A stretch of 64,000 nt of DNA from Platanthera guangdongensis (taxonomy: Eukaryota > Streptophyta > Magnoliopsida > Asparagales > Orchidaceae), in the NCBI GenBank assembly GCA_039583875.1, contig CM077150.1, forward strand, positions 178,254,375 through 178,318,374, in the 5' to 3' direction. A program made the position numbers and the translations under genes. A model generated the notes under the pieces. That model worked only from the letters and a program-made list of their open reading frames with translations, did not search any database and was not told the origin of the DNA. Positions 1 through 64,000 of this stretch are shown here, piece by piece. Position 1 is the first letter of the stretch. Every line of letters starts with the position of its first letter.

Positions 1-499
1 TACTAGAGGATGAGATAGGATGAAAGCCCAAATCGCCCTCTCCAAGAAATTAGATTTTTCTATTTTTTTTGTATTTTTATATATATTTGAGATAATGAAA
101 GAACATAAAACTTTTCTTTTTTGAAAATTTTTTTACCAAAATTTTAAATGATTTTCTTTTTGAAATTTTTTAATATAAACAAAACAACACAAAATTCAAA
201 CTAACTCAATCCCACCGAACTTGGGGAAAACATCATCCTCGATGTTAAAAAGAAGAAATAAAAGAAATTGAAAATAAATAAAACAGGGACTTCCCTGAAT
301 TGGCGAGTCTGAAGGTTGATTCTGCTTCCTCATGCTTGCTTTGTAGAACATCTTGAAACTTGGCTTGAATCATCATAAAAATCAGCAACGTTGAAGCAGA
401 TGATCAAGTGACCAATTCGTAGGAGCCGCCGGAACAAAGATAAAAAGAAAATAGAAGTGCAAAAAAAATACAAAAGAAAGAAAAGAATAACAAAAATTA
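1..499 (-). other. E1 region downstream of pol, no gene seen
   Basis: This AT-rich stretch follows the integrase gene of E1 in its direction of transcription. I see no coding potential. In Athila elements this position holds spacer, an optional env-like ORF and the polypurine tract; none is recognisable before the window ends. The first 60 bases weakly resemble the stretch at about 6320-6380 between PBS and gag. Confidence 0.5.
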
Positions 500-875
500 C
501 TAATTGTTTGGAAGAAAAACAACTTCATTGTCCTCGGCAATAACATCACCGGAATAATAGAGTTTAAGATGCTGACCATTAACTTTAAAATCACCCTTGT
601 CAGGGTATGAAAGCAACACAGTGCCATATGGAAAAACTTCTTTCACCTTAAAAGGACCAGACCAACGTGATTTCAATTTTTCGGGAAATAAGCGCAAGCG
701 AGAATTATAAAGTAAGACTCGGTCGCCTGATTTAAATGTTTTTGGGTGCCTTAAATTTTTATCGTGAAAGTGCTTCATTCGCTCTTTATAAATCTTGTTA
801 TTTTCATAAGCGTTGGAGCGTCACTCGTCGAGTTCGTTTAGTTGGAATTTGCGATGTTCGGCGACAGAGTGGGGA
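500..875 (-). pseudogene. E1 integrase C-terminal domain, frameshifted from the core
   Basis: The open part (778-500, 92 codons) encodes the DNA-binding C-terminal part of Ty3-type integrase, recognisable by the GDRVLLYNSRLRLFPEKL and RWSGPFKV motifs. Between 780 and 875 the frame is broken: a continuation towards the core is readable in another frame and contains a TGA near 826. In the intact polyprotein this domain would directly follow the catalytic core. No chromodomain is visible, as expected for Athila. Confidence in the family is high; the exact junction with the core is uncertain. Confidence 0.8.
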
Positions 876-1370
876 TCAATATTTAAAAATTAAGGCCCAA
901 AAAGCATGGTGTTCTAGTTGTACTGGTAAGTGACACGATTTTCCATAGACTAATCGATACTGAGTACAACCGATGGCGGTTTTGTAAGCCGTTCGATAAG
1001 CCCAAAGAGCGTCGTCGAGTTTTAAAGACCAATCTTTTTTAGAAGAAGAAACGGTTTTTTCCAATATACGCCTTATTTCTCGGTTAACAACTTCGACTTG
1101 GTCGTTAGTTTGGGAGTGGTATGCAGTGGAAAGCTTATGCGTAACGCCATATTTTAATAAAATGTTTGAAAGTTGGGTGTTACAAAAATGCGCACCCCTA
1201 TCACTAATGATCGCCCTAGGCATGCCAAATCGAGAAAATAATTTTTTAAGAAAAGAAGTAACAACACAAGAATCATTCGTAGGAAGAGCTTGGGCTTCCA
1301 CCCATCGGGAAACATAATCAACCGCAACTAGAATGTATTTATTACCGCAACTTGAAGGAAGGGGGCCAAC
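876..1370 (-). pseudogene. E1 integrase catalytic core (3' half of split gene)
   Basis: This segment holds most of the DDE catalytic core of a Ty3/gypsy integrase. The second aspartate is in ISDRGAHF and the glutamate in [10 protein letters not shown]; the [10 protein letters not shown] motif near the end is typical of Athila-type cores. The reading frame starts inside the domain because solo LTR S1 was inserted immediately upstream (in gene direction), separating it from the zinc-finger half at 1790-2963. The segment ends in a frameshift near 876. Integrase would normally join element cDNA to host DNA; here it cannot be made. Confidence 0.85.
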
Positions 1371-1375
1371 AAAAT

Positions 1376-1784
1376 TGTTGAAGTATTAGACCGGGCGGCT
1401 TAGCGGTCTGATCCAGCGGTTTGTTGACCGGGCGGCTTAGCGGTCTGATCCAGCGGTTTGTTGACCGAGCGGTCTGGCGATCTCACTCTGAAGCCTGGAG
1501 ACCGGGCGGTCTAGCGGTCTACCATTGCGGCCTGTTCTATCCTGCTGGAGTTGCCGAGCGGTTAAGCCATCTGTCTAACCGCGCGGCCTGTGCGGTCACC
1601 TTTATTCTAGCCGCTCAGTATTGTAAATGTTTAGTCTCACATTGTTTGTATACTCTCTTTCTTATCTCCTCCATTCTATATAAGGGAGGCCATACCTTTG
1701 TAAATGATATCTTTTTTGGATAATAAAATTTCAATTATTCAAAAGCTTATCTGCTTGTTCTCTCTTTTTCGCTACTTTCTAACA
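1376..1784 (+). mobile_element. S1: solo LTR inside E1 integrase
   Basis: The 409-bp insert starts TGTTGAAG and ends CTAACA, is flanked by the 5-bp duplication AAAAT (1371-1375 and 1785-1789) and exactly interrupts the integrase coding sequence, which resumes on both sides. A TATA box (TATATAAG, 1677-1684) and an AATAAAA signal near 1725 give a plus-strand orientation. There is no internal domain, so it is a solo LTR left by LTR-LTR recombination. The upstream part is rich in GCGGTCT-type motifs. Superfamily is probably Copia, from the general LTR form only. Confidence 0.85.
1390..1463 (+). repeat. Two 37-bp tandem repeats in S1
   Basis: Two identical 37-bp units (1390-1426 and 1427-1463) begin ACCGGGCGGCTTAGCGG. 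A third, diverged start follows at 1464. They lie in the presumed U3 region upstream of the TATA box. Confidence 0.9.
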
Positions 1785-1789
1785 AAAAT

Positions 1790-2963
1790 CTATTCCTCAA
1801 ATATCAAAAACTTCGCATTCAAGAAAATAGCTTTGCGTCATTTCATTTTTATTAGAAATATTTCTGGTCCGTTGGCAACTATCGCACCGTCTCACCAAAG
1901 ATTGAGCATCTTTGAAAAGGCTAGGCCAATAAAATCCTGCAATAAGAAATGTGTGAGCGGTCTGATTGGCTTGATAATGGCCACCAGTCAGTCCTTCATG
2001 TACATGTTTCAAAATATTTTGACCTTCTTCAAACGAAACACATCTTCGTACTACCTGGTCTGCACATACTCTAAAGAGAAATGGGTCCTCCCAAAAAAAA
2101 TTTTTCAAATCAGAAAAGAATTTCTTATTTTGTTGAAAAGAAAAATCTTTTGGGAGGATACATGCCACTAAATAATTGGCAATATTGGCAAACCAAGGCG
2201 TAGAAGATGAAGAATTGATTTTTAAAAAATTTTCATCCGAAAAATAGTCGTTAAAAGATTTTTCATTTAATTCTTCAATAAATGGATTTTCTAAACGAGA
2301 TAAATGATCGGCCGCAAGATTTTTGGCTCCTTTCTTATCCCGGATTTCCAAGTTGAACTCTTGAAGTAGTAGAATCCAACGAATTAAGCGCGGCTTGGCA
2401 TCCGGTTTAGAAAGTAAATATTTAAGAGTTGAATGATCGGTAAAAGCAATAACTTTCGAGAGGGTGATATAAGGACGAAACTTCTCAAACGCAAAAATAA
2501 CAACTAAAAGCTCCTTTTCTGTTGTGGTGTAATTTTCTTCTGCCAAAGTGAGTGTCTTACTTGCGTAATAGATTGGATGAAAGTTTTTAGAAATACGTTG
2601 GCCTAAAACCGCACCAACGGCAAAACTACTCGCATCGCACATAATCTCAAATGGAAGTTTCCAAACCGGAGCAATCATGATCGGCGCGTTAATAAGTTTT
2701 TCCTTAATTAAGTTAAAAGCGTATAGAAAATCGTCGTCAAATAAAAATGGTATATCTTTTTCAAGGAGATGAGTGAGAGGTTTAGTGATCTTTGAAAAAT
2801 CTTTTATAAAGCGGCGATAAAAACCAGCATGTCCTAAGAAACTTCTAATATCTTTTACGTTAGTCGGCGGAGGAAGTTGTTCGATTACTTCTATTTTTGC
2901 TCTATCTACCTCGATACCCTTAGAAGAAATCTTATGACCCAAAACCAAACCTTCACGCACCAT
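1790..2963 (-). pseudogene. E1 RT thumb, RNase H and integrase zinc finger
   Basis: An open frame of about 388 codons carries, in order: the RT thumb/connection ([28 protein letters not shown]), an RNase H domain with [26 protein letters not shown] and [11 protein letters not shown], and the HHCC zinc finger of integrase ([12 protein letters not shown], then [10 protein letters not shown]). It stops where S1 was inserted; the last codons before the insert lead into the GIDF motif that opens the catalytic core. The upstream RT palm is in another frame, so a frameshift lies between about 2963 and 3025. Confidence 0.88.
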
Positions 2964-3024
2964 AAAATGACACTTTTCCCAATTTAAAACAAGATTTGTT
3001 TCTTCATATCTTTTTAAAACTTTT

Positions 3025-3740
3025 TCAAAAATTTTTCAAACATAAATCAAAAGAATCTCCAAAAACCGAAAAGTCGTCCATGAATACTTCCATAATGTCT
3101 TCTACGTACTTATCAAAAATAGCCAACATACATCTTTGAAATGTAGACGATGCATTACATAAACCAAATGGCATTCTTCGATAGGCGAAGGTGCCAAAGA
3201 GACAAGTAAACGTTATTTTCTCTTGGTCCTCGGGTGCTATAGGAATTTGGAAATATCCCGATAGACCATCAAGAAAATAATAGAATCTATGATCGGATAA
3301 GTGCTCTAATATTGGATCGATAAACGGTAATGGGAAGTGATCTTTGCGAGTGACATCATTTAATTTGGGATAATCTATGCACATCCGCCATCCGGTTACC
3401 GTTCGTGTTGGAATTAAATCATTTTTTTCATTTTTACTACAGTTATACCCCCTTTCTTAGGAACTACTTGAACCGGGCTCACCCATTTGCTATCCGAAAT
3501 TGGATAGATAATCCCCGCATCTAATAATTTAATAACCTCGCTTTTTACTACGTCTTTCATATTTGGTTTTAATCGGCGTTGAAGTTGAACGACATTGCGG
3601 GAGTTATCTTCTAAAAGTATTTTATGTGTACAAAAAGATGGGCTTATGCCTTTTATATCTGAAATTTGCCAAGATATAGCCCGACAATGCTTTTGTAATA
3701 CGATTAATAATTTTTCATTTTCGAATTCCGTTAAAAATGC
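3025..3740 (-). pseudogene. E1 reverse transcriptase, fingers and palm
   Basis: The intact stretch (3384-3025) holds the Ty3-type palm: MCIDYPKLNDVTRKDHFPLP, FLDGLSGYFQIPI, the MPFGLCNASSTFQRCM motif and the catalytic FMDDF box, in which both active-site aspartates remain. Upstream (3740-3385) the fingers domain is readable but in a different frame; the shift falls at a T-rich run near 3420-3432 where the GGITVV segment is followed by an early stop. RT would copy element RNA into cDNA inside the virus-like particle. The copy is dead because of this shift and the one at the 3' side. Confidence 0.85.
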
Positions 3741-3745
3741 CGAGA

Positions 3746-4069
3746 CTATAACCGATAAACTAAATTATTTTCTAAAAATATATATTTGAGATGATCGGGT
3801 AATAGCTTAAGCTCCAAAGTGGGTGGCTCCTCATAAGAAGATTTAAAAATTTTATCTTTTTCTAAACTAATTTCTTCAAAAGATTTGGATTTTGGCTCAC
3901 TTTCAGAAATATTGTTGATGGCCATAATTGTATTAGGTGGAAAATTATGCGGGAGTTCCGAAAAAGAAGAAAAACTTTGTTTAGAAAAATTTTCAAAAGG
4001 AAAATTTTGCTCGTCTTGAGAAAGGTCTAAGAAAAAACAAGAGTCGTCATTGGATGAAGTATTTTTCAT
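3746..4069 (-). pseudogene. E1 protease-RT linker of polyprotein
   Basis: About 107 codons rich in Ser, Phe, Asn and Glu end in the PPTLELKLLPDHLKYIFL motif that sits just before the RT domain in Athila/Tat polyproteins. No catalytic motif is present. It is separated from the upstream protease frame by a stop at 4101 and from RT by a stop and a change of frame. Confidence 0.65.
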
Positions 4070-4100
4070 AGAAGGGGTGATGGAAAATGAAACTTCGTCA

Positions 4101-5789
4101 TCACCTACTCGTAGAAAAAGTTTTTCCGTTGCTTACATCAATTACCGCACGAGAGGTGGCAAGAAAAGGCCGGCCAAGGATTAAGGGAACCTCGACGTCC
4201 TCTTCGATATCCAAAATGACAAAGTCTACTGGAAAGATAAACTTGTCAACTTTTACGAGCACGTCCTCAACTATTCCTAACGGATACTTTATGGACCTAT
4301 CCGCAAGTTGAATACGCATCCTAGTCGGGCTTAGAGTGCCTAATCCTAGCTTCTTAAAAAGAGAAAAAGGCATCAAGTTGATGCTCGCTCTTAAATCGGC
4401 CAACGCACATTTCACAAATAAATCACCAAAAACGCATGGGATAGAAAAGCTACCCGGATCATTTATTTTTTTAGGTAAATTATTTGTTAAAACTGCGGAG
4501 CACTCGGCGTTTAAAGTAACATGAGACAGACTTTCCAATTTCTTTTTGTTAGTTAAAAGATTTTTCAAATATTTCGCATACTTCGGCATATTAGCTATCG
4601 CTTCACATAAAGGTAAATTGATATGAATTTGTTTAAACATAGACAAAAATTTGCCGTAATGCGCATCTAGTTGTTCTTTAGCTAATTTTGACGGATACGG
4701 AAGAGGCAGTTGATATTCCTTAATTTTATTAGAATTAGAATTTGAAACTTGAGGAGTAGGAGGAGGGGAAGAAGAGATGGGTACCTCCTTTTCAACCGGC
4801 TTTTCATGAGTGGTTACCTCTTTACCGCTCCGAAGCGTGATGGCCTTCGCTTGCTCCTTTGGGTTGGCGATCGGAGAGCATTTTTGCAATTTGCCCAATT
4901 TGGTTTTCCAAATTACGGATGGATCCAGTGAGATTCCGGATATTTGCATCATTAGTTGTCGTGTATTTCGTGAAAACTTCCTCCAAAGAAGGAGGTTTTG
5001 GAGCTTGCGGTGGAGGAAATCCGGGTGGATTTGCGTTTGGGGGATGCATAGCATTCCACGGATTGCTCCAAGAGAAATTGGGGTGGTTTCTATAACCCGG
5101 GTGATATGTATCACCATAATTAGTATTACTCGGATTAAAGGGTGGCCGATTCGGATTTCCCATATAATCCACATGCTCGACCAACGTAGTGGGAGAGGGG
5201 TAGAAGTACGATCCCAGGTAGGTGTAGAAGAGGAAGCAGACATCTCTTCTAATTGTTTGTTTAGCATCTCAACCTGGAGAGATAGATTGGAGACTGTATC
5301 AATTTCATACATCCCGGCCAGTTTAGGTGGTTTAGACCGAGGTGTACTCCATTGATAGGTATTCAAAGCCATACCTTCTATAAGCTCTTGGGAGGCCGCC
5401 GGTGTTTTGTTATTAAGCGTTCCACCGGTGGCGGCATCGATATGTTGCCTAGTTTGAGAATTTAGGCCGTTATAGAAGGTTTGGATTTGTAACCAATCCG
5501 GAATTGCATGATGAGGACATCGACGAAGCAATTCCTTGAAATGCTCCCAAGTATCATATAACGTTTCCGAATCAAGTTGGGAGAAATAAGTAATATCATT
5601 GCGTAATTTAGCTGTTTTAGCCGGCGGAAAGTATTTCGTAAGAAATCTTTCCATCATTTGAGCCCATGTTGTGATTGATCCTCTTGGTAGAGAATTCAAC
5701 CATTGCTTGGCTTTAGTGCGTAATGTAAATGGAAATAACCTTAGCTGGATGGCATCATCGGATACACCATTAATTTTAAAAGTATCGCA
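4101..5789 (-). pseudogene. E1 gag (main part) and aspartic protease
   Basis: The 5' part is the Athila/Tat capsid-like gag domain (LPRGSITTWAQMMERFLTKY, LDSETLYDTWEHFKELLRRC, TFYNGLNSQTR). From about 5200 to 4870 the true gag sequence is in another frame (EHVDYMGNPNRPPFNP, PSLEEVFTKY, RNLENQIGQIAKML), while the long frame here stays open by chance; two opposite frameshifts therefore cancel. The 3' part returns to protease: FVKCALADLRASINLMPFSL and PLILGRPFLATS. The protease site usually reads DLGAS; here it is DLRAS, so the glycine next to the catalytic aspartate is replaced. A stop at 4101 ends the frame. Confidence 0.85.
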
Positions 5790-6236
5790 TATTTATAAGA
5801 AATTAGAAATATGCACGTTTGGATCTTCATCTTGAAGCCCGTCAAATTGTACATATTGTTGTACCATTTGGATGATGCTTGAATTCAACTCAAAATTATT
5901 GGGGGCAATAGCGGGGCGAACAATATTAGATTGAGCCTCGTCCAAGTTTGGACGGGCATAATAGGACATAGTCCTTTGTTCGACTGCATTTGGCTCACCC
6001 ATATTGGAAGAAGAAGAAGAAGGAGATCTAGGAGAATGGGAAGAAGAACTAAATGAAGAAGGAGAAGAAGAAGGCGGTGAAGGAGAGAGAATTAATGAAG
6101 GATTAGGAGTGTCTCCTAATGATTCCGTATCTTGAAAATTCGGAACTCGAAATCGTAAGCGGTGCCGAAGGGTTCGTTCGATTTTCGGATCCAAATCAAA
6201 AAGAGGCGACGGATTCCCTCGGGTCATACACCACAC
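5790..6236 (-). pseudogene. E1 gag N-terminal part
   Basis: About 147 codons begin MWCMTRGNPSPLFDLDPKIE, include a long Ser/Pro-rich run and end VQFDGLQDEDPNVHISNFL, which leads straight into the capsid domain downstream once a single in-frame stop near 5790 is passed. The Athila gag N-terminus normally has this DPKIERTLR-type start. The start codon choice is the first in-frame ATG after the primer site region. Confidence 0.75.
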
Positions 6237-6466
6237 ATAAAAATTTTAAGATTAAAAATTTATAAAATAAAAAATTCTAGGACTTCCCAAGGAATACCCG
6301 GTGAAGGGCTCTTGAGGTACTAGGCGGTCTTGTGTGATGAAAACCCAACACGGCTCTTTCGCTAGAAGTTTTAATTATAAAAATTTAAAAATCAAAATTT
6401 TTATGAAAAAAAATAAGAAAATGATAAGAGTAATAGAACCTTGCTTTCAAAATATCAAAAATTACC

Positions 6467-6484
6467 TCCCCGGCAACGGCGCCA
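6467..6484 (-). other. E1 primer binding site (tRNA-Asp)
   Basis: The reverse complement reads TGGCGCCGTTGCCGGGGA, an 18-nt match to the 3' end of plant tRNA-Asp, the usual primer of Athila/Tat elements. It lies six bases inside the LTR boundary at 6491. Confidence 0.9.
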
Positions 6485-6490
6485 AAAACT

Positions 6491-7268
6491 TGATTCTTAA
6501 AATCTGATTGTTGCAGTAGGCAAGTGCACTTATCGCTTGTAGTATGATCAAGTGTCGTATTTCCTGGGTCTTTTGAGTACTTCTACACACAAGGTGGAAC
6601 TATTAACTTATCGAGTGAAAATTGGTTTTGGCTTTTGTAAAAACGAAGAGAGTTAACTAACCAGAAAATTCACGATTTAGCACTTGATTGGGCATTCTTG
6701 GGAATCTGATTATAAGAGATGTGTTCTAATTCTTGAGAATCCATTTTGATTGGGGGATTGAAAAATACAATAGCAAATCGCTAGAGACAACTACCGCCTA
6801 ATTTTAAAAACATTTCGAACATAATCTCTTAAAATTTGAAAGTAATTTAAAATTGCATGAACGATAAAACCCAAATCCAAAAGATTTGATATCCTCAATT
6901 CTCAAAGAAGAATATCAAAATCTCTTTATTTCCGAGCGATCCATGACATTCACGAGCCTCTCAGCTAACTAGACTATCAATCAGATAGCAAAATTTTATA
7001 TACTAGCAATATAAACCCGCCGCCAAATTTTAATCGGAAATAAATCGCAATGAGAAATTTAAAAATTAGAGACGAAAGATTATAATTAAATCTTTATCCC
7101 AATACTAACCAATCAAGTACTAAGAAAGGATTTAGCTACTCATGATAAAGAAAATAACAACAATGAAATAAAAAGTTTGCATTTTCATTAGAAGGAAAAT
7201 AACAAAAGTTCACAACACAATGAAAATTAAAGCATAAGAGACAACATAAAAGAAACTCTCATACAAGG

Positions 7269-7307
<39 letters not shown>

Positions 7308-8030
7308 AACTTGCTCTCTTCTCCAACTCTAACTTTTTTCCTCTCTCTTCCTAAAAGCCTTGGCTTCATGCTCCTTTTATAGCAACCATGGAAGGATCTA
7401 GATAAAGAAGAAAATGAAAGGACATAGGGTTTAATTGGTGAGAATAAATGTGGGGAAATGAAGAGGTGGAGGGAGATGAAAAGGTGAATGCATGAGGGAG
7501 TTTAACATGGAGGTAGCCGGCCACATGAAATGGTGATGAATTAATGAATATGGTGTTTTAATTGATTGGAGTTAATGTGATTAATTAAGAAATGAAGGAG
7601 GAACTTAAGGTCGGCGGTTTTGATTAAGGAGGTCATGAATGGCCGGTTTTAATTAAATGGTTGGAGGTGGGCGGTTATGAATGGCGGGCTACTATGACTT
7701 GAAAGGTTTGGCCGGCCATATGGATTGGGGTTTACTATTAATAGTGGTGGAGAAAATAAAATATGGGGGGAGAAAGGGAGAGAGAAAAACAAAACTAAAA
7801 ATAGAGAAGAGGAAGGAATGTGGCCGGCCACATGTAAATGAAGATAAAAAAATAAAATGAGTGGCAACATGACATGATGTATTTATGGGAGAGGATTATA
7901 TAAAAATAAAATAAGAAGATGCTACATGAAATAATTTTGTAAAGATGCATGCATGGGAAATATTTCTCGTACAAAAATTGACAGCGGGCGTTTTATGTCG
8001 AATCGTGTCGAATTACCCCCAGGCCTGTCA
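6491..8030 (-). repeat. E1 5' LTR (1540 bp)
   Basis: On the minus strand the LTR starts TGACAGGCCTGG (8030) and ends AAGAATCA (6491), directly before the primer site. A TATA box reads CTATAAAAGGAG (7382-7371). The presumed U3 upstream of it holds three GGCCGGCC palindromes (about 7516, 7710 and 7822) and several half-sites. The partner LTR is outside the window, so the outer edge is set by TG/CA termini only. Confidence 0.8.
7274..7305. repeat. (CT)16 microsatellite
   Basis: An uninterrupted CT run inside the E1 LTR, just downstream of its TATA box in the direction of transcription. Confidence 0.95.
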
Positions 8031-8178
8031 CAAAATAAAATAAAACGATATTAGTATAAATAATTATGATATATTAATAATTAGATAATTATATTAAAAT
8101 TAAGGGTAAATATATATAATTTATAATATAAATATAATAATAATGATGAACATATTTTAGTCAAAATATGTGTCATCA

Positions 8179-8669
8179 ACACACACTTATATAACAACAC
8201 ACACACATAAAATAACACAAACACACATATAACACACACACACACACACATATAACATACACACACATAATAACACACACACACATATAACAACACAAAC
8301 ACACAACATATATAACACACACATATAACATACACACACACACACAATCACACGCATACACCAAACACATAAACACACATACAACACACACACAACACAC
8401 ACACATACCCCCCCCCCCCAAACACCAACATACAACACACACACACATACAACGCACAATCACACACATACACCGCACACACACAAACGACACACAAACA
8501 ACACACAAACAACAAGCACACAATTACACACATACAAAAACACGCACACAATCACACACATACATACACACACATACACCATGCACATAAACACACATAC
8601 AACACACATACAACACACACACACACACACATGCACCAAGCACATAAACACACACACAATCACACACGT

Positions 8670-8721
<52 letters not shown>

Positions 8722-9093
8722 ACGCACATACACCAAGCACATAAACACACACACATCACACACACATACCCCGTATACACACCAACATACAACCCGCACA
8801 CACACACACACAATCACACACATACACCAAGCACATAAACACACACATAACACACACACACATACCCCCACAAACACACCAACATACAACACACACACAC
8901 ACACAACACAATCACACACATACACCACATACACACAAACAACACACAAACAACACACAATCACACACATACGAGTTACACATACAACACACACATACAC
9001 CACACACAACAACAACACACAGCAACAACACACACACACACACACACACATACAAACATACACAAACAAACACACACATACAACACACATACA

Positions 9094-9140
<47 letters not shown>

Positions 9141-9151
9141 ATACAACACAT
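8179..9151. repeat. About 970-bp CA/TG microsatellite
   Basis: The block is almost entirely (CA)n broken by ATA, ATC, GCA and similar interruptions, with a C9-10 run near 8409. Long apparent open frames in it (Cys/Val or His/Thr rich) are by-products of the dinucleotide repeat, not genes. It lies between E1 and E2, outside both. Confidence 0.97.
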
Positions 9152-10475
9152 AAGGTAAAAAAAAGTAAAAAAAACAATTGTTGTAATGACCAAATTGATA
9201 TCCTACTAAAAACTACTGCAAATCAAAAATCGAAGATGCAGGAAGGGTTGCGTACCAAATAGAGCCGGAGATGCAGGAAGGGCAGAATTGCAGGAGAAAA
9301 TCAACAGTGGAAACCTACCAAAAATGTGTTTGGAGGGGAATCAAAACGATGTAGAGCAAAAATTTAGGAGGCGAACCACTAAGAGAAAAAAAAACCTGGC
9401 AAGATTGACAGGGAAATGGGATTGGGAGAGACGCACGGGATTCGTGTCGTCCTCGATGTAGGTGGCTCACATCGTCGTCGTTGTTCGCCGATGCAGGTGA
9501 TTCAACGGAAAAAAAACCCACATCCTTCATCGTCCGGAAGGAAGGATCGGGATTCGTCGTTCGTCGATAGGGAAGGGGGAAGCGGGATCGGAGAGTGGCT
9601 TCTGCTTTTCATCGCAAAAAAATACTGCCTCTAGGGATATAAGGAAAAGGGCGGACACAAATAAATGTGGGTTCGAGAACAGCCCAACCAAACAATGCTT
9701 ATTTATAAAATTACGGTGCGTTCTACCTGCACAGCAGCAAATAAGCTAAACCAAACGTCACCTAAGTACCTTGGCGTTGAGTGGAGCTCATTCACTCAAC
9801 GCCTATTCTACTAATACTCAATTTTGGCTAAGTCCACCGGTGCTGACGTCAGCAGGATGTAAAAAATCGACAAAGTTAACTTATGTTAAATCAAGTACAG
9901 AGAAGCTATAGAACACGACAAACTCTGCCGCGAAGCTAATGTACGTCTTCTCCATTGAAGCAAGATGCAGTTGGATGTCACAAGCGGGGCATACTAACTT
10001 CTAAGAGTCGTTGATCAGTGAACTACAAAAGGAAGGGCATGGGCAAGATGACAACAACTTTTTAGGCTTATTATTTTCAAAAAGGGTTGTGGCTGGACTT
10101 CATCTTCCTCGCCATTACTGCGTGAAAAAGCTTGAAGTTTTACTACAGAAAAGTTCAGTTAGCTGTGTATCTTACTTCATCGACACCAGTAAGATCAGAA
10201 GGCTTTCCTTCTAAGGGAGTAGCAGAGACAAGTAAGAAATCTCTGTAGATCAAGTTGCTTATCAGCTCAGCAAAATCTAAACTGAAGATCCATTCTCTGA
10301 AGCTGAAAAGAAGAAAGAAGAAAGTGGCTAACTCTGTCCAGGGAAGGAGGAGAAGCAAAGTACTTTACTGCTAGATACTTCCAGCTCAAGATTATTGTAG
10401 CTATGAAGAAGGGTTGAGCTAAGATAACTTGACTCAAGGGGCTATGAAAGAGATACCTCAAATACTAATGCAAAG
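9152..10475. other. Unassigned DNA between microsatellite and E2
   Basis: I recognise no gene or transposon here. Short open frames exist but have no recognisable motif and no protein support. The part 9400-9640 is GC-richer with CGTCGTCG-type runs on the plus strand and could be an old exon, leader or MITE fragment; 9850-10475 is low-complexity AG/CT-rich DNA. Confidence 0.5.
9773..9803. repeat. Perfect 11-bp inverted repeat
   Basis: GGCGTTGAGTG (9773-9783) and CACTCAACGCC (9793-9803) form a perfect stem with a 9-base loop. No flanking transposon could be defined. Confidence 0.8.
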
Positions 10476-11984
10476 TGAGGGATTGATCTAACTAACTCTA
10501 GAGGGGGATGAATAGAGTATTTTAAAAACTTTAAGTTATTTTTACAGCAGATTAAAATAGGTGTCACTTATAAATATAAGAAAAAAATATCACAGCACAG
10601 CAAATAAAAGTAGAGCACAACCAGATGACATAAGGAAATTTATAGTGGTTTCCCAATAAACCTGGGTACATCCACTCTTCTACCACCCTAGTAGGAATCC
10701 ACTACAGGTTTTTGATCAGGTGCCCTGCCACCACAGGTTTTTGTTCAGGTGCCCTGTCATAATACGTTTTTATTCAGGTGCCCTGTTACCACAAGATCTA
10801 TTTTCTAAGGGTAATCTAGCAACCCTTTGAGTTTTTAATCAGGTGCCCAAAAACCAAACCAAGTCTTTTGATCAAGAGACTTGAGAACCAAAAGGTTTAA
10901 CATTTGAATGGAGTTATAACCCTGTACACAGTGAAAATAAATAAAATATGTTGTCTCCTCTGTCTCAATCCTCTAAGAAGACTAGTGGATTAGTTGATGT
11001 TGTCAAAGCTACCCCTGAGTTATATAAATTTGGTCAGGAGAGGAAACTTTGCTTCAGGATGTAGGCATTCAAAGATGAACACTTCTTCTTCCAGTAAATG
11101 ATTCTGAGAATGAGCTTTTTGGTCTCAGATTGAATATTGTGTTGCTGGAAGAAAAGCTTGAAGAGAAGAATGATGAACAAGAAGTTTCTTTGTCACTATT
11201 TCTTGTTCTATGGTTGTAGATGTTCTCTTTCTTCTTCTACTTCTTCTTCTGATTGATAGATTATTGTTCCCTAGCAATCTTCTGAAAAATTCTTCATATA
11301 TTAATTACTGATTTGAATTTCAAATTCATTGAAATCCTCTGCATATTTTCTGGCAATTGGAATGGTTGTTTTTGTCTTCAATGTATTTCCTTAACTGTCC
11401 CAGTAAATATGGTAGAGTAATAACTCTATGAAATCCCTAATTAATGCTGCCAGAAATGGCTATATTCATAAGAATATTAAGCAATAATTAACAGAGTATT
11501 ACTGTCTTAATATTTGAGATTATGTTGCTTTAGTCGATCTGAGCTCCAAGTTTGTCGAACTAATAATTTTCCTTAGTCGAGCTGAGCTCCAAGATCGTCG
11601 AATAGAAAATATTATTGCCAATCTGAGCTCCAAGTTCGTCGAGCTGAAAAGGCACTTCGTCGAGCTGAGATTCTGATATAAGCTCACGGTTCGTCAATCT
11701 CAACTGGACATTCGTCGAGCTCAGCTCATAGAAGGAACTTTGAGTTCAGTGATCTGAGATCGACGAGCTGAGTTTAGCTATCATCGAACGACTTTTCTGC
11801 AATCTTCAAAACTGCCTTGTCTTTTAAGTCTTGAGTAGCTGAATTTTTCTGAAGTTATGTTTCAGTAATCAAACCTTATGTGATTGACCTTAACCCTGGA
11901 ACTAACTTATGACCCTTCACTATATATGGTGGGTCATCAATCCTAATAGTGAACCTAGCCCAAATCATAAGTAGGGTTCCAACA
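10476..11984 (-). repeat. E2 3' LTR (1509 bp)
   Basis: On the minus strand the LTR runs from TGTTGGAACCC (11984) to CCCTCA (10476). It ends with the C-rich hairpin (10495-10518) and the conserved GTGGATGTACCC block (10639-10675) also found in E3, E4 and E5. Between about 11530 and 11790 there are eight or more copies of a TTCGTCGAGCTGAG-type motif. At 10700-10800 a roughly 30-bp unit with CAGGTGCCCTG is repeated three times. Confidence 0.85.
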
Positions 11985-12001
11985 ATTTCCCCCTATTTGG
12001 G
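11985..12001 (-). other. E2 polypurine tract
   Basis: Reverse complement CCCAAATAGGGGGAAAT lies immediately before the 3' LTR, the position of the plus-strand primer of reverse transcription. Confidence 0.85.
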
Positions 12002-12222
12002 TGAGATCACTATACAAAATGAAAATAAAGAAAATCACAAAGTAATAAAAATATCTGACAGAATTATAAAACATTCAACAGATATGAACAAATGTGTCTT
12101 GTGAATATATACATTAATAACAATGTTCAAAAATGCAAAAGCAAATGATTATGATTTTTTCTTTAAGGCATCTGAAGAGGAAGCAGGTTTATTGAAAATC
12201 ATCTTTTGTTGGGTATTGTATC

Positions 12223-13143
12223 TGTTGGAGTTACCATTATGATCTGGAAGTGATCAAACATGTAATCTCACTGCCAATGCGATATGAGCCTGCAGGGTCG
12301 CACATAAGAGATGTGGAGAAGTTGGATGATTGACTGTGTTGGTAAAGGTTGCCAATCACCGACCTGAATGGGGTTGTGGGCAAAGTGTTGCCTTATAGGA
12401 TCGTCGGGTTGGGCAAATGTTGCCTTGGAGGACTGGTTAGAATTGTCGTCCGTGGGTCGATAACAATCGTCGAGAATAGATATTCTGATTCTCGCCAATT
12501 GTCGCCGAATGATTCTCGCCGATTGTCGCCGATTCTCACCGACTAATACTCGCCGATTCTGGAACCCTATTTCTGGGTGGTCTGCGGATTGCGATTTTCC
12601 TAAGTCTTTTATGCCTTCGGTATAAAAGGGACACTTAGGGTTTTCAGGTATTACAAGTTTTGGCAGCCGATCGAATCGATTTTGACGGAAGCCGTTCCGC
12701 TCGATCCGCCGATCCCGAATCCTGCCGCCGTCGGAAGTGTTCCGCCGCCGCCGTGTTCACTCCGTCGACCTCTCTCTCTCCGGCGATCGTCGCTGGCGTT
12801 GCAATCCCTGGCGCGGACCTAGCAGTCTGTGGGAAAGCAAGGTGCGGTCTTCTCCATCTCGACAATCCGTGCGACGGATAGATCGGCATTCTCCCGCTCG
12901 TGTGGATTTCTGCAGAGACGTGGATACTATTCCACGTAGAACTCGCCACTAGCAAGAAGATGAAGTTTGGAGCATCTCCGTTGAGTTGTGACTCAACGCC
13001 ACCGAGGTAATTTTTGCCTAGTTATATGATAACTTCTTGATTCAACTATCATGGCCCGATCCCATCTCTTTTGGGTTTTCTTGATGTTTTATTCTTCCGC
13101 TGCGTGCACAAACGTTGTGCCATCCTCATAGAGAAACCCATCA
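12223..13143 (+). mobile_element. S2: solo LTR inside the E3 5' LTR
   Basis: The insert starts TGTTGGAGTTACC and ends AACCCATCA, is flanked by GTATC (12218-12222 and 13144-13148) and is absent from the E3 3' LTR, which reads straight through this site. It is 921 bp. TATAAAAGGG at 12621-12630 gives plus orientation, and a cluster of TCTCGCCGATT-like motifs lies just upstream (about 12480-12565). No internal domain is present. Confidence 0.9.
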
Positions 13144-13466
13144 GTATCCACAACGTACCTAATTTGAAGAAGCCCCTGAACAAGCTAAGGTAAATAGGCA
13201 ATGTTTTTGACAAAATATTTCAAGTTGTGCTTGCAGTTATTCCACGCTAAGTGCACACCAATGTCAGGGTGCAGTAGGTCAATATACACGGGTCTGCACG
13301 ACGTAATCCCTCGTTGATCAGATCAGTGTGTTGGCCTACATGTACTCTCTCTATTGGAGTGCACTTACTTTCAAGTATAGGGCTGTGTTTATGCAAGAGC
13401 AGACAAGGAGCAAGGATGAGTCAAAGAGCAGCTCAGAGGCGTAAGACGAAAAATCATCTAAGTAAG

Positions 13467-13653
13467 AATCGACGAGAATCACCAAGTGATTCTCGCCGAT
13501 TCGGCGAGAATCACTAGTGATTCTCGCCGAATCATCGAGAATCACTGGCTGATTCTCGCCGGCTAAATCTGAGTGCAATCAAGTCAAATTCGACGAGAAT
13601 CACTTTGTGATTCTCGACGAATCGTCGAGAATCACTTTGTGATTCTCGCCGAT
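13467..13653 (+). repeat. Motif array in E3 5' LTR (GATTCTCGNCGA)
   Basis: GTGATTCTCGCCGA and its complement TCGACGAGAATCAC alternate about eight times, forming nested palindromes. The array lies about 120 bp upstream of the LTR TATA box. Confidence 0.9.
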
Positions 13654-14473
13654 TTTTACTTGGGCAATTTTCGGGAAAAAGCTGGACCGGATTCTGCCGC
13701 TGGCACTATTTTGAACCGGATTTAGGGTTCTTCTTGTGGGACCCACAACGGTCATTAAGGTGTTTAATTGTGTATATATATACGGGTATTTTTGAACAGT
13801 AAAAATATATAGAAAGAAGCCAAGCGACGATCTTGACCAAAAATCGCGAAACTGCTCCGCCGCTGCCGTCGCCGCTCGCGCTAGTTGGTCGCCGCTTTTG
13901 ATCGAGATTCTTCCTGATCTTCCGGCGACAGAAGCTTAGCCAAGCTTAGAGTCTCACGTGTCTAACCAGAGATCTCTTGTCTCTTGATTTGTTGATCGGG
14001 AAAATCTTCCCCATCTGAATCGATCGAGACGATTGATCCTAGTGTGACCGTTGGTAGACCTAGCTAGCTTCGCTACGAAGTTTGGATCTCCAGAGTACAG
14101 CAGCCGCACATCGTTGTCGCCGCCGATCCCGTGAACCTAGCCGCCGCCCATCTTGCCGCCGCCGGTTCCGGGGAGATTCTCTCCAAGAGAGATCTAGGGT
14201 TGTGGACTCTTCGTGGACTTCAAGAACTCGTCGTCAACGAAGAGGGACACCTTAGTCTCCAAAAGTAGTTTGTATTTCTTGTACATTCTAGTTTTATTTT
14301 TGTTGTAAAGGAACGTTGGTTCCTAGCTGTAAGGGTCGGGTGCAACCCGTGTTGTGGGAGTGTTGACTCCTATGTGTGGAAGGGTTCCTTCCGATAGTGC
14401 AAGGATTGGATTTCAATCCTATTGGTGAAGTGACCGAGTCGTCCCTTGTTGGGAGATAGGTCGAAGGGGGAAA

Positions 14474-14610
14474 GTGGATGTACCCAAATCGGGGAACCAC
14501 TATAAATAGCTTGTGTACTCTGTTTGTTGTGCTGTGTTATTTTCGTGTGCAGGTACAAATTTAATTCCGCAAAAACGCTGCACGTCACCTATCCCCCCCC
14601 CCCATAGGTG
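14474..14610 (+). promoter_or_regulatory. Conserved LTR 3'-end block with two hairpins (E3)
   Basis: GTGGATGTACCC, a short spacer, then GGGGAACCAC can fold with GTGG/CCAC and CCC/GGG pairs. About 80 nt downstream CACCTA and TAGGTG flank a C-run loop. Equivalent blocks occur in the E3 3' LTR (21822-21955), E4 (23550-23737 and 34488-34672) and E2 (10495-10675); E5 keeps the first block (22947-22979) but the C-run stem is broken. Confidence 0.7.
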
Positions 14611-14640
14611 AAGCTTGTTGACACTAGGTGGACTTTCAAG

Positions 14641-14656
14641 TGGTATCAAAGCGAGG
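14641..14656 (+). other. E3 primer binding site (initiator tRNA-Met)
   Basis: TGGTATCAAAGC follows two bases after the LTR end. It differs by one base from the TGGTATCAGAGC complement of plant initiator tRNA-Met used by E4 and E7. Confidence 0.88.
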
Positions 14657-14692
14657 TTACTCATCAAAAAGGTTAACACCTTGAGTTGAATC

Positions 14693-17020
14693 ATGCCGCT
14701 AGTGTCAAGAAGAAGGCAAACCTCTACTATGGACGGGCTCAAGTACACAGGCAAGATCCTAGTGTGCACCAGGATCAACTTTCCTATCTGGAAGGAAAGG
14801 ATCCGGTTCTACATGGAAGCAGTTGACCCTCGACTCTTTATGATCGTGGAGGAGGGACCTTATGTCCCCACTAAGGTCTCCACCATTGATCCTACCAATA
14901 AAGTGCCGAAGAAACTTTCTTAAATGGACAAGGACGAGATGGTGCTAGTGGGACTTGACAAGAAGGCGCAGAACATTCTGGTCAGCGCGATTGATGACTC
15001 AATGATGCAGAACTTCTGCAACTGTAGGACAGCAAAGGAGATCTGGCATTGCATGATCATCCTAATGGAGGGCACTGATGAAGTGAGGGATGATCGTAGA
15101 TCTCTCCTGAACCAGAAATATGAGGCCTTCAGACAAGGGCCTAAGGAAGAGATCGGAGTCACCTTCGAGAACTTCCTCAAGATTGTCAATGCCCTCAAAG
15201 GATACGGAAGAGTGTTCACTAATGGTGAACTCAATGATAAATTCCTTAGGTCCCTTACTAAGGAATGGGACACAAAGATCTTCGCCATCCGAGAGTTTGG
15301 CAGACTAGCTGAAACAGACCCGCAAATTCTGTTTGGGAAGCTGTTTTCCTATGAGCTTCAACTGAACACCAGGAAAGCAGAAGAAGAAGCAGAGAAGGCT
15401 GCAGCCAAAGAAAAGACTGTGGCTCTAAAAGCCAGTCACTCCAGAAAAGGCAAGGGTGCGGTTTCATACCGTGCCAGGAAAAAGGATGAGGAGGAGGACT
15501 CCGAGCCATGCTCCTCCAGCTCAGAGCTGTCGGAGGAGGATTTCTCCCTCATCACCCGAGAGTTCAAGAAGTTCCTCAAGATGAGAAATCAAAGAAAGAA
15601 AGACGGCTCCTCCTCCAGGCATCAGAAGAAAAATTATTCTTCTGACAGGTATGCTTCTAAACCGAACAAACATCGCTCCTCTGACATTATTTGCTTTGGA
15701 TGCAATAAGCCAGGACACGTCGTGGCCGACTGCTATCAAGGCAAGAGAGAAAAAGGGAAAGGAGAGGAGCACAAATCCCCTAGAGATAAGAAGAAAGAGC
15801 GGAGCTACATCGCCAAAAGGCCAAAGACACTGAGTGAGTCTGATTCCTCAGACTCCAGTGATGATGAGGAAGCCTACTTCGGGCTGGTGGGTCGCTACGA
15901 CTCAGAAGGAGAATGCCCCCCATTTACTGGGAAGGTAAAAGCTCACACCCCTCTCTCCGACTTTGAATCTGATCCTGAGTCTCAGGATGATGAACCTGAA
16001 GATAGCCTTTCGGCCCGTGAAGCGGAGCTCCTCGAGAAGTATGAGCTTCTGCTCAACACTTTCGAGGAGTGCCGTAAGAGATTGAAGGCTGAGAAAAAGG
16101 AAGTGAAATTCCATAAGGGTGAGTGTGTCTCCCTAAGGGAATAGGTCACCAGTTTGATTTCTCTCCTACAGGAGCACCTTGACCTAACTTCAAAGCATTC
16201 AGAGTCTCTCAAACTCCTTGATCTTAAGCAGGAGGAAGTCGACAAGTTGGAAGAACAACTTGCGGCAGAAAGGAAGATCGTCAAGAGCTTCTCTATGCCA
16301 AAAACTGTTCTTCCAGTAGTTGATACCTTCTCTGCTCAGGCCAAAGGAGCTGGCTTGGGGCATGTAGAGGTATCTGGTTCCTCATCTAGGAGAAACAGGA
16401 ACCAGAGGAAGAATAAGGCCGCCAAGAAGGCCTCTGCTGATGAAAAGGGAAAGGCTCCGCTTAGTCCTGTTGCGTTCAGAAAGCCTAGCTTTCCTTGCAA
16501 CCAACATGACTTTGAATCAACCTTTGGTCATCATTTCCGGCCCTCGGTTGCAAAGTCAAAGAGCCGATATGATGGTTGGACCTTTCCCCGGAACTTCGGT
16601 GAGAGTGCCTTCAAGGCACCTTATGAGGAAATCCACATGGGAAATTATGGTCAATTCTCTAGCGGCCATAATGGAAAGCAGGCACCAAGAGTCAAGCCTG
16701 TTATACTGACGAAACAGAAGGTGAAGAAGTCATGTGATTGCAATCACTATGAGGCCTCCACCTCTAGATCCAAGGCCCCGGCTGTACCCACCATTCCCAG
16801 GGTAAGGCAGGAGCCTAGGAAGAGGTACAACAGATTCGACTGTTGGTGCTGTGGCAAAGTCGGTCACTTTGTCGTGGATTGTTGGTTTAATCCAAGGTAT
16901 CTCGAGACTCCCTATGTTAGCAATGCGAGGCCGACCACTCGTAGGGTTAACCAACCGAGGGGGAGTATGCTAACCAAGAATCTAGGACCCAAGTTCGATT
17001 GGGTTCCTAAGGGAAATTAA
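14693..17020 (+). pseudogene. E3 gag, about 775 codons with two in-frame stops
   Basis: All three open pieces (14693-14923, 14924-16144, 16154-17020) are in one frame, interrupted by TAA at 14921 and TAG at 16142. The capsid part contains FPIWKERIRFYMEAVDP, AQNILVSAIDDSM, RRSLLNQKYEAFRQGP and ELNDKFLRSLTKEWDTK. Two CCHC zinc knuckles follow, CFGCNKPGHVVADC and CWCCGKVGHFVVDC, separated by an acidic Ser-rich region and a Glu/Lys-rich coiled coil. Gag would form the particle and bind element RNA. Its layout matches E4 gag (683 aa) with an extra segment before the second knuckle. The stops make it non-functional unless read through. Confidence 0.88.
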
Positions 17021-17034
17021 TTTTGTTTTGCAGG
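17018..17034 (+). promoter_or_regulatory. E3 gag-pol junction with acceptor-like TTTTGTTTTGCAG
   Basis: The gag TAA is followed by TTTTGTTTTGCAG and then the pol frame, which is shifted by one. The T-rich tract ending GCAG resembles a plant 3' splice site. The same arrangement occurs at E4 32313-32297 and E5 63606-63590. Confidence 0.55.
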
Positions 17035-18580
17035 AATGTCCAAAGGCCACCAAAACGCCGATCTGGTACTTGGATAGTGGTTGCTCTCGGCACATGACTG
17101 GGACTAGAAGCCTGCTGTGTGATTACACGCCAGTCGAGAATGGACCCAAAGTCATCTTTGGAGGGTCAAATCGAGGAGTCACCAGAGGTTACGGTATGAT
17201 TTCCAACGGTATAATCTCTATCACCGACGTGGCTTATGTTGAAGGGTTAAATCATAACCTGATCAGTGTAAGTCAGTTATATGATAAAGGTTATGACGTT
17301 AAGTTCTACAAGGATAAATGCCTGATAATTTCATGCGCCTTTTCTGAGACGATATTAACAGGCATTAGGAGCCGGAATATTTTCTGCTTAAATTTTCTTA
17401 GTTTAGATTCATCTACGCCCGTATGCCTTGTGGCAACAGGTAGTGCATCTCTTTGTGAACAATGGCACAAGAGATTGGCACATATTAATTTCAAAACAAT
17501 TAGTATGTTGTTTTCTAAAAACTTAGTAAGGGATGCTCCCATTATCAAGTGCATCAAAGATAGCCCCTGTCCTGCATGCCAGATGGGCAAACAGACTCGG
17601 GCTACCTTTAAGGGCATTGCAGACAAAGACTCTTCCCGATGTCTTTACCTTCTACATATGGACTTGTTTGGTCCAATGCAAGTTCATAGCTTGGGAGGCA
17701 AGTCCTATACGCTAGTGATAGTTGATGATCATTCTCGGTTTACATGGGTATTCTTCTTAAAATGAAAGTCAGATACGTTTGACATCTTCACTAGTTTTGT
17801 CAAGCAGGTTCAGACGAATTTAACTGCTCAGTGGTCAAAATCAGAAGTGACCATGGAACAGAATTCGAATCTGGTGCTATGACAGAGTTTTGTGAAGAAC
17901 AAGGTATCTTTCATGTGTTTTCCTCCCCGCGCACTCCTCAGCAAAATGGAGTTGCGGAGAGGAGAAATAGAACTCTCATTGAAGCCTGCACGACAATGTT
18001 GAAAGATGCTTCTCTCCCAGAATACTTCTGGGCAGAGGCTGTCAATACAGCTTGTCATGTACAAAACCGAGCATTGATCAACAAGCATCATCGTAAGACG
18101 CCTTATGAGCTACTGAGAGGCAGGAAACCAACCATGTCCTACTTGAGGATCTTTGGTTGCCGATGCTATGTACTGAATAATGGGAAGTACCCGCGTACTA
18201 AATTTGGTGAAAAATGCTTCGAAGGCATATTCATGGGCTATAGTTCCCACAGTCGGGCATATAGGGTCTTCAATAAGAAAACCCTAGTGGTAGAAGAATC
18301 AATTAATGTTGTATTTGATGAAGGAAGTTTGCTTAACAGCAATTCTTCCAGTGGTATTCTTGAAGATGCAGGTGCGCGACTTGAACAGCTGGATCTCGAT
18401 GAGACCGCTAAAGATGAAACTCCTAAGTACGTCAAAGTTTCCACCTCCACGTCATCTGGGAATGTTGAAGATAAAAATGGAACAAATCTCTTAGAAGAAG
18501 GAGAAGCCCAAGAAGTAGTCGAAGCTCCAGACGCCAGACTTCTAGAGCTCCGGCACGTGAGGGATCATCCTAGAGAAGTT
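17028..18580 (+). pseudogene. E3 pol 5' part: protease, GAG-pre-integrase, integrase
   Basis: The first frame (17028-17765) has the protease site [13 protein letters not shown], then the GAG-pre-integrase finger (WHKRLAHINFKTI, CPACQMGKQTR) and the start of integrase with HMDLFGPM and VDDHSRFTWVFF. A stop at 17763 and a frameshift near 17800 separate it from 17831-18580, which contains RSDHGTEF, the PQQNGVAERRNR glutamate motif and the integrase C-terminal part. The three catalytic residues are all present across the two frames. At about 18575-18585 roughly 60 codons are missing compared with E4, joining the RDHPR segment to the start of RT and shifting the frame. Confidence 0.88.
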
Positions 18581-18584
18581 CGAC

Positions 18585-20114
18585 GAGCCAAAGAAGTTCG
18601 ACGAGGCGAACAAAGACGCGGCATGGATTTTGGCCATGCAAGATGAACTACATCAATTCGAACGATGCAACGTTTGGACGCTGGTTCCCAGACCACACAA
18701 GCAGAATGTGATTGGCACCAAGTGGATCTTCAGAAACAAACTGGATGAACATGGTGTCATCGTAAAGAACAAGGCCAGGCTGGTGGCTCAAGGTTACAGA
18801 CAGGAGGAGGGGATTGACTTCGACCAGACCTTCGCACCAGTGGCAAGGCTCGAGGCAATCAGACTGTTCCTGGCGTATGCTTCGCACAAAGGATTCACAG
18901 TCTATCAAATGGATGTGAAATCAGCTTTCTTGAATGGAGAACTGAAGGAGGAAGTATACGTCGCTCAACCCCCAGGTTTTGTCAATCCTACTTATCCCAA
19001 TCATGTATACTTCCTTAATAAAGCTCTATATGGTTTAAAACAAGCTCTGCGAGCTTGGTATGAGACTTTATCTAGTTTTCTTCTTGAGAACAAGTTCTCT
19101 AGAGGTAAAATAAATAAAACATTGTTTCTCAGGGAAGTCAAAGGCAAGATTTTGCTGGTGCAAATCTATGTCGATGACATAATATTCGGCTCAACGGACA
19201 ACAATCTTTGCAAAAATATTTCCAAACTTATGCAAGGAAAGTTTGAAATGAGCAGTATGGGAGAGCTAAAGTATTTCTTGGGACTTCAAGTGAAACAGTC
19301 TGAGGATGGAATCTTCATCTCTCAGACGAAGTTCACAAATGAAATCCTCAAGAAATTCGGCATGGAGAGTGCAACCTCTATGAGGACTCCAATGGGATCC
19401 ACTATGTCTCTGGATAAGGATGAGAAAGGTAAACCTTTCGATGAAACCAAATACAGAAGCATCATTGGATCCCTGCTCTACCTTACTGCCAGTAGACCGG
19501 ATATCATGTTCTCCACATGTGTCTGTGCCAGATATCAGGTGAACACTAAGGAATCTCACTATGTCGCTGCAAAGCGAATTCTAAGATACCTTAAAGGTAC
19601 TCCCAATCTTGGCTTGTGGTACCCGAGAAACAATGATGTCGAGCTAATAGGTTTTTCAGATGCTGATTTTGCAGGGAGTAGGGATGACAGGAAAAGCACC
19701 TCTGGGACGTGTCAATTCCTCGGACGAAGGCTTATTTCCTGGAATAGCAAGAAACAGAATTGTGTTGCAACCTCCACAGCAGAGTCTGAGTACATCTCGG
19801 CAGGCAGCTGTTACACACAACTCCTATGGATCAGAAACCAGTTAGCCGACTACGACCTTCAGTTCAAGGAAGTACCAATGTACTGCGACTCCTCCAGTGC
19901 AATTGCAATTGCCAACAATCCGGTATCGCACAGCAGAACGAAGCATATTGAAGTGCGCTACCACTTCATTCGGGAGCACGTGGAGAACAAGGACATCTCT
20001 CTCTGTTATGTCCCCACGGACAAGCAGATTGCAGATATATTCACAAAGCCCTTAGACGATGCCAAGTTCAGTCTTTTCAAAACTGAATTGGGGATGCTAA
20101 ATTATGAGGAATGA
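18585..20114 (+). pseudogene. E3 pol 3' part: reverse transcriptase and RNase H, open
   Basis: About 510 codons are open. RT motifs are [62 protein letters not shown] and the catalytic [10 protein letters not shown]. RNase H follows with [45 protein letters not shown] and the final [12 protein letters not shown]. The domain itself looks intact, though one conserved proline of the KQAPRAW motif is leucine. It cannot be expressed as part of a full polyprotein because of the upstream stop, frameshift and deletion. Confidence 0.9.
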
Positions 20115-20141
20115 AGACTACAGAAGCTCCAGGATCATGCC

Positions 20142-20418
20142 TCTAGGGGGAGCCTCTGCCAGGAACTCCATTATGAGCATAGGTGCAAGAACTGAGGGGG
20201 AGCAAGGGGTCAAATGCTACAGACCCAGATTTACAGAAGCCGAAAAGGGGGAGATTACCCTCTCGGCTAAGTCTAAGGTGGCTCCATGTTTGCTCTCAAG
20301 AAATTGGTATTGGTAATGAATATCTCTCTCAGCTAAATTTCAAGGTTATGATTTTCATTCCCATACGCTTTATTCACCTTAGCTTGTAGGGTTTAGGCTT
20401 CTTCAAATAGGGGGAGAT
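20142..20418 (+). other. E3 polypurine tract and three upstream look-alikes
   Basis: AAATAGGGGGAGAT (20405-20418) sits directly before the 3' LTR and is the expected polypurine tract. Similar GGGGGAG tracts occur near 20145, 20196 and 20246 in the short region between the pol stop and the LTR. Confidence 0.8.
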
Positions 20419-21983
20419 TGTTGGGTATTGTATCCACAACGTACCTGATTTGAAGAAGCCCATGAACAAGCTAAGGTAAATAGGCAATGTTTTTGACAAA
20501 ATATTTCAAGTTGTGCTTGCAGTTATTCCACGCTAAGTGCACACCAATGTCAGGGTGCAGTAGGTCAATATACACGGGTCTGCACGACGTAATCCCTCGT
20601 TGAGCAGATTAGTGTGTTGGCCTACGTGTACTTTGTCTATTGGAGTGCACTTACTTTCAAGTACAGGGCTGTGTTTATGCAAGAGCAGACAAGGAGCAAG
20701 GATGAGTCAAAGAGCAGCTCAGAGGCGTAAGACGAAAAATCATCTAAGTAAGAATCAACGAGAATCACCAAGTGATTCTCGCCGATTCGACGAGAATCAC
20801 TAGTGATTCTCGCCGAATCGTCGAGAATCACTGGCTGATTCTCGCCGGCTAAATCTGAGTGCAATCAAGTCAAATTCGACGAGAATCACTTTTTGATTCT
20901 CGACGAATCGTCGAGAATCACTTTGTGATTCTCGCCGAATCGTCGAGAATCACCCTTGATTCTCGACGATTCGACGTGAATCACAGGTGATTCTCGCCGA
21001 TTTTTACTTGGGCAATTTTCGGGAAAAAGCTGGACCGGATTCTGCCGCCGGCACTATTTTGAACCAGATTTAGGGTTCTTCTTGTGGGACCCACAACGGT
21101 CATTAAGGTGTTTACTTGTGTATATATATACGGGTATTTTTGAACAGTAAAAATACATAGAAAGAAGCCGAGCGACGATCTTGACCAAAAATCGCGAAAC
21201 TACTCCGCCGTCGCCGTCGCCGCTCGCGCTAGTTGGTCGCCGCTTTTGATCGAGATTCTTCCTGATCTTCCGGCGACAGAAGCTTAGCCAAGCTTAGAGT
21301 CTCACGTGTCTAACCGGAGATCTCTTGTCTCTTGATTTGTTGATCGGGAAAATCTTCCCCATCCGAATCGATCGAGACGATTGATCCTAGTGTGACCGTT
21401 GGTAGACCTAGCTAGCTTCGCTACGAAGTTTGGATCTCCAGAGTACAGCAGCTGCACATCGTTGTCGCCGCCGATCCCGTGAACCTAGCCGCCGCCCATC
21501 TTGCCGCCGCCGGTTCCGGGGAGATTCTCTCCAAGAGAGATCTAGGGTTGTGGACTCTTCGTGGACTTCAAGAACTCGTCGTCAACGAAGAGGGACACCT
21601 TAGTCTCCAAAAGTAGTTTGTATTTCTTGTACATTCTAGTTTTATTTTTGTTGTAAAGGAACGTTGGTTCCTAGCTGTAAGGGTTGGGTGCAACCCGTGT
21701 TGTAGGAGTGTTGACTCCTACGTGCGGAAGGGTTCCTTCCGATAGTGCAAGGATTGGATTTCAATCCTGTTGGTGAAGTGACCGAGTCGTCCCTTGTTGG
21801 GAGATAGGTCGAAGGGGGAAAGTGGATGTACCCAAATCGGGGAACCACTATAAATAGCTTGTGTACTCCGTTTGCTGTGCTGTGTTATTTTCGTGTGCAG
21901 GTACAAATTTAATTCCGCAAAAACACTGCACGTCACCTATCCCCCCCCATAGGTGAAGCTTGTTGACACTAGGTGGACTTTCA
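20419..21983 (+). repeat. E3 3' LTR (1565 bp)
   Basis: It starts TGTTGGGTATTG and ends GGACTTTCA, collinear with the 5' LTR apart from S2 and about 70 extra bases in the motif array. The TATA-like run is at 21120-21131. Confidence 0.93.
20754..21004 (+). repeat. Motif array in E3 3' LTR
   Basis: Same GATTCTCGNCGA palindromic units as in the 5' LTR but with about two more units (near 20935-21000), so the array length differs between the two LTRs of one element. Confidence 0.9.
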
Positions 21984-23529
21984 TCTTTCTTTTAGGATCC
22001 TCTGCTTCTCTCTGAGTCATCTTGATGTATTCAGCACCCAGAATCTTTACTGATGTAGCTCTAGGTACTATAGCATCTGGATGCAAATTCATCTAAGTAT
22101 CAACATTGAAAAGATTGTTTACCTGATATTTGTCTAATTCCTTCTTCCTATATGATGACATGGTAGAAAATTGAGAGGAATCTTTTCCTTCTTCCTTGGC
22201 ATTCCTTATCTGAGAGAGAGCAATAAACTCATTAAACCTAGCCATTCTAGAATTAAGATCCAATTCTGGATCATATATTTGAGAGGGAGGTCTTTCTGGA
22301 CTTGATTTTTCTTTCTAAATTTCTTCAGATGTCTGCTACTGACTACTTTGCTTCTTATGTTGTTGTTTACTGCCCTGGGAGCTGTGTTGCTGTCTGCTGC
22401 TGCTATAAGATGGTCTGGTAGAATGAGAAGATGTAGACCTTTGTACTTGAGAAATGATTCCTGCTGATCCTGCTGTAGGAGGAGGAGGACCTCTCCTAAA
22501 TTGTGGTGGTGGAGAGTGTCTCATAGTCTTCTTCCTTTCTTTCATCTCATTCTTTTAATATCTCATCCAGTGAGGAGTATCTGGAATGAGAGTAATGTTG
22601 TTCATAATATAGTAGGGTGTATCAGCAGTAGGACAGGGTTTAGGAGTAGCCCTGGGTGGAACCTTCTTCTTGAGTTTTCTCTTTTTAGAACTGGAATCTT
22701 CTGAGTCATTGAAAGATGGGGGTTAGATCTGATTACTCTAGAGGGGGTGAATATAGTATATTAAAACTTTTGGCTGTTTAAGATTTTTATCAGAGTAAAG
22801 ATGATACCAGTAGTAGTAATAGATAAAAAGAAAATGATCTAAACTAAACTACCACATCACAGCAATCTAAACTATCATAGCACAACTAGCCTATCACAGC
22901 CATAGCAAGAACAATAAGAAAAGGGCAACCAAACAACACAAGAAATTTTATAGTGGTTCCCCAACCCAGGTACATCCACTCTTCTACCACCCTAGTAGGA
23001 ATCCACTAGCAAGTTTTGATCAGGTGACTGTCACCTTTGAGCTTTTGATCAGGTGCCCAAAAACCAAATAAACTTTTCAAGGGAGTTAATAAACCCTTTA
23101 TACATGAAGGGGGAGAGAGATTGATGGTTCCTTCTCTTTCTCAAACAACTGAGAAGACAAGTGGATTGCATTTATTAAGAGCTCCTCTCAATATCACTTG
23201 GAGCCTTGTACAGGGTGTAGGTCTTCAGCCTTGATTTGAAGTGATCCAGGAACTTCTGACTGATTTGAATATGTTGTCCTTGAAAGCTCCTGGAATGGAA
23301 GTTAAAGAAGACTCTTGATTATGGTGATTGTTCTTCTTCTTCTTATGTAAGATCAAGGAAAAACAAAGTGTTTTCTACGCAGAGAAGAAACAGATGATCT
23401 TGAGTATGTTTCTGTAAATCTTCTCTATGTATTGTTCTGTCGTATATCCTCTTCTGAAATGAAAATCTCTTTTATATATCTCTGTCAAATTCTCCTTTGA
23501 ATTTTGAAGTTCATTACATTGAATGCTGA

Positions 23530-25523
23530 TGTAAGATATGGTACCTAAACACCTAGAGGGGGGGGGGGTGAATAGGTGACCAAAACCTTTTTAAAACTTT
23601 GTTGGCAGCACAACAGTTTATAACACAGATTTCTGAATAAGTTCACACAGCAAACACAACAATTCACAACACAGCACAATCACAGCACAGAATACACAAG
23701 ACTTTATAGTGGTTCCCCAATCTTTGGGTACATCCACTTTCCCCCTTCGCCTATCTAGCAGTGTACTAGATTCGGCCAAACTTCTCCACTAACTCAGAAC
23801 CCAACTAGGTTCCTACCTCAGGCCCAAAGCCTTACACTCAGCCAAAAGGCCTACACTCAGCCACCCAGGCCTACACTCAGCCAATTAAGGCCTACACTCA
23901 GAGTTCTTTAACTCCTACACTCAGGCAAGCAAGCCCTACCCTCAGCCTTTATAATATAGGCTTACAATTCTCTCAGATCCAATGGATCCTACAAGTTAAA
24001 ATAGAAATTACACAAGCTAACTCAACAACTCAGAAAATAAGAGAGGAGTTGAGAGTTTCTTGAAGAGTTCTTGGAAGAACTCAGTTAGATCCAAACTGAC
24101 TTAGCTTCCTTCAAAGCTTCTTGATTAGAACTGAATTAGTCTGAATCTTCTGCAGTTGTTCCTTGACCTCTGCTTCTTGAAATTCAGATGACTCTGAATT
24201 CTTCTTCTCAGCCTTAGTTCCAAAGACTGAATACTTGGTTGGAGCTCTCTCTCTCCAACTTCTTAGATCTGCCGATGCACAGCAAGATCTTCTTGTGTTG
24301 ATACTCAATATACCACTTTTACAAAGATCTGAACTCTCTCTATCAAAAACTTTTTCAACCACTTCTATATTACTTCTTCAATCTTTTCAACAACAGTTTC
24401 TGTAAACTATGGATGCCTATTTATAGGCTTCCTTCATGGTAACCGGCTGGTCCGGTTCATAACAGACTTCTGATATCTCTGACAGTTGATGTAGACCGGC
24501 TGGATCGGCAGCTGTCTTGTCAACCAGTCACTTCTTGAAATTCCTCTAACTGTCAGATAGTGTCGAGACTTTCTGTTCTTAAGTGTCGACACTTATAGGC
24601 CAAGTGTCGACACATGTTGTGTAAGTGTCGACACAAGTCTACAAGGTGTCGACACAATTCCTTGTATGTCTCGACACAGATTCTTCTGCATGTGTCGACA
24701 CTGAAATTGAGTGTCGACACAAGTACTTGTACTTCATTCTTTAACTGTATTCTTCTAAGTGTCGACACATGTTCTTTGTGTCGACACATCTTCATGTGTT
24801 GAAACTGTCAAGTGTCGACACTGCTTCTTGGTGTCGACACAAGTCTTCACTTTTGATTCTTCAGCTGAGTGTCGACACATTCCTTTAGTGTCGACACTTG
24901 TACTTAGAATATTTTGTAACTTTTTTGTTCTTTGCTAAGTGTCGACACAGCTCCTTGTGTCGACACTTTCTTCAAGTGTAGAGTCTTCAACTAAGTGTCG
25001 ACACATTGTGCTGAGTGTCGACACTTTCTTCAACTACTGACTCTTCAGCATAGTGTCGACACATTGTGCTGAGTGTCGACACTTTCTTCAAATACTGAGT
25101 CTTTAGCTAAGTGTCGACACATTGTGCTGGGTGTCGACACTTTCTTTAAGTGTTGACTCTTCTGCATAGTGTCGACACATTGTGTTGAGTGTCGACACTT
25201 GTCCTTAGATTCTGCAGACTTTTGCTGAGTGTCGACACAACTCCAAGTGTCGACACTTTCTGGTGTTGACTCAGCTCTTCTAGGTGTCAACACAATGACT
25301 CCAAGTATCGACACTGCTTGTCTGGGTGTCGACACAAGCTTTCTCAAGTGTCGACACTTTCCCTCTGGGTGTCGACACATGGACTTAAAAACTTTTAGCT
25401 TCAGTCTAGTGAATACCTAACCTGCACAAGTAACTCAAACAAACATCAAATACATTATGATGCATATCATTGAGTTAGGTGAGGCTTCTTCAAATCAGGT
25501 ACATTTGACCAATGTACCCAACA
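23530..25523 (-). repeat. E4 3' LTR (1994 bp)
   Basis: Minus-strand start TGTTGGGTACATTGG (25523), end CCATATCTTACA (23530). The order is motif array (25378-24560), TATA box CCTATAAATAGGC (about 24428-24416), the conserved GTGGATGTACCC block (23737-23703) and the CACCTA/C-run/TAGGTG hairpin (23578-23550). A CCTACACTCAGCC unit is repeated several times at about 23820-23930. Confidence 0.95.
24560..25378. repeat. GTGTCGACAC palindrome array in E4 3' LTR
   Basis: I count about 27 exact copies of the 10-bp perfect palindrome GTGTCGACAC in about 820 bp, plus variants such as GTCTCGACAC, GTGTCAACAC and GTATCGACAC. Spacing is mostly 10-40 bp and irregular. The array ends about 130 bp upstream of the LTR TATA box. 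Confidence 0.97.
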
Positions 25524-25537
25524 ATCTCCCCCTATTT
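25524..25537 (-). other. E4 polypurine tract
   Basis: Reverse complement AAATAGGGGGAGAT directly precedes the 3' LTR, identical in core to that of E3. Confidence 0.9.
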
Positions 25538-25825
25538 GGAGAAGTCATAACCCTTAGTCAATGATATACACCACTCATAATTAAAAATTATAAAATGATG
25601 TAAAACAGGTATATGTCAACAGAGTTAAACTTAAACATGTAATAAAGCACACATGTATACTCATTTAGCATTACAGAACAAACAAGAATTAGACACATTC
25701 ATCTGAACAATCATGAAATTTATATTTATCAAAAATTGTTCATACATTGTTGTTAATACATTTACAATGATTTACACAAAATGTTTGATGTAACAGATTA
25801 CAACATTCTTCAGTTTAATCTTAGT

Positions 25826-26017
25826 CTAATTCTTCTCTGGTTCTTTTATGACTATGCCTTTTCCAGCTTGCACTTTGGCCTTTACACCAGCAGCAGCAGC
25901 AGGCTCAGCTTCAGCAGTCTTCTTCCCTTTGGAGTCCTTCTTTTTCTGTTCTTCAGCCTTGATTTTTTGCCTCTCAAAGTAATGATAGGGCTTAGGAAAG
26001 TACTTGCTAGGCTCCAT
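25826..26017 (-). pseudogene. Possible frameshifted C-terminal tail of E4 accessory gene
   Basis: Overlapping the end of the 871-aa frame by 11 bases, another frame of about 60 codons (MEPSKYFPKPYHYFERQKIK, then Lys/Glu/Ala-rich, ending KEPEKN) has the charged, lysine-rich character of the C-terminal tails of the E2 and E5 accessory genes. It may be the original C-terminus lost by a frameshift, or reached by ribosomal frameshifting. The remaining 25538-25825 shows no coding signal. Confidence 0.45.
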
Positions 26018-28622
26018 AGCTGTTGGAGGTAGCTAACTTAGCCTTCCTTCTATGTTGGACAATGGCTTCCTGCCTACTTTCATGCTTCCTCCATTCTGTC
26101 TCTGAGAACCACTTGTTCCTCTCATGGGCATTGTCCTTGGCCGCTTTCCAGGCTGTGAGAATGATGTTCCTAGAAGTAGGGCTCCACTGTTCAAAATCAG
26201 GTTTTTGCTCAGCAAGTTCCCTGAACTTCTTCTTTGATAGCCTAGTCTCTTCCTCTTTGTCCAAAGCCTCTTGCATAGCAGCTGTAATAGGTTGAACAAC
26301 CTTTTCCAGAATAACATTAGGCTTACCAGCAGTTGGACTATACATTGTGCTTACATCAGCATGAACCATTTCAAAATCTGGAGGTCGATAGATCACCTGA
26401 GCTACTTCCTGTTGCTCACCTCCAAGATATGCACTTTGAATACCAGATTCAGCTACATTATCATCATCACACAGGGGAGGATAGCCCAGTGTAGCCCTGA
26501 TGGAATTGGATATCCATTTTGCATGCTCAGAACTGGCCTTGACTAACACCCTCTCCCCCTTTATGACTTCTTGTGCTACATGATCTCTCACATCATCTTT
26601 CTGGAATCTGATTTGGCTATCCAAATACCTTATTCCATCCTTAAAGAAAGGTCTAAGCTTTGTAAGCTGTTCAGAAATGACCTTCTGTGAATCTTTGATT
26701 GCATTCTTGACAGCAGCAATTTCTTCCTGAAATATCTTATCAAATTCAGCCTTGGCAGCAGCAGAGGAGGTTGATGGTTCATTAGACTTACTCTTCAGTT
26801 CAGTGACTATTGCATTGTGAGATGCAGTCAAATTATCATTCATCCTCAATTGATTCTCCAGCACATAGCCTTGCTTTAGTGCTATATCTTCTACCTTCTC
26901 TTTTATGGTTTCTTGATGTTTAGCCAGGAATACTACTGCATTGCCACCCTTGTGGAAGCAGTCAGTCACTTCCTTCTTATTCAAATTCATTTCAAACCTT
27001 ATTGATTTGATATCTTGAGCTAAATCAAATTGTAGGGACTTTTGGCTTTCATCAATATATGTCTCTATTGCCCTTCTTTGCTCATCCAGCTTTACTTGCA
27101 TTGCTACCATTAGGCTACTATAATCAGTTGATGGAGCTTGTTGGACTAGTGAGTGTTGAGCTACAGTTTGTAGAGCTTTCTTATAGCTCTGACTCCTTCT
27201 TTTGAAGACAAAGAATTTCTTCTTTTGAGCTTGCTCAGCTTCATCATCCTCAGACTCTGATGTACTGGCTATATCTACCCTATCCTTAGGGCTTGAGGGT
27301 TTTTCAGTTTGCACATCTTGTGCCTTCTCAGTATCTAGCCTTATAGGCTCTTCTTGAACATCCAAGTTCTCCCCCTCAATAGCAGCATCCTTCTCTTCAT
27401 CAGCAGCATTCTTATCCATATCAAAATCATCTTGATCTAAATTCAGAAATAGATCTTCCATTGTGTATTCAGCTGGAGACTGTGCAGGAGAAGTACTGGT
27501 TTTATCAACTACTTTATCAGGAACTTGTGGCACAACAGCAGATGTGTCCTGAAGAACAACATCTGGTTCTTGAGTTGCTTGCTGATTTTGCTGATGGACA
27601 TCAGACAAATCAGAATCCATTACAGAAAAATCTAATGTATTAAGGTCAGAAAGTACCTCTTGGATAATCTGTGTAGCCTGCTCACTTTCCAGTGTAGAGG
27701 GATGTTCTACAGCTGGAGGCTCCCCCTGGATGTCAGCTGGCTCCTGAGGAGCAGGTGACTTCTCTGCAGCCTCATCCTCATAATTATCAGGAGTGAAAAC
27801 AACATGTTCTTCACTGCCTGAGCTGCTGGAGGACTCCTGAGTCACAGCAGCTATCTTCCTCTTCTTCCTAGGAGGAGAGTCCTTCTTAGAAACTGGCTTC
27901 TCTGGAGTAGGAACTTCCTTAGACAGTACCCTTTCCCACCTGGAGAAGATTCTCATGTCCATCCTTCTCATGTGGTTGATTTTAGTTCCAGCAGCAGTGC
28001 TCATTACCTCTGGAATTGATCCAGCCAGGTAGAGACTTAGTATCCTGCCCAGATTGGGCTTCTTCAGACTTTCCTTCACTTTCTCAAAGACAATCATAGA
28101 CCAATCTGTTTTGATGTTGAAGATGATTCTGGTCATAATACTGAACATAGAGGCTGACACCCTGTCATGTCCTCCTGGTTTGCTTAGTATAACTTTGCCT
28201 ACAACTTCAGACAGAAATTTTCCTTGACTGTTCATGCCTTTTCTGTTAAAGACTGAACCTTTTTTCATCTTTGAATCAAGACCACACCAAATCAAAGCTT
28301 CCCTGGTCTTGGATGTAGAAATTTCTTCTTCTTCTTGAGTCTTAGGTAGCTGAAGTACCTTTCTCAGACTTTTGGGTGATACCTTGACCTTGGTTCCATG
28401 CACTCTGGATTTGATTCTGTATCCAGAGTCGTCTACAGTTGCTCCAGTAAGAAATTCAAGCACTTCTTTCTTCCATATCTTGGTTGGTTCGGAAACCAAG
28501 TATTCCAGTCCTGAATTGCTGACTAGGGTTATCACTGATTTGATGTCATGATCACCGTCGTCGAATGCGCCTCGCACGAGCTCATAGCCTTCGTTAACGT
28601 TCTCTTCCAGCTTGGGAGCCAT
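26007..28622 (-). CDS. E4 accessory protein (871 aa), SIRE-type post-pol gene
   Basis: The single open frame starts at ATGGCTCCC (28622), in good plant start context and about 100 nt downstream of a TATA box. Residues 1 to about 240 form a domain shared with E5, with GKFLSEVVGKVILSK, NLGRILSLYLAGS, TKINHMRRMDMRIFSRWERVL; its layout recalls the putative plant transposon protein domains of other retroelement ORFs. Then come basic and acidic disordered regions (about 240-500), a KKKFFVFKRRSQSYKKAL basic patch, a long coiled coil (about 520-720) and a conserved-looking C-terminal helix-rich part. I see no signal peptide or membrane helix, so an envelope role is not supported. Function unknown; a DNA- or chromatin-associated role is an inference. 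Confidence 0.8.
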   Translation of the reverse strand: MAPKLEENVNEGYELVRGAFDDGDHDIKSVITLVSNSGLEYLVSEPTKIWKKEVLEFLTGATVDDSGYRIKSRVHGTKVKVSPKSLRKVLQLPKTQEEEEISTSKTREALIWCGLDSKMKKGSVFNRKGMNSQGKFLSEVVGKVILSKPGGHDRVSASMFSIMTRIIFNIKTDWSMIVFEKVKESLKKPNLGRILSLYLAGSIPEVMSTAAGTKINHMRRMDMRIFSRWERVLSKEVPTPEKPVSKKDSPPRKKRKIAAVTQESSSSSGSEEHVVFTPDNYEDEAAEKSPAPQEPADIQGEPPAVEHPSTLESEQATQIIQEVLSDLNTLDFSVMDSDLSDVHQQNQQATQEPDVVLQDTSAVVPQVPDKVVDKTSTSPAQSPAEYTMEDLFLNLDQDDFDMDKNAADEEKDAAIEGENLDVQEEPIRLDTEKAQDVQTEKPSSPKDRVDIASTSESEDDEAEQAQKKKFFVFKRRSQSYKKALQTVAQHSLVQQAPSTDYSSLMVAMQVKLDEQRRAIETYIDESQKSLQFDLAQDIKSIRFEMNLNKKEVTDCFHKGGNAVVFLAKHQETIKEKVEDIALKQGYVLENQLRMNDNLTASHNAIVTELKSKSNEPSTSSAAAKAEFDKIFQEEIAAVKNAIKDSQKVISEQLTKLRPFFKDGIRYLDSQIRFQKDDVRDHVAQEVIKGERVLVKASSEHAKWISNSIRATLGYPPLCDDDNVAESGIQSAYLGGEQQEVAQVIYRPPDFEMVHADVSTMYSPTAGKPNVILEKVVQPITAAMQEALDKEEETRLSKKKFRELAEQKPDFEQWSPTSRNIILTAWKAAKDNAHERNKWFSETEWRKHESRQEAIVQHRRKAKLATSNSYGA

Positions 28623-28735
28623 TAGGGTTTGGAGAAGTAGTCTTTAGAGAAGAGAAATGTCGACACAAGAGTTTTGGTCTCGAAACTTTGAAAGCGTGTC
28701 GACAAACAAAGACAGAACCCTATTTATACCTTTCT
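28619..28735 (-). promoter_or_regulatory. Internal promoter and leader of E4 accessory gene
   Basis: GGTATAAATAGGG (28730-28718) is a good plant TATA box about 100 nt before the ATG. The leader is CT-rich, contains AAACCCTA next to the start and ends CCCTAATGGCT, close to the plant start consensus. Two copies of the GTCGAC motif lie in the leader and more lie upstream. Confidence 0.65.
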
Positions 28736-29104
28736 TGTTTGAAGACGAACAGGCGGGATGAATTTCTAAAGATGTGTCGACACTGTCAATAAGTGTCGAC
28801 ACAGACTTATAATGTCTCGACACACATGTGTCGACATAAGTTTAGTCAACAGATTTTATGTGTCGACACTTGGTTAAGTGTCGACACCACACTACTCGAC
28901 ATGTAGTCGAGACTTTACTTAGAAAATTCTGAGTAAAACTTAAGTGTCGACACCTTATTGAATGTGTCGACACCAACTTGACATGTGTCGACACTAACAT
29001 TCTGAAGTGTCGACACCAACTTCCTAGATGTGTCGACACTATTTTCCTGAAGTGTCGACACTTACTATTCTGTGTCGACATAGACTTGTCTATGTGTCGA
29101 CACC
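28658..29104. repeat. GTGTCGACAC array between E4 pol and accessory gene
   Basis: About 12 to 14 copies or near-copies of the LTR palindrome fill the gap between the pol stop (29137) and the accessory gene promoter. The flanking sequences differ from the LTR array, so this is a second, independent array of the same motif and not an LTR fragment. Confidence 0.93.
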
Positions 29105-29136
29105 TTTTTACTTAGCCAATTTTTAGTTCTGTAAAC

Positions 29137-32100
29137 TTAGTCTAAGTTTATCATTCCTAGTTCAATTTTGAATCTATTGAACTTAGCTTCTTCTAAGGGC
29201 TTAGTGAACATATCAGCTATCTGATTATCAGTTCTAACATATTCAAGTGCAATATCATTTCTTTCTACATGCTCTCTAAGAAAGTGATATTTGATCTCAA
29301 TATGTTTAGTTCTACTATGTGATACAGGATTGTTAGCTATTGAAATAGCACTAGTAGAATCACAGTAAAGTGGAGTTCTACTTACCTGAACTCCATAGTC
29401 TTCTAACTGATGTTGAATCCACAGAAGTTGAGCACAGCAACTTCCTGCAGCTACATATTCTGACTCAGCTGTGGAAATAGCCACACTGGTTTGCTTCTTA
29501 CTGCTCCATGAAATGAGTCTTCCACCTAGGAATTGACAGGATCCAGTAGTGCTCTTTCTATCTTCTTTGCATCCTGCAAAGTCTGCATCTGAATAGCCTG
29601 TTAGATCAAAATCTCCATTCCTAGGGTACCAGAGGCCTAGATAAGGAGTGCCCTTTAGATATCTCAAGATTCTCTTGACTGCAGTCAAGTGAGACTCTTT
29701 AGGGCAAGCTTGATACCTGGCACAAACACATGTAGCATACATAATGTCAGGCCTACTTGCAGTCAAGTATAGTAGGGAGCCAACTATCCCTCTATACAAG
29801 GTTTCATCTACAGGTTTCCCTGCATCATCCTTGCTTAGAGACATACTTGACCCCATAGGAGTCTTCATGGTACTGGATGAATCCATACCATACTTCCTTA
29901 TGAGTTCTAGGGTGAACTTGGACTGACATATGGATAGACCACTTCCAGTCTGTTTAACTTGGAGACCCAAGAAAAACTTCAGTTCTCCCATACTACTCAT
30001 CTCAAATTGACTTTGCATAAGCTTTGCAAACTTTTTGCAAAGGCTACTTTCAGTAGACCCAAATATAATGTCATCTACATATATTTGGACAAGTATTACT
30101 TTGCCTCTAGATTCCCTAAGGAATAGAGTCTTATCTATTTTCCCCCTTGAGAACTTGTTCTCAATGAGGAAACTAGATAGGGTTTCATACCAAGCTCTAG
30201 GTGCTTGTTTTAACCCATATAATGCTTTCCTAAGTCTATAGACATAATGAGGTAGAGTTGAATCAACAAAACCTGCAGGCTGCTCCACATAGACTTCTTC
30301 TTTCAAATTACCATTTAGGAATGCTGACTTGACATCCATTTGGTATACTTTGAATCCCTGATAGGTTGCATAGGCCAAGAACATCCTTATGGCTTCCAGT
30401 CTGGCTACTGGAGCAAAGGTTTGATCAAAATCAATACCTTCTTCTTGCCTATATCCTTTTGCAACCAGTCTTGCCTTATTCTTAATGATGACACCTTGTT
30501 CATCTAACTTGTTCCTGTAGATCCACTTTGTTCCTATAACATTGTGGTCTTTAGGCTTTGGAACCAGCTCCCAAACCTTGCACCTTTTGAACTGATTAAG
30601 TTCTTCTTGCATAGCTTCTGTCCACTGTGGATCTTGTATAGCTTCTTCAAATTTCTTTGGTTCTATTTGAGACAGAAAACTTGAATATACTTCAGCATTC
30701 TGATTTCTGCTCCTTGTCTGAACACCTTGTCTTGGATCTCCAATAATCAGCTCTATTGGATGATCTCTTAGATGCCTGTTGGCTGGAGGCATCCTTACTT
30801 CTGGTTGTACTTCTACAGCATCTTCATCATGCTGAGTTCCTTGTACTTCTTCAGCTCCTGGTACATGTAGTTCTCCCCCTGGACATAAGCTATCTTCTTC
30901 TACTTGCTGTCTTGCAGCAGGTACATCTTCTATGGCTAGCTTGTCCATCTTCTTAGTAAGACCTGTGGGGCTGCATACATTGCTAGACAACTCATTGTTA
31001 ATTAGTTGTGTCTCATCAAAAACTACATGCACAGACTCCTCTACAACTTGTGTAGTCAAGTTGTAGACTCTATAAGCCTTACTATTATTGCTGTACCCAA
31101 CAAATACTCCCTCTTGGGACTTGGCAGCAAACTTAGTTAGGTAAGACTTTCCATTGTTAAGTATGAAGCATTTACAACCAAAGATCCTAAAATAGGATAG
31201 GTTTGGTTTCCTGCCTTTCACAACTTCATAGGGGGTCTTGTTTAACCTTTTAGTGATGGTAGCCCTATTTATCACATGGCATGCAGTGTTAACTGCTTCA
31301 GCCCAGAAATATTCTGGCAGTGATGAATCACTTAATAGGGTTCTACCAGCCTCTATCAAGGTCCTATTTTTCCTTTCAGCAATGCCATTTTGCTGAGGTG
31401 TTCTAGGTGAAGAGAATTCTTGAAATATCCCATAGTCTTCACACAGCTTTGTCATGCTTTCAGACTGAAACTCTGTACCATGGTCACTTCTAATTTTGAC
31501 CACTGTACAGTTCAATTCATTCTGAATTTGCTTAACAAAACTATAGAAGACACTAGGTGTCTCAGATTTCTGCTTTAAGAAGAACACCCAGGAAAACCTT
31601 GAGTAGTCATCAACCACTACAAAGGTGTAGACCTTCCTACCTAAGCTGTGAACTGGCATTGGACCAAATAGATCCATATGCAAGAGGTATAGACACCTCA
31701 CAGCATCTTTGTTGTCTAAGCTTCTAAAGGTGGATTTAGTCTGCTTGCCCTTTTGACAAGCTGAGCAAATGCCATCTTTGACACACTTAACTTGAGGACC
31801 ATTCCTCACTAACTCTTTACTAAAGAGTTTGCCAATAGTCTTGTAATTAAGATGAGCAAGCCTCTTGTGCCATTTGACACATTGAGAGACTGTCTCATCA
31901 GCTACAAGACAAACTGGAGAACTATTGTTCTCAACCATAAGGTCTAAACAATAGACATTTCTCTTTCTATATCCTGTCAAAATGATCTCTTGATCACTTG
32001 ACCTCTTGATATGACAACCATTTTTAACAAATGAGATGTCATACCCTACATCACTTAACTGACTTATACTAATGAGGTTGTGTTTCAACCCTTTAACATA

Positions 32101-32304
32101 AGCCACTTGAGTAATGGTAACAAGGTTTGAAGAGATGTTACCAAACCCTTTGATGATTCCTTTTTCAGAACCACCAAAGGTCACTTTAGGACCATTTTTG
32201 ATTGGAATGTAGTCCTTCAGTAGTCCCCTTGTTCCAGTCATGTGTCTGGAACATCCACTATCCAAGTACCATGTTGGGGTATGGCCACTTGGATTTACCT
32301 GCAA
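29137..32304 (-). CDS. E4 pol polyprotein (protease, integrase, RT, RNase H), 1055 aa
   Basis: Domains in Copia order: aspartic protease [13 protein letters not shown] (about residue 12); GAG-pre-integrase finger [13 protein letters not shown] and [11 protein letters not shown] (about 140-195); integrase core with [16 protein letters not shown] and [12 protein letters not shown] (about 205-330), catalytic D, D, E all present; RT with [41 protein letters not shown] and [10 protein letters not shown] (about 585-800); RNase H with [45 protein letters not shown] (about 890-1040). No stop or shift. It begins at TTG in the same frame as gag, one stop codon after it, so expression needs readthrough or splicing. 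Confidence 0.95.
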
Positions 32305-32313
32305 AACAAATTA
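32297..32313 (-). promoter_or_regulatory. E4 gag-pol junction: single TAA then TTTGTTTTGCAG
   Basis: Gag ends at TAA (32313-32311) and pol continues in the same frame. The intervening TTTGTTTTGCAG resembles a 3' splice site. Either stop-codon readthrough or a spliced message could give Pol; the sequence alone does not decide. Confidence 0.6.
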
Positions 32314-34362
32314 CTGAACCTTAGAACCCAAAGTAAACTTGGGTCCTTGGTGATTGTTAGTTTGTAATTTGACATAGCTACCTGCTGGCTTTCCAACAGG
32401 TAACTTGCTACCCAACTTGGCACTGGCATTGTGCCAACAATCCAAGGCAAAGTGGCCAACCTTGCCACAGCACCAGCATTCAAACTTGTTGTACCTTTGC
32501 TTAGATACAACCTTTGCTGTCTTGACTACAGCAGGCTTGTTGAATGTTGGGGCTTTACCCTTGGACTTGAACTTGGACTTGAACTTGGACTGTACAGTCC
32601 CTGCAGGTCTAACAAAACCTAGTCCAGCTTTGCCTTTTTGATGAACAAATTCATCAATTAATGGTAATACTGATTTAGGTTTTGAAAACCTGGCAGCAAG
32701 TTCTTTTTCCTTCTGGAGATTGATCTCCAGTCTCTTAATTTGATCATTCTTAAATGTAATAGTACCCATCTGAATCACAGTAATGTGTTTCAGCCTGGCT
32801 ACTTCATTCAGTTTTTGATCATACTGCTTCTCAAAATCTGTTGCAGCTGTCTTGAGATCAGCAATCTCCTTTGCCTGACTTTTGGCTAGGATCTTGCTTT
32901 TCTTATAGGCTTGCAACAGTACTTGGTATTCATCTAAGAGCTGATGAATATCTCCCTCAGATTCAGAAACACTTCCATCACTTGATGAAGATGAATCTGA
33001 CTCTGAACTAGAACTGAAATCTGAACTTTGAGTTGGACTTTGTACCTGACTAGGTCCTGGCTGCTCCAGGATTTTGGTACTTTCAGTCAATGCCATCAGT
33101 CCTTGGCACTGACACTCTTCTTGTTCATAGATTGATTCCATGATCTGCATAAACTCTTCTTCTTCTTCAGCAAATAGCCCTATATAGGCTTCAGCATCTG
33201 TCTCAGTGTCTGAAGAAGAAATGTCTGAAAGAGTCTTCTCATTCTTTGCAACAAAGGACTTCTCCTTCTTTCCTTTGAAGTGAGTCTTCTTTTTGTCACT
33301 GGATTCTTTCCTTCTTTCAGGACAATCAGCAATAACATGACCCTGTCTATTGCAGCAGTAACACACAATCTTAGACCCAGTTGCCTTACTAGTCTTTGTC
33401 TTTTTCTTATCCTTCTTTGAAGGCTTCTTCTCCTGATACTGGACTTCTTTCCCTTTGGAATATGAAGGTCTGGACCTCCACTGTTTCTTCTTAAGGAATT
33501 TCTGAAAATGTCTGGTGAATGCAGCAAAATCTTCATCACTTTCACTGCTTGTAGACTTTGTGCTCACAGACTCATCTGATTCTGATTCAACTACCTCTGG
33601 AGGAGGAGTTGATGACTTAGTCCTGTTCTTTCTAGGTACTTCTGACTTAAAGGCAACAGTCCTTTCCCTGTGTTCAGTCCTTGTTGACTTTTCCTCTTCT
33701 TTTCTTACTGACAATTGCATCTCATAAGATAACAACTTGCCAAACAGTGTGGGAGGAGGAATTTCTCCCAACTTTGCCATTTCTCTGATGGCACAGATCT
33801 TAGTGTCCCAATCTTTGGTTAGGGACCTTAAGAACTTATCATTTAATTCATAGTTAGTGAACTCTCTTCCATAGGACATGAGTTCATTAACAATTCTATA
33901 AAACTTCTTGTAGCATTCAGTGATGCTATCTCCTCTTCCTTGCCTAAAGCTCTCATATTCTTGATTAAGCAAGGACTTCCTATCTTGTCTTACTTCTTCA
34001 GAACCTTCCATGTAGACAATGAGGGTATCCCACATTTCTTTTGCTGTTTTACAGTGAATAAGGTTCTGGAAGGTGGCATCATCAATTGCACTAACTATGA
34101 TATTCTGTGCCCTTTTGTCCATTGTAGCTAGGACAATCTCATCCTTGGTCATCTCAGAAAAATCCTTAGGAGTCCTCTGATTTGCATCCAATACTGAGAT
34201 CTTCATGGGCACATAGGGCCCTTCTTTGACTGTGATGTAGATCCTAGGGTCAGAGGCCTCCATGAACAGCCTTACCCTTTCTTTCCAGATTCCAAAAATC
34301 TCCTTTCTGCATATGGGCAGTTTCATTGAACCCAATTCCTTGTGATTCTCTGAAGACCCCAT
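32311..34362 (-). CDS. E4 Gag, 683 aa
   Basis: The frame starts MGSSENHKELGSMKLPI shortly after the primer site. The capsid-like domain (about residues 20-235) has FGIWKERVRLFMEASDP, AQNIIVSAIDDATF, RKSLLNQEYESFRQG and LNDKFLRSLTKDWDTK. Two CCHC knuckles are seen: CYCCNRQGHVIADC (about 345) and CWCCGKVGHFALDC (about 640). Between them lie a basic stretch, a strongly acidic Ser-rich region and a coiled coil. It ends GPKFTLGSKVQ, the same kind of ending as in E3 and E5. Gag should assemble the cytoplasmic particle and package RNA. The frame is uninterrupted. Confidence 0.93.
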   Translation of the reverse strand: MGSSENHKELGSMKLPICRKEIFGIWKERVRLFMEASDPRIYITVKEGPYVPMKISVLDANQRTPKDFSEMTKDEIVLATMDKRAQNIIVSAIDDATFQNLIHCKTAKEMWDTLIVYMEGSEEVRQDRKSLLNQEYESFRQGRGDSITECYKKFYRIVNELMSYGREFTNYELNDKFLRSLTKDWDTKICAIREMAKLGEIPPPTLFGKLLSYEMQLSVRKEEEKSTRTEHRERTVAFKSEVPRKNRTKSSTPPPEVVESESDESVSTKSTSSESDEDFAAFTRHFQKFLKKKQWRSRPSYSKGKEVQYQEKKPSKKDKKKTKTSKATGSKIVCYCCNRQGHVIADCPERRKESSDKKKTHFKGKKEKSFVAKNEKTLSDISSSDTETDAEAYIGLFAEEEEEFMQIMESIYEQEECQCQGLMALTESTKILEQPGPSQVQSPTQSSDFSSSSESDSSSSSDGSVSESEGDIHQLLDEYQVLLQAYKKSKILAKSQAKEIADLKTAATDFEKQYDQKLNEVARLKHITVIQMGTITFKNDQIKRLEINLQKEKELAARFSKPKSVLPLIDEFVHQKGKAGLGFVRPAGTVQSKFKSKFKSKGKAPTFNKPAVVKTAKVVSKQRYNKFECWCCGKVGHFALDCWHNASAKLGSKLPVGKPAGSYVKLQTNNHQGPKFTLGSKVQ

Positions 34363-34450
34363 ATTTCTTGAGTTTCTTGAAACTGTTTCCTGACTTATAT
34401 TGAATCTGCCAACCTGGATCTCCTCAGACAGTTAGTCCTTTTTGAGGAAT

Positions 34451-34465
34451 CTGGCTCTGATACCA
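34451..34465 (-). other. E4 primer binding site (initiator tRNA-Met)
   Basis: Reverse complement TGGTATCAGAGCCAG lies two bases inside the 5' LTR boundary, the standard Copia primer site. Confidence 0.93.
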
Positions 34466-34467
34466 CT

Positions 34468-36460
34468 TGTAAGATATGGTACCTAAACACCTAGAGGGGG
34501 GGGTGAATAGGTGACCAAAACCTTTTTAAAACTTTGTTGGCAGCACAACAGTTTATAACACAGATTTCTGAATAAGTTCACACAGCAAACACAGCAATTC
34601 ACAACACAGCACAATCACAGCACAGAATACACAAGACTTTATAGTGGTTCCCCAATCTTTGGGTACATCCACTTTCCCCCTTCGCCTATCTAGCAGTGTA
34701 CTAGATTCGGCCAAACTTCTCCACTAACTCAGAACCCAACTAGGTTCCTACCTCAGGCCCAAAGCCTTACACTCAGCCAAAAGGCCTACACTCAGCCACC
34801 CAGGCCTACACTCAGCCAAATAAGGCCTACACTCAGAGTTCTTTAACTCCTACACTCAGGCAAGCAAGCCCTACCCTCAGCCTTTATAATATAGGCTTAC
34901 AATTCTCTCAGATCCAATGGATCCTACAAGTTAAAATAGAAATTACACAAGCTAACTCAACAACTCAGAAAATAAGAGAGGAGTTGAGAGTTTCTTGAAG
35001 AGTTCTTGGAAGAACTCAGTTAGATCCAAACTGACTTAGCTTCCTTCAAAGCTTCTTGATTAGAACTGAATTAGTCTGAATCTTCTGCAGTTGTTCCTTG
35101 ACCTCTGCTTCTTGAAATTCAGATGACTCTGAATTCTTCTTCTCAGCCTTAGTTCCAAAGACTGAATACTTGGTTGGAGCTCTCTCTCTCTCCAACTTCT
35201 TAGATCTGCCGATGCACAGTAAGATCTTCTTGTGTTGATACTCAATATACCACTTTTACAAAGATCTGAACTCTCTCTATCAAAAACTTTTTCAACCACT
35301 TCTATATTACTTCTTCAATCTTTTCAACAACAGTTTCTGTAAACTATGGATGCCTATTTATAGGCTTCCTTCATGGTAACCGGCTGGTCCGGTTCATAAC
35401 AGACTTCTGATATCTCTGACAGTTGATGTAGACCGGCTGGATCGGCAGCTGTCTTGTCAACCAGTCACTTCTTGAAATTCCTCTAACTGTCAGATAGTGT
35501 CGAGACTTTCTGTTCTTAAGTGTCGACACTTATATGCCAAGTGTCGACACATGTTGTGTAAGTGTCGACACAAGTCTACAAGGTGTCGACACAATTCCTT
35601 GTATGTCTCGACACAGATTCTTCTGCATGTGTCGACACTGAAATTGAGTGTCGACACAAGTACTTGTACTTCATTCTTTAACTGTATTCTTCTAAGTGTC
35701 GATACATGTTCTTTGTGTCGACACATCTTCATGTGTTGAAACTGTCAAGTGTCGACACTGCTTCTTGGTGTCGACACAAGTCTTCACTTTTGATTCTTCA
35801 GCTGAGTGTCGACACATTCCTTTAGTGTCGACACTTGTACTTAGAATATTTTGTAACTTTTCTGTTCTTTGCTAAGTGTCGACACAGCTCCTTGTGTCGA
35901 CACTTTCTTCAAGTGTAGAGTCTTCAACTAAGTGTCGACACATTGTGCTGAGTGTCGACACTTTCTTCAACTACTGACTCTTCAGCATAGTGTCGACACA
36001 TTGTGCTGAGTGTCGACACTTTCTTCAAATACTGAGTCTTTAGCTAAGTGTCGACACATTGTGCTGGGTGTCGACACTTTCTTTAAGTGTTGACTCTTCT
36101 GCATAGTGTCGACACATTGTGTTGAGTGTCGACACTTGTCCTTAGATTCTGCAGACTTTTGCTGAGTGTCGACACAACTCCAAGTGTCGACACTTTCTGG
36201 TGTTGACTCAGCTCTTCTAGGTGTCAACACAATGACTCCAAGTGTCGACACTGCTTGTCTGGGTGTCGACACAAGCTTTCTCAAGTGTCGACACTTTCCC
36301 TCTGGGTGTCGACACATGGACTTAGAAACTTTTAGCTTCAGTCTAGTGAATACCTAACCTGCACAAGTAACTCAAACAAACATCAAATACATTATGATGC
36401 ATATCATTGAGTTAGGTGAGGCTTCTTCAAATCAGGTACATTTGACCAATGTACCCAATA
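34468..36460 (-). repeat. E4 5' LTR (1993 bp)
   Basis: Collinear with the 3' LTR. TATA box GCCTATAAATAGGC is at 35365-35352. The hairpin blocks are at 34513-34488 and 34672-34638. The outermost dinucleotide is mutated (TA in place of TG). Confidence 0.95.
35497..36315. repeat. GTGTCGACAC palindrome array in E4 5' LTR
   Basis: Same array as at 24560-25378 with about the same number of copies. Single-base differences between the two arrays fall partly inside the palindrome (GTGTCGATAC, GTATCGACAC). Confidence 0.97.
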
Positions 36461-36710
36461 GCTGATTGCCTGGAGAATGAAATTCGACTGCAGAATATTT
36501 GCATTGATGAGTTTCCTCAACTGTCACAATTAATTAAGCAAGTAATTAACCTGATGAAGACCATAATTAATGCTGCCAAATAACGGCTATATTCAGATAA
36601 TATATGCATTAATTACTCTGGAAATTATTGCTAAATAATATAAGGAATATGGATAGGAAATAAGAAAAACTCTAAGTCAGGATCTGCACAAAAATCGTCA
36701 GCTATAAATT

Positions 36711-37031
36711 AGATTTCGTCGACTTGAGATCCAAGTTCGTCGAGTTGAGAAATCCTGTTCGTCGACCTGAGAAAACTTGTTCGTCGACCTGAGAACCAAG
36801 TTCGTCAACCTGAGCTCAGCTAACTGCATTCTGTGAATAACTTGCCAATCTTATAGTCCAATTTCGTCGAGCATAGATTCTATCTTCGTCGAGCTGAGTT
36901 CAGAGACAATATTTTGTGTTGAAGTTGAAATCCAGACTTCGTCGACCTGAGCTCGAATATCGTCGAGCTCAACTCAGAGAATTAACTCTGAGTTCGTCGA
37001 GCGGAGCATGACTATCGTCGAGCTGAGTTCG
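36711..37031. repeat. TTCGTCGAGCTGAG motif array in E5 LTR
   Basis: About eleven copies of TTCGTCGA followed by CTGAG-like bases occur in about 320 bp, for example at 36718, 36736, 36779, 36887 and 37015. The array lies upstream of the LTR TATA-like site in E5 orientation, as in E2. Confidence 0.92.
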
Positions 37032-37403
37032 AGAAACGTCAAACTTATTCATTGAACTTGATTTTCTCTAAGTCTTGAGTCATCTGAGGTCTTCTACTGG
37101 CTGGTCCATGTATGATTTAACCTAATGACTAAGTCTAAACTCTAGGACTCAAAACACATGACCCTTGCTATACATTGTGGGTCAGTCATCCTAGTTAGTG
37201 AATCTAACCCAAATCTAACTAGGGATCCAACAATCTCCCCCTATTTGGGTGAGGTCACTAATACAAAATGAAAGAAAAACATTCACAAAGCAAGATAAAT
37301 ATATCTGACAGAAAATTGAAACATTCAGCAGATATTTACATAGATAGTAGCTTTGTGATAGAATGTAAATATAGTTCAGAAAATCAAAATTAAACAGAGT
37401 ATA

Positions 37404-37515
37404 TTATTTCTTCTTCTTTTGCTTGTCATCTTTGTCTTTCTCAGAGGGTTGTGTAAATTTGATTTCTCTATTTGGATTAGCTGCTTCTCTCTTGGACATG
37501 GTCATATCAGCAGCA
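37404..37515 (-). pseudogene. E5 accessory gene, extreme C-terminus
   Basis: This fragment encodes a Lys-rich tail (MTMSKREAANPNREIKF, then KDKDDKQKKKK) ending at TAA 37406-37404. It continues the frame that is interrupted at 57232 by insertion of E6; the CAGCA duplication marks the join. The E2 equivalent has MTQREAEDPKRK and KKKS. Confidence 0.85.
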
Positions 37516-39191
37516 TGATGAGTCCGATTTATATGGGGTTTTCCGGACTCATCTGGGCTAGTTTTCACGCACTTGCAATTCACTTTTAGTATGTTATCAT
37601 TGATATTTCATTTATACAGCTTTTCACGGTAAGTGCATTGTTTTAGCCCAAGGGTGTGCAATTGCGCATTCTATTGTCGGGGGTATGTACATGGTGCTCC
37701 TCGTTATCTTTCTGTTTAGTTTTGTTTGCATTTTGGTACTGGAAGCTTGTGCTCCAGCCTGGTTTTATTATTGTGCAGGTAGTCGGGATGTCCTGAATTC
37801 CATTTCCAGTTTCTGTGTAAAACGTACGGTCGTTCGCATTTCTTCGCGCACGGTTCCAGTCTAATCGTGCGTTTTACACAGCTTTCCTGGGGCATCTGTT
37901 TCTACCCATGCGATTTGTTCCCGCACGATTTCGGCCAAACTGTGCAAGAAGGAATCGCACGGCCTGCACCTTTTGCCGAGCTTTCCAGTGATCTGTGGTT
38001 AATCGTGTGTTTCCTTCACGCACGGGCAACAATGCCCGTGTGCGAGTAAAATACACGGTTCCACTATTTTCTCCTGCATTCCTGCGGTCTGTGTTTACCC
38101 GTGCCATTTCCTTCACGCACGGGCGAAATCGCCCGTGCGCGATTAAAACACATGGGTCAACGCTTCTTCCTCCTCAAGCATTATCTGCGCGCGAATTTCG
38201 CACGATTCAGGCATGGTCGTGCGCCAGACCGTGTGTGACCAATTTTCTGATCATTTTCTATTTAAGAACAGATTTTCTGCCATTTGAGGGGAGGTTTTTG
38301 GACAGACTTCTTCTATGCCAACTCCTCCATATTTTAGGTCGAAATTCGACGTTCCAACAAGGGGAGAAGATCTGGGCAAGCATTCAACGCCAAATCCAAG
38401 TCGGAGCTTCCTCTCAGCCTCCTCCTTCATCATTGAGCTTCAAGAAGGGTTTTATCTAGCTTTCTCCACCAAGCTTGAGAAGTTGTTCCATCCTCCACGG
38501 GCTCGTGACATGAATAATACGGGTCTATTGGGAGTGAGTGACAGCCTCCTCTACCCCAGACGCAGTTGAGGACCGAGCTAGGACACGGAATGACAACCCG
38601 ACAAATCCTACCGTGAATCATCAGCAAGACTTCGGATTCGGTCGATTTTGCACACTTTTTTCTCTTGTTGTTGATAGTATAGTTGATCTCTTATATTTGA
38701 GGAAGTATGCTTATTGTAATATACATTTATGTATAATCATGTCTATGTGATTGTATATTTTCATTATTTGCTTGAGGTGTGTCCTTATTTTCCATCCACC
38801 ATCCATCTGTTCTTCCCGCACTAGCGATTGCTAGTGGAATGCGTAGCAAAGAGGTGCTTACGACCCTCATATTCCTCGATTTGTTTGGTTCTTACGCTTG
38901 CCTACTCGTCCATCCGCCTAGCGATTTGGTGCATAGCTGCACGTGTAGTCCTCCATCCCGCCTGGCGAAGCATCGCAAAGCGGCGTGGCATAGGAGTAGT
39001 TGTTAGTGTTTTGCTTTATTTTATCGCAACCATCATCACCCCCATAGTTAACTCCGACTTAAGGACTTCAATCTCAAGTCCTCCTCGATATTAACTCCAC
39101 CTTACTGTGTTCTTTGAATAGATTGATACTTGGGAAAGCCACTCATTTTATATTACTTGTGCGATCGGTACACTTGTCATTCAACGCGTCA
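37516..39191 (+). repeat. E6 5' LTR (1676 bp)
   Basis: Starts with a perfect 10-bp hairpin (37517-37526 with 37544-37553) and ends CGCGTCA before the primer site. A CTATTTAAG TATA-like box is at 38259-38267, just after the CGCACGG motif array. Confidence 0.92.
37825..38226. repeat. CGCACGG / CCGTGCG motif array in E6 LTR
   Basis: More than a dozen CGCACGG-like motifs in both orientations, including a near-continuous palindrome with 10-bp arms (GCACGGGCGA, two bases, TCGCCCGTGC) near 38118-38139. The same array lies in the 3' LTR at about 55855-56270. Confidence 0.88.
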
Positions 39192-39197
39192 AGTTTT

Positions 39198-39215
39198 TAG
39201 CGTCATTGCCGGGAA
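39198..39215 (+). other. E6 primer binding site, decayed tRNA-Asp type
   Basis: TAGCGTCATTGCCGGGAA matches the E1 primer site TGGCGCCGTTGCCGGGGA with four differences and has the same position after a TCA-AGTTTT junction. Confidence 0.75.
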
Positions 39216-39424
39216 ACACAGTCGTGTGAGTTTTTGGAGAGGGAGATAATAGATCGAAGCCCTTTTCCATATGTATATTTCATGTTTCTTCTTTGCTTTA
39301 GTTGTTAGAATTTTTATTTTAGTTATTTATTTTTGCCCTTTTCTGTTTTTTTGTTTAGATAGCAGATCCGTGCTATTTTTATTCTAGCTGTGTAGCACAT
39401 TTTCGGCAATTATTTTTGTTCGCG

Positions 39425-39829
39425 ATGTATTCTGTTGCCGAGTGTTGTCTTTATGATGCTTTGCGTCGATGCATCGATGTCATGGATGATATGAAAGTCG
39501 AGCATTGCATTAGATGTATTTTACGTCAAGGTGTAGGCCACATGGTGGAGGATTGCCCTCGCTTGTGCAACCCTTCCCCCTCTAAGGGCGTGCGCGCAAC
39601 AGCCTCCTATAGGTGAAAGACTATTATGGACAGGCCTACCAGGGTGTTGCCTGGCCCATACACTGACATAGCACACCTTGCTCGTTCTTTACCCGTTGAG
39701 ATTACAGAAGAATCTCTCGATGCATACAGATCCTTCATGGGTCCCTCTCTCACTTTTTACGAGCTTCCTTTGAGTGATGACGATCACTCTTGTGGTAGCC
39801 AGCAAAAAGAGGATCAGGAATTCATGGAC
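39425..39829 (+). pseudogene. E6 acidic ORF, 5' part, split by E7
   Basis: A frame starting MYSVAECCLYDALRRC includes CIRCILRQGVGHMVEDC, which resembles a CCHC zinc knuckle with an enlarged middle spacer (usual spacing is C-x2-C-x4-H-x4-C). A TGA at 39614 interrupts the frame; it continues MDRPTRVLPGPYTDIAHL and an acidic stretch to MDAPV, where E7 is inserted. The frame resumes exactly at 48288. I do not recognise a family; position after the primer site suggests a gag derivative. Confidence 0.6.
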
Positions 39830-39834
39830 GCTCC

Positions 39835-41954
39835 TGTTGAAATTTGTGAAGTGAAAGTGGGTGAATGGAGCACATGGACCTATCCACGCGGACTATGTAG
39901 ACAGGGTTGGCGGACTGCTAAGTCGGCGGGGATGTTGCAGATGGTTTGCTCTATAGCGGCCTGGGCGGTCTGTTCGCGCGGACTACGCGGACAGCAGTGG
40001 CGGTTAGCCAGGCCAACTTGTGCTTAGCAGGCAGTTGTATCCCAGGAAGTAACCGGGCGAATAGAAACTCTAGCTGCGGAGTCCGGCATGAAGCGGACTG
40101 AAGAACTAGAGCTCGGCAGACCGGTTTGGCAGTTGCCTTGGTCTTGCTTTGGTGCAGCATAAAGTGGAAGCCGTGGAGATCGCTAGTCAGTGCGGACTGA
40201 TACTGTAGTTGGTCGGGACAGGCGGACTGGATCCAATGTCTGCCAGTAAGTGCGGACTGGCCCTTGTGGCCAGTGGTGTGGACTTGGTTGGGTCTGAACC
40301 AAGTCCATGTTTGGCTCAGTCCGGGGAGATCACGCAGTGGAGTGCGGACTGCTTCTCATTACGCCAAGCTCGGCAGAAGTGCATGTGCCTTGGTTGTGAG
40401 TTTGGGGATGAGCGGACTGGAGGTTGTGTCCATAACTATTTACGGACTGGAGCTGGAGTCCGCTGAGTTCGGTAAGTGTCTTGGTGACAAGGCTATGGAC
40501 TTGGGGTATGCGGACTGGTGCAGTCTGCAGGATATGCAGACTGGAGAATTCTACAAGGTATGCGGACTGGGTTGTCTGTAGGAATATGCAGGCTAGAGCT
40601 GTCCACAGTATGTGCACACTGGATCGGCGTGTCCGCTGAGTCCGGAAGGTGCCTTTGTGGCAAAGCTGTAGGCTTGGGATGTGCGGAATGAAGTCGGGTG
40701 TCCGCGGAGTCCGCCAGGTGCCTTTGTGGCAAAGCTGTGGACTCGAGATGTGCGGACTGAAGTCGGGTGTTCGCTGAGTCCGGCAGGTGCCTTGGTGGCA
40801 AGGTTGCGGGCTCGGGATAAGCGGGCTGGTGTTGTGTCTGCGGATTGGCAGACTGTTGCTCAGGAGTCTGGCTGTGGTGGTCCTGGCTTGGCCCTTGGCA
40901 ACAAGGCGGACTGGTGTTACTGTCCGGCCTTAGTGATGTCTTGGCAGTTTGGCCTTTGGAGACAAGGCGGACTGGTGATTGGAGTCCGGCCTTGGATAAG
41001 ATATGCGGGCTGTCTATCTTGCACAGGTGTGGCGGACTGGTATGTAACCACGAACTGCGGAGAAGTCTTACTGCAGGATGTGGCGGTAATCCTATCGGCT
41101 AGGGCGGTGACCACACTCATCATCGTGCCTATAAATAGGACCCCTGTCACATCAGGAATAGTAACCTCCATAAATAAGTGAACAGTAGCTTGAGCCCGCA
41201 CAGGTTGCTACGGACTGCCTTTTGGTGTCTGTGTGGTTTGGTTGAGTTGACCGGGTTATGATGTGCAGGTTGTCCGGATTGCACTGGAAAGCCAGGACTT
41301 GGTTCTGATTGCGGTCAGGGACAGTGCGGACTTTACGGTTAAGCAACGGGCGGAAAACAGTAGGTCGCGGACAGCGACCAGATGGTCTTCTCTTTGGCAA
41401 CTTGCTTCGGGGTTCAAGAAGTTGTCTGCCTCAGGCGGACTGTTCTATTCGGCATTGCAGTTTATGCGTTCTCGTAGCTAGGAGACCTTGCGGTCAGGAG
41501 GCTTGCAGTCCGGCAGCTAGGGCAAGCATTAGAATAAAGGGTAGTCTTCGCGGCTTGGGTTGCGGTCTGGCGACCTGGCGGTTTGAGCGGACTCCACAGC
41601 AGTAGACCGGCTGCTTAGTAGGTTGAGTCCGCACAGCTTGTTTCTCTTCTCTTGTTTTTGTAGTTCTCTGCTTTGCCTTGGGTGGTTGTTTGGTGAAGCA
41701 TGTCTCTCCATGTATGTCTCGCTGTGTAGAGAAGTTAGTTGTGAATCAATAAATATGCTTATGTTGCATGTGTTTGTTGGTTGACTGGCTTTGGTTGAGA
41801 TAACTCCTGCTCACTCTAGGTTCCAAGGAATTTTTTGCGTGATCAAGGTGTGATCTTGATAGTGTTGAGAATATTAATTTGGCATCAGGCTATCTCATTG
41901 ACCACCTGGAGAGAATTCAACGTGGTATAAGTGCCAGGATGTTGAATTTTAACA
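39835..41954 (+). repeat. E7 5' LTR (2120 bp)
   Basis: GC-rich U3 packed with GCGGACT/AGTCCGC motifs, TATA box CCTATAAATAGG (41128-41139), end TTGAATTTTAACA directly before the primer site. Confidence 0.95.
40649..40855 (+). repeat. 69-bp tandem repeats in E7 LTR
   Basis: Units start at 40649, 40718 and 40787 (GTGCCTTTGTGGCAA...), the third diverged. The same triplet occurs in the 3' LTR (from about 46983) and in the duplicated LTR fragment (from about 49724). Confidence 0.9.
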
Positions 41955-41970
41955 TGGTATCAGAGCCAGG
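41955..41970 (+). other. E7 primer binding site (initiator tRNA-Met)
   Basis: TGGTATCAGAGCCAGG starts at the first base after the LTR. Confidence 0.93.
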
Positions 41971-42078
41971 TTCAGTTGCTTGAGCAGTGAACTTGGTCTC
42001 AGAGCTGGATTAGAGTGGATAAGCAGCGATCAACTGAAGTGGTTGTTGCTCTTTGAAGAGGGAACTAGTGGTAGAACC

Positions 42079-42680
42079 ATGGCAGTGGAAGATGCAAGTT
42101 GTCTTGGAATTGATCTCCTTACAGAGACGAACTTTGATAGGTGCAAGTCTTGTATGGAGAGCTTTCTTCTTGGCGAGGACCTTTGGGAGGTTGTATGTAG
42201 AGCATAAAGACAAGAGGCTACTGCTGGCAATGCTGAAGAGATGAGAGCTTGGAAGGAGACAAATGCGAAAGCGGAGTCTATTCTCAAGCGGGTGATCTCA
42301 TCGGAGCTCTTGGACCACATCAGTGGATGTCGGTCAGCTGCGGAGGTTTGAACTTCCCTTGATGGGTTGTTCAGGAAGGAGGTGAAGGTTACTATAGAGG
42401 ATGGTCCTTCTACTTCATATTAGCAAGATAGGAGTGTTTCTCCTAGGCGTGATGGGAAGAGGAAGGAAGGACCAAGGTGTTATAAATGCAAGCAGCATGG
42501 TCATCTCAGGAAGGAGTGCAAGGTTACCTTGCTCTCGGCGAACGTAGCTCATGTTGGAGGCAAGGAGAAGAACTTTGTTGGGTCTTCAACAAGTTCTGGT
42601 GCTGATCGGATGAAGGCTAGTGATAGTGCAGCTATCTGTCATGAAAGTCTAGGGCATGTAGTGATGGACAAGCTGAAAGC
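42079..42680 (+). pseudogene. E7 gag remnants and start of GAG-pre-integrase
   Basis: The N-terminal piece from ATG 42079 contains CMESFLLGEDLWEVV, typical of Copia gag, and ends in a stop at 42206. Further pieces in shifted frames read KAESILKRVISSELLDHI and the zinc knuckle CYKCKQHGHLRKEC (42478-42519). After it the frame goes directly to ICHESLGHVVMDKLKA, the GAG-pre-integrase finger, so the protease (DSG motif) has been deleted. The segment is cut at 42680 by S3 and continues at 44548. Confidence 0.8.
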
Positions 42681-44542
42681 TGTTAAAATTCAACAAACCG
42701 CAGACGCCCCCTTGGATACCCTGTTGAAAACTCAACAAACCAAAGGAGAATACGCCCACTTATAATGTTGAAAGTTTTCCCGGATCGTGGAGTTAGCAGG
42801 GGTTATCTCAACAAAGCAGTAACAACCAGCAACACATGCAGCACAAGCTTCTTTATTGATCAAGAGCAAACTTCTTTACAAGGCGAGACATACATGGCGA
42901 GACATGCTTCACCAAAACCCAACACCGGGAGACCAGAGACAGTTACAAAGACAAGAACAAAACACAAGCCGCGCGGACTCAATCAACAAGCCGCAGACCT
43001 ACTGCTGTGGAGTCCGCTCAGTCCGCCAGGTCGCCAGACCGCAACCCAAGCCGCGTAGAATCACCCCTTATTCCAATGCTTATCTCTTCACCGCCGATCT
43101 GCACGCCGCCAGACCGCACAAGCTGCGTCACCGAATGGAACAGTCCGCCTGAAGCAGGCGACTTCCTGAACCCTGAACCAAGTCGCCAAAGAGAAGACCG
43201 CCTGGTCGCTATCCGCGACCTGCTGTTTACCGCCTGTTGCTTAACCGCAGAGTCCGCACTGTCCCTGACCGCAATTAGAGCCAAGTCCTGGCTTTCCAGC
43301 GCTATCCGCACAACCTGCACAGCACAACCGGGTCAACTCTCAATCCGCGCGGACACTAAGGTCCAGACCGCAGCAACTTACGCGAGCTCAATTACTGTTC
43401 ACTTACTTCGGTCTAGGTTCTCTCTTCTCCTGATGTGACATGGGTCCTATTTATAGGCACGACGATGAGTATGGTCACCGCCCTAGCCGATAGGATCACC
43501 GCCACATCCCGCATCTAGAACAAGTGTGTCCGCCAGCCCGCGGACACACATTCCAGTTCGCCGCTCCAGTGCAGATAGCCAGTCCGCCCCAGCTTCTCCA
43601 AGGCCGGAGTCCAATATCCAGCCCGCCTTGCCGCCAGAGACCAAGCCAGGACCACCACAGCTGGACTCCACAACAGCCGTGTCCGCCATTCTGCAGACAA
43701 GGCATCAGCCCGCAAAACCCGAGCCCGCAGCCTCGCCATCAAGGCACCTGTCGGACTCAGCGGACACCCGGCTTCCGTCCGCATATCCCAAGTCCATTGC
43801 CTCATTGCCAAGGCACCTCCGGACTTAGCGGACACGCCAATCCAGTCCGCTAACAGCAGACTCCAGTCCGCAACTCCTGAGTCCATAACCTCATCACAAG
43901 GCTAAACCGGACTCAGCGGACTCTGGCTCCAGTCCGCACGCTCCTACACAAGCAATTCTCCAGTCCGCATTTCCCCAAGCTAGCAAATAAGGCAACAGCA
44001 CTTCTACTATGCTTGGCGGACTGAGAAAACAGCCCGCGCTCCACTGCGCGATCTCCTCGGACTGAGCCATCCTGGACTTGGTTCAGATCACACCAAGTCC
44101 AGTCCACTGGCCGCAAGGGCCAGTCCGCACTTACTGGCGGACACTGGATCTAGCCCGCCATACCGGGCGACCTCCAGTTTCTGTCCGCGCTGACCGGCGG
44201 TCTCCGCGGCTTCCCGCTGCACCAGAGCAAGACCAAGGCAACTGCCAAACCGGTCTGCCGAGCTCCAGTTCTTCAGTCTGCTTCATGCCGGACTCCGCGG
44301 ATAGCATTTCTATCCGCCCGGTTACTTCCTGGGAGTCAACCGCCTGCTGAGCATACACTGGCCTATCAGACCGCCGCTGTTGTCCGCGTAGTCTGTGCGA
44401 ACAGACCGCCCAGGCCGCCACAGAGCAAACCGCCTGCAACATCCCTGCCGACCTAGCAGTCCGCCAACCCTGTCCGCGTAGTCCGCACGGATAGGTTTCT
44501 CAAGCCTTCCATTCACCCAGTTTCACTTCACAGAATTCAACA
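42681..44542 (-). mobile_element. S3: solo LTR related to E7, inside E7
   Basis: The minus-strand sequence starts TGTTGAATTCTGTGAAGTG (44542) and ends TTGAATTTTAACA (42681), clearly related to the E7 LTR but diverged, with the same GCGGACT motif clusters. The target duplication AAAGC is at 42676-42680 and 44543-44547. It is 1862 bp with no internal domain. It belongs to a sister subfamily, and is the innermost insertion of the nest. Confidence 0.92.
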
Positions 44543-44547
44543 AAAGC

Positions 44548-45790
44548 AATGGCGCAAAGAAGACTCGTAAGAGGCTTGCCTAGATTATCATCCTATGACG
44601 ATGGTCAGGGGTGTGCGGGATGTCAGTAAAATAAAGCTTATCATTTCATGGTTGAGAAGGCACAATCCAGATGTAAAGCACCTTTGGAGGTTGTCCATTG
44701 TGCTCTGGTTGGAACGACCGTCACTGCCAGTCTTCGAGGCAGAAGGTTCATGCTGATATTGGTTGATGACTATTCAAGGTATACTTGGATATACTTCATG
44801 AAGAAGAAGTCCAACATGATGCGCTTGTTTGTGGAATTCAAGAAGCTTGTGGAAGGCCAGCTTGGCCTGAGGATCAAGAAGTTGAGGACAAGCATCGGTG
44901 GTGAGTTTGGCTCAACCGAGTTCTCAAACTTTTGCAGGAAGCAAGGGATCCGGAAAGAGCTTTCTTGTGGGCATACTTCACAGCAAGGCAGTATTACAGA
45001 TCGGATGATCCGTTGGTTAACGGAGATCTGCAGGTGTTGGCTTCAGAGTAAAGGCGTTCCTAAAGTTCTTTGGGCAGAAGGGATGGCCTGTGCTGCTCAT
45101 GTCATCAATCAAATGCCTCTTAGTCCGTTCTATGTGAAGACTCCTTATGAGCTGATGTTCGGAGTAAAGTCCAGTGTGAAGGACCTAAGGGTGTTTGGAT
45201 CTACCTGCTACATACACTCTCCAGGTGCTCTCAAGATAAAGCTAGTCTTTGTTGGGTATGATGAGCAGAGGAGAAGATGGAGGTGTAAGGATCCTACGAC
45301 GAAGAGACTCATCGTGTCAAGATACGTTGTCTTTGATGAGTTGACGCCGTATTGGGATAGCTCTCATGTGGAGCTAGAGATGAGCAGGTCAGATTGTGGG
45401 CTAAAGGAGGCTGCTGTTAAGGTTCAGGTGGAGCTGCCTGAGTCATCTGGAGCTCCAAGTTGTTCTAGCTCCGGGGCAAAGGCGTCAGGGTCAGGAAGTA
45501 GGGAGAGCAATGCTCCATGTACTTCTAGCTCAAAGGCGGAAACTTTCGGTTCAGGAAGCAGGGGGAGCGATGTTCCAGGTAGTTCTTGTTCGAGAGCGGA
45601 GACTTCTAGTTCAGGTAGCAGGGGGAGCATTGCTCCAAGTGCTCCTGTTTCCAATGAGGAGGCATCTTGTTCAGGAAGCAAGGGGAGCATTGTTTCGGGT
45701 TTGCCCGGGAACAGAGATGGTTCAGAAGAAGTGGAGGTGGTTAGTCGTGATCCGGTTCTTCGGAGATTCAAGAGGATCAGTAAGCCATAA
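44548..45790 (+). pseudogene. E7 integrase with all three catalytic residues replaced
   Basis: From 44648 a 380-codon frame is open. It aligns with Copia integrase: VDDYSRYTWIYFMKKKS, FKKLVEGQLGLRIKKLRT, GVPKVLWAEGMACAAHVIN, TPYELMFGVKSSVKDLRVFG. At the three active-site positions the usual HTD, RTDRGGEF and NGVAERKNR are HCA, RTSIGGEF and GSITDRMIR, so D, D and E are A, S and D. The C-terminal part is a Ser/Gly repeat region. The pre-integrase finger upstream (44548-44640) is interrupted by a stop near 44630. It cannot act as an integrase. Confidence 0.82.
45491..45730 (+). repeat. Four 60-bp coding repeats (20 aa each)
   Basis: Units at 45491, 45551, 45611 and 45671 encode SGSRxSxxP-type 20-residue blocks ending AE/EE. 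They form the linker between integrase and the former RT. Confidence 0.9.
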
Positions 45791-46138
45791 GCTCGATATA
45801 GTGAAGGGAACACGGCGGGCTTGATCCCATGTTTCCTTGCTAGCCCTCAGGTCAAGCAAGTATCTTCTGGTTGTGATGACCCCACTCGAATCAAGGAGGT
45901 TGTTGACACCAAGGCTGACCAGGTGACATCTCTCAGAGGTAACAAGGCTTGGGATTTTGTGCCCAAGGTAGTTGGTGATACTCCTGTGATGCTTGAGTGG
46001 AGGTTGAAGCTGAAGAAGAAGACAGAGGTAAGCATGGCTCCTTTTGGAAGATGTTGTAGGGCTCCCTCATGGTCCATGATATGCGGGGCGAGGACTATGT
46101 CTTGGACATTTCTTCGTAGATGCTATCGGAGGGATTAG
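45791..46138 (+). pseudogene. E7 RT N-terminal remnant
   Basis: The frame contains NKAWDFVPKVVGDTPVMLEWRLKLKKK, corresponding to the NEAWELVPxP...CKWVFKLK start of Copia RT. Nothing of the palm, the YVDD box or RNase H follows; about 55 bases later the polypurine tract TTCAAGGGGAG leads into the 3' LTR. A deletion removed most of RT and RNase H. Confidence 0.65.
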
Positions 46139-46193
46139 GTGCAAGGTTACGGGAGCTGCTAGAGTTATTCACCACTTCTCACTTCAAGGGGAG

Positions 46194-48287
46194 TGTTGAA
46201 ATTTGTGAAGTGAAAGTGGGTGAATGGAGTACTTGGACATATCTGCGCGGACTACGCGGACAGGGTTGGCGGACTGCTAAATAAGCATGTATGTTGCAGA
46301 CGGTTTGCTCTATAGCGGCCTGGGCGGTCTGTTCGCGCGGACTATGCGGACAGCAGCGGCGGTTAGCCAGGCCAACTTGTGCTCAGCAGGCAGTTAGATC
46401 CCAGGAAGTAACCGGGCGGATAGAAACTCTAGCCGCAGAGTCCGGCATGAAGCGGACTGAAGAACTAGAGCTCGGCAAACCGGTTTGGCAGTTGTCTTGG
46501 TCTTGCTCTGGTGCAGCGGCAAGTGGAAGCCACGGAGACCGCCAGTCAGTGCGGACTGATACTGGAGTTCGCCGGGACAGGCGGACTGGATCCATTGTCC
46601 GCCAGTAAGTGTGGACTGGCCCTTATCGCCAGTGGTGTGGACTTGGTTGGGTCTGAACCAAGTACATGTTTGACTCAATACGGGGAGATCACGCAGTGGA
46701 TTGCGGGCTGCTTCTCAGTCCGCCAAGCTCGGCATAAGTGCATGTGCTTTGGTTGTGAGTTTGGGGATGAGCGGACTGGAGGTTGTGTCTGCAACTGATT
46801 GCAGACAAGAGATGCAGTCTGTTGAGTCTGGTAAGTGTCTTGGTGACAAGGCTATGGACTTGGGTTATGCTGACTGGTGTAGTCTGCAGGATATGCAGAC
46901 TGGAGAAGTCTGCAAGAATATGCAGGCTAGAGCTGTCCGCAGTATGTGCGGACTAGATCAGCGTGTCCGCTGAGTCCGGCAGGTACCTTTGTGGCAAAGC
47001 TGTGAGCTCGGGATGTGCGGACTGAAGCCGGGTGTCCGCTGAGTCCGGCAGGTGCCTTTGTGGCAAAGCTGTGGACTCGGGATGTGCGGACTGAATTCGG
47101 GTGTCCGCTGAGTCCGTCAGGTGCCTTGGTGGTAAGGTTGTGGGCTCGGGATAAGCGGGCTGGTGTTGTGTATGCGGATTGGCAGAGTGTTGCTGCGGAG
47201 ACCGGCTGTGGTGGTCCGGGCTTGGCCCTTGGCGACAAGGCGGACTGGTGTTGTTGTCTGGCCTTGGTGATGTCTTGGCGGTTTGCCTTTTGTGACAAGG
47301 CGGACTAGTGATTGGAGTCTGGCCTTGGAGAAGCTAAGCGGGCTGGCTATCTTACATAGGTGCGGTGGACTGGTATATATCCGCGGACTGCGGAGAAGTC
47401 TTGTTGCACGATGTGGCGGTAATCCTATCGGCTAGGGCGGTGAAAACACTCATCATCGTGCCTATAAATAGGACCCCTGTCACATCAGGAATAGTAACCT
47501 CCATACATAAGTGAACAGTAACTTGAGCCCGCACAGGTTACTGCGGACTGTCTTTTGGTGTCCGCGCGGTTTGATTGAGTTGACCGGGTTATGCTGTGCA
47601 GGTTGTGCAGATAGCACTGGAAAGCCAGGACTTGGCTCTGATTGCGGTCAGGGACAGTGCGGACTCTACGGTTAAGCAATAGGCGGAAAACATCATGTCG
47701 CGGACAGCGACCAGACGGTCTTCTCTTTGGTGACTTGGTTCGGGGTTCAAGAAGCCGCCTGCCTCAGGCAGACTGTTCTATTCGGCATTGTAGTTTGTGC
47801 GGTCTGGCAGCTAGGTGACCTCGCGGTCAGGCGGCTTGCAGTACGGTAGCTAGGGCAAGCATTGGAATAAGGGGTACTCCGTGTGGCTTTGGTTGCGGTC
47901 TGGCAACCGGGCGATTTGAGCGGACTCCACAGTAGTAGATCGGTGACTTGGTAGATTGAGTCTGTGTTGCTTGTTTTTCTTGTATTGTTTTGGTAGTTCT
48001 CTGCTTTCCCTTGGGTGGTTGTTTGGTGAAGCATGTCTCTCCATGTATATCTCACTGTGTAGAGAAGTTAGCTGTGAATCAATACAGACGCTTGTGCTGC
48101 ATGTGTTTGCTGGTTGACTGGCTTTGGTTGAGATAACTCCTGCTCACTCCAGGTTCCAGGGAATTTTCCGCGTGATCAAGGTGTGATCTTGATAGTGCTG
48201 AAAATATTAATTTGGCATCAGGCTATCTCGTTGACCACCTGGATAAAATTCAACGTGGTAGAAGTACCAGGATGTTGAATTTTAATA
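46194..48287 (+). repeat. E7 3' LTR (2094 bp)
   Basis: Starts TGTTGAAATTTG after the polypurine tract and ends TTTTAATA (terminal CA changed to TA) before GCTCC. Its 3' two thirds are part of the tandem duplication. Confidence 0.94.
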
Positions 48288-49102
48288 GCTCCTGTATGGG
48301 ACGCGGAGATTTTTCCTGTCGACGAGATGGCGTCAGCGACTGATTTTGCGATCGGGCTGCTCATTCTGTGCTTGATTTTGAGAGCAGTTCTGCGCCTCCG
48401 CAATTTTTGCCTGAGTTTGCTACTCCTTTTTCGTGTGAGTTGGCTGATGATGTCGTATTTTTGGATGATTCGGTGCCTGAGGTTGCGCCGAAGTGGGATG
48501 AGGATTCTTCTATCTCCGACAGAGAATGTGGATCCTCGGAGCACTTTTAGGCACCCCGGTGGTATGAGGAATATCCTCTTTCTGATGCGGAGGTTTGCAC
48601 TTCCTTATTGGATGAGGTCATTCCCCTTACCACTGTGGACCTCGAGCTCTCGGATTCTCCACGATATGACTCGTATGATGTCGACGATGATCGCTGCTCG
48701 GATCTCGCTGAGAGTGATACCGGGATCACTCACTCTTTTCCTGATTATTTTAGTTATTCTTCTCTTTTATTACTTGATCCCCCTTCTCTATCTGAGCTTG
48801 TGCAGGCTGAGTCTCCACGGGTATGCTGGGATGATGATGAGCCTGGTGTTCATGCCGTTGTCATCGCTTTCTACACATTTGTGTTTGACAATGCCTTATT
48901 AGGCGAGGATATGTTTTGGGATAAGATGAGCGAGAACCAGCGCTCTTCCTCCTCTTATTTTCTATTTCATCTACCTGTGTTGGGCAGGTATTATTATTTT
49001 GGTAGAGGGGTAACAGTTTTATCTCTGTATAGGTACCCGTTACCGCGGCGGATAATGGAACAGTTGCATGTGCATTTTTCTTTTCATAAACCCATTAGCT
49101 AG
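48288..49102 (+). pseudogene. E6 acidic ORF, 3' part (copy 1)
   Basis: This continues the frame cut at 39829: APVWDAEIFPVDEM, then acidic sequence with LDFESSSAPPQFLPEF, DDSVPEVAPKWDEDSS, TTVDLELSDSPRYDSYD and LDPPSLSELVQAESPRVCWDDDEPG, ending near HVHFSFHKPIS. Compared with copy 2 it has lost a base near 48357 and has a TAG at 48547. The function and family are unknown; the C-terminal 60 residues are hydrophobic/aromatic. Confidence 0.6.
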
Positions 49103-49404
49103 TACTTTTTGCTTTTCGAATAAGTCGTACTGGGATGACAATAACCCCAGTACTTATCTAGGAGTAGGATTAGTTATTTAGTTTTTTTGTTTTTCTGTTT
49201 TTAAAACTAGCTTTGCTTGTCGTTTTATTCATTTTTGCTTTAATGCTTACTTGCGAGAGTTATGTGTCCTTGTGCCTACTTCGTGAAGCTTGCCCAGTCA
49301 CTCAGGAGGTTTTTTGATCCATTTGTTTTTGTTTTTCTCGCTGTTGTGGCAGGACGAGACTTCCCATAGAGAATGATGCGAATCGGGCTGTTTTTGCAAA
49401 ACAC

Positions 49405-49654
49405 ACGGTTTGGGAAAATGTCCACGACTAAGACGCACGACCGTGCATTTTTATTTATAAAAATGCACGCCGAGCATTTTTGACGCACACTGGCCCTAAT
49501 CCTCGTGCGTCTGCCGCAATAGTCCGTCGTGCCTCCTTCTTCTCTGGCGAGATCCGTCTTTCTCTTCCACATCTTACCCCATTTCTCCTCTCTTTCTCCT
49601 CCACTTTATCTCCTCTTCATCACCATGGGTTACAAGAAGGTGATTAGCAAATAG
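49405..49654 (+). promoter_or_regulatory. E6 internal promoter of ORF1, copy 1 (truncated gene)
   Basis: CGCACGG-type motifs (49405-49530) surround TATTTATAAA (49452-49461), followed by a CT-rich leader and CACCATGGG (ATG 49625). The gene is cut after nine codons plus stop by the LTR fragment at 49655. Confidence 0.5.
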
Positions 49655-51028
49655 TTGTGGGCTCGGGATCGGCATGTATGCAGTATGTGTGGACTGGATC
49701 GGCGTGTCCGCTGAGTCCGGCAGGTGCCTTTGTGGCAAAGCTGTGGGCTCGGGATGTGCGGACTGAAGTCGGGTGTCCGCTGAGTCCGGCAGGTGCCTTT
49801 GTGGCAAAGCCGTGGACTCGGGATATGCGGAGTGAATTCGGGTGTCCGCTGAGTCCGGCAGGTGCCTTGGTGGCAAGGTTGTGAGCTCGGAATAAGCGAA
49901 CGGGTGTTGTGTCCGCGGATTGGCGAACTGTTGCTGCGGAGTCCGGCTGTGGTGGTCCTGGCTTGTCCCTTGACGACAAGGCGGACTGGTGTTGCTGTCC
50001 TGCCTTGGTGATGTCTTGGCGGTTTGGCCTTTAGTGACAAGGCAGACTGGTGATTGGAGTCTGGCCTTGGAGAAGCTAGGCGGGCTGGCTATCTTGCACA
50101 GGCGCGGCGGACTGGTATGTATCCGCGGACTGCGAAGAAGTCTTGCTGCAGGATGTGGCAGTAATCCTATCGGCTAGGGCGGTGACCACACTCATCATCG
50201 TGCCTATAAATAGGACCCCTGTCACATCAGGAATAGTAACCTCCATGCATAAGTGAACAGTAACTTGAGCCCGCACAGGTTGTTGCGGACTGCCTTTTGG
50301 TGTCCACACGGTTTGGTTGAGTTGACCGGGTTATGCTGTGCAGGTTGTGCGGATAGCACTGGAAAGTCAGGACTTGGCTCTGATTGTGGTCAGGGACAGT
50401 GTGGACTCTGCGGTTAAGCAATAGGCGGAAAACAACAGGTCGCGGACAGCGACCAGACGGTCTTCTCTTTAGCAACTTGGTTCGGGGTTCAAGAAGTCGC
50501 CTGCCTCAGGCAGACTGTTCTATTCGGCATTGCAGTTTGTGCGGTCTGGAGGCTAGGCGACCTCGCGGTCAGACGGCTTGCAGTCTGGCGGCTAGGGCAA
50601 GCATTGGAATAAGGGTTAGTATGCGCGGCTTGGGTTGCGGTCTGGCGACCTGGCGGTTTGAGCGGACTCCACAGCAGTAGACCGACTACTTGGTAGATTG
50701 AGTCCGCGCGGCTTGTTTCTATTATCTTTTTTTGTAGTTCTCTGCTTTCCCTTGGGTGGTTGTTTGGTGAAGCATGTCTCGCCATGTATGTCTCACTGTG
50801 TAGAGAAGTTAGCCGTGAATCAATAATGACGCTTGTGTTGCATGTGTTTGTTGGTTGACTGGCTTTGGTTGAGATAACTCCTGCTCACTCCAGGTTCCAG
50901 GGAATTGTCCGCGTGATCAAGGTGTGATCTTGATAGTGCTGAGAATATTAATTTGGCATCAGGCTATCTCGTTGACCACCTGGAGAAAATTCAACGTGGT
51001 AGAAGTGCCAGGATGTTGAATTTTAACA
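49655..51028 (+). repeat. E7 LTR fragment in duplicated unit
   Basis: It lacks the LTR 5' third, starts in the 69-bp repeat region, has the TATA box CCTATAAATAGG (about 50202) and ends TTTTAACA before GCTCC. Because the ending is the unmutated CA form, the TA at 48287 arose after the duplication. Confidence 0.93.
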
Positions 51029-51843
51029 GCTCCTGTATGGGACGCAGAGATTTTTCCTGTCGACGGGATGGTGTCTGCGACTGATTTTGCGATGGGGCCT
51101 GCTCATTCTGTGCTTGATTTTGAGAGCAGTTCCGCCCCTCCGCAATTTTTGCCTGAGTTTGCTACTCCTTTTTCGTGTGAGTTGGCTGATGATGTCATAT
51201 TTTTGGATGATTCGGTGCCTGAGGTTGCGCCGAAGTGGGATGAGGATTCTTCTATCTCCGACAGAGAATGTGGTCCTCGGAGCACTTTTACGCACCCCGG
51301 TGGGATGAGGAATATCCTCTTTCTGAAGAGGAGGTTTGCACTTCCTTATTGGATGAGGTCGTTCCCCTTACCACCGTGGACCTCGAGCTCTCGGATTCTC
51401 CACGATACCACTCGTATGATACCGACGATGATCGCTGCTCGGATCTTGCTGAGAGTGATACCGGGATCACTCTCCCTTTTCCTGATTATTTTAGTCATTC
51501 TTCTCTTTTATTACTTGATCCCCCTTCTCTATCTGAGCCTGTGCAGGCTGAGTCTCCACAAGTATGCTGGGATGATGATGAGCCTGGTGTTCATGTCGTT
51601 GTCGTCACTTCCGACACATCTGTGGTTGACAATGCCTTGCTAGGCGAGGATATGTTTTGGGATAAGATGAGCGAGAACAAGCGCTCCTCCTCCTCTTATT
51701 TTCTATTTCATCTACCTTTGTTGGGCAGGTATTATTATTTCGGTATAGGGGTAACAGTTTTATCTCTGTATAGGTACCCGTTACTGCGACGGATAATAGA
51801 ACAGTTGCATGTGCATTTTTCTTTTCATAGACCCATTAGCTAG
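51029..51843 (+). pseudogene. E6 acidic ORF, 3' part (copy 2)
   Basis: Second copy of the acidic coding region; the first part (APVWDAEIFPVDG, GPAHSVLDFESSS) is open here without the base loss of copy 1. A one-base difference near 51272 shifts the frame, after which the acidic reading continues to HVHFSFHRPIS. Together the two copies show a single ancestral frame of about 330 codons counting the part before E7. Confidence 0.6.
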
Positions 51844-52148
51844 TACTTTTTGCTTTTCGAATAAGACGTACTGGGATGATAATAACCCCAGTACTTATCT
51901 AGGAGTAGGATTAGTTATTTAGTTTTTTTTGTTTTTTTTGTTTTTAAAACTAGTTTTGCTTGTCGTTTTATTTTTTTTTTTTTGCTTTAATGTTTACTTG
52001 CGAGAGTTATGTGTGCTTGTGCCTACTTCGTGAAGCTTGCCTAGTCACTCAGAAGGTTTTTTGATCCATTTGTTTTTGTTTTTCTCTCTGTTATGGCAGG
52101 ACGAGATTTCCCAGAGAGAATGACGCAAATCGGGCTATTTTTTTCAAA

Positions 52149-52373
52149 ACGCACGGTTTGGGAAAACGTCCACGACTAAGACGCATGACCGTGCGTTTCT
52201 ATTTATAAAAATGCACGCCGAGCATTTTTGACGCACACTGGCCCTAATCCTCGTGCGTCTGCCGCAATAGTCCGTCGTGCCTCCTTCTTCTCCGGCGAGA
52301 TCCCGTCTTTCTCTTCCACATCTTGCCCCATTTCTCCTCTCTTTCTCATACACTTTCTCTCCTCTTCATCGTC
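52149..52373 (+). promoter_or_regulatory. E6 internal promoter of ORF1, copy 2
   Basis: CGCACGG/CGTGCG motifs at 52149-52281 flank ATTTATAAAA (52201-52210), which lies in a hairpin. A CT-rich 90-nt leader leads to GTCATGGG (ATG 52374). The arrangement mirrors the LTR, where the same motif array precedes the TATA-like box. Confidence 0.55.
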
Positions 52374-53600
52374 ATGGGTTACAAGAAGGTGATTAGCAAA
52401 TAGAGTAGCTTTGGTGATGCATCTTCCTCTTCTTCGCGAGCTTCGGTTCCGGCGGAGCCGGAATATTCTCTTATTGCTCTGGTGAACGCTAATCACGCAG
52501 AGCGGATGCTCCATTTTGGGAGACCTGAAATGTTCACTGGGTATGAACGCTTGTTCCAAAAACCCTTTTTGGATTTTCATTTCGTTTCGGACAGGGAGCT
52601 TGCAATCGTCGGTCTAAACCTGGAGGTGGATCGATTACTCGACGTGGGTTCGTGGCATCAGCTCTTCTCCATTATGGAGACAGGATTCTGCAAACTCACG
52701 CTCGAATTCCTCCCCACTTTCGCATTTTGTAACGACGCGACGCAGCCACCGGTGATTCCACTGCGGTTGCATTTCGGATGAACTTGCGCCAGTACACTAT
52801 TAGTGCGGGCATGCTTGCCGTCTATGCGGGGATTTATGCGGTTGAAGAACTCACGGAATCGGATGTTCTAGCCCGCAACCGGCGCTTCTCCCCACGTATT
52901 CTGGCAGGAGATCACCAAATTGACACAGCAGTACGAAGCGCGTTCTGCCAAGTCGTCCCAGATCATTTCTCCCGTACTCCGCTATGTTCAGCATTTGATC
53001 AGGCACAGCATCAATGCCCGTTCGATGAGTCAGAACATAGCGGGGTGGTCGGATCTGCTCTACCTCTACAGCATGCATCATGGCGTCCCTCTCCACCTAG
53101 GCCGCGTTCTTGCAGATTACTTCCTTCACCATGCCGTGTACGTGCCTCTGAAGGCCATCGGTGGTTCGCATTATATTACGCGAATTGCCAAGGGATTAGG
53201 AGTTTTTGACACTTTGCCCACCATGACTCTAGTTTCTTGTGGCGATTTTATTTTTGCGGCCATGATGACCGCCTTCAGACCAGTGTGTCGTGTTTCTTCT
53301 GGCGGTTCGTGGAGCTACGTCATTCGTACGGTGGATCATGAGCAGCCAGCTAGGGCTTCTTTCGCTAATGCGGGATCGTCTTCGGAGTCCCGCCGGTTCG
53401 ACGATGTCGTTCCTGTACATACCATGCCCATGGGCCCTTCGACTTCTTTTGCCCATGCCCCGCATCGTAGGAGTATCGCGGAGGATTATCCCGACTTCTC
53501 CACGCGGCATGTGCAGATGGAGGAACTGTTGCACAAGCAGCATGGCATGACATCACGCATTGTTGACTTTCTTCAGGTGCCCCCTGCTGCCCCTGCTTGA
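52374..53600 (+). pseudogene. E6 Athila ORF1-type (env-position) protein
   Basis: The gene begins MGYKKVISK, has a TAG after nine codons, then continues SSFGDASSSSSRASVPAEPEYS. Recognisable Athila ORF-1 (Arabidopsis retrotransposon ORF-1) motifs are HFGRPEMFTGYERLF, LRQYTISAGMLAVYAGIY, RSMSQNIAGWSDLLYLYSMHHG and YITRIAKGLGVFD. The frame slips near 52780 and back before 52920. It ends with a Pro/Ala-rich tail at 53600. Athila elements carry this protein near gag or in the env position; its role is not established. With a stop and two shifts this copy is dead. Confidence 0.8.
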
Positions 53601-55547
53601 GCTTCGACTTCTCGTGCTCGTACCCTGCCTCCGCCTCCGCCTTTTTCTGATCTTCCAGAGTGATTGATGCTGCTCATCTCGATTGGGATTACTTGTAGTT
53701 CTTGCTTCACAATTGTATTTTGTTTATTTTGAATTTTTGTATACATTACTCTATTCAGCTGGGACATCGTCCTCAGGGTGGTTTTTAGTTATTTTGAATG
53801 CATTGTCTGTCGTTCTTGTGCTGTTGTGTGTAGCTTCATTTGATATATGTAATGTGATATTATGTTTAGCACTAATTCGCAGGTAATGCTTCGCTTATAT
53901 TTGTTATGGCTTGGTATATTTTTTTTGTTGTTTAAGCTATTTTGTAGGTGGTCGTTCTTTGGCACGGCGGAGGAACTAAATACTTTTGCAGGTTTGGCTT
54001 CACGCTTTAACGCCAATCTTCTGGTATGCTCATTGGCTGAGCATGTGGTTACTTCTCCCTCGAGTTATACTTGATTGTTTGTATTGCGCATCATATGATA
54101 GGTTGCATGAATTAAGTCTGGTGGGGAGAGACTCGAGTTGTTATTCGCTCACGTGCACATTTAATTTGCATACTAGAAGCTTTTATATCATTTGCATTTG
54201 CTTTGCACTCCACAGCACCCACTTGAGAGCGTTTACTTAAGCACTTGCACGCGCTGAGCCTGTTTATAGCTTGTGCATAGAATAAATAATGTTGTGTTTG
54301 CTTAGGATTATGTGATGGAGTAAAATGTTCACTCCAAGAGTGTTCCTAGGTGTGCATTCATGATCACTTAGATCCTGTGTAGATTAAAATTCTTTATATG
54401 CTTACAATTTCTATTTTTCTATTAGCGTAGATTTTGTTTACGTTACTCTAGTTGTGAATCTGGTTTTGAATCAAACGGTGGTGTAGGATTGTGTGTGGGA
54501 TTTCAATAGCCTCGTATTGTTCGAGTCGGGAGGAAGGGTTGTCTTTCTCGGTGGATAAGAACTTGCCCCTAGCTACTCTCGAATAATGGGTACATGGTTA
54601 GTCAAGTGCGCGCGTGATGTAGGCCGTCACTTTTTATAGTTTGAGCTTGTACCATTCCCGACATCTATCCGTTGCTATCCTCGTTGAGCCTATCCCTTCC
54701 TTTAACATCCCTACGCCTTGCTACCAAAGCCATATAGCCTATCCTACTCGCACATCTGAATGTGGTCGCTCGGTTAGTTTGTTTTGTTGTAGTTTGTATT
54801 TGTTATGTGTGGCAGTTATGTTGGTGTTTGTGCAGCTTGTGGTGTTGTCGTTTTTTCCTCTCGGCTTGTTTTGGCTATTTGGATTAAAAAAGGGAAAAAA
54901 ATTATAGAATAGTAAATGAAAAGAAATTCCCAATGTAGAATAAAATATATATACATATATATCTTTACTGAGTTGTGTTCGTTATGGGTGTGCACGCACC
55001 ATCAAAAGTCCAACTCTGGTGGTGCGCCGCACGTGTTTGTCCGTTGCGTTCAGCTGTGAGCGTTTTCGGGCAATCTTATTTTGGGTGTGCATGTCCGTCC
55101 TATTTACCTTTATATACCCCGCATTCGCCTAAGCCTATATTATACTCCAAGTCCTACGGATTCATGCTTGAGTCAAACTAGTGTCGTGGAGAGATTGTGA
55201 ACGTGCGAGCATATGGTTACCGACATTAGTGGATTCCTTTGGAGATTCTCCTGAGACCTGATCTTTGGCAATGCTCACCTCATTGTCTGCCTGCTTTCGT
55301 TCTACGCGAAATCGACTGATTCACCGTGATTCACTTTAAGAGTATTAGTAATATCTTCTTTACGTTTATAGGAATTAGAAATTATTATGCAAGGATGTAT
55401 AGAAGAGTTTTCAACTATTGCTTTTTGTACATGAGGGTATGACTTCGCATGGTACTCCATTTATGCAATTGCTTAGTCAACTAGCCTTCTTTAACTCCGC
55501 TTAGTGATTATTTGCTAGGGATGAGCAAATGTTGAAGTCTGGTGGTG
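53601..55547 (+). other. E6 3' internal noncoding region
   Basis: I see no gene. AAGTCTGGTGGGGAGAG near 54114 resembles a polypurine tract but is followed by no LTR; AAGTCTGGTGGTG directly precedes the 3' LTR at 55548 and is the likely functional tract. Confidence 0.6.
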
Positions 55548-57226
55548 TGATGAGTCCGATTTATATGGGGTTTTTCGGACTCATCTGGGCTAGTTTTCAC
55601 ACACTTGCACTTCACTTTTAGTATATTATCGTTGGTATTTCATTTATACAGCTTTTCACGCTAAGTGCATTGTTTTGACCCAAGGGTGTGCAATTGCGCA
55701 TTCTATTGTCAGGGGTATGCACATGGTGCTCCTCGTAATCTTTCTATTTAGTTTTGTTTGCATTTTGGTGCTGGAAGCTTGTGCTCCAGCCTGGTTTTAT
55801 TGTTGTGCAGGTAGTCGAGATGTCCCGAATTCCATTTCCAGTTTCTGTGTAAAACGCACGGTCGTGCAAATTTTTTGGTGCACGGTTCCAGTCCAATCGT
55901 GCATTTTACACAGCTTTCCTGGGGCATCTGTTTCTACCCGTGCGATTTGTTCCCGCACGGTTTCGGCCAAACCGTCCGAGAAGGAATCGCACTGCCTGCA
56001 CCTTTTGCCGAGCTTTCCAATGATTTGTGGTTAATAGTGAGTTTCCTTCACGCACGGGCAACAGCGCCCGTGCACGAGTAAAACGCATGGTTCCACTATT
56101 TTCTCCTGCATTTCTGCGCTCTGTGTTTACCCGTGCAATTTCCTTCACGCACGGGCGGAATCACCCGTGCACGATTACAACGCATGGTTCAATGCTTCTT
56201 CTTCCTCAAGCATTATCTGCGCGTGAATTTCGCACGGTTCACGCACGATCGTGCTCCAGACCGTGCGTGACCAATTTTCTGATCTTTTTCTATTTAAGAA
56301 CAGATTTTCTGCCATTTGAGGGGAGGTTTTTGTACAAACATCTTCTACGCCAACTCATCTGCGTTTTTAGGCCGAAATTCGCTATTCCACCAAGGGGAGA
56401 AGATCCGGGCAAGCATTCAACGCCAAATCCAAGCCGGAGCTTCCTCTCGGCCTCCTCCTTCATCCTTGAGCTTCAAGAAGGGTTTTATCTAGCTTTCTCC
56501 ACCAAGCTAGAGAAGTTGTGTCATCCTCCACCGGCTCGTGACACGAAGAATACGGGTCCATTGGGAGTGAGTGACAGTCTCCTCTACCCCGGATGTAGTT
56601 GAGGACCAATCTAGGATGCGGAATGACTACCCGATGAATCCTACCGTGAATCCTCAGCAAGACTTCAGATTCGGTCGATTTCGCACACTTTTCTTCTCTT
56701 ATTGTTGATAGTATAGTTGATCTCTTATATTTGATGAAGTATGCTTATTGTAATATACGTTTATGTGTAATCATGTCTATGTGATTGTATGTTTTCGTTA
56801 TTTGCTTGAGGTGCGCCCTTATTTTCCATCCACCATCCATCTGTTCTTGCCGCACTATCGATTGTTAGTGGCGTGCGTAACAAATAGGTGCTTACGACCC
56901 TCATATTCCTCGGTTCGTTTGGTTCTTACGCTTGCCTACTCGTCCATCCGGCTAGCGATTTGGTGCATAGCGGCCCATGTAGTCCTCCATCCCGCCTGGC
57001 GATGCATCGCATAGCGGCGTTTTATAGGAGTATTTGTTAGTGTTTTACTTTATTTTATCGCAACGATCATCACCCATATAGTTAACTCTGACCTAAGGAC
57101 TTCAAACTCAAGTCCTCCTCGATATTAACTCCACCTTAATGTGTTCCTTGAAGAGATCGATACTTGGGAAAGCCACCCATTTTATATTACTTGTGCACCC
57201 GGTACACTTGTCCGTTCAACGCATCA
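55548..57226 (+). repeat. E6 3' LTR (1679 bp)
   Basis: Starts TGATGAGTCCG with the same hairpin (55549-55585), carries the CGCACGG array (about 55855-56270) and ends AACGCATCA before CAGCA. Confidence 0.93.
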
Positions 57227-57231
57227 CAGCA

Positions 57232-60026
57232 CCAATTACATTAAGAGAAGTTGCCCTGGGTACCACAGCCTCTGGATGCAGATTCATGTAGGCATCTACA
57301 TTGAAAAATTTATTAGCTTTATCATACCTTTTTAATTCTTCCTTTCTATAGGTTGACATTGTTGAGTATTGAGATGGATCTCTCCCTTCAATTTTAGCTT
57401 TATTGATCATTGATAATCCAACAAGCTCCTGAAATCTAGCCATTATTGAAGTGTTTTCAGTTTCAGGATCCACAAATGGAATAGGTGGAGATTCAGGCCT
57501 TTTTGGGCTTTCAGCTTTTTCTATTTTAGAAGCTTGTTGTTGCTGCTGCTATTGTTGTTGCTGATGTTATTATTGATGTTGTTGTCTGCTGGAATACCTT
57601 TGTTGGATGCTTCCTTGATATTTGGAATATCTACCTTGATGTCTTTGGTAAGTTTGAGCATAGGAGGTAGACCTCGGAGAACTTCTTCCTGAAGCACCAG
57701 CAGCAAGTGGAGGAGGAGGAGGAGGAGGACCTCTCCAGTTCCTTTGAGGGAGAGGAGGAGAGTACCTCCTGCTTTTCTTTCGAGCTTTCTGCTCATTCTT
57801 TGAAAGCCACATCCATGCTTGCATCCCAGGATATGGAGTGATCTTCTGTAAGATATAATATGGTGTATCATGAATAGGGTTTGGTTTGGGAGCAGTAATG
57901 GGAATAGATTTTCTCTTCTTAGAGACTTTCTTCTTGGCAGTAGAGCTATCATCATCATCAGAATCAGCATCCTCATCTTCATCAGAAGATCCCTTAGGAT
58001 TATCATATAGATCATCAAGAGCTTTTAGAAGATCTTTTGATATTTGCTTTTTATCCTGGGGCTGCACTGGAGGCTCTGGAAGATTAACTATTTCAGCAGC
58101 GTTTTCAAAAACTAACAAGTTTTCTTCTTCTATATCTGTCATAATGATTTTATCTAAATCAGGGAGGGGACTGTCATCCATCTTGTAAGTGGGAGCTGAG
58201 ACAGCCTCTGGAGAAGAAATATCCTTGGGAGCTGATACTATTGGAATCTTTGTAATTGCAAAACTAGCCTTAAGTTGCTTAGTAACTGTGTAGCTTATTG
58301 GAGTAGTGTATGGAACTAAAGCCAAAGAATGCTGATAAGAAGAACTAGGTAGAGTATCTTTGTAGACAAAACTGAATAAATCTAGTAAAGAATTCAGATT
58401 AACTGTGAGATTTATAATATAATCACCAACAATATTATGTTCTGACAAAATTGTGTCATCCATATCTATATCAGAATTAACTAGATCAATTATTTCAGCT
58501 GGAATAGCAGTTTCTTCTAAATCATCAGACATCACAGAATCTTCTGTACTTCTGCTGCTGCTGTTACAACTGGAGCTTCTTCAACACAGAGCATCTCCCC
58601 CTGACTGGTTGCAGGGGGCCCTGAAGACAGTCCTCTAGAAGAAGGGACATGGGACAAAGCAGCAATTCTGAATGAAAGGGTAGTGATGGAAGTAGAAAGG
58701 GAAGCTATAGCATCAGTTATGAGCTTATTAAGTGTGGGAGAAATAAATGCTAGAAGGTCTTTAGCAATATCAGAAAAATTGAGATAGAGGGATTCTGGAG
58801 CAGTGGAGTATGGAGTGTGATGTCCATAATTTCAGCATACATAGAATAGACTGGAAGGATCTGTATGTGTGGAGTCTAGAGCAGTGAATGGTATGTCAGT
58901 GTGGGGAACTGAAGGACTAGCAGTTGAAGGAGTTGTAGTGGTAGAAGGTTGGACTGTGGGTATAGGGGAAGAGATGGGTTCCTGATGTGGAGATGGTGGA
59001 GGAAACAGTCGATTGAAGGTGTGGGATGACATAAATGTGTCAGGGTGTATGTCATTTAAATGAGGTGGAAGTGGAGATTGAGGTGGAGTGATGTGCTCAG
59101 GAGATGGAACTGGGGTTGATGCTGGTGTGGGTTGATGTTGTTGCTGAGTTGGTGGAGTATGAACTGGAGAAAGAGATGGTTGTTGTTGTTATTGTTATTG
59201 TTGAGGTTAAGAGAAGGAATGCTGGTGGAGGGGAGGACATCTTCTGGAGGTGGAGGAGTGGCTAGCACAACCCTGGTGCTCTCAGAAGTCCTTGTAGAGG
59301 ATGAAGCCTTGGATAGCTTATTTATTTTCCTCTCCCATCTACCAAACAGGGCATATGTAAGCCTTTTGGAGGCATTTATGAACACTGTCGTGGAGACCAG
59401 ATGTTCAGGAGCCTTTTCTTGAAGGACGATTCCCAGAATCCGTCCAAAGCACACTTCCTTCTTATTATTTTCTTCTTAATTAAATCAAATAGCAGTTTGC
59501 CCCAGTTTACTGCTATCTTCTCAACCATAGCACCCATCACCAAGAACTGGTGCCTGGCGTTATAGTCGTGGGCGGTGTGTTTGCCCAGCAGCACTTTGCC
59601 AACTACATCGGCTAAGAACTTGTATTTAGACGATAGGTTCTTCTTCAGCAGTTTGTTCGGGTTTTCGCCAGAGTGGCCCATCTTGATAAGCATATTCTCA
59701 TACTCATCACTGTCCATCTCTATTTCTTCATTTCTATTTAATAGACCGAAAACTTCGGTTAGTATAGCGCGGGAAAGGGAAACTTGATTACCAGATATTG
59801 TTCCCGTCAGTGTATCTTCCTCTGATGTTGTAGATGTAAAGACCCATTCCTTAATCTCAGTCATTACTATCTTTATTCGTTGAGTCATGAACTTCTTCAG
59901 ATTTTGCTCTTCAAACAGTTTCAGAATTTCCACAAAAAGCTGGTCGGAATGTTGGAAGGATTCGAAGTTGATATCAAATCCCATGTCAAATTTCATCACA
60001 GCAAGGATGTTCGTCGGAATCTCCAT
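57232..60026 (-). pseudogene. E5 accessory gene, N-terminal and central parts
   Basis: Start ATG at 60026 (AACAATGGAG context). The N-terminal domain (MEIPTNILAVMKF, YKFLADVVGKVLLGKHTAHD) continues after a frameshift near 59420 with CFGRILGIVLQEKAP, TTVFINASKRLTYALFGRWERKINKL, matching E4 residues up to about 240. Then follow Gln/Asn/His- and Pro-rich low-complexity sequence, an acidic central part (58535-57570) with APKPNPIHDTPYYIL and RGPPPPPPP, and STMSTYRKEELKRY, MNLHPEAVVPRATS before E6. At least four shifts or stops occur. It is a homologue of the E2 and E4 genes; function unknown. Confidence 0.78.
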
Positions 60027-60120
60027 TGTTTTTGCCTGCACAAGAAAAAACAGAGATCAAGTGCAAAGGAACAGAAAGCACAGGACGGAGCTCGAAGAAA
60101 ACCTAGATATATATTTTTTA
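60024..60120 (-). promoter_or_regulatory. Internal promoter/leader of E5 accessory gene
   Basis: TATA-like AATATATATCT (60115-60105) lies about 85 nt before the ATG. The T-rich stretch ending TTGTGCAGG (about 60053-60034) just before the start also looks like a splice acceptor, so a spliced message is an alternative. Confidence 0.5.
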
Positions 60121-60142
60121 GAATATGAAGCGGTAGTCTCCG

Positions 60143-60408
60143 TCCGACGAAATAAATAAAATTCTTCGATCTTAGTTCGACGAAATATTTTATAGACAAA
60201 AGAGTTCGTCGATCTCAGTCAAAAGAAGTGAAAACATTACGTCGAGCTCAGTTTGACGAAAGTTTTCTGAAGCAATATCGTCGATCTCCGTTCGACGAAT
60301 AAAACTTCACCCATAGAGAGTTTGTCGATCTCCATTTGACGAATTTCTCTAGAACTTTTCATAGTTCATCAATCTCCATTCGACGAACTTTGAAAAATTC
60401 GTCGACCA
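60143..60408. repeat. TTCGTCGA-n7-TCGACGAA array upstream of E5 accessory gene
   Basis: Six or seven imperfect 23-bp palindromes of the form TTCGTCGATCTCNGTTCGACGAA fill the gap between the pol stop (60419) and the accessory promoter. The half-site TTCGTCGA is that of the E5 LTR array. Confidence 0.92.
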
Positions 60409-60418
60409 CAAACAGAAA

Positions 60419-63400
60419 TTAAATTAAAGCCTCTTCATTGATCATGTCAAGCTGATTTATAAAGAACGGATGGTTCCTCTCATCCAAGGGTTTGGTGAAG
60501 ATATCTGGTCTTTGCAAATCAGTGTAGATGTAGACAAGATTAATTTTAATTTTGTCCACACACTCTCCAATGAAATGATGTCTAATGTCTATATGCTTAG
60601 TTCTACTGTGATGGACTGGATTTTGTGCAATAGAAATTGCACTTGTATTGTCACAAAGTAGAGTTGAATTATTTAAGTTGAAACCATAATCCAAGAGTTG
60701 GTTCTGAATCCACAGCATCTAGGAACAGCAGCTGCCAGCAGCTATATATTCTGCTTCAGCAGTTGAAGTAGACACAGATGACTGCTACTTGTAAAACCAA
60801 GACACGAATCTCATACCAAGGTACTGGCATGTCCCTGAGGTACTTTTTCTGTCCACTCAACATCCAGCAAAGTCAGCATCTGAGTATCCAGTTAACTAAA
60901 ACTCTGACTCAGTTGGATACCAGAGTCCTAGACTAGGACAGCTCTTTATATATCTTAAAATCCTTTTTAAGAAAATAAGGTGAGATTCTTTGTGGTTCAC
61001 TTGGAACCTAGCACAAAAACATGTAGCAAATATTATGTCAGGTATACTTGTTGTAAGATATAATAGGGACCTAATAATGGCCCTATATATTTTCTGATCA
61101 ACAGGTTTCCCATGTTCATCAGAGTCAATTACAGCATTTGTAGTCATAGGTGTCTTCTTGGCAGAGGCATCTGACATCCCAAACTTTTTGATAAGCTTTT
61201 TAGCATACTTAGATTGGGATATAAAGATGCCATCAGGTAGCTGCTTCACTTGGAGACCAAGGAAGTAGGAGAGCTCACCCATGCTACTCATTTAAAACTT
61301 TGAATGTATGAGGTCAGAGAACCTCTTGCATAGTTTGGAATCTGTAGACCCAAAAATGATCCATTTACATAGATTTGTACTAATAAAATTTTATCCTTAT
61401 GGCGTTTAGTGAATAATGTCCTATCTACTATGCCTCTAGAAAATTTATGCTCTAAAAGAAAGCTAGCTAAGGTTTCATACCAAGCTCTTGGAGCTTGCTT
61501 TAGACCATAGAGAGCTTTATGCAATTTAAAAACATATGAGGGATAAGTAGGAGAGATAAAACCTGGAGGTTGTTCAACATAAATCTCTTCTTTAAGTTCA
61601 ATATTCAAGAATGCACTCTTGGTATCCATTTGGTAATCCTTGAATTTCTTGTAGGAAGCATATGCAAGGAAAATCCAGATTGCTTCCAACCTTACAACAG
61701 GTGCAAAAGACAGGTCATAATCAATCCCTTTCTCTTCCCTATAGCCTTGAGCAACCAGCCTTGCCTTGTTTCTTATGATAACACCTTGGGTATCTAGTTT
61801 GTTTCTGAATACCCATTTATTTCTAATGACTGGGTAGTATTTTGGTCTGGGAACTAAATCTCAAACTCTGCATCTCTCAAATTGGTTGAGCTCCTCTTGT
61901 ATTGCAACAATCCAGTGGGGATCTTGCTCTGTATCTTTAATGGATTGGGGCTCAATTTGAGATATGAAGCAGGCATGCATCAAGTCTTGGTTGAGTTGAT
62001 GCCTGGTCTACACACCAACTGAAATGTCTCCAATCACTTGAGATACAGGGTGATCTCTAAGTGTGACAAATTCAGTAGGTAGAGTTGGTTGAGCAACAGC
62101 TTGGCGAATAAATTCCTCTTGTAGAATTATAGTAGTTGTTGGAGGTTCTTCACTATTTTCAGTGTCTTCATCTTCACTATCTTCATCAATTTGTGGAGAA
62201 GGATGGCTAACAGCCTCAATGGTGAGGGTTAAATCATTCAGCTTCTCACACAAATTTGGTTCTTGCAAAGAGTTACTGGTAGAAATTTTTTTCTCCTTGT
62301 AAAACATGTTAGTTTCATCAAATGAAATATGCACAGATTCTTCAATTTTCATGGTGGATTTATTAAAGACCCCATAAGCCTTGCTTACTTGGGAATATCC
62401 AAGAAAAATTCTCATTTCAGCCTTGGCCTCAAATTTTCTAATGTGTTTCTTATTATTGTTGTGAATATAGCACAAGCAACCAAATATTTTAAAGTAGTCT
62501 ACTTTAGGTTTCTTCCCTTTAAGTAGCTCATAAGGAGTCTTATTCTTAAGTTTGTGTATAAGACTTCTATTCAGTACATAGTTTGTTGTGCTCACAGCCT
62601 CTGCCAAAAAGGATCGGGGAAAATGAGCATCTGCAAGCAATGTTCCTGCTGATTCAATTAGGGTTCTACTCTTCCTTTCAGCAACCCCATTTTGTTAAGG
62701 TGTTCTAGGAGCTGAGAAGCAGTTTCTGATACCTTCCTTCTCACAGAACTCTTGCATAAGAAAAGACTCAAACTCAGTACCATGATTACTTCTAATCAAT
62801 GCAACTGGAGTAGAGTACTCAATCTGTATGTTCTTGAGAAAATCTGTAAGAACTTTGAAGTTATCATACTTAGATCTCAAAAAGAATACCCAAGTGAATC
62901 TAGAGAAGTCATCTACAATCACTAAAGTATAAGATTTCTCTTCTAGACTTTGTACTGTAATAGGGCCAAAAAGGTCCATATGTAGCAAGTACAATGATCT
63001 AGGTGAGTCACTTTTATTTACTGATTTAAAACTATTTTTAGTTTGCTTGCCTAATTGACAAGCCCTACAGAGGCTTTCCTTCTTGTAGGTGCAAGAGGCC
63101 AATCCTCTAACAAGATTGTCCCTAGATAATTTGGTAATGTTTTTCAAGTTTACATGACCTAATCTCCTATGTCAAAGGTCATTGTTATTGCTAGTTGAAT
63201 TAAACAAACATATTTCTGTTTTGACAGATTTAAAATTAAATATATAAATATTTCTTACTCTAGAGCCTGTCAAATCTATATGGTTATCTAGAGAAGTAAT
63301 AATACAAGAAGTTTTAGTGAATGATACATGAAACCTTTCATCATATAATTAACTTATGGAGATAAGGTTATGTTTCAGTCCACTTACATATGCAACATTC

Positions 63401-63595
63401 CTGAAGGTGATAGCTCCAATCTTGACTTATCCATAGCCTTCGGTCTGGCCATAATTGGAGTCACCAAATATTTCCTTGGGTCCTAGCATTGACTTGTAAT
63501 GAGTTAGGTTGGCCTTGTTTCCAGTCATATGTTTATAACAGCCACTATCCAAATACCACTGTTGCTCAGTGGTAGGATAGTCTTTCACCTGCAAT
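60419..63595 (-). pseudogene. E5 pol, decayed
   Basis: In gene order: protease WYLDSGCYKHMTG (about 63560), GAG-pre-integrase and integrase (CRACQLGKQTK, HMDLFGPI, RSNHGTEF, then a stop within the PQQNG motif, NGVAERKSR), integrase C-terminus 62640-62008, RT ([43 protein letters not shown]), where the catalytic YVDD box has been altered to YVNG by a deletion near 61350, and RNase H with several stops ([39 protein letters not shown]) to the end at 60419. The integrase aspartate of RSDHG is Asn. The copy is non-functional. Confidence 0.88.
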
Positions 63596-63603
63596 AAAAT
63601 AGA

Positions 63604-64000
63604 TTAGTCATTCCTAACCCAGGTTACCTTGGGTCCTTCTTTCTTTACATAGTTAAAACTGAAAATAAATGAATATTCAGGTTGGCATTTATAACCTAAA
63701 GGGTGATATTTTTCTAGGTGGTATAATCCATTGATTAAATTGGTTTATGGATGATCTTGGTTGATTATAAGTTTTGAAAGAATTAAATTTTCTGTTAAGT
63801 TGAACTGGGTTTGACGAATTAAAGTGAGTTCGTCGATCTGAGTTCGACGAATGGGGGTGAGTTCGTCGAACTCCACTCAGAGAATGAGAATATCCATTCA
63901 CTGGGTCCCAAAATCGTTGATCTCGGTTCGACGAACCATACTGGTTTCGTCGATCGTAGTTTAACGAATTATTGTAATAGAATTCTGCGTTCGGAGTTCA
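63604..64000 (-). pseudogene. E5 gag C-terminal part with embedded motif array
   Basis: A frame open from the window edge reads Ser/Asn/Arg-rich sequence (NYDRRNQYGSSNRDQRF, HSSNSDRRTHFNSSNP) and ends VRRTH-, SSINQFNQ- type sequence with an early stop near 63689; the gag ending GPKVTWVRND with TAA 63606-63604 is readable just after. DNA of 63800-63990 contains four copies of the TTCGTCGA-n7-TCGACGAA element while staying open. The TAA is followed in frame by TCTATTTTATTGCAGG and pol. The rest of gag is outside the window. Confidence 0.65.

Follow-up and report, generated by a model that had tools for sequence, protein, structure and literature searches.

A predicted VANC21-like domain in the accessory gene of a Sirevirus-type Copia element with matching palindrome arrays at its LTR and internal TATA boxes

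E4, an intact Sirevirus-type Copia retrotransposon in the 64-kb stretch of Platanthera DNA analysed here (the window), carries arrays of the palindrome GTGTCGACAC upstream of the TATA box in both LTRs and again between pol and its accessory gene, upstream of a further TATA box. The N-terminal domain of the accessory protein is predicted to adopt the fold of VANC21, a member of the transposon-encoded VANC proteins. These bind short motifs in the non-coding DNA of their own element, resulting in loss of methylation, according to the accessible parts of PMC5735166 and PMC10398659. We consider it probable that the E4 accessory product is a nuclear DNA-binding protein that acts on the palindromes of its own element and activates both promoters, most likely against methylation.

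E4 is bordered at 23525 and 36461 by the target site duplication GCTGA (read from the sequence), and its two LTRs show 8 differences in 1989 aligned sites (K2P 0.004). Its gag and pol are of the Copia type (Retrotran_gag_2, 2.9e-20; RVT_2, 2e-76), and the open reading frames of gag, pol and the accessory gene are intact. Its features are as follows:

23530..36460, minus strand: E4, intact Sirevirus-type Copia element (LTR pair; ends and target site duplication from sequence)
23530..25523, minus strand: 3′ LTR (99.3% identical to 34468-36458; outer end from sequence)
24418..24425, minus strand: 3′ LTR TATA box TATAAATA (pattern match)
24560..25378, minus strand: 3′ LTR palindrome array, 27 exact copies, 31 at up to one mismatch (motif count)
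25525..25533, minus strand: polypurine tract adjoining the 3′ LTR (read from sequence)
26007..28622, minus strand: accessory gene, 871 aa (open reading frame)
27972..28622, minus strand: accessory N-terminal domain, aa 1-217, predicted VANC21-like fold (structure prediction, PDB comparison)
28657..29103, minus strand: internal array in the pol-accessory gap, 11 exact copies, 16 at up to one mismatch (motif count)
28721..28728, minus strand: internal TATA box TATAAATA (pattern match)
29137..32304, minus strand: pol, integrase and Copia reverse transcriptase (profile match)
32311..34362, minus strand: gag, Copia-type, zinc knuckle just under cutoff (profile match)
34452..34465, minus strand: primer binding site (read from sequence)
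34468..36460, minus strand: 5′ LTR (LTR alignment, blastn)
35355..35362, minus strand: 5′ LTR TATA box TATAAATA (pattern match)
35497..36315, minus strand: 5′ LTR palindrome array, 27 exact copies, 31 at up to one mismatch (motif count)

The primer binding site we take, by complementarity, to be of the initiator-Met tRNA type. Sireviruses typically have several polypurine tract copies in the linker; the element E3 shows several, and in E4 the exact string occurs at the terminal tract and twice within the accessory gene. E4 (23525-36465, within 22000-37232) sits in the 3′ LTR of a further element, E5; inside E5 there is also a repeat pair (37516-39191 and 55548-57226) that is 91% alike. Elsewhere in the window, 8174-9152 is a dense, ACACACAT-rich minisatellite with copies about 77-79% alike.

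The window contains 65 exact copies of GTGTCGACAC, versus 0.03 expected from shuffles: 27 in each E4 LTR, as an earlier note on this DNA had put it, 11 internally (28774-29103) and none elsewhere. Allowing one mismatch, the counts rise to 31 in each LTR and 16 internally, with one match outside E4; the internal array that the note described is thus real, and its number of 12-14 copies falls between the exact and the relaxed count. On the E4 coding strand, the pattern TATA[AT]A[AT][AG] is found only at 24425, 28728 and 35362, once downstream of each array, so that E4 has the palindromic array upstream of the LTR TATA box that is typical of Sireviruses. The internal TATA box, likewise anticipated by the note, is separated from the closest full motif by 45 bp and from the accessory ATG by 106 bp; two of the 16 relaxed internal matches lie downstream of it. 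The note had also held that the internal array is not an LTR fragment, and the comparison bears this out. The 161 bp at 76% identity that blastn aligns between the two are carried by the motifs; with these masked, the best local score is 147, against 120 +/- 14 for shuffled spacers, and is reached in 12 of 300 shuffles, while the unmasked score is reached in 23 of 300 shuffles of the spacers. Because shuffles match these scores that often, the internal array appears to share at most a weak spacer trace with the LTR and is no recognisable fragment of it. A 58-bp tandem duplication makes up part of the LTR array; tandem duplication inflated a weak helical-phase signal in the motif spacing, and this signal was set aside.

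The internal layout recurs in close relatives. A search of the 4.25-Gb genome with the E4 accessory protein gave 138,295 candidates, 52 of which were scored (E4 included); these are 91-100% identical, and 34 contain no stop. Among the 20 lowest-scoring of the 52 (91-94%), for which the upstream 520 bp were compared, all have an array of 8-13 exact copies and TATAAATA, with the nearest exact motif 45 bp from the TATA box in 19, as in E4, and 64 bp in one. From TATA box to accessory gene they measure 105-107 bp, but 238 bp in one copy (L048). Over these 20 sequences and E4, diversity is 0.0096 in the 160 motif columns versus 0.041 in the 358 spacer columns, a gap matched by none of 498 circular shifts of the motif mask, though gene conversion could add to the low motif diversity. 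CpG sites are retained to the same degree within motifs (98% of 16 sites) and outside them (99% of 5). Genome-wide, the motif followed after 30-60 bp by TATAAATAG yields 23,438 matches (reversed control, 0). In all 50 matches viewed, the first places on one contig, the gap is 44-47 bp, and its letters differ strongly from match to match. We take these matches to be internal promoters because the corresponding gap in the E4 LTR is far longer. With more than 23,000 genomic matches in differing neighbouring sequence, the motif-TATA combination seems to mark a clade rather than a single family, and the note's description of the motif as family-specific looks overstated. In a related Platanthera element, gene model P0008 reads SVDT and CVDN right before the accessory start, which would be consistent with the same motif there.

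The structure of the accessory N-terminal domain was predicted with good confidence, and in a comparison with the PDB the single standout chain was VANC21 bound to its target DNA (9lnj); as modelled, the domain has the VANC21 DNA-binding fold. (An AlphaFold run from 5 sequences reached a pLDDT of 39.8 and was discarded.) By sequence, the accessory profile aligned to a VANC21 fragment with hhalign at 16.0, under the best shuffles, and had 0 matches in a PDB sequence search. With hmmscan, DUF1985 was not matched by the E4 or E5 N-termini or by 6 homologs; among the relevant families, both N-termini and 5 of the 6 homologs hit Transposase_32 only, below cutoff, and the remaining homolog (P0012) hit nothing. 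A genome search with Transposase_32 gave 150 strong matches, which are canonical members. Over the whole E4 accessory protein, no 19-residue window exceeds a hydropathy of 1.6 (maximum 1.14), as a transmembrane segment would, and a basic run resembling a nuclear localization signal, RKKRK, lies at residue 252. The VANC proteins, which the note had named as closest precedent, have moved from analogy to a predicted structural relationship: the modelled fold matches DNA-bound VANC21, and motif, TATA box and spacing are kept in relatives; against this stand the missing DUF1985 and a carrier that is not a VANDAL, and because of these two points we do not class the E4 protein as a VANC member. Our literature search found no published fold link between VANC and accessory proteins of Sireviruses or other LTR elements, and no paper on the 9lnj structure. 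As a separate observation, an orchid protein at L001 1189-2052 scores similarly, just below cutoff, for DUF1985 and the Plant mobile domain; Platanthera zijinensis and Phalaenopsis equestris have homologs of it.

Other elements use other motifs. E5, as the note had it, repeats the design with TTCGTCGA in the LTR and upstream of its accessory gene; the restriction of the motif to two promoters, which it had also claimed, holds for E4 but not for E5, where the gag/pol boundary bears a third array. The E5 and E3 features are:

36715..37021, minus strand: E5 LTR array of TTCGTCGA, 8 exact copies, 11 at up to one mismatch, one orientation (motif count)
59379..60026, minus strand: E5 accessory N-terminal domain, 22% identical to that of E4 (profile search, alignment)
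60144..60405, minus strand: E5 internal array before the accessory gene, both orientations (motif count)
63811..63953, minus strand: E5 third array, gag C-terminus/pol boundary (motif count)
13460..13661, plus strand: E3 LTR palindrome array, GATTCTCG type (blastn, motif count)
20746..21009, plus strand: E3 second LTR, palindrome array (blastn, motif count)

At up to one mismatch, the two orientations number 11 and 0 in the E5 LTR and 9 and 7 internally, where some copies form inverted pairs 7 bp apart (TTCGTCGA-N7-TCGACGAA). The third E5 array falls within a roughly 100-residue open frame adjoining pol. Further elements (X) were drawn from 20-kb stretches sampled at ten round coordinates, from the regions next to them and from the flanks of the window; two of these elements, X1 and X3, have arrays at the matching gag/pol place (L005 1-700 and L008 3100-4400). 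X1, like E5, carries TTCGTCGA in the LTR, at the gag/pol boundary and before the accessory gene. The accessory domain of X3 shares 54-57% identity with those of E5 and X1, and this element has mainly ATCGTCGA in both LTRs and in its internal and gag/pol arrays; summed across every array on either strand, the ratio of ATCGTCGA to TTCGTCGA is 21:3 in X3, 4:27 in E5 and 1:14 in X1, with array limits being approximate. Such a switch in all arrays is what a shared reader would require, in a single case. In X6, whose accessory gene (55-68% identical) has a broken frame, motifs are 95% and spacers 63% identical, and three LTR-array comparisons gave motif/spacer identities of 91/76, 99/86 and 96/67, the motif figure being inflated in each pair by motif-anchored alignment. 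X2 (accessory protein 33% identical to that of E4) has a degenerate TTTCTCG-type internal array; this motif is absent from the stretch of its LTR examined, which a nested element interrupts. At L030 2030-3528, an LTR of another element with GATACTCGNCGAATT-like palindromes is nested in the X2 3′ LTR. A AATGTCGC array in L013, considered as a Sirevirus repeated motif, was rejected, as it seems to belong to an unrelated insert.

Accessory gene and internal array occur together in E4, E5, X1, X3 and X6, and both are absent from E3, an accessory-free Sirevirus. X8 (L028-L029, C9:60000001-60020000, 0.3-9.2 kb) comprises gag, a decayed accessory gene with stops and both LTRs, which also bear GTTGAGTGAAGC-type palindromes; it has no internal array, which the deletion of its pol may have removed. 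Because of the spot sampling and the confounding of pol with accessory relatedness, we claim no co-divergence statistics.

Much of this layout has been known since 2010. In the accessible parts of Bousios et al. (2010, PMC2829016), palindromic repeated motifs are described upstream of the LTR TATA box in 13 Sireviruses and, in the nine that bear an ENV gene, again mainly upstream of ENV; the authors suggested an internal promoter but could not pin it down conclusively. Because such LTR and pre-ENV arrays were already published, the array layout is no novelty; what is new is the E4 motif and its copy number. E4 shares with these elements its element-specific, high-copy palindromes in both places, and their motif-free linker in the absence of ENV resembles that of E3. 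E4 differs in having no CGG-CCG core, which 12 of the 13 published motifs contain, but the core is not required of every Sirevirus, since the Tnd-1 motif also lacks it. Moreover, E4 has 27 LTR copies versus at most 14, its internal array is followed at a near-fixed distance by a TATA box, and E5-type elements add the third array. Like E4, the Arabidopsis VANDAL elements encode a protein with the same predicted DNA-binding fold and have short element-specific motifs clustered in their own non-coding regions, although in E4 their role as targets would be by extension. The E4 carrier is a Copia retrotransposon rather than a VANDAL DNA transposon, it uses a perfect palindrome in place of YAGTATTAY (PMC5735166, PMC10398659), it has no Pfam DUF1985 match, and its anti-silencing role is presumed by analogy. 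The 3′ additional ORF of Athila is likewise an LTR-retrotransposon accessory ORF, with a PF20167-like domain (Transposase_32) and an NLS, but Athila belongs to the Gypsy lineage, and the accessible text of PMC11728184 describes no promoter arrays and brings up VANDAL solely to exemplify transposon ORFs. Maize Grande gene23 has its own promoter and a nuclear protein, as predicted for E4, but is antisense and of another lineage (PMC7264820, in its accessible part).

Taken together, we propose that the internal TATA promoter would make the accessory mRNA, and the LTR promoter the genomic RNA and gag-pol. The accessory protein would bind GTGTCGACAC at both through its VANC21-like N-terminal domain, where a dimer would suit the perfect palindrome, and once bound would maintain or establish the activity of both, most likely by counteracting methylation of the DNA in the manner of VANC proteins. 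The internal array would then create positive feedback, resulting in an anti-silencing switch that reinforces itself and is restricted to the family. The data show the arrays, the internal TATA box with its near-fixed spacing, the conservation of motifs over spacers, the predicted fold match and the shared variant in one sister element; beyond fold and DNA layout, we infer the nuclear location, the binding of GTGTCGACAC and anti-silencing over plain activation or autorepression. That E4 works like VANC is, in our estimate, somewhat better than an even bet. Against it stand the LTR palindromes of E3, which has no accessory gene, and X8, whose decayed gene is without an internal array. In E3 and other accessory-free elements, the role would fall to a host factor or to protein provided in trans; this speaks most strongly for the palindromes being host transcription factor sites (stress or hormone) that drive both promoters, with the accessory protein doing something else. 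Bousios et al. proposed host stress factors for Sirevirus palindromes, and four elements in their paper also have LTR palindromes without the gene (PMC2829016). We nevertheless hold this to be unlikely, though a serious contender: motifs differ by element within one genome (GTGTCGACAC, TTCGTCGA, ATCGTCGA, GATTCTCG), which a single factor would not easily read, and the fold predicted for the accessory domain is that of a transposon protein that binds DNA in a sequence-specific manner.

It is improbable that the arrays act instead as RNA or DNA secondary structure, with hairpins of adjacent palindromes shaping small RNAs or recoding. Maize Sirevirus LTR palindromes do coincide with small RNAs (Bousios 2016, as reported in the accessible part of PMC10760457), E5-type inverted pairs could fold, and one E5 array lies at the gag/pol boundary, but in E4 the array-TATA distance is near-fixed and the motif letters, not pairing alone, are conserved, while hairpins that attract silencing would presumably be selected against. 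Even less probable are arrays that serve no selected function and were left behind by tandem duplication and gene conversion; the 58-bp duplication would fit, and concerted evolution also lowers motif diversity, but the internal spacers are at most weakly related to those of the LTR, motif diversity in the 21 sequences is four-fold below that of spacers, and the TATA gap stays at 44-47 bp in the 50 genomic matches viewed. That the accessory gene encodes an envelope-like protein for cell-to-cell spread, as the Sirevirus literature names it, we hardly credit: its position is that of the ENV gene (PMC2829016, in its accessible part), but the hydropathy maximum stays below threshold, the NLS-like run is present, and the predicted N-terminal fold is that of a DNA-binding protein.

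What the Sirevirus envelope-like gene and the palindrome arrays do was described as an open question in 2010 (PMC2829016, in its accessible part), and our literature search found no later answer; for Tork and Athila, a January 2026 paper states, in its accessible part, that the epigenetic role of LTR-element ORFs remains to be investigated (PMC12844716). The predicted VANC-like domain would give gene and arrays a concrete role that is testable by one EMSA. Whether Sirevirus 'envelope' genes in general are remote structural relatives of VANC, with anti-silencing activity and co-evolving with family-specific palindromes in both promoters, we regard as evenly balanced. If true, element-encoded anti-silencing would reach beyond VANDAL DNA transposons into a class of elements that takes up a large share of plant genomes, and a VANDAL-type strategy would account for part of the success of Sireviruses, which rank among the most abundant plant elements.
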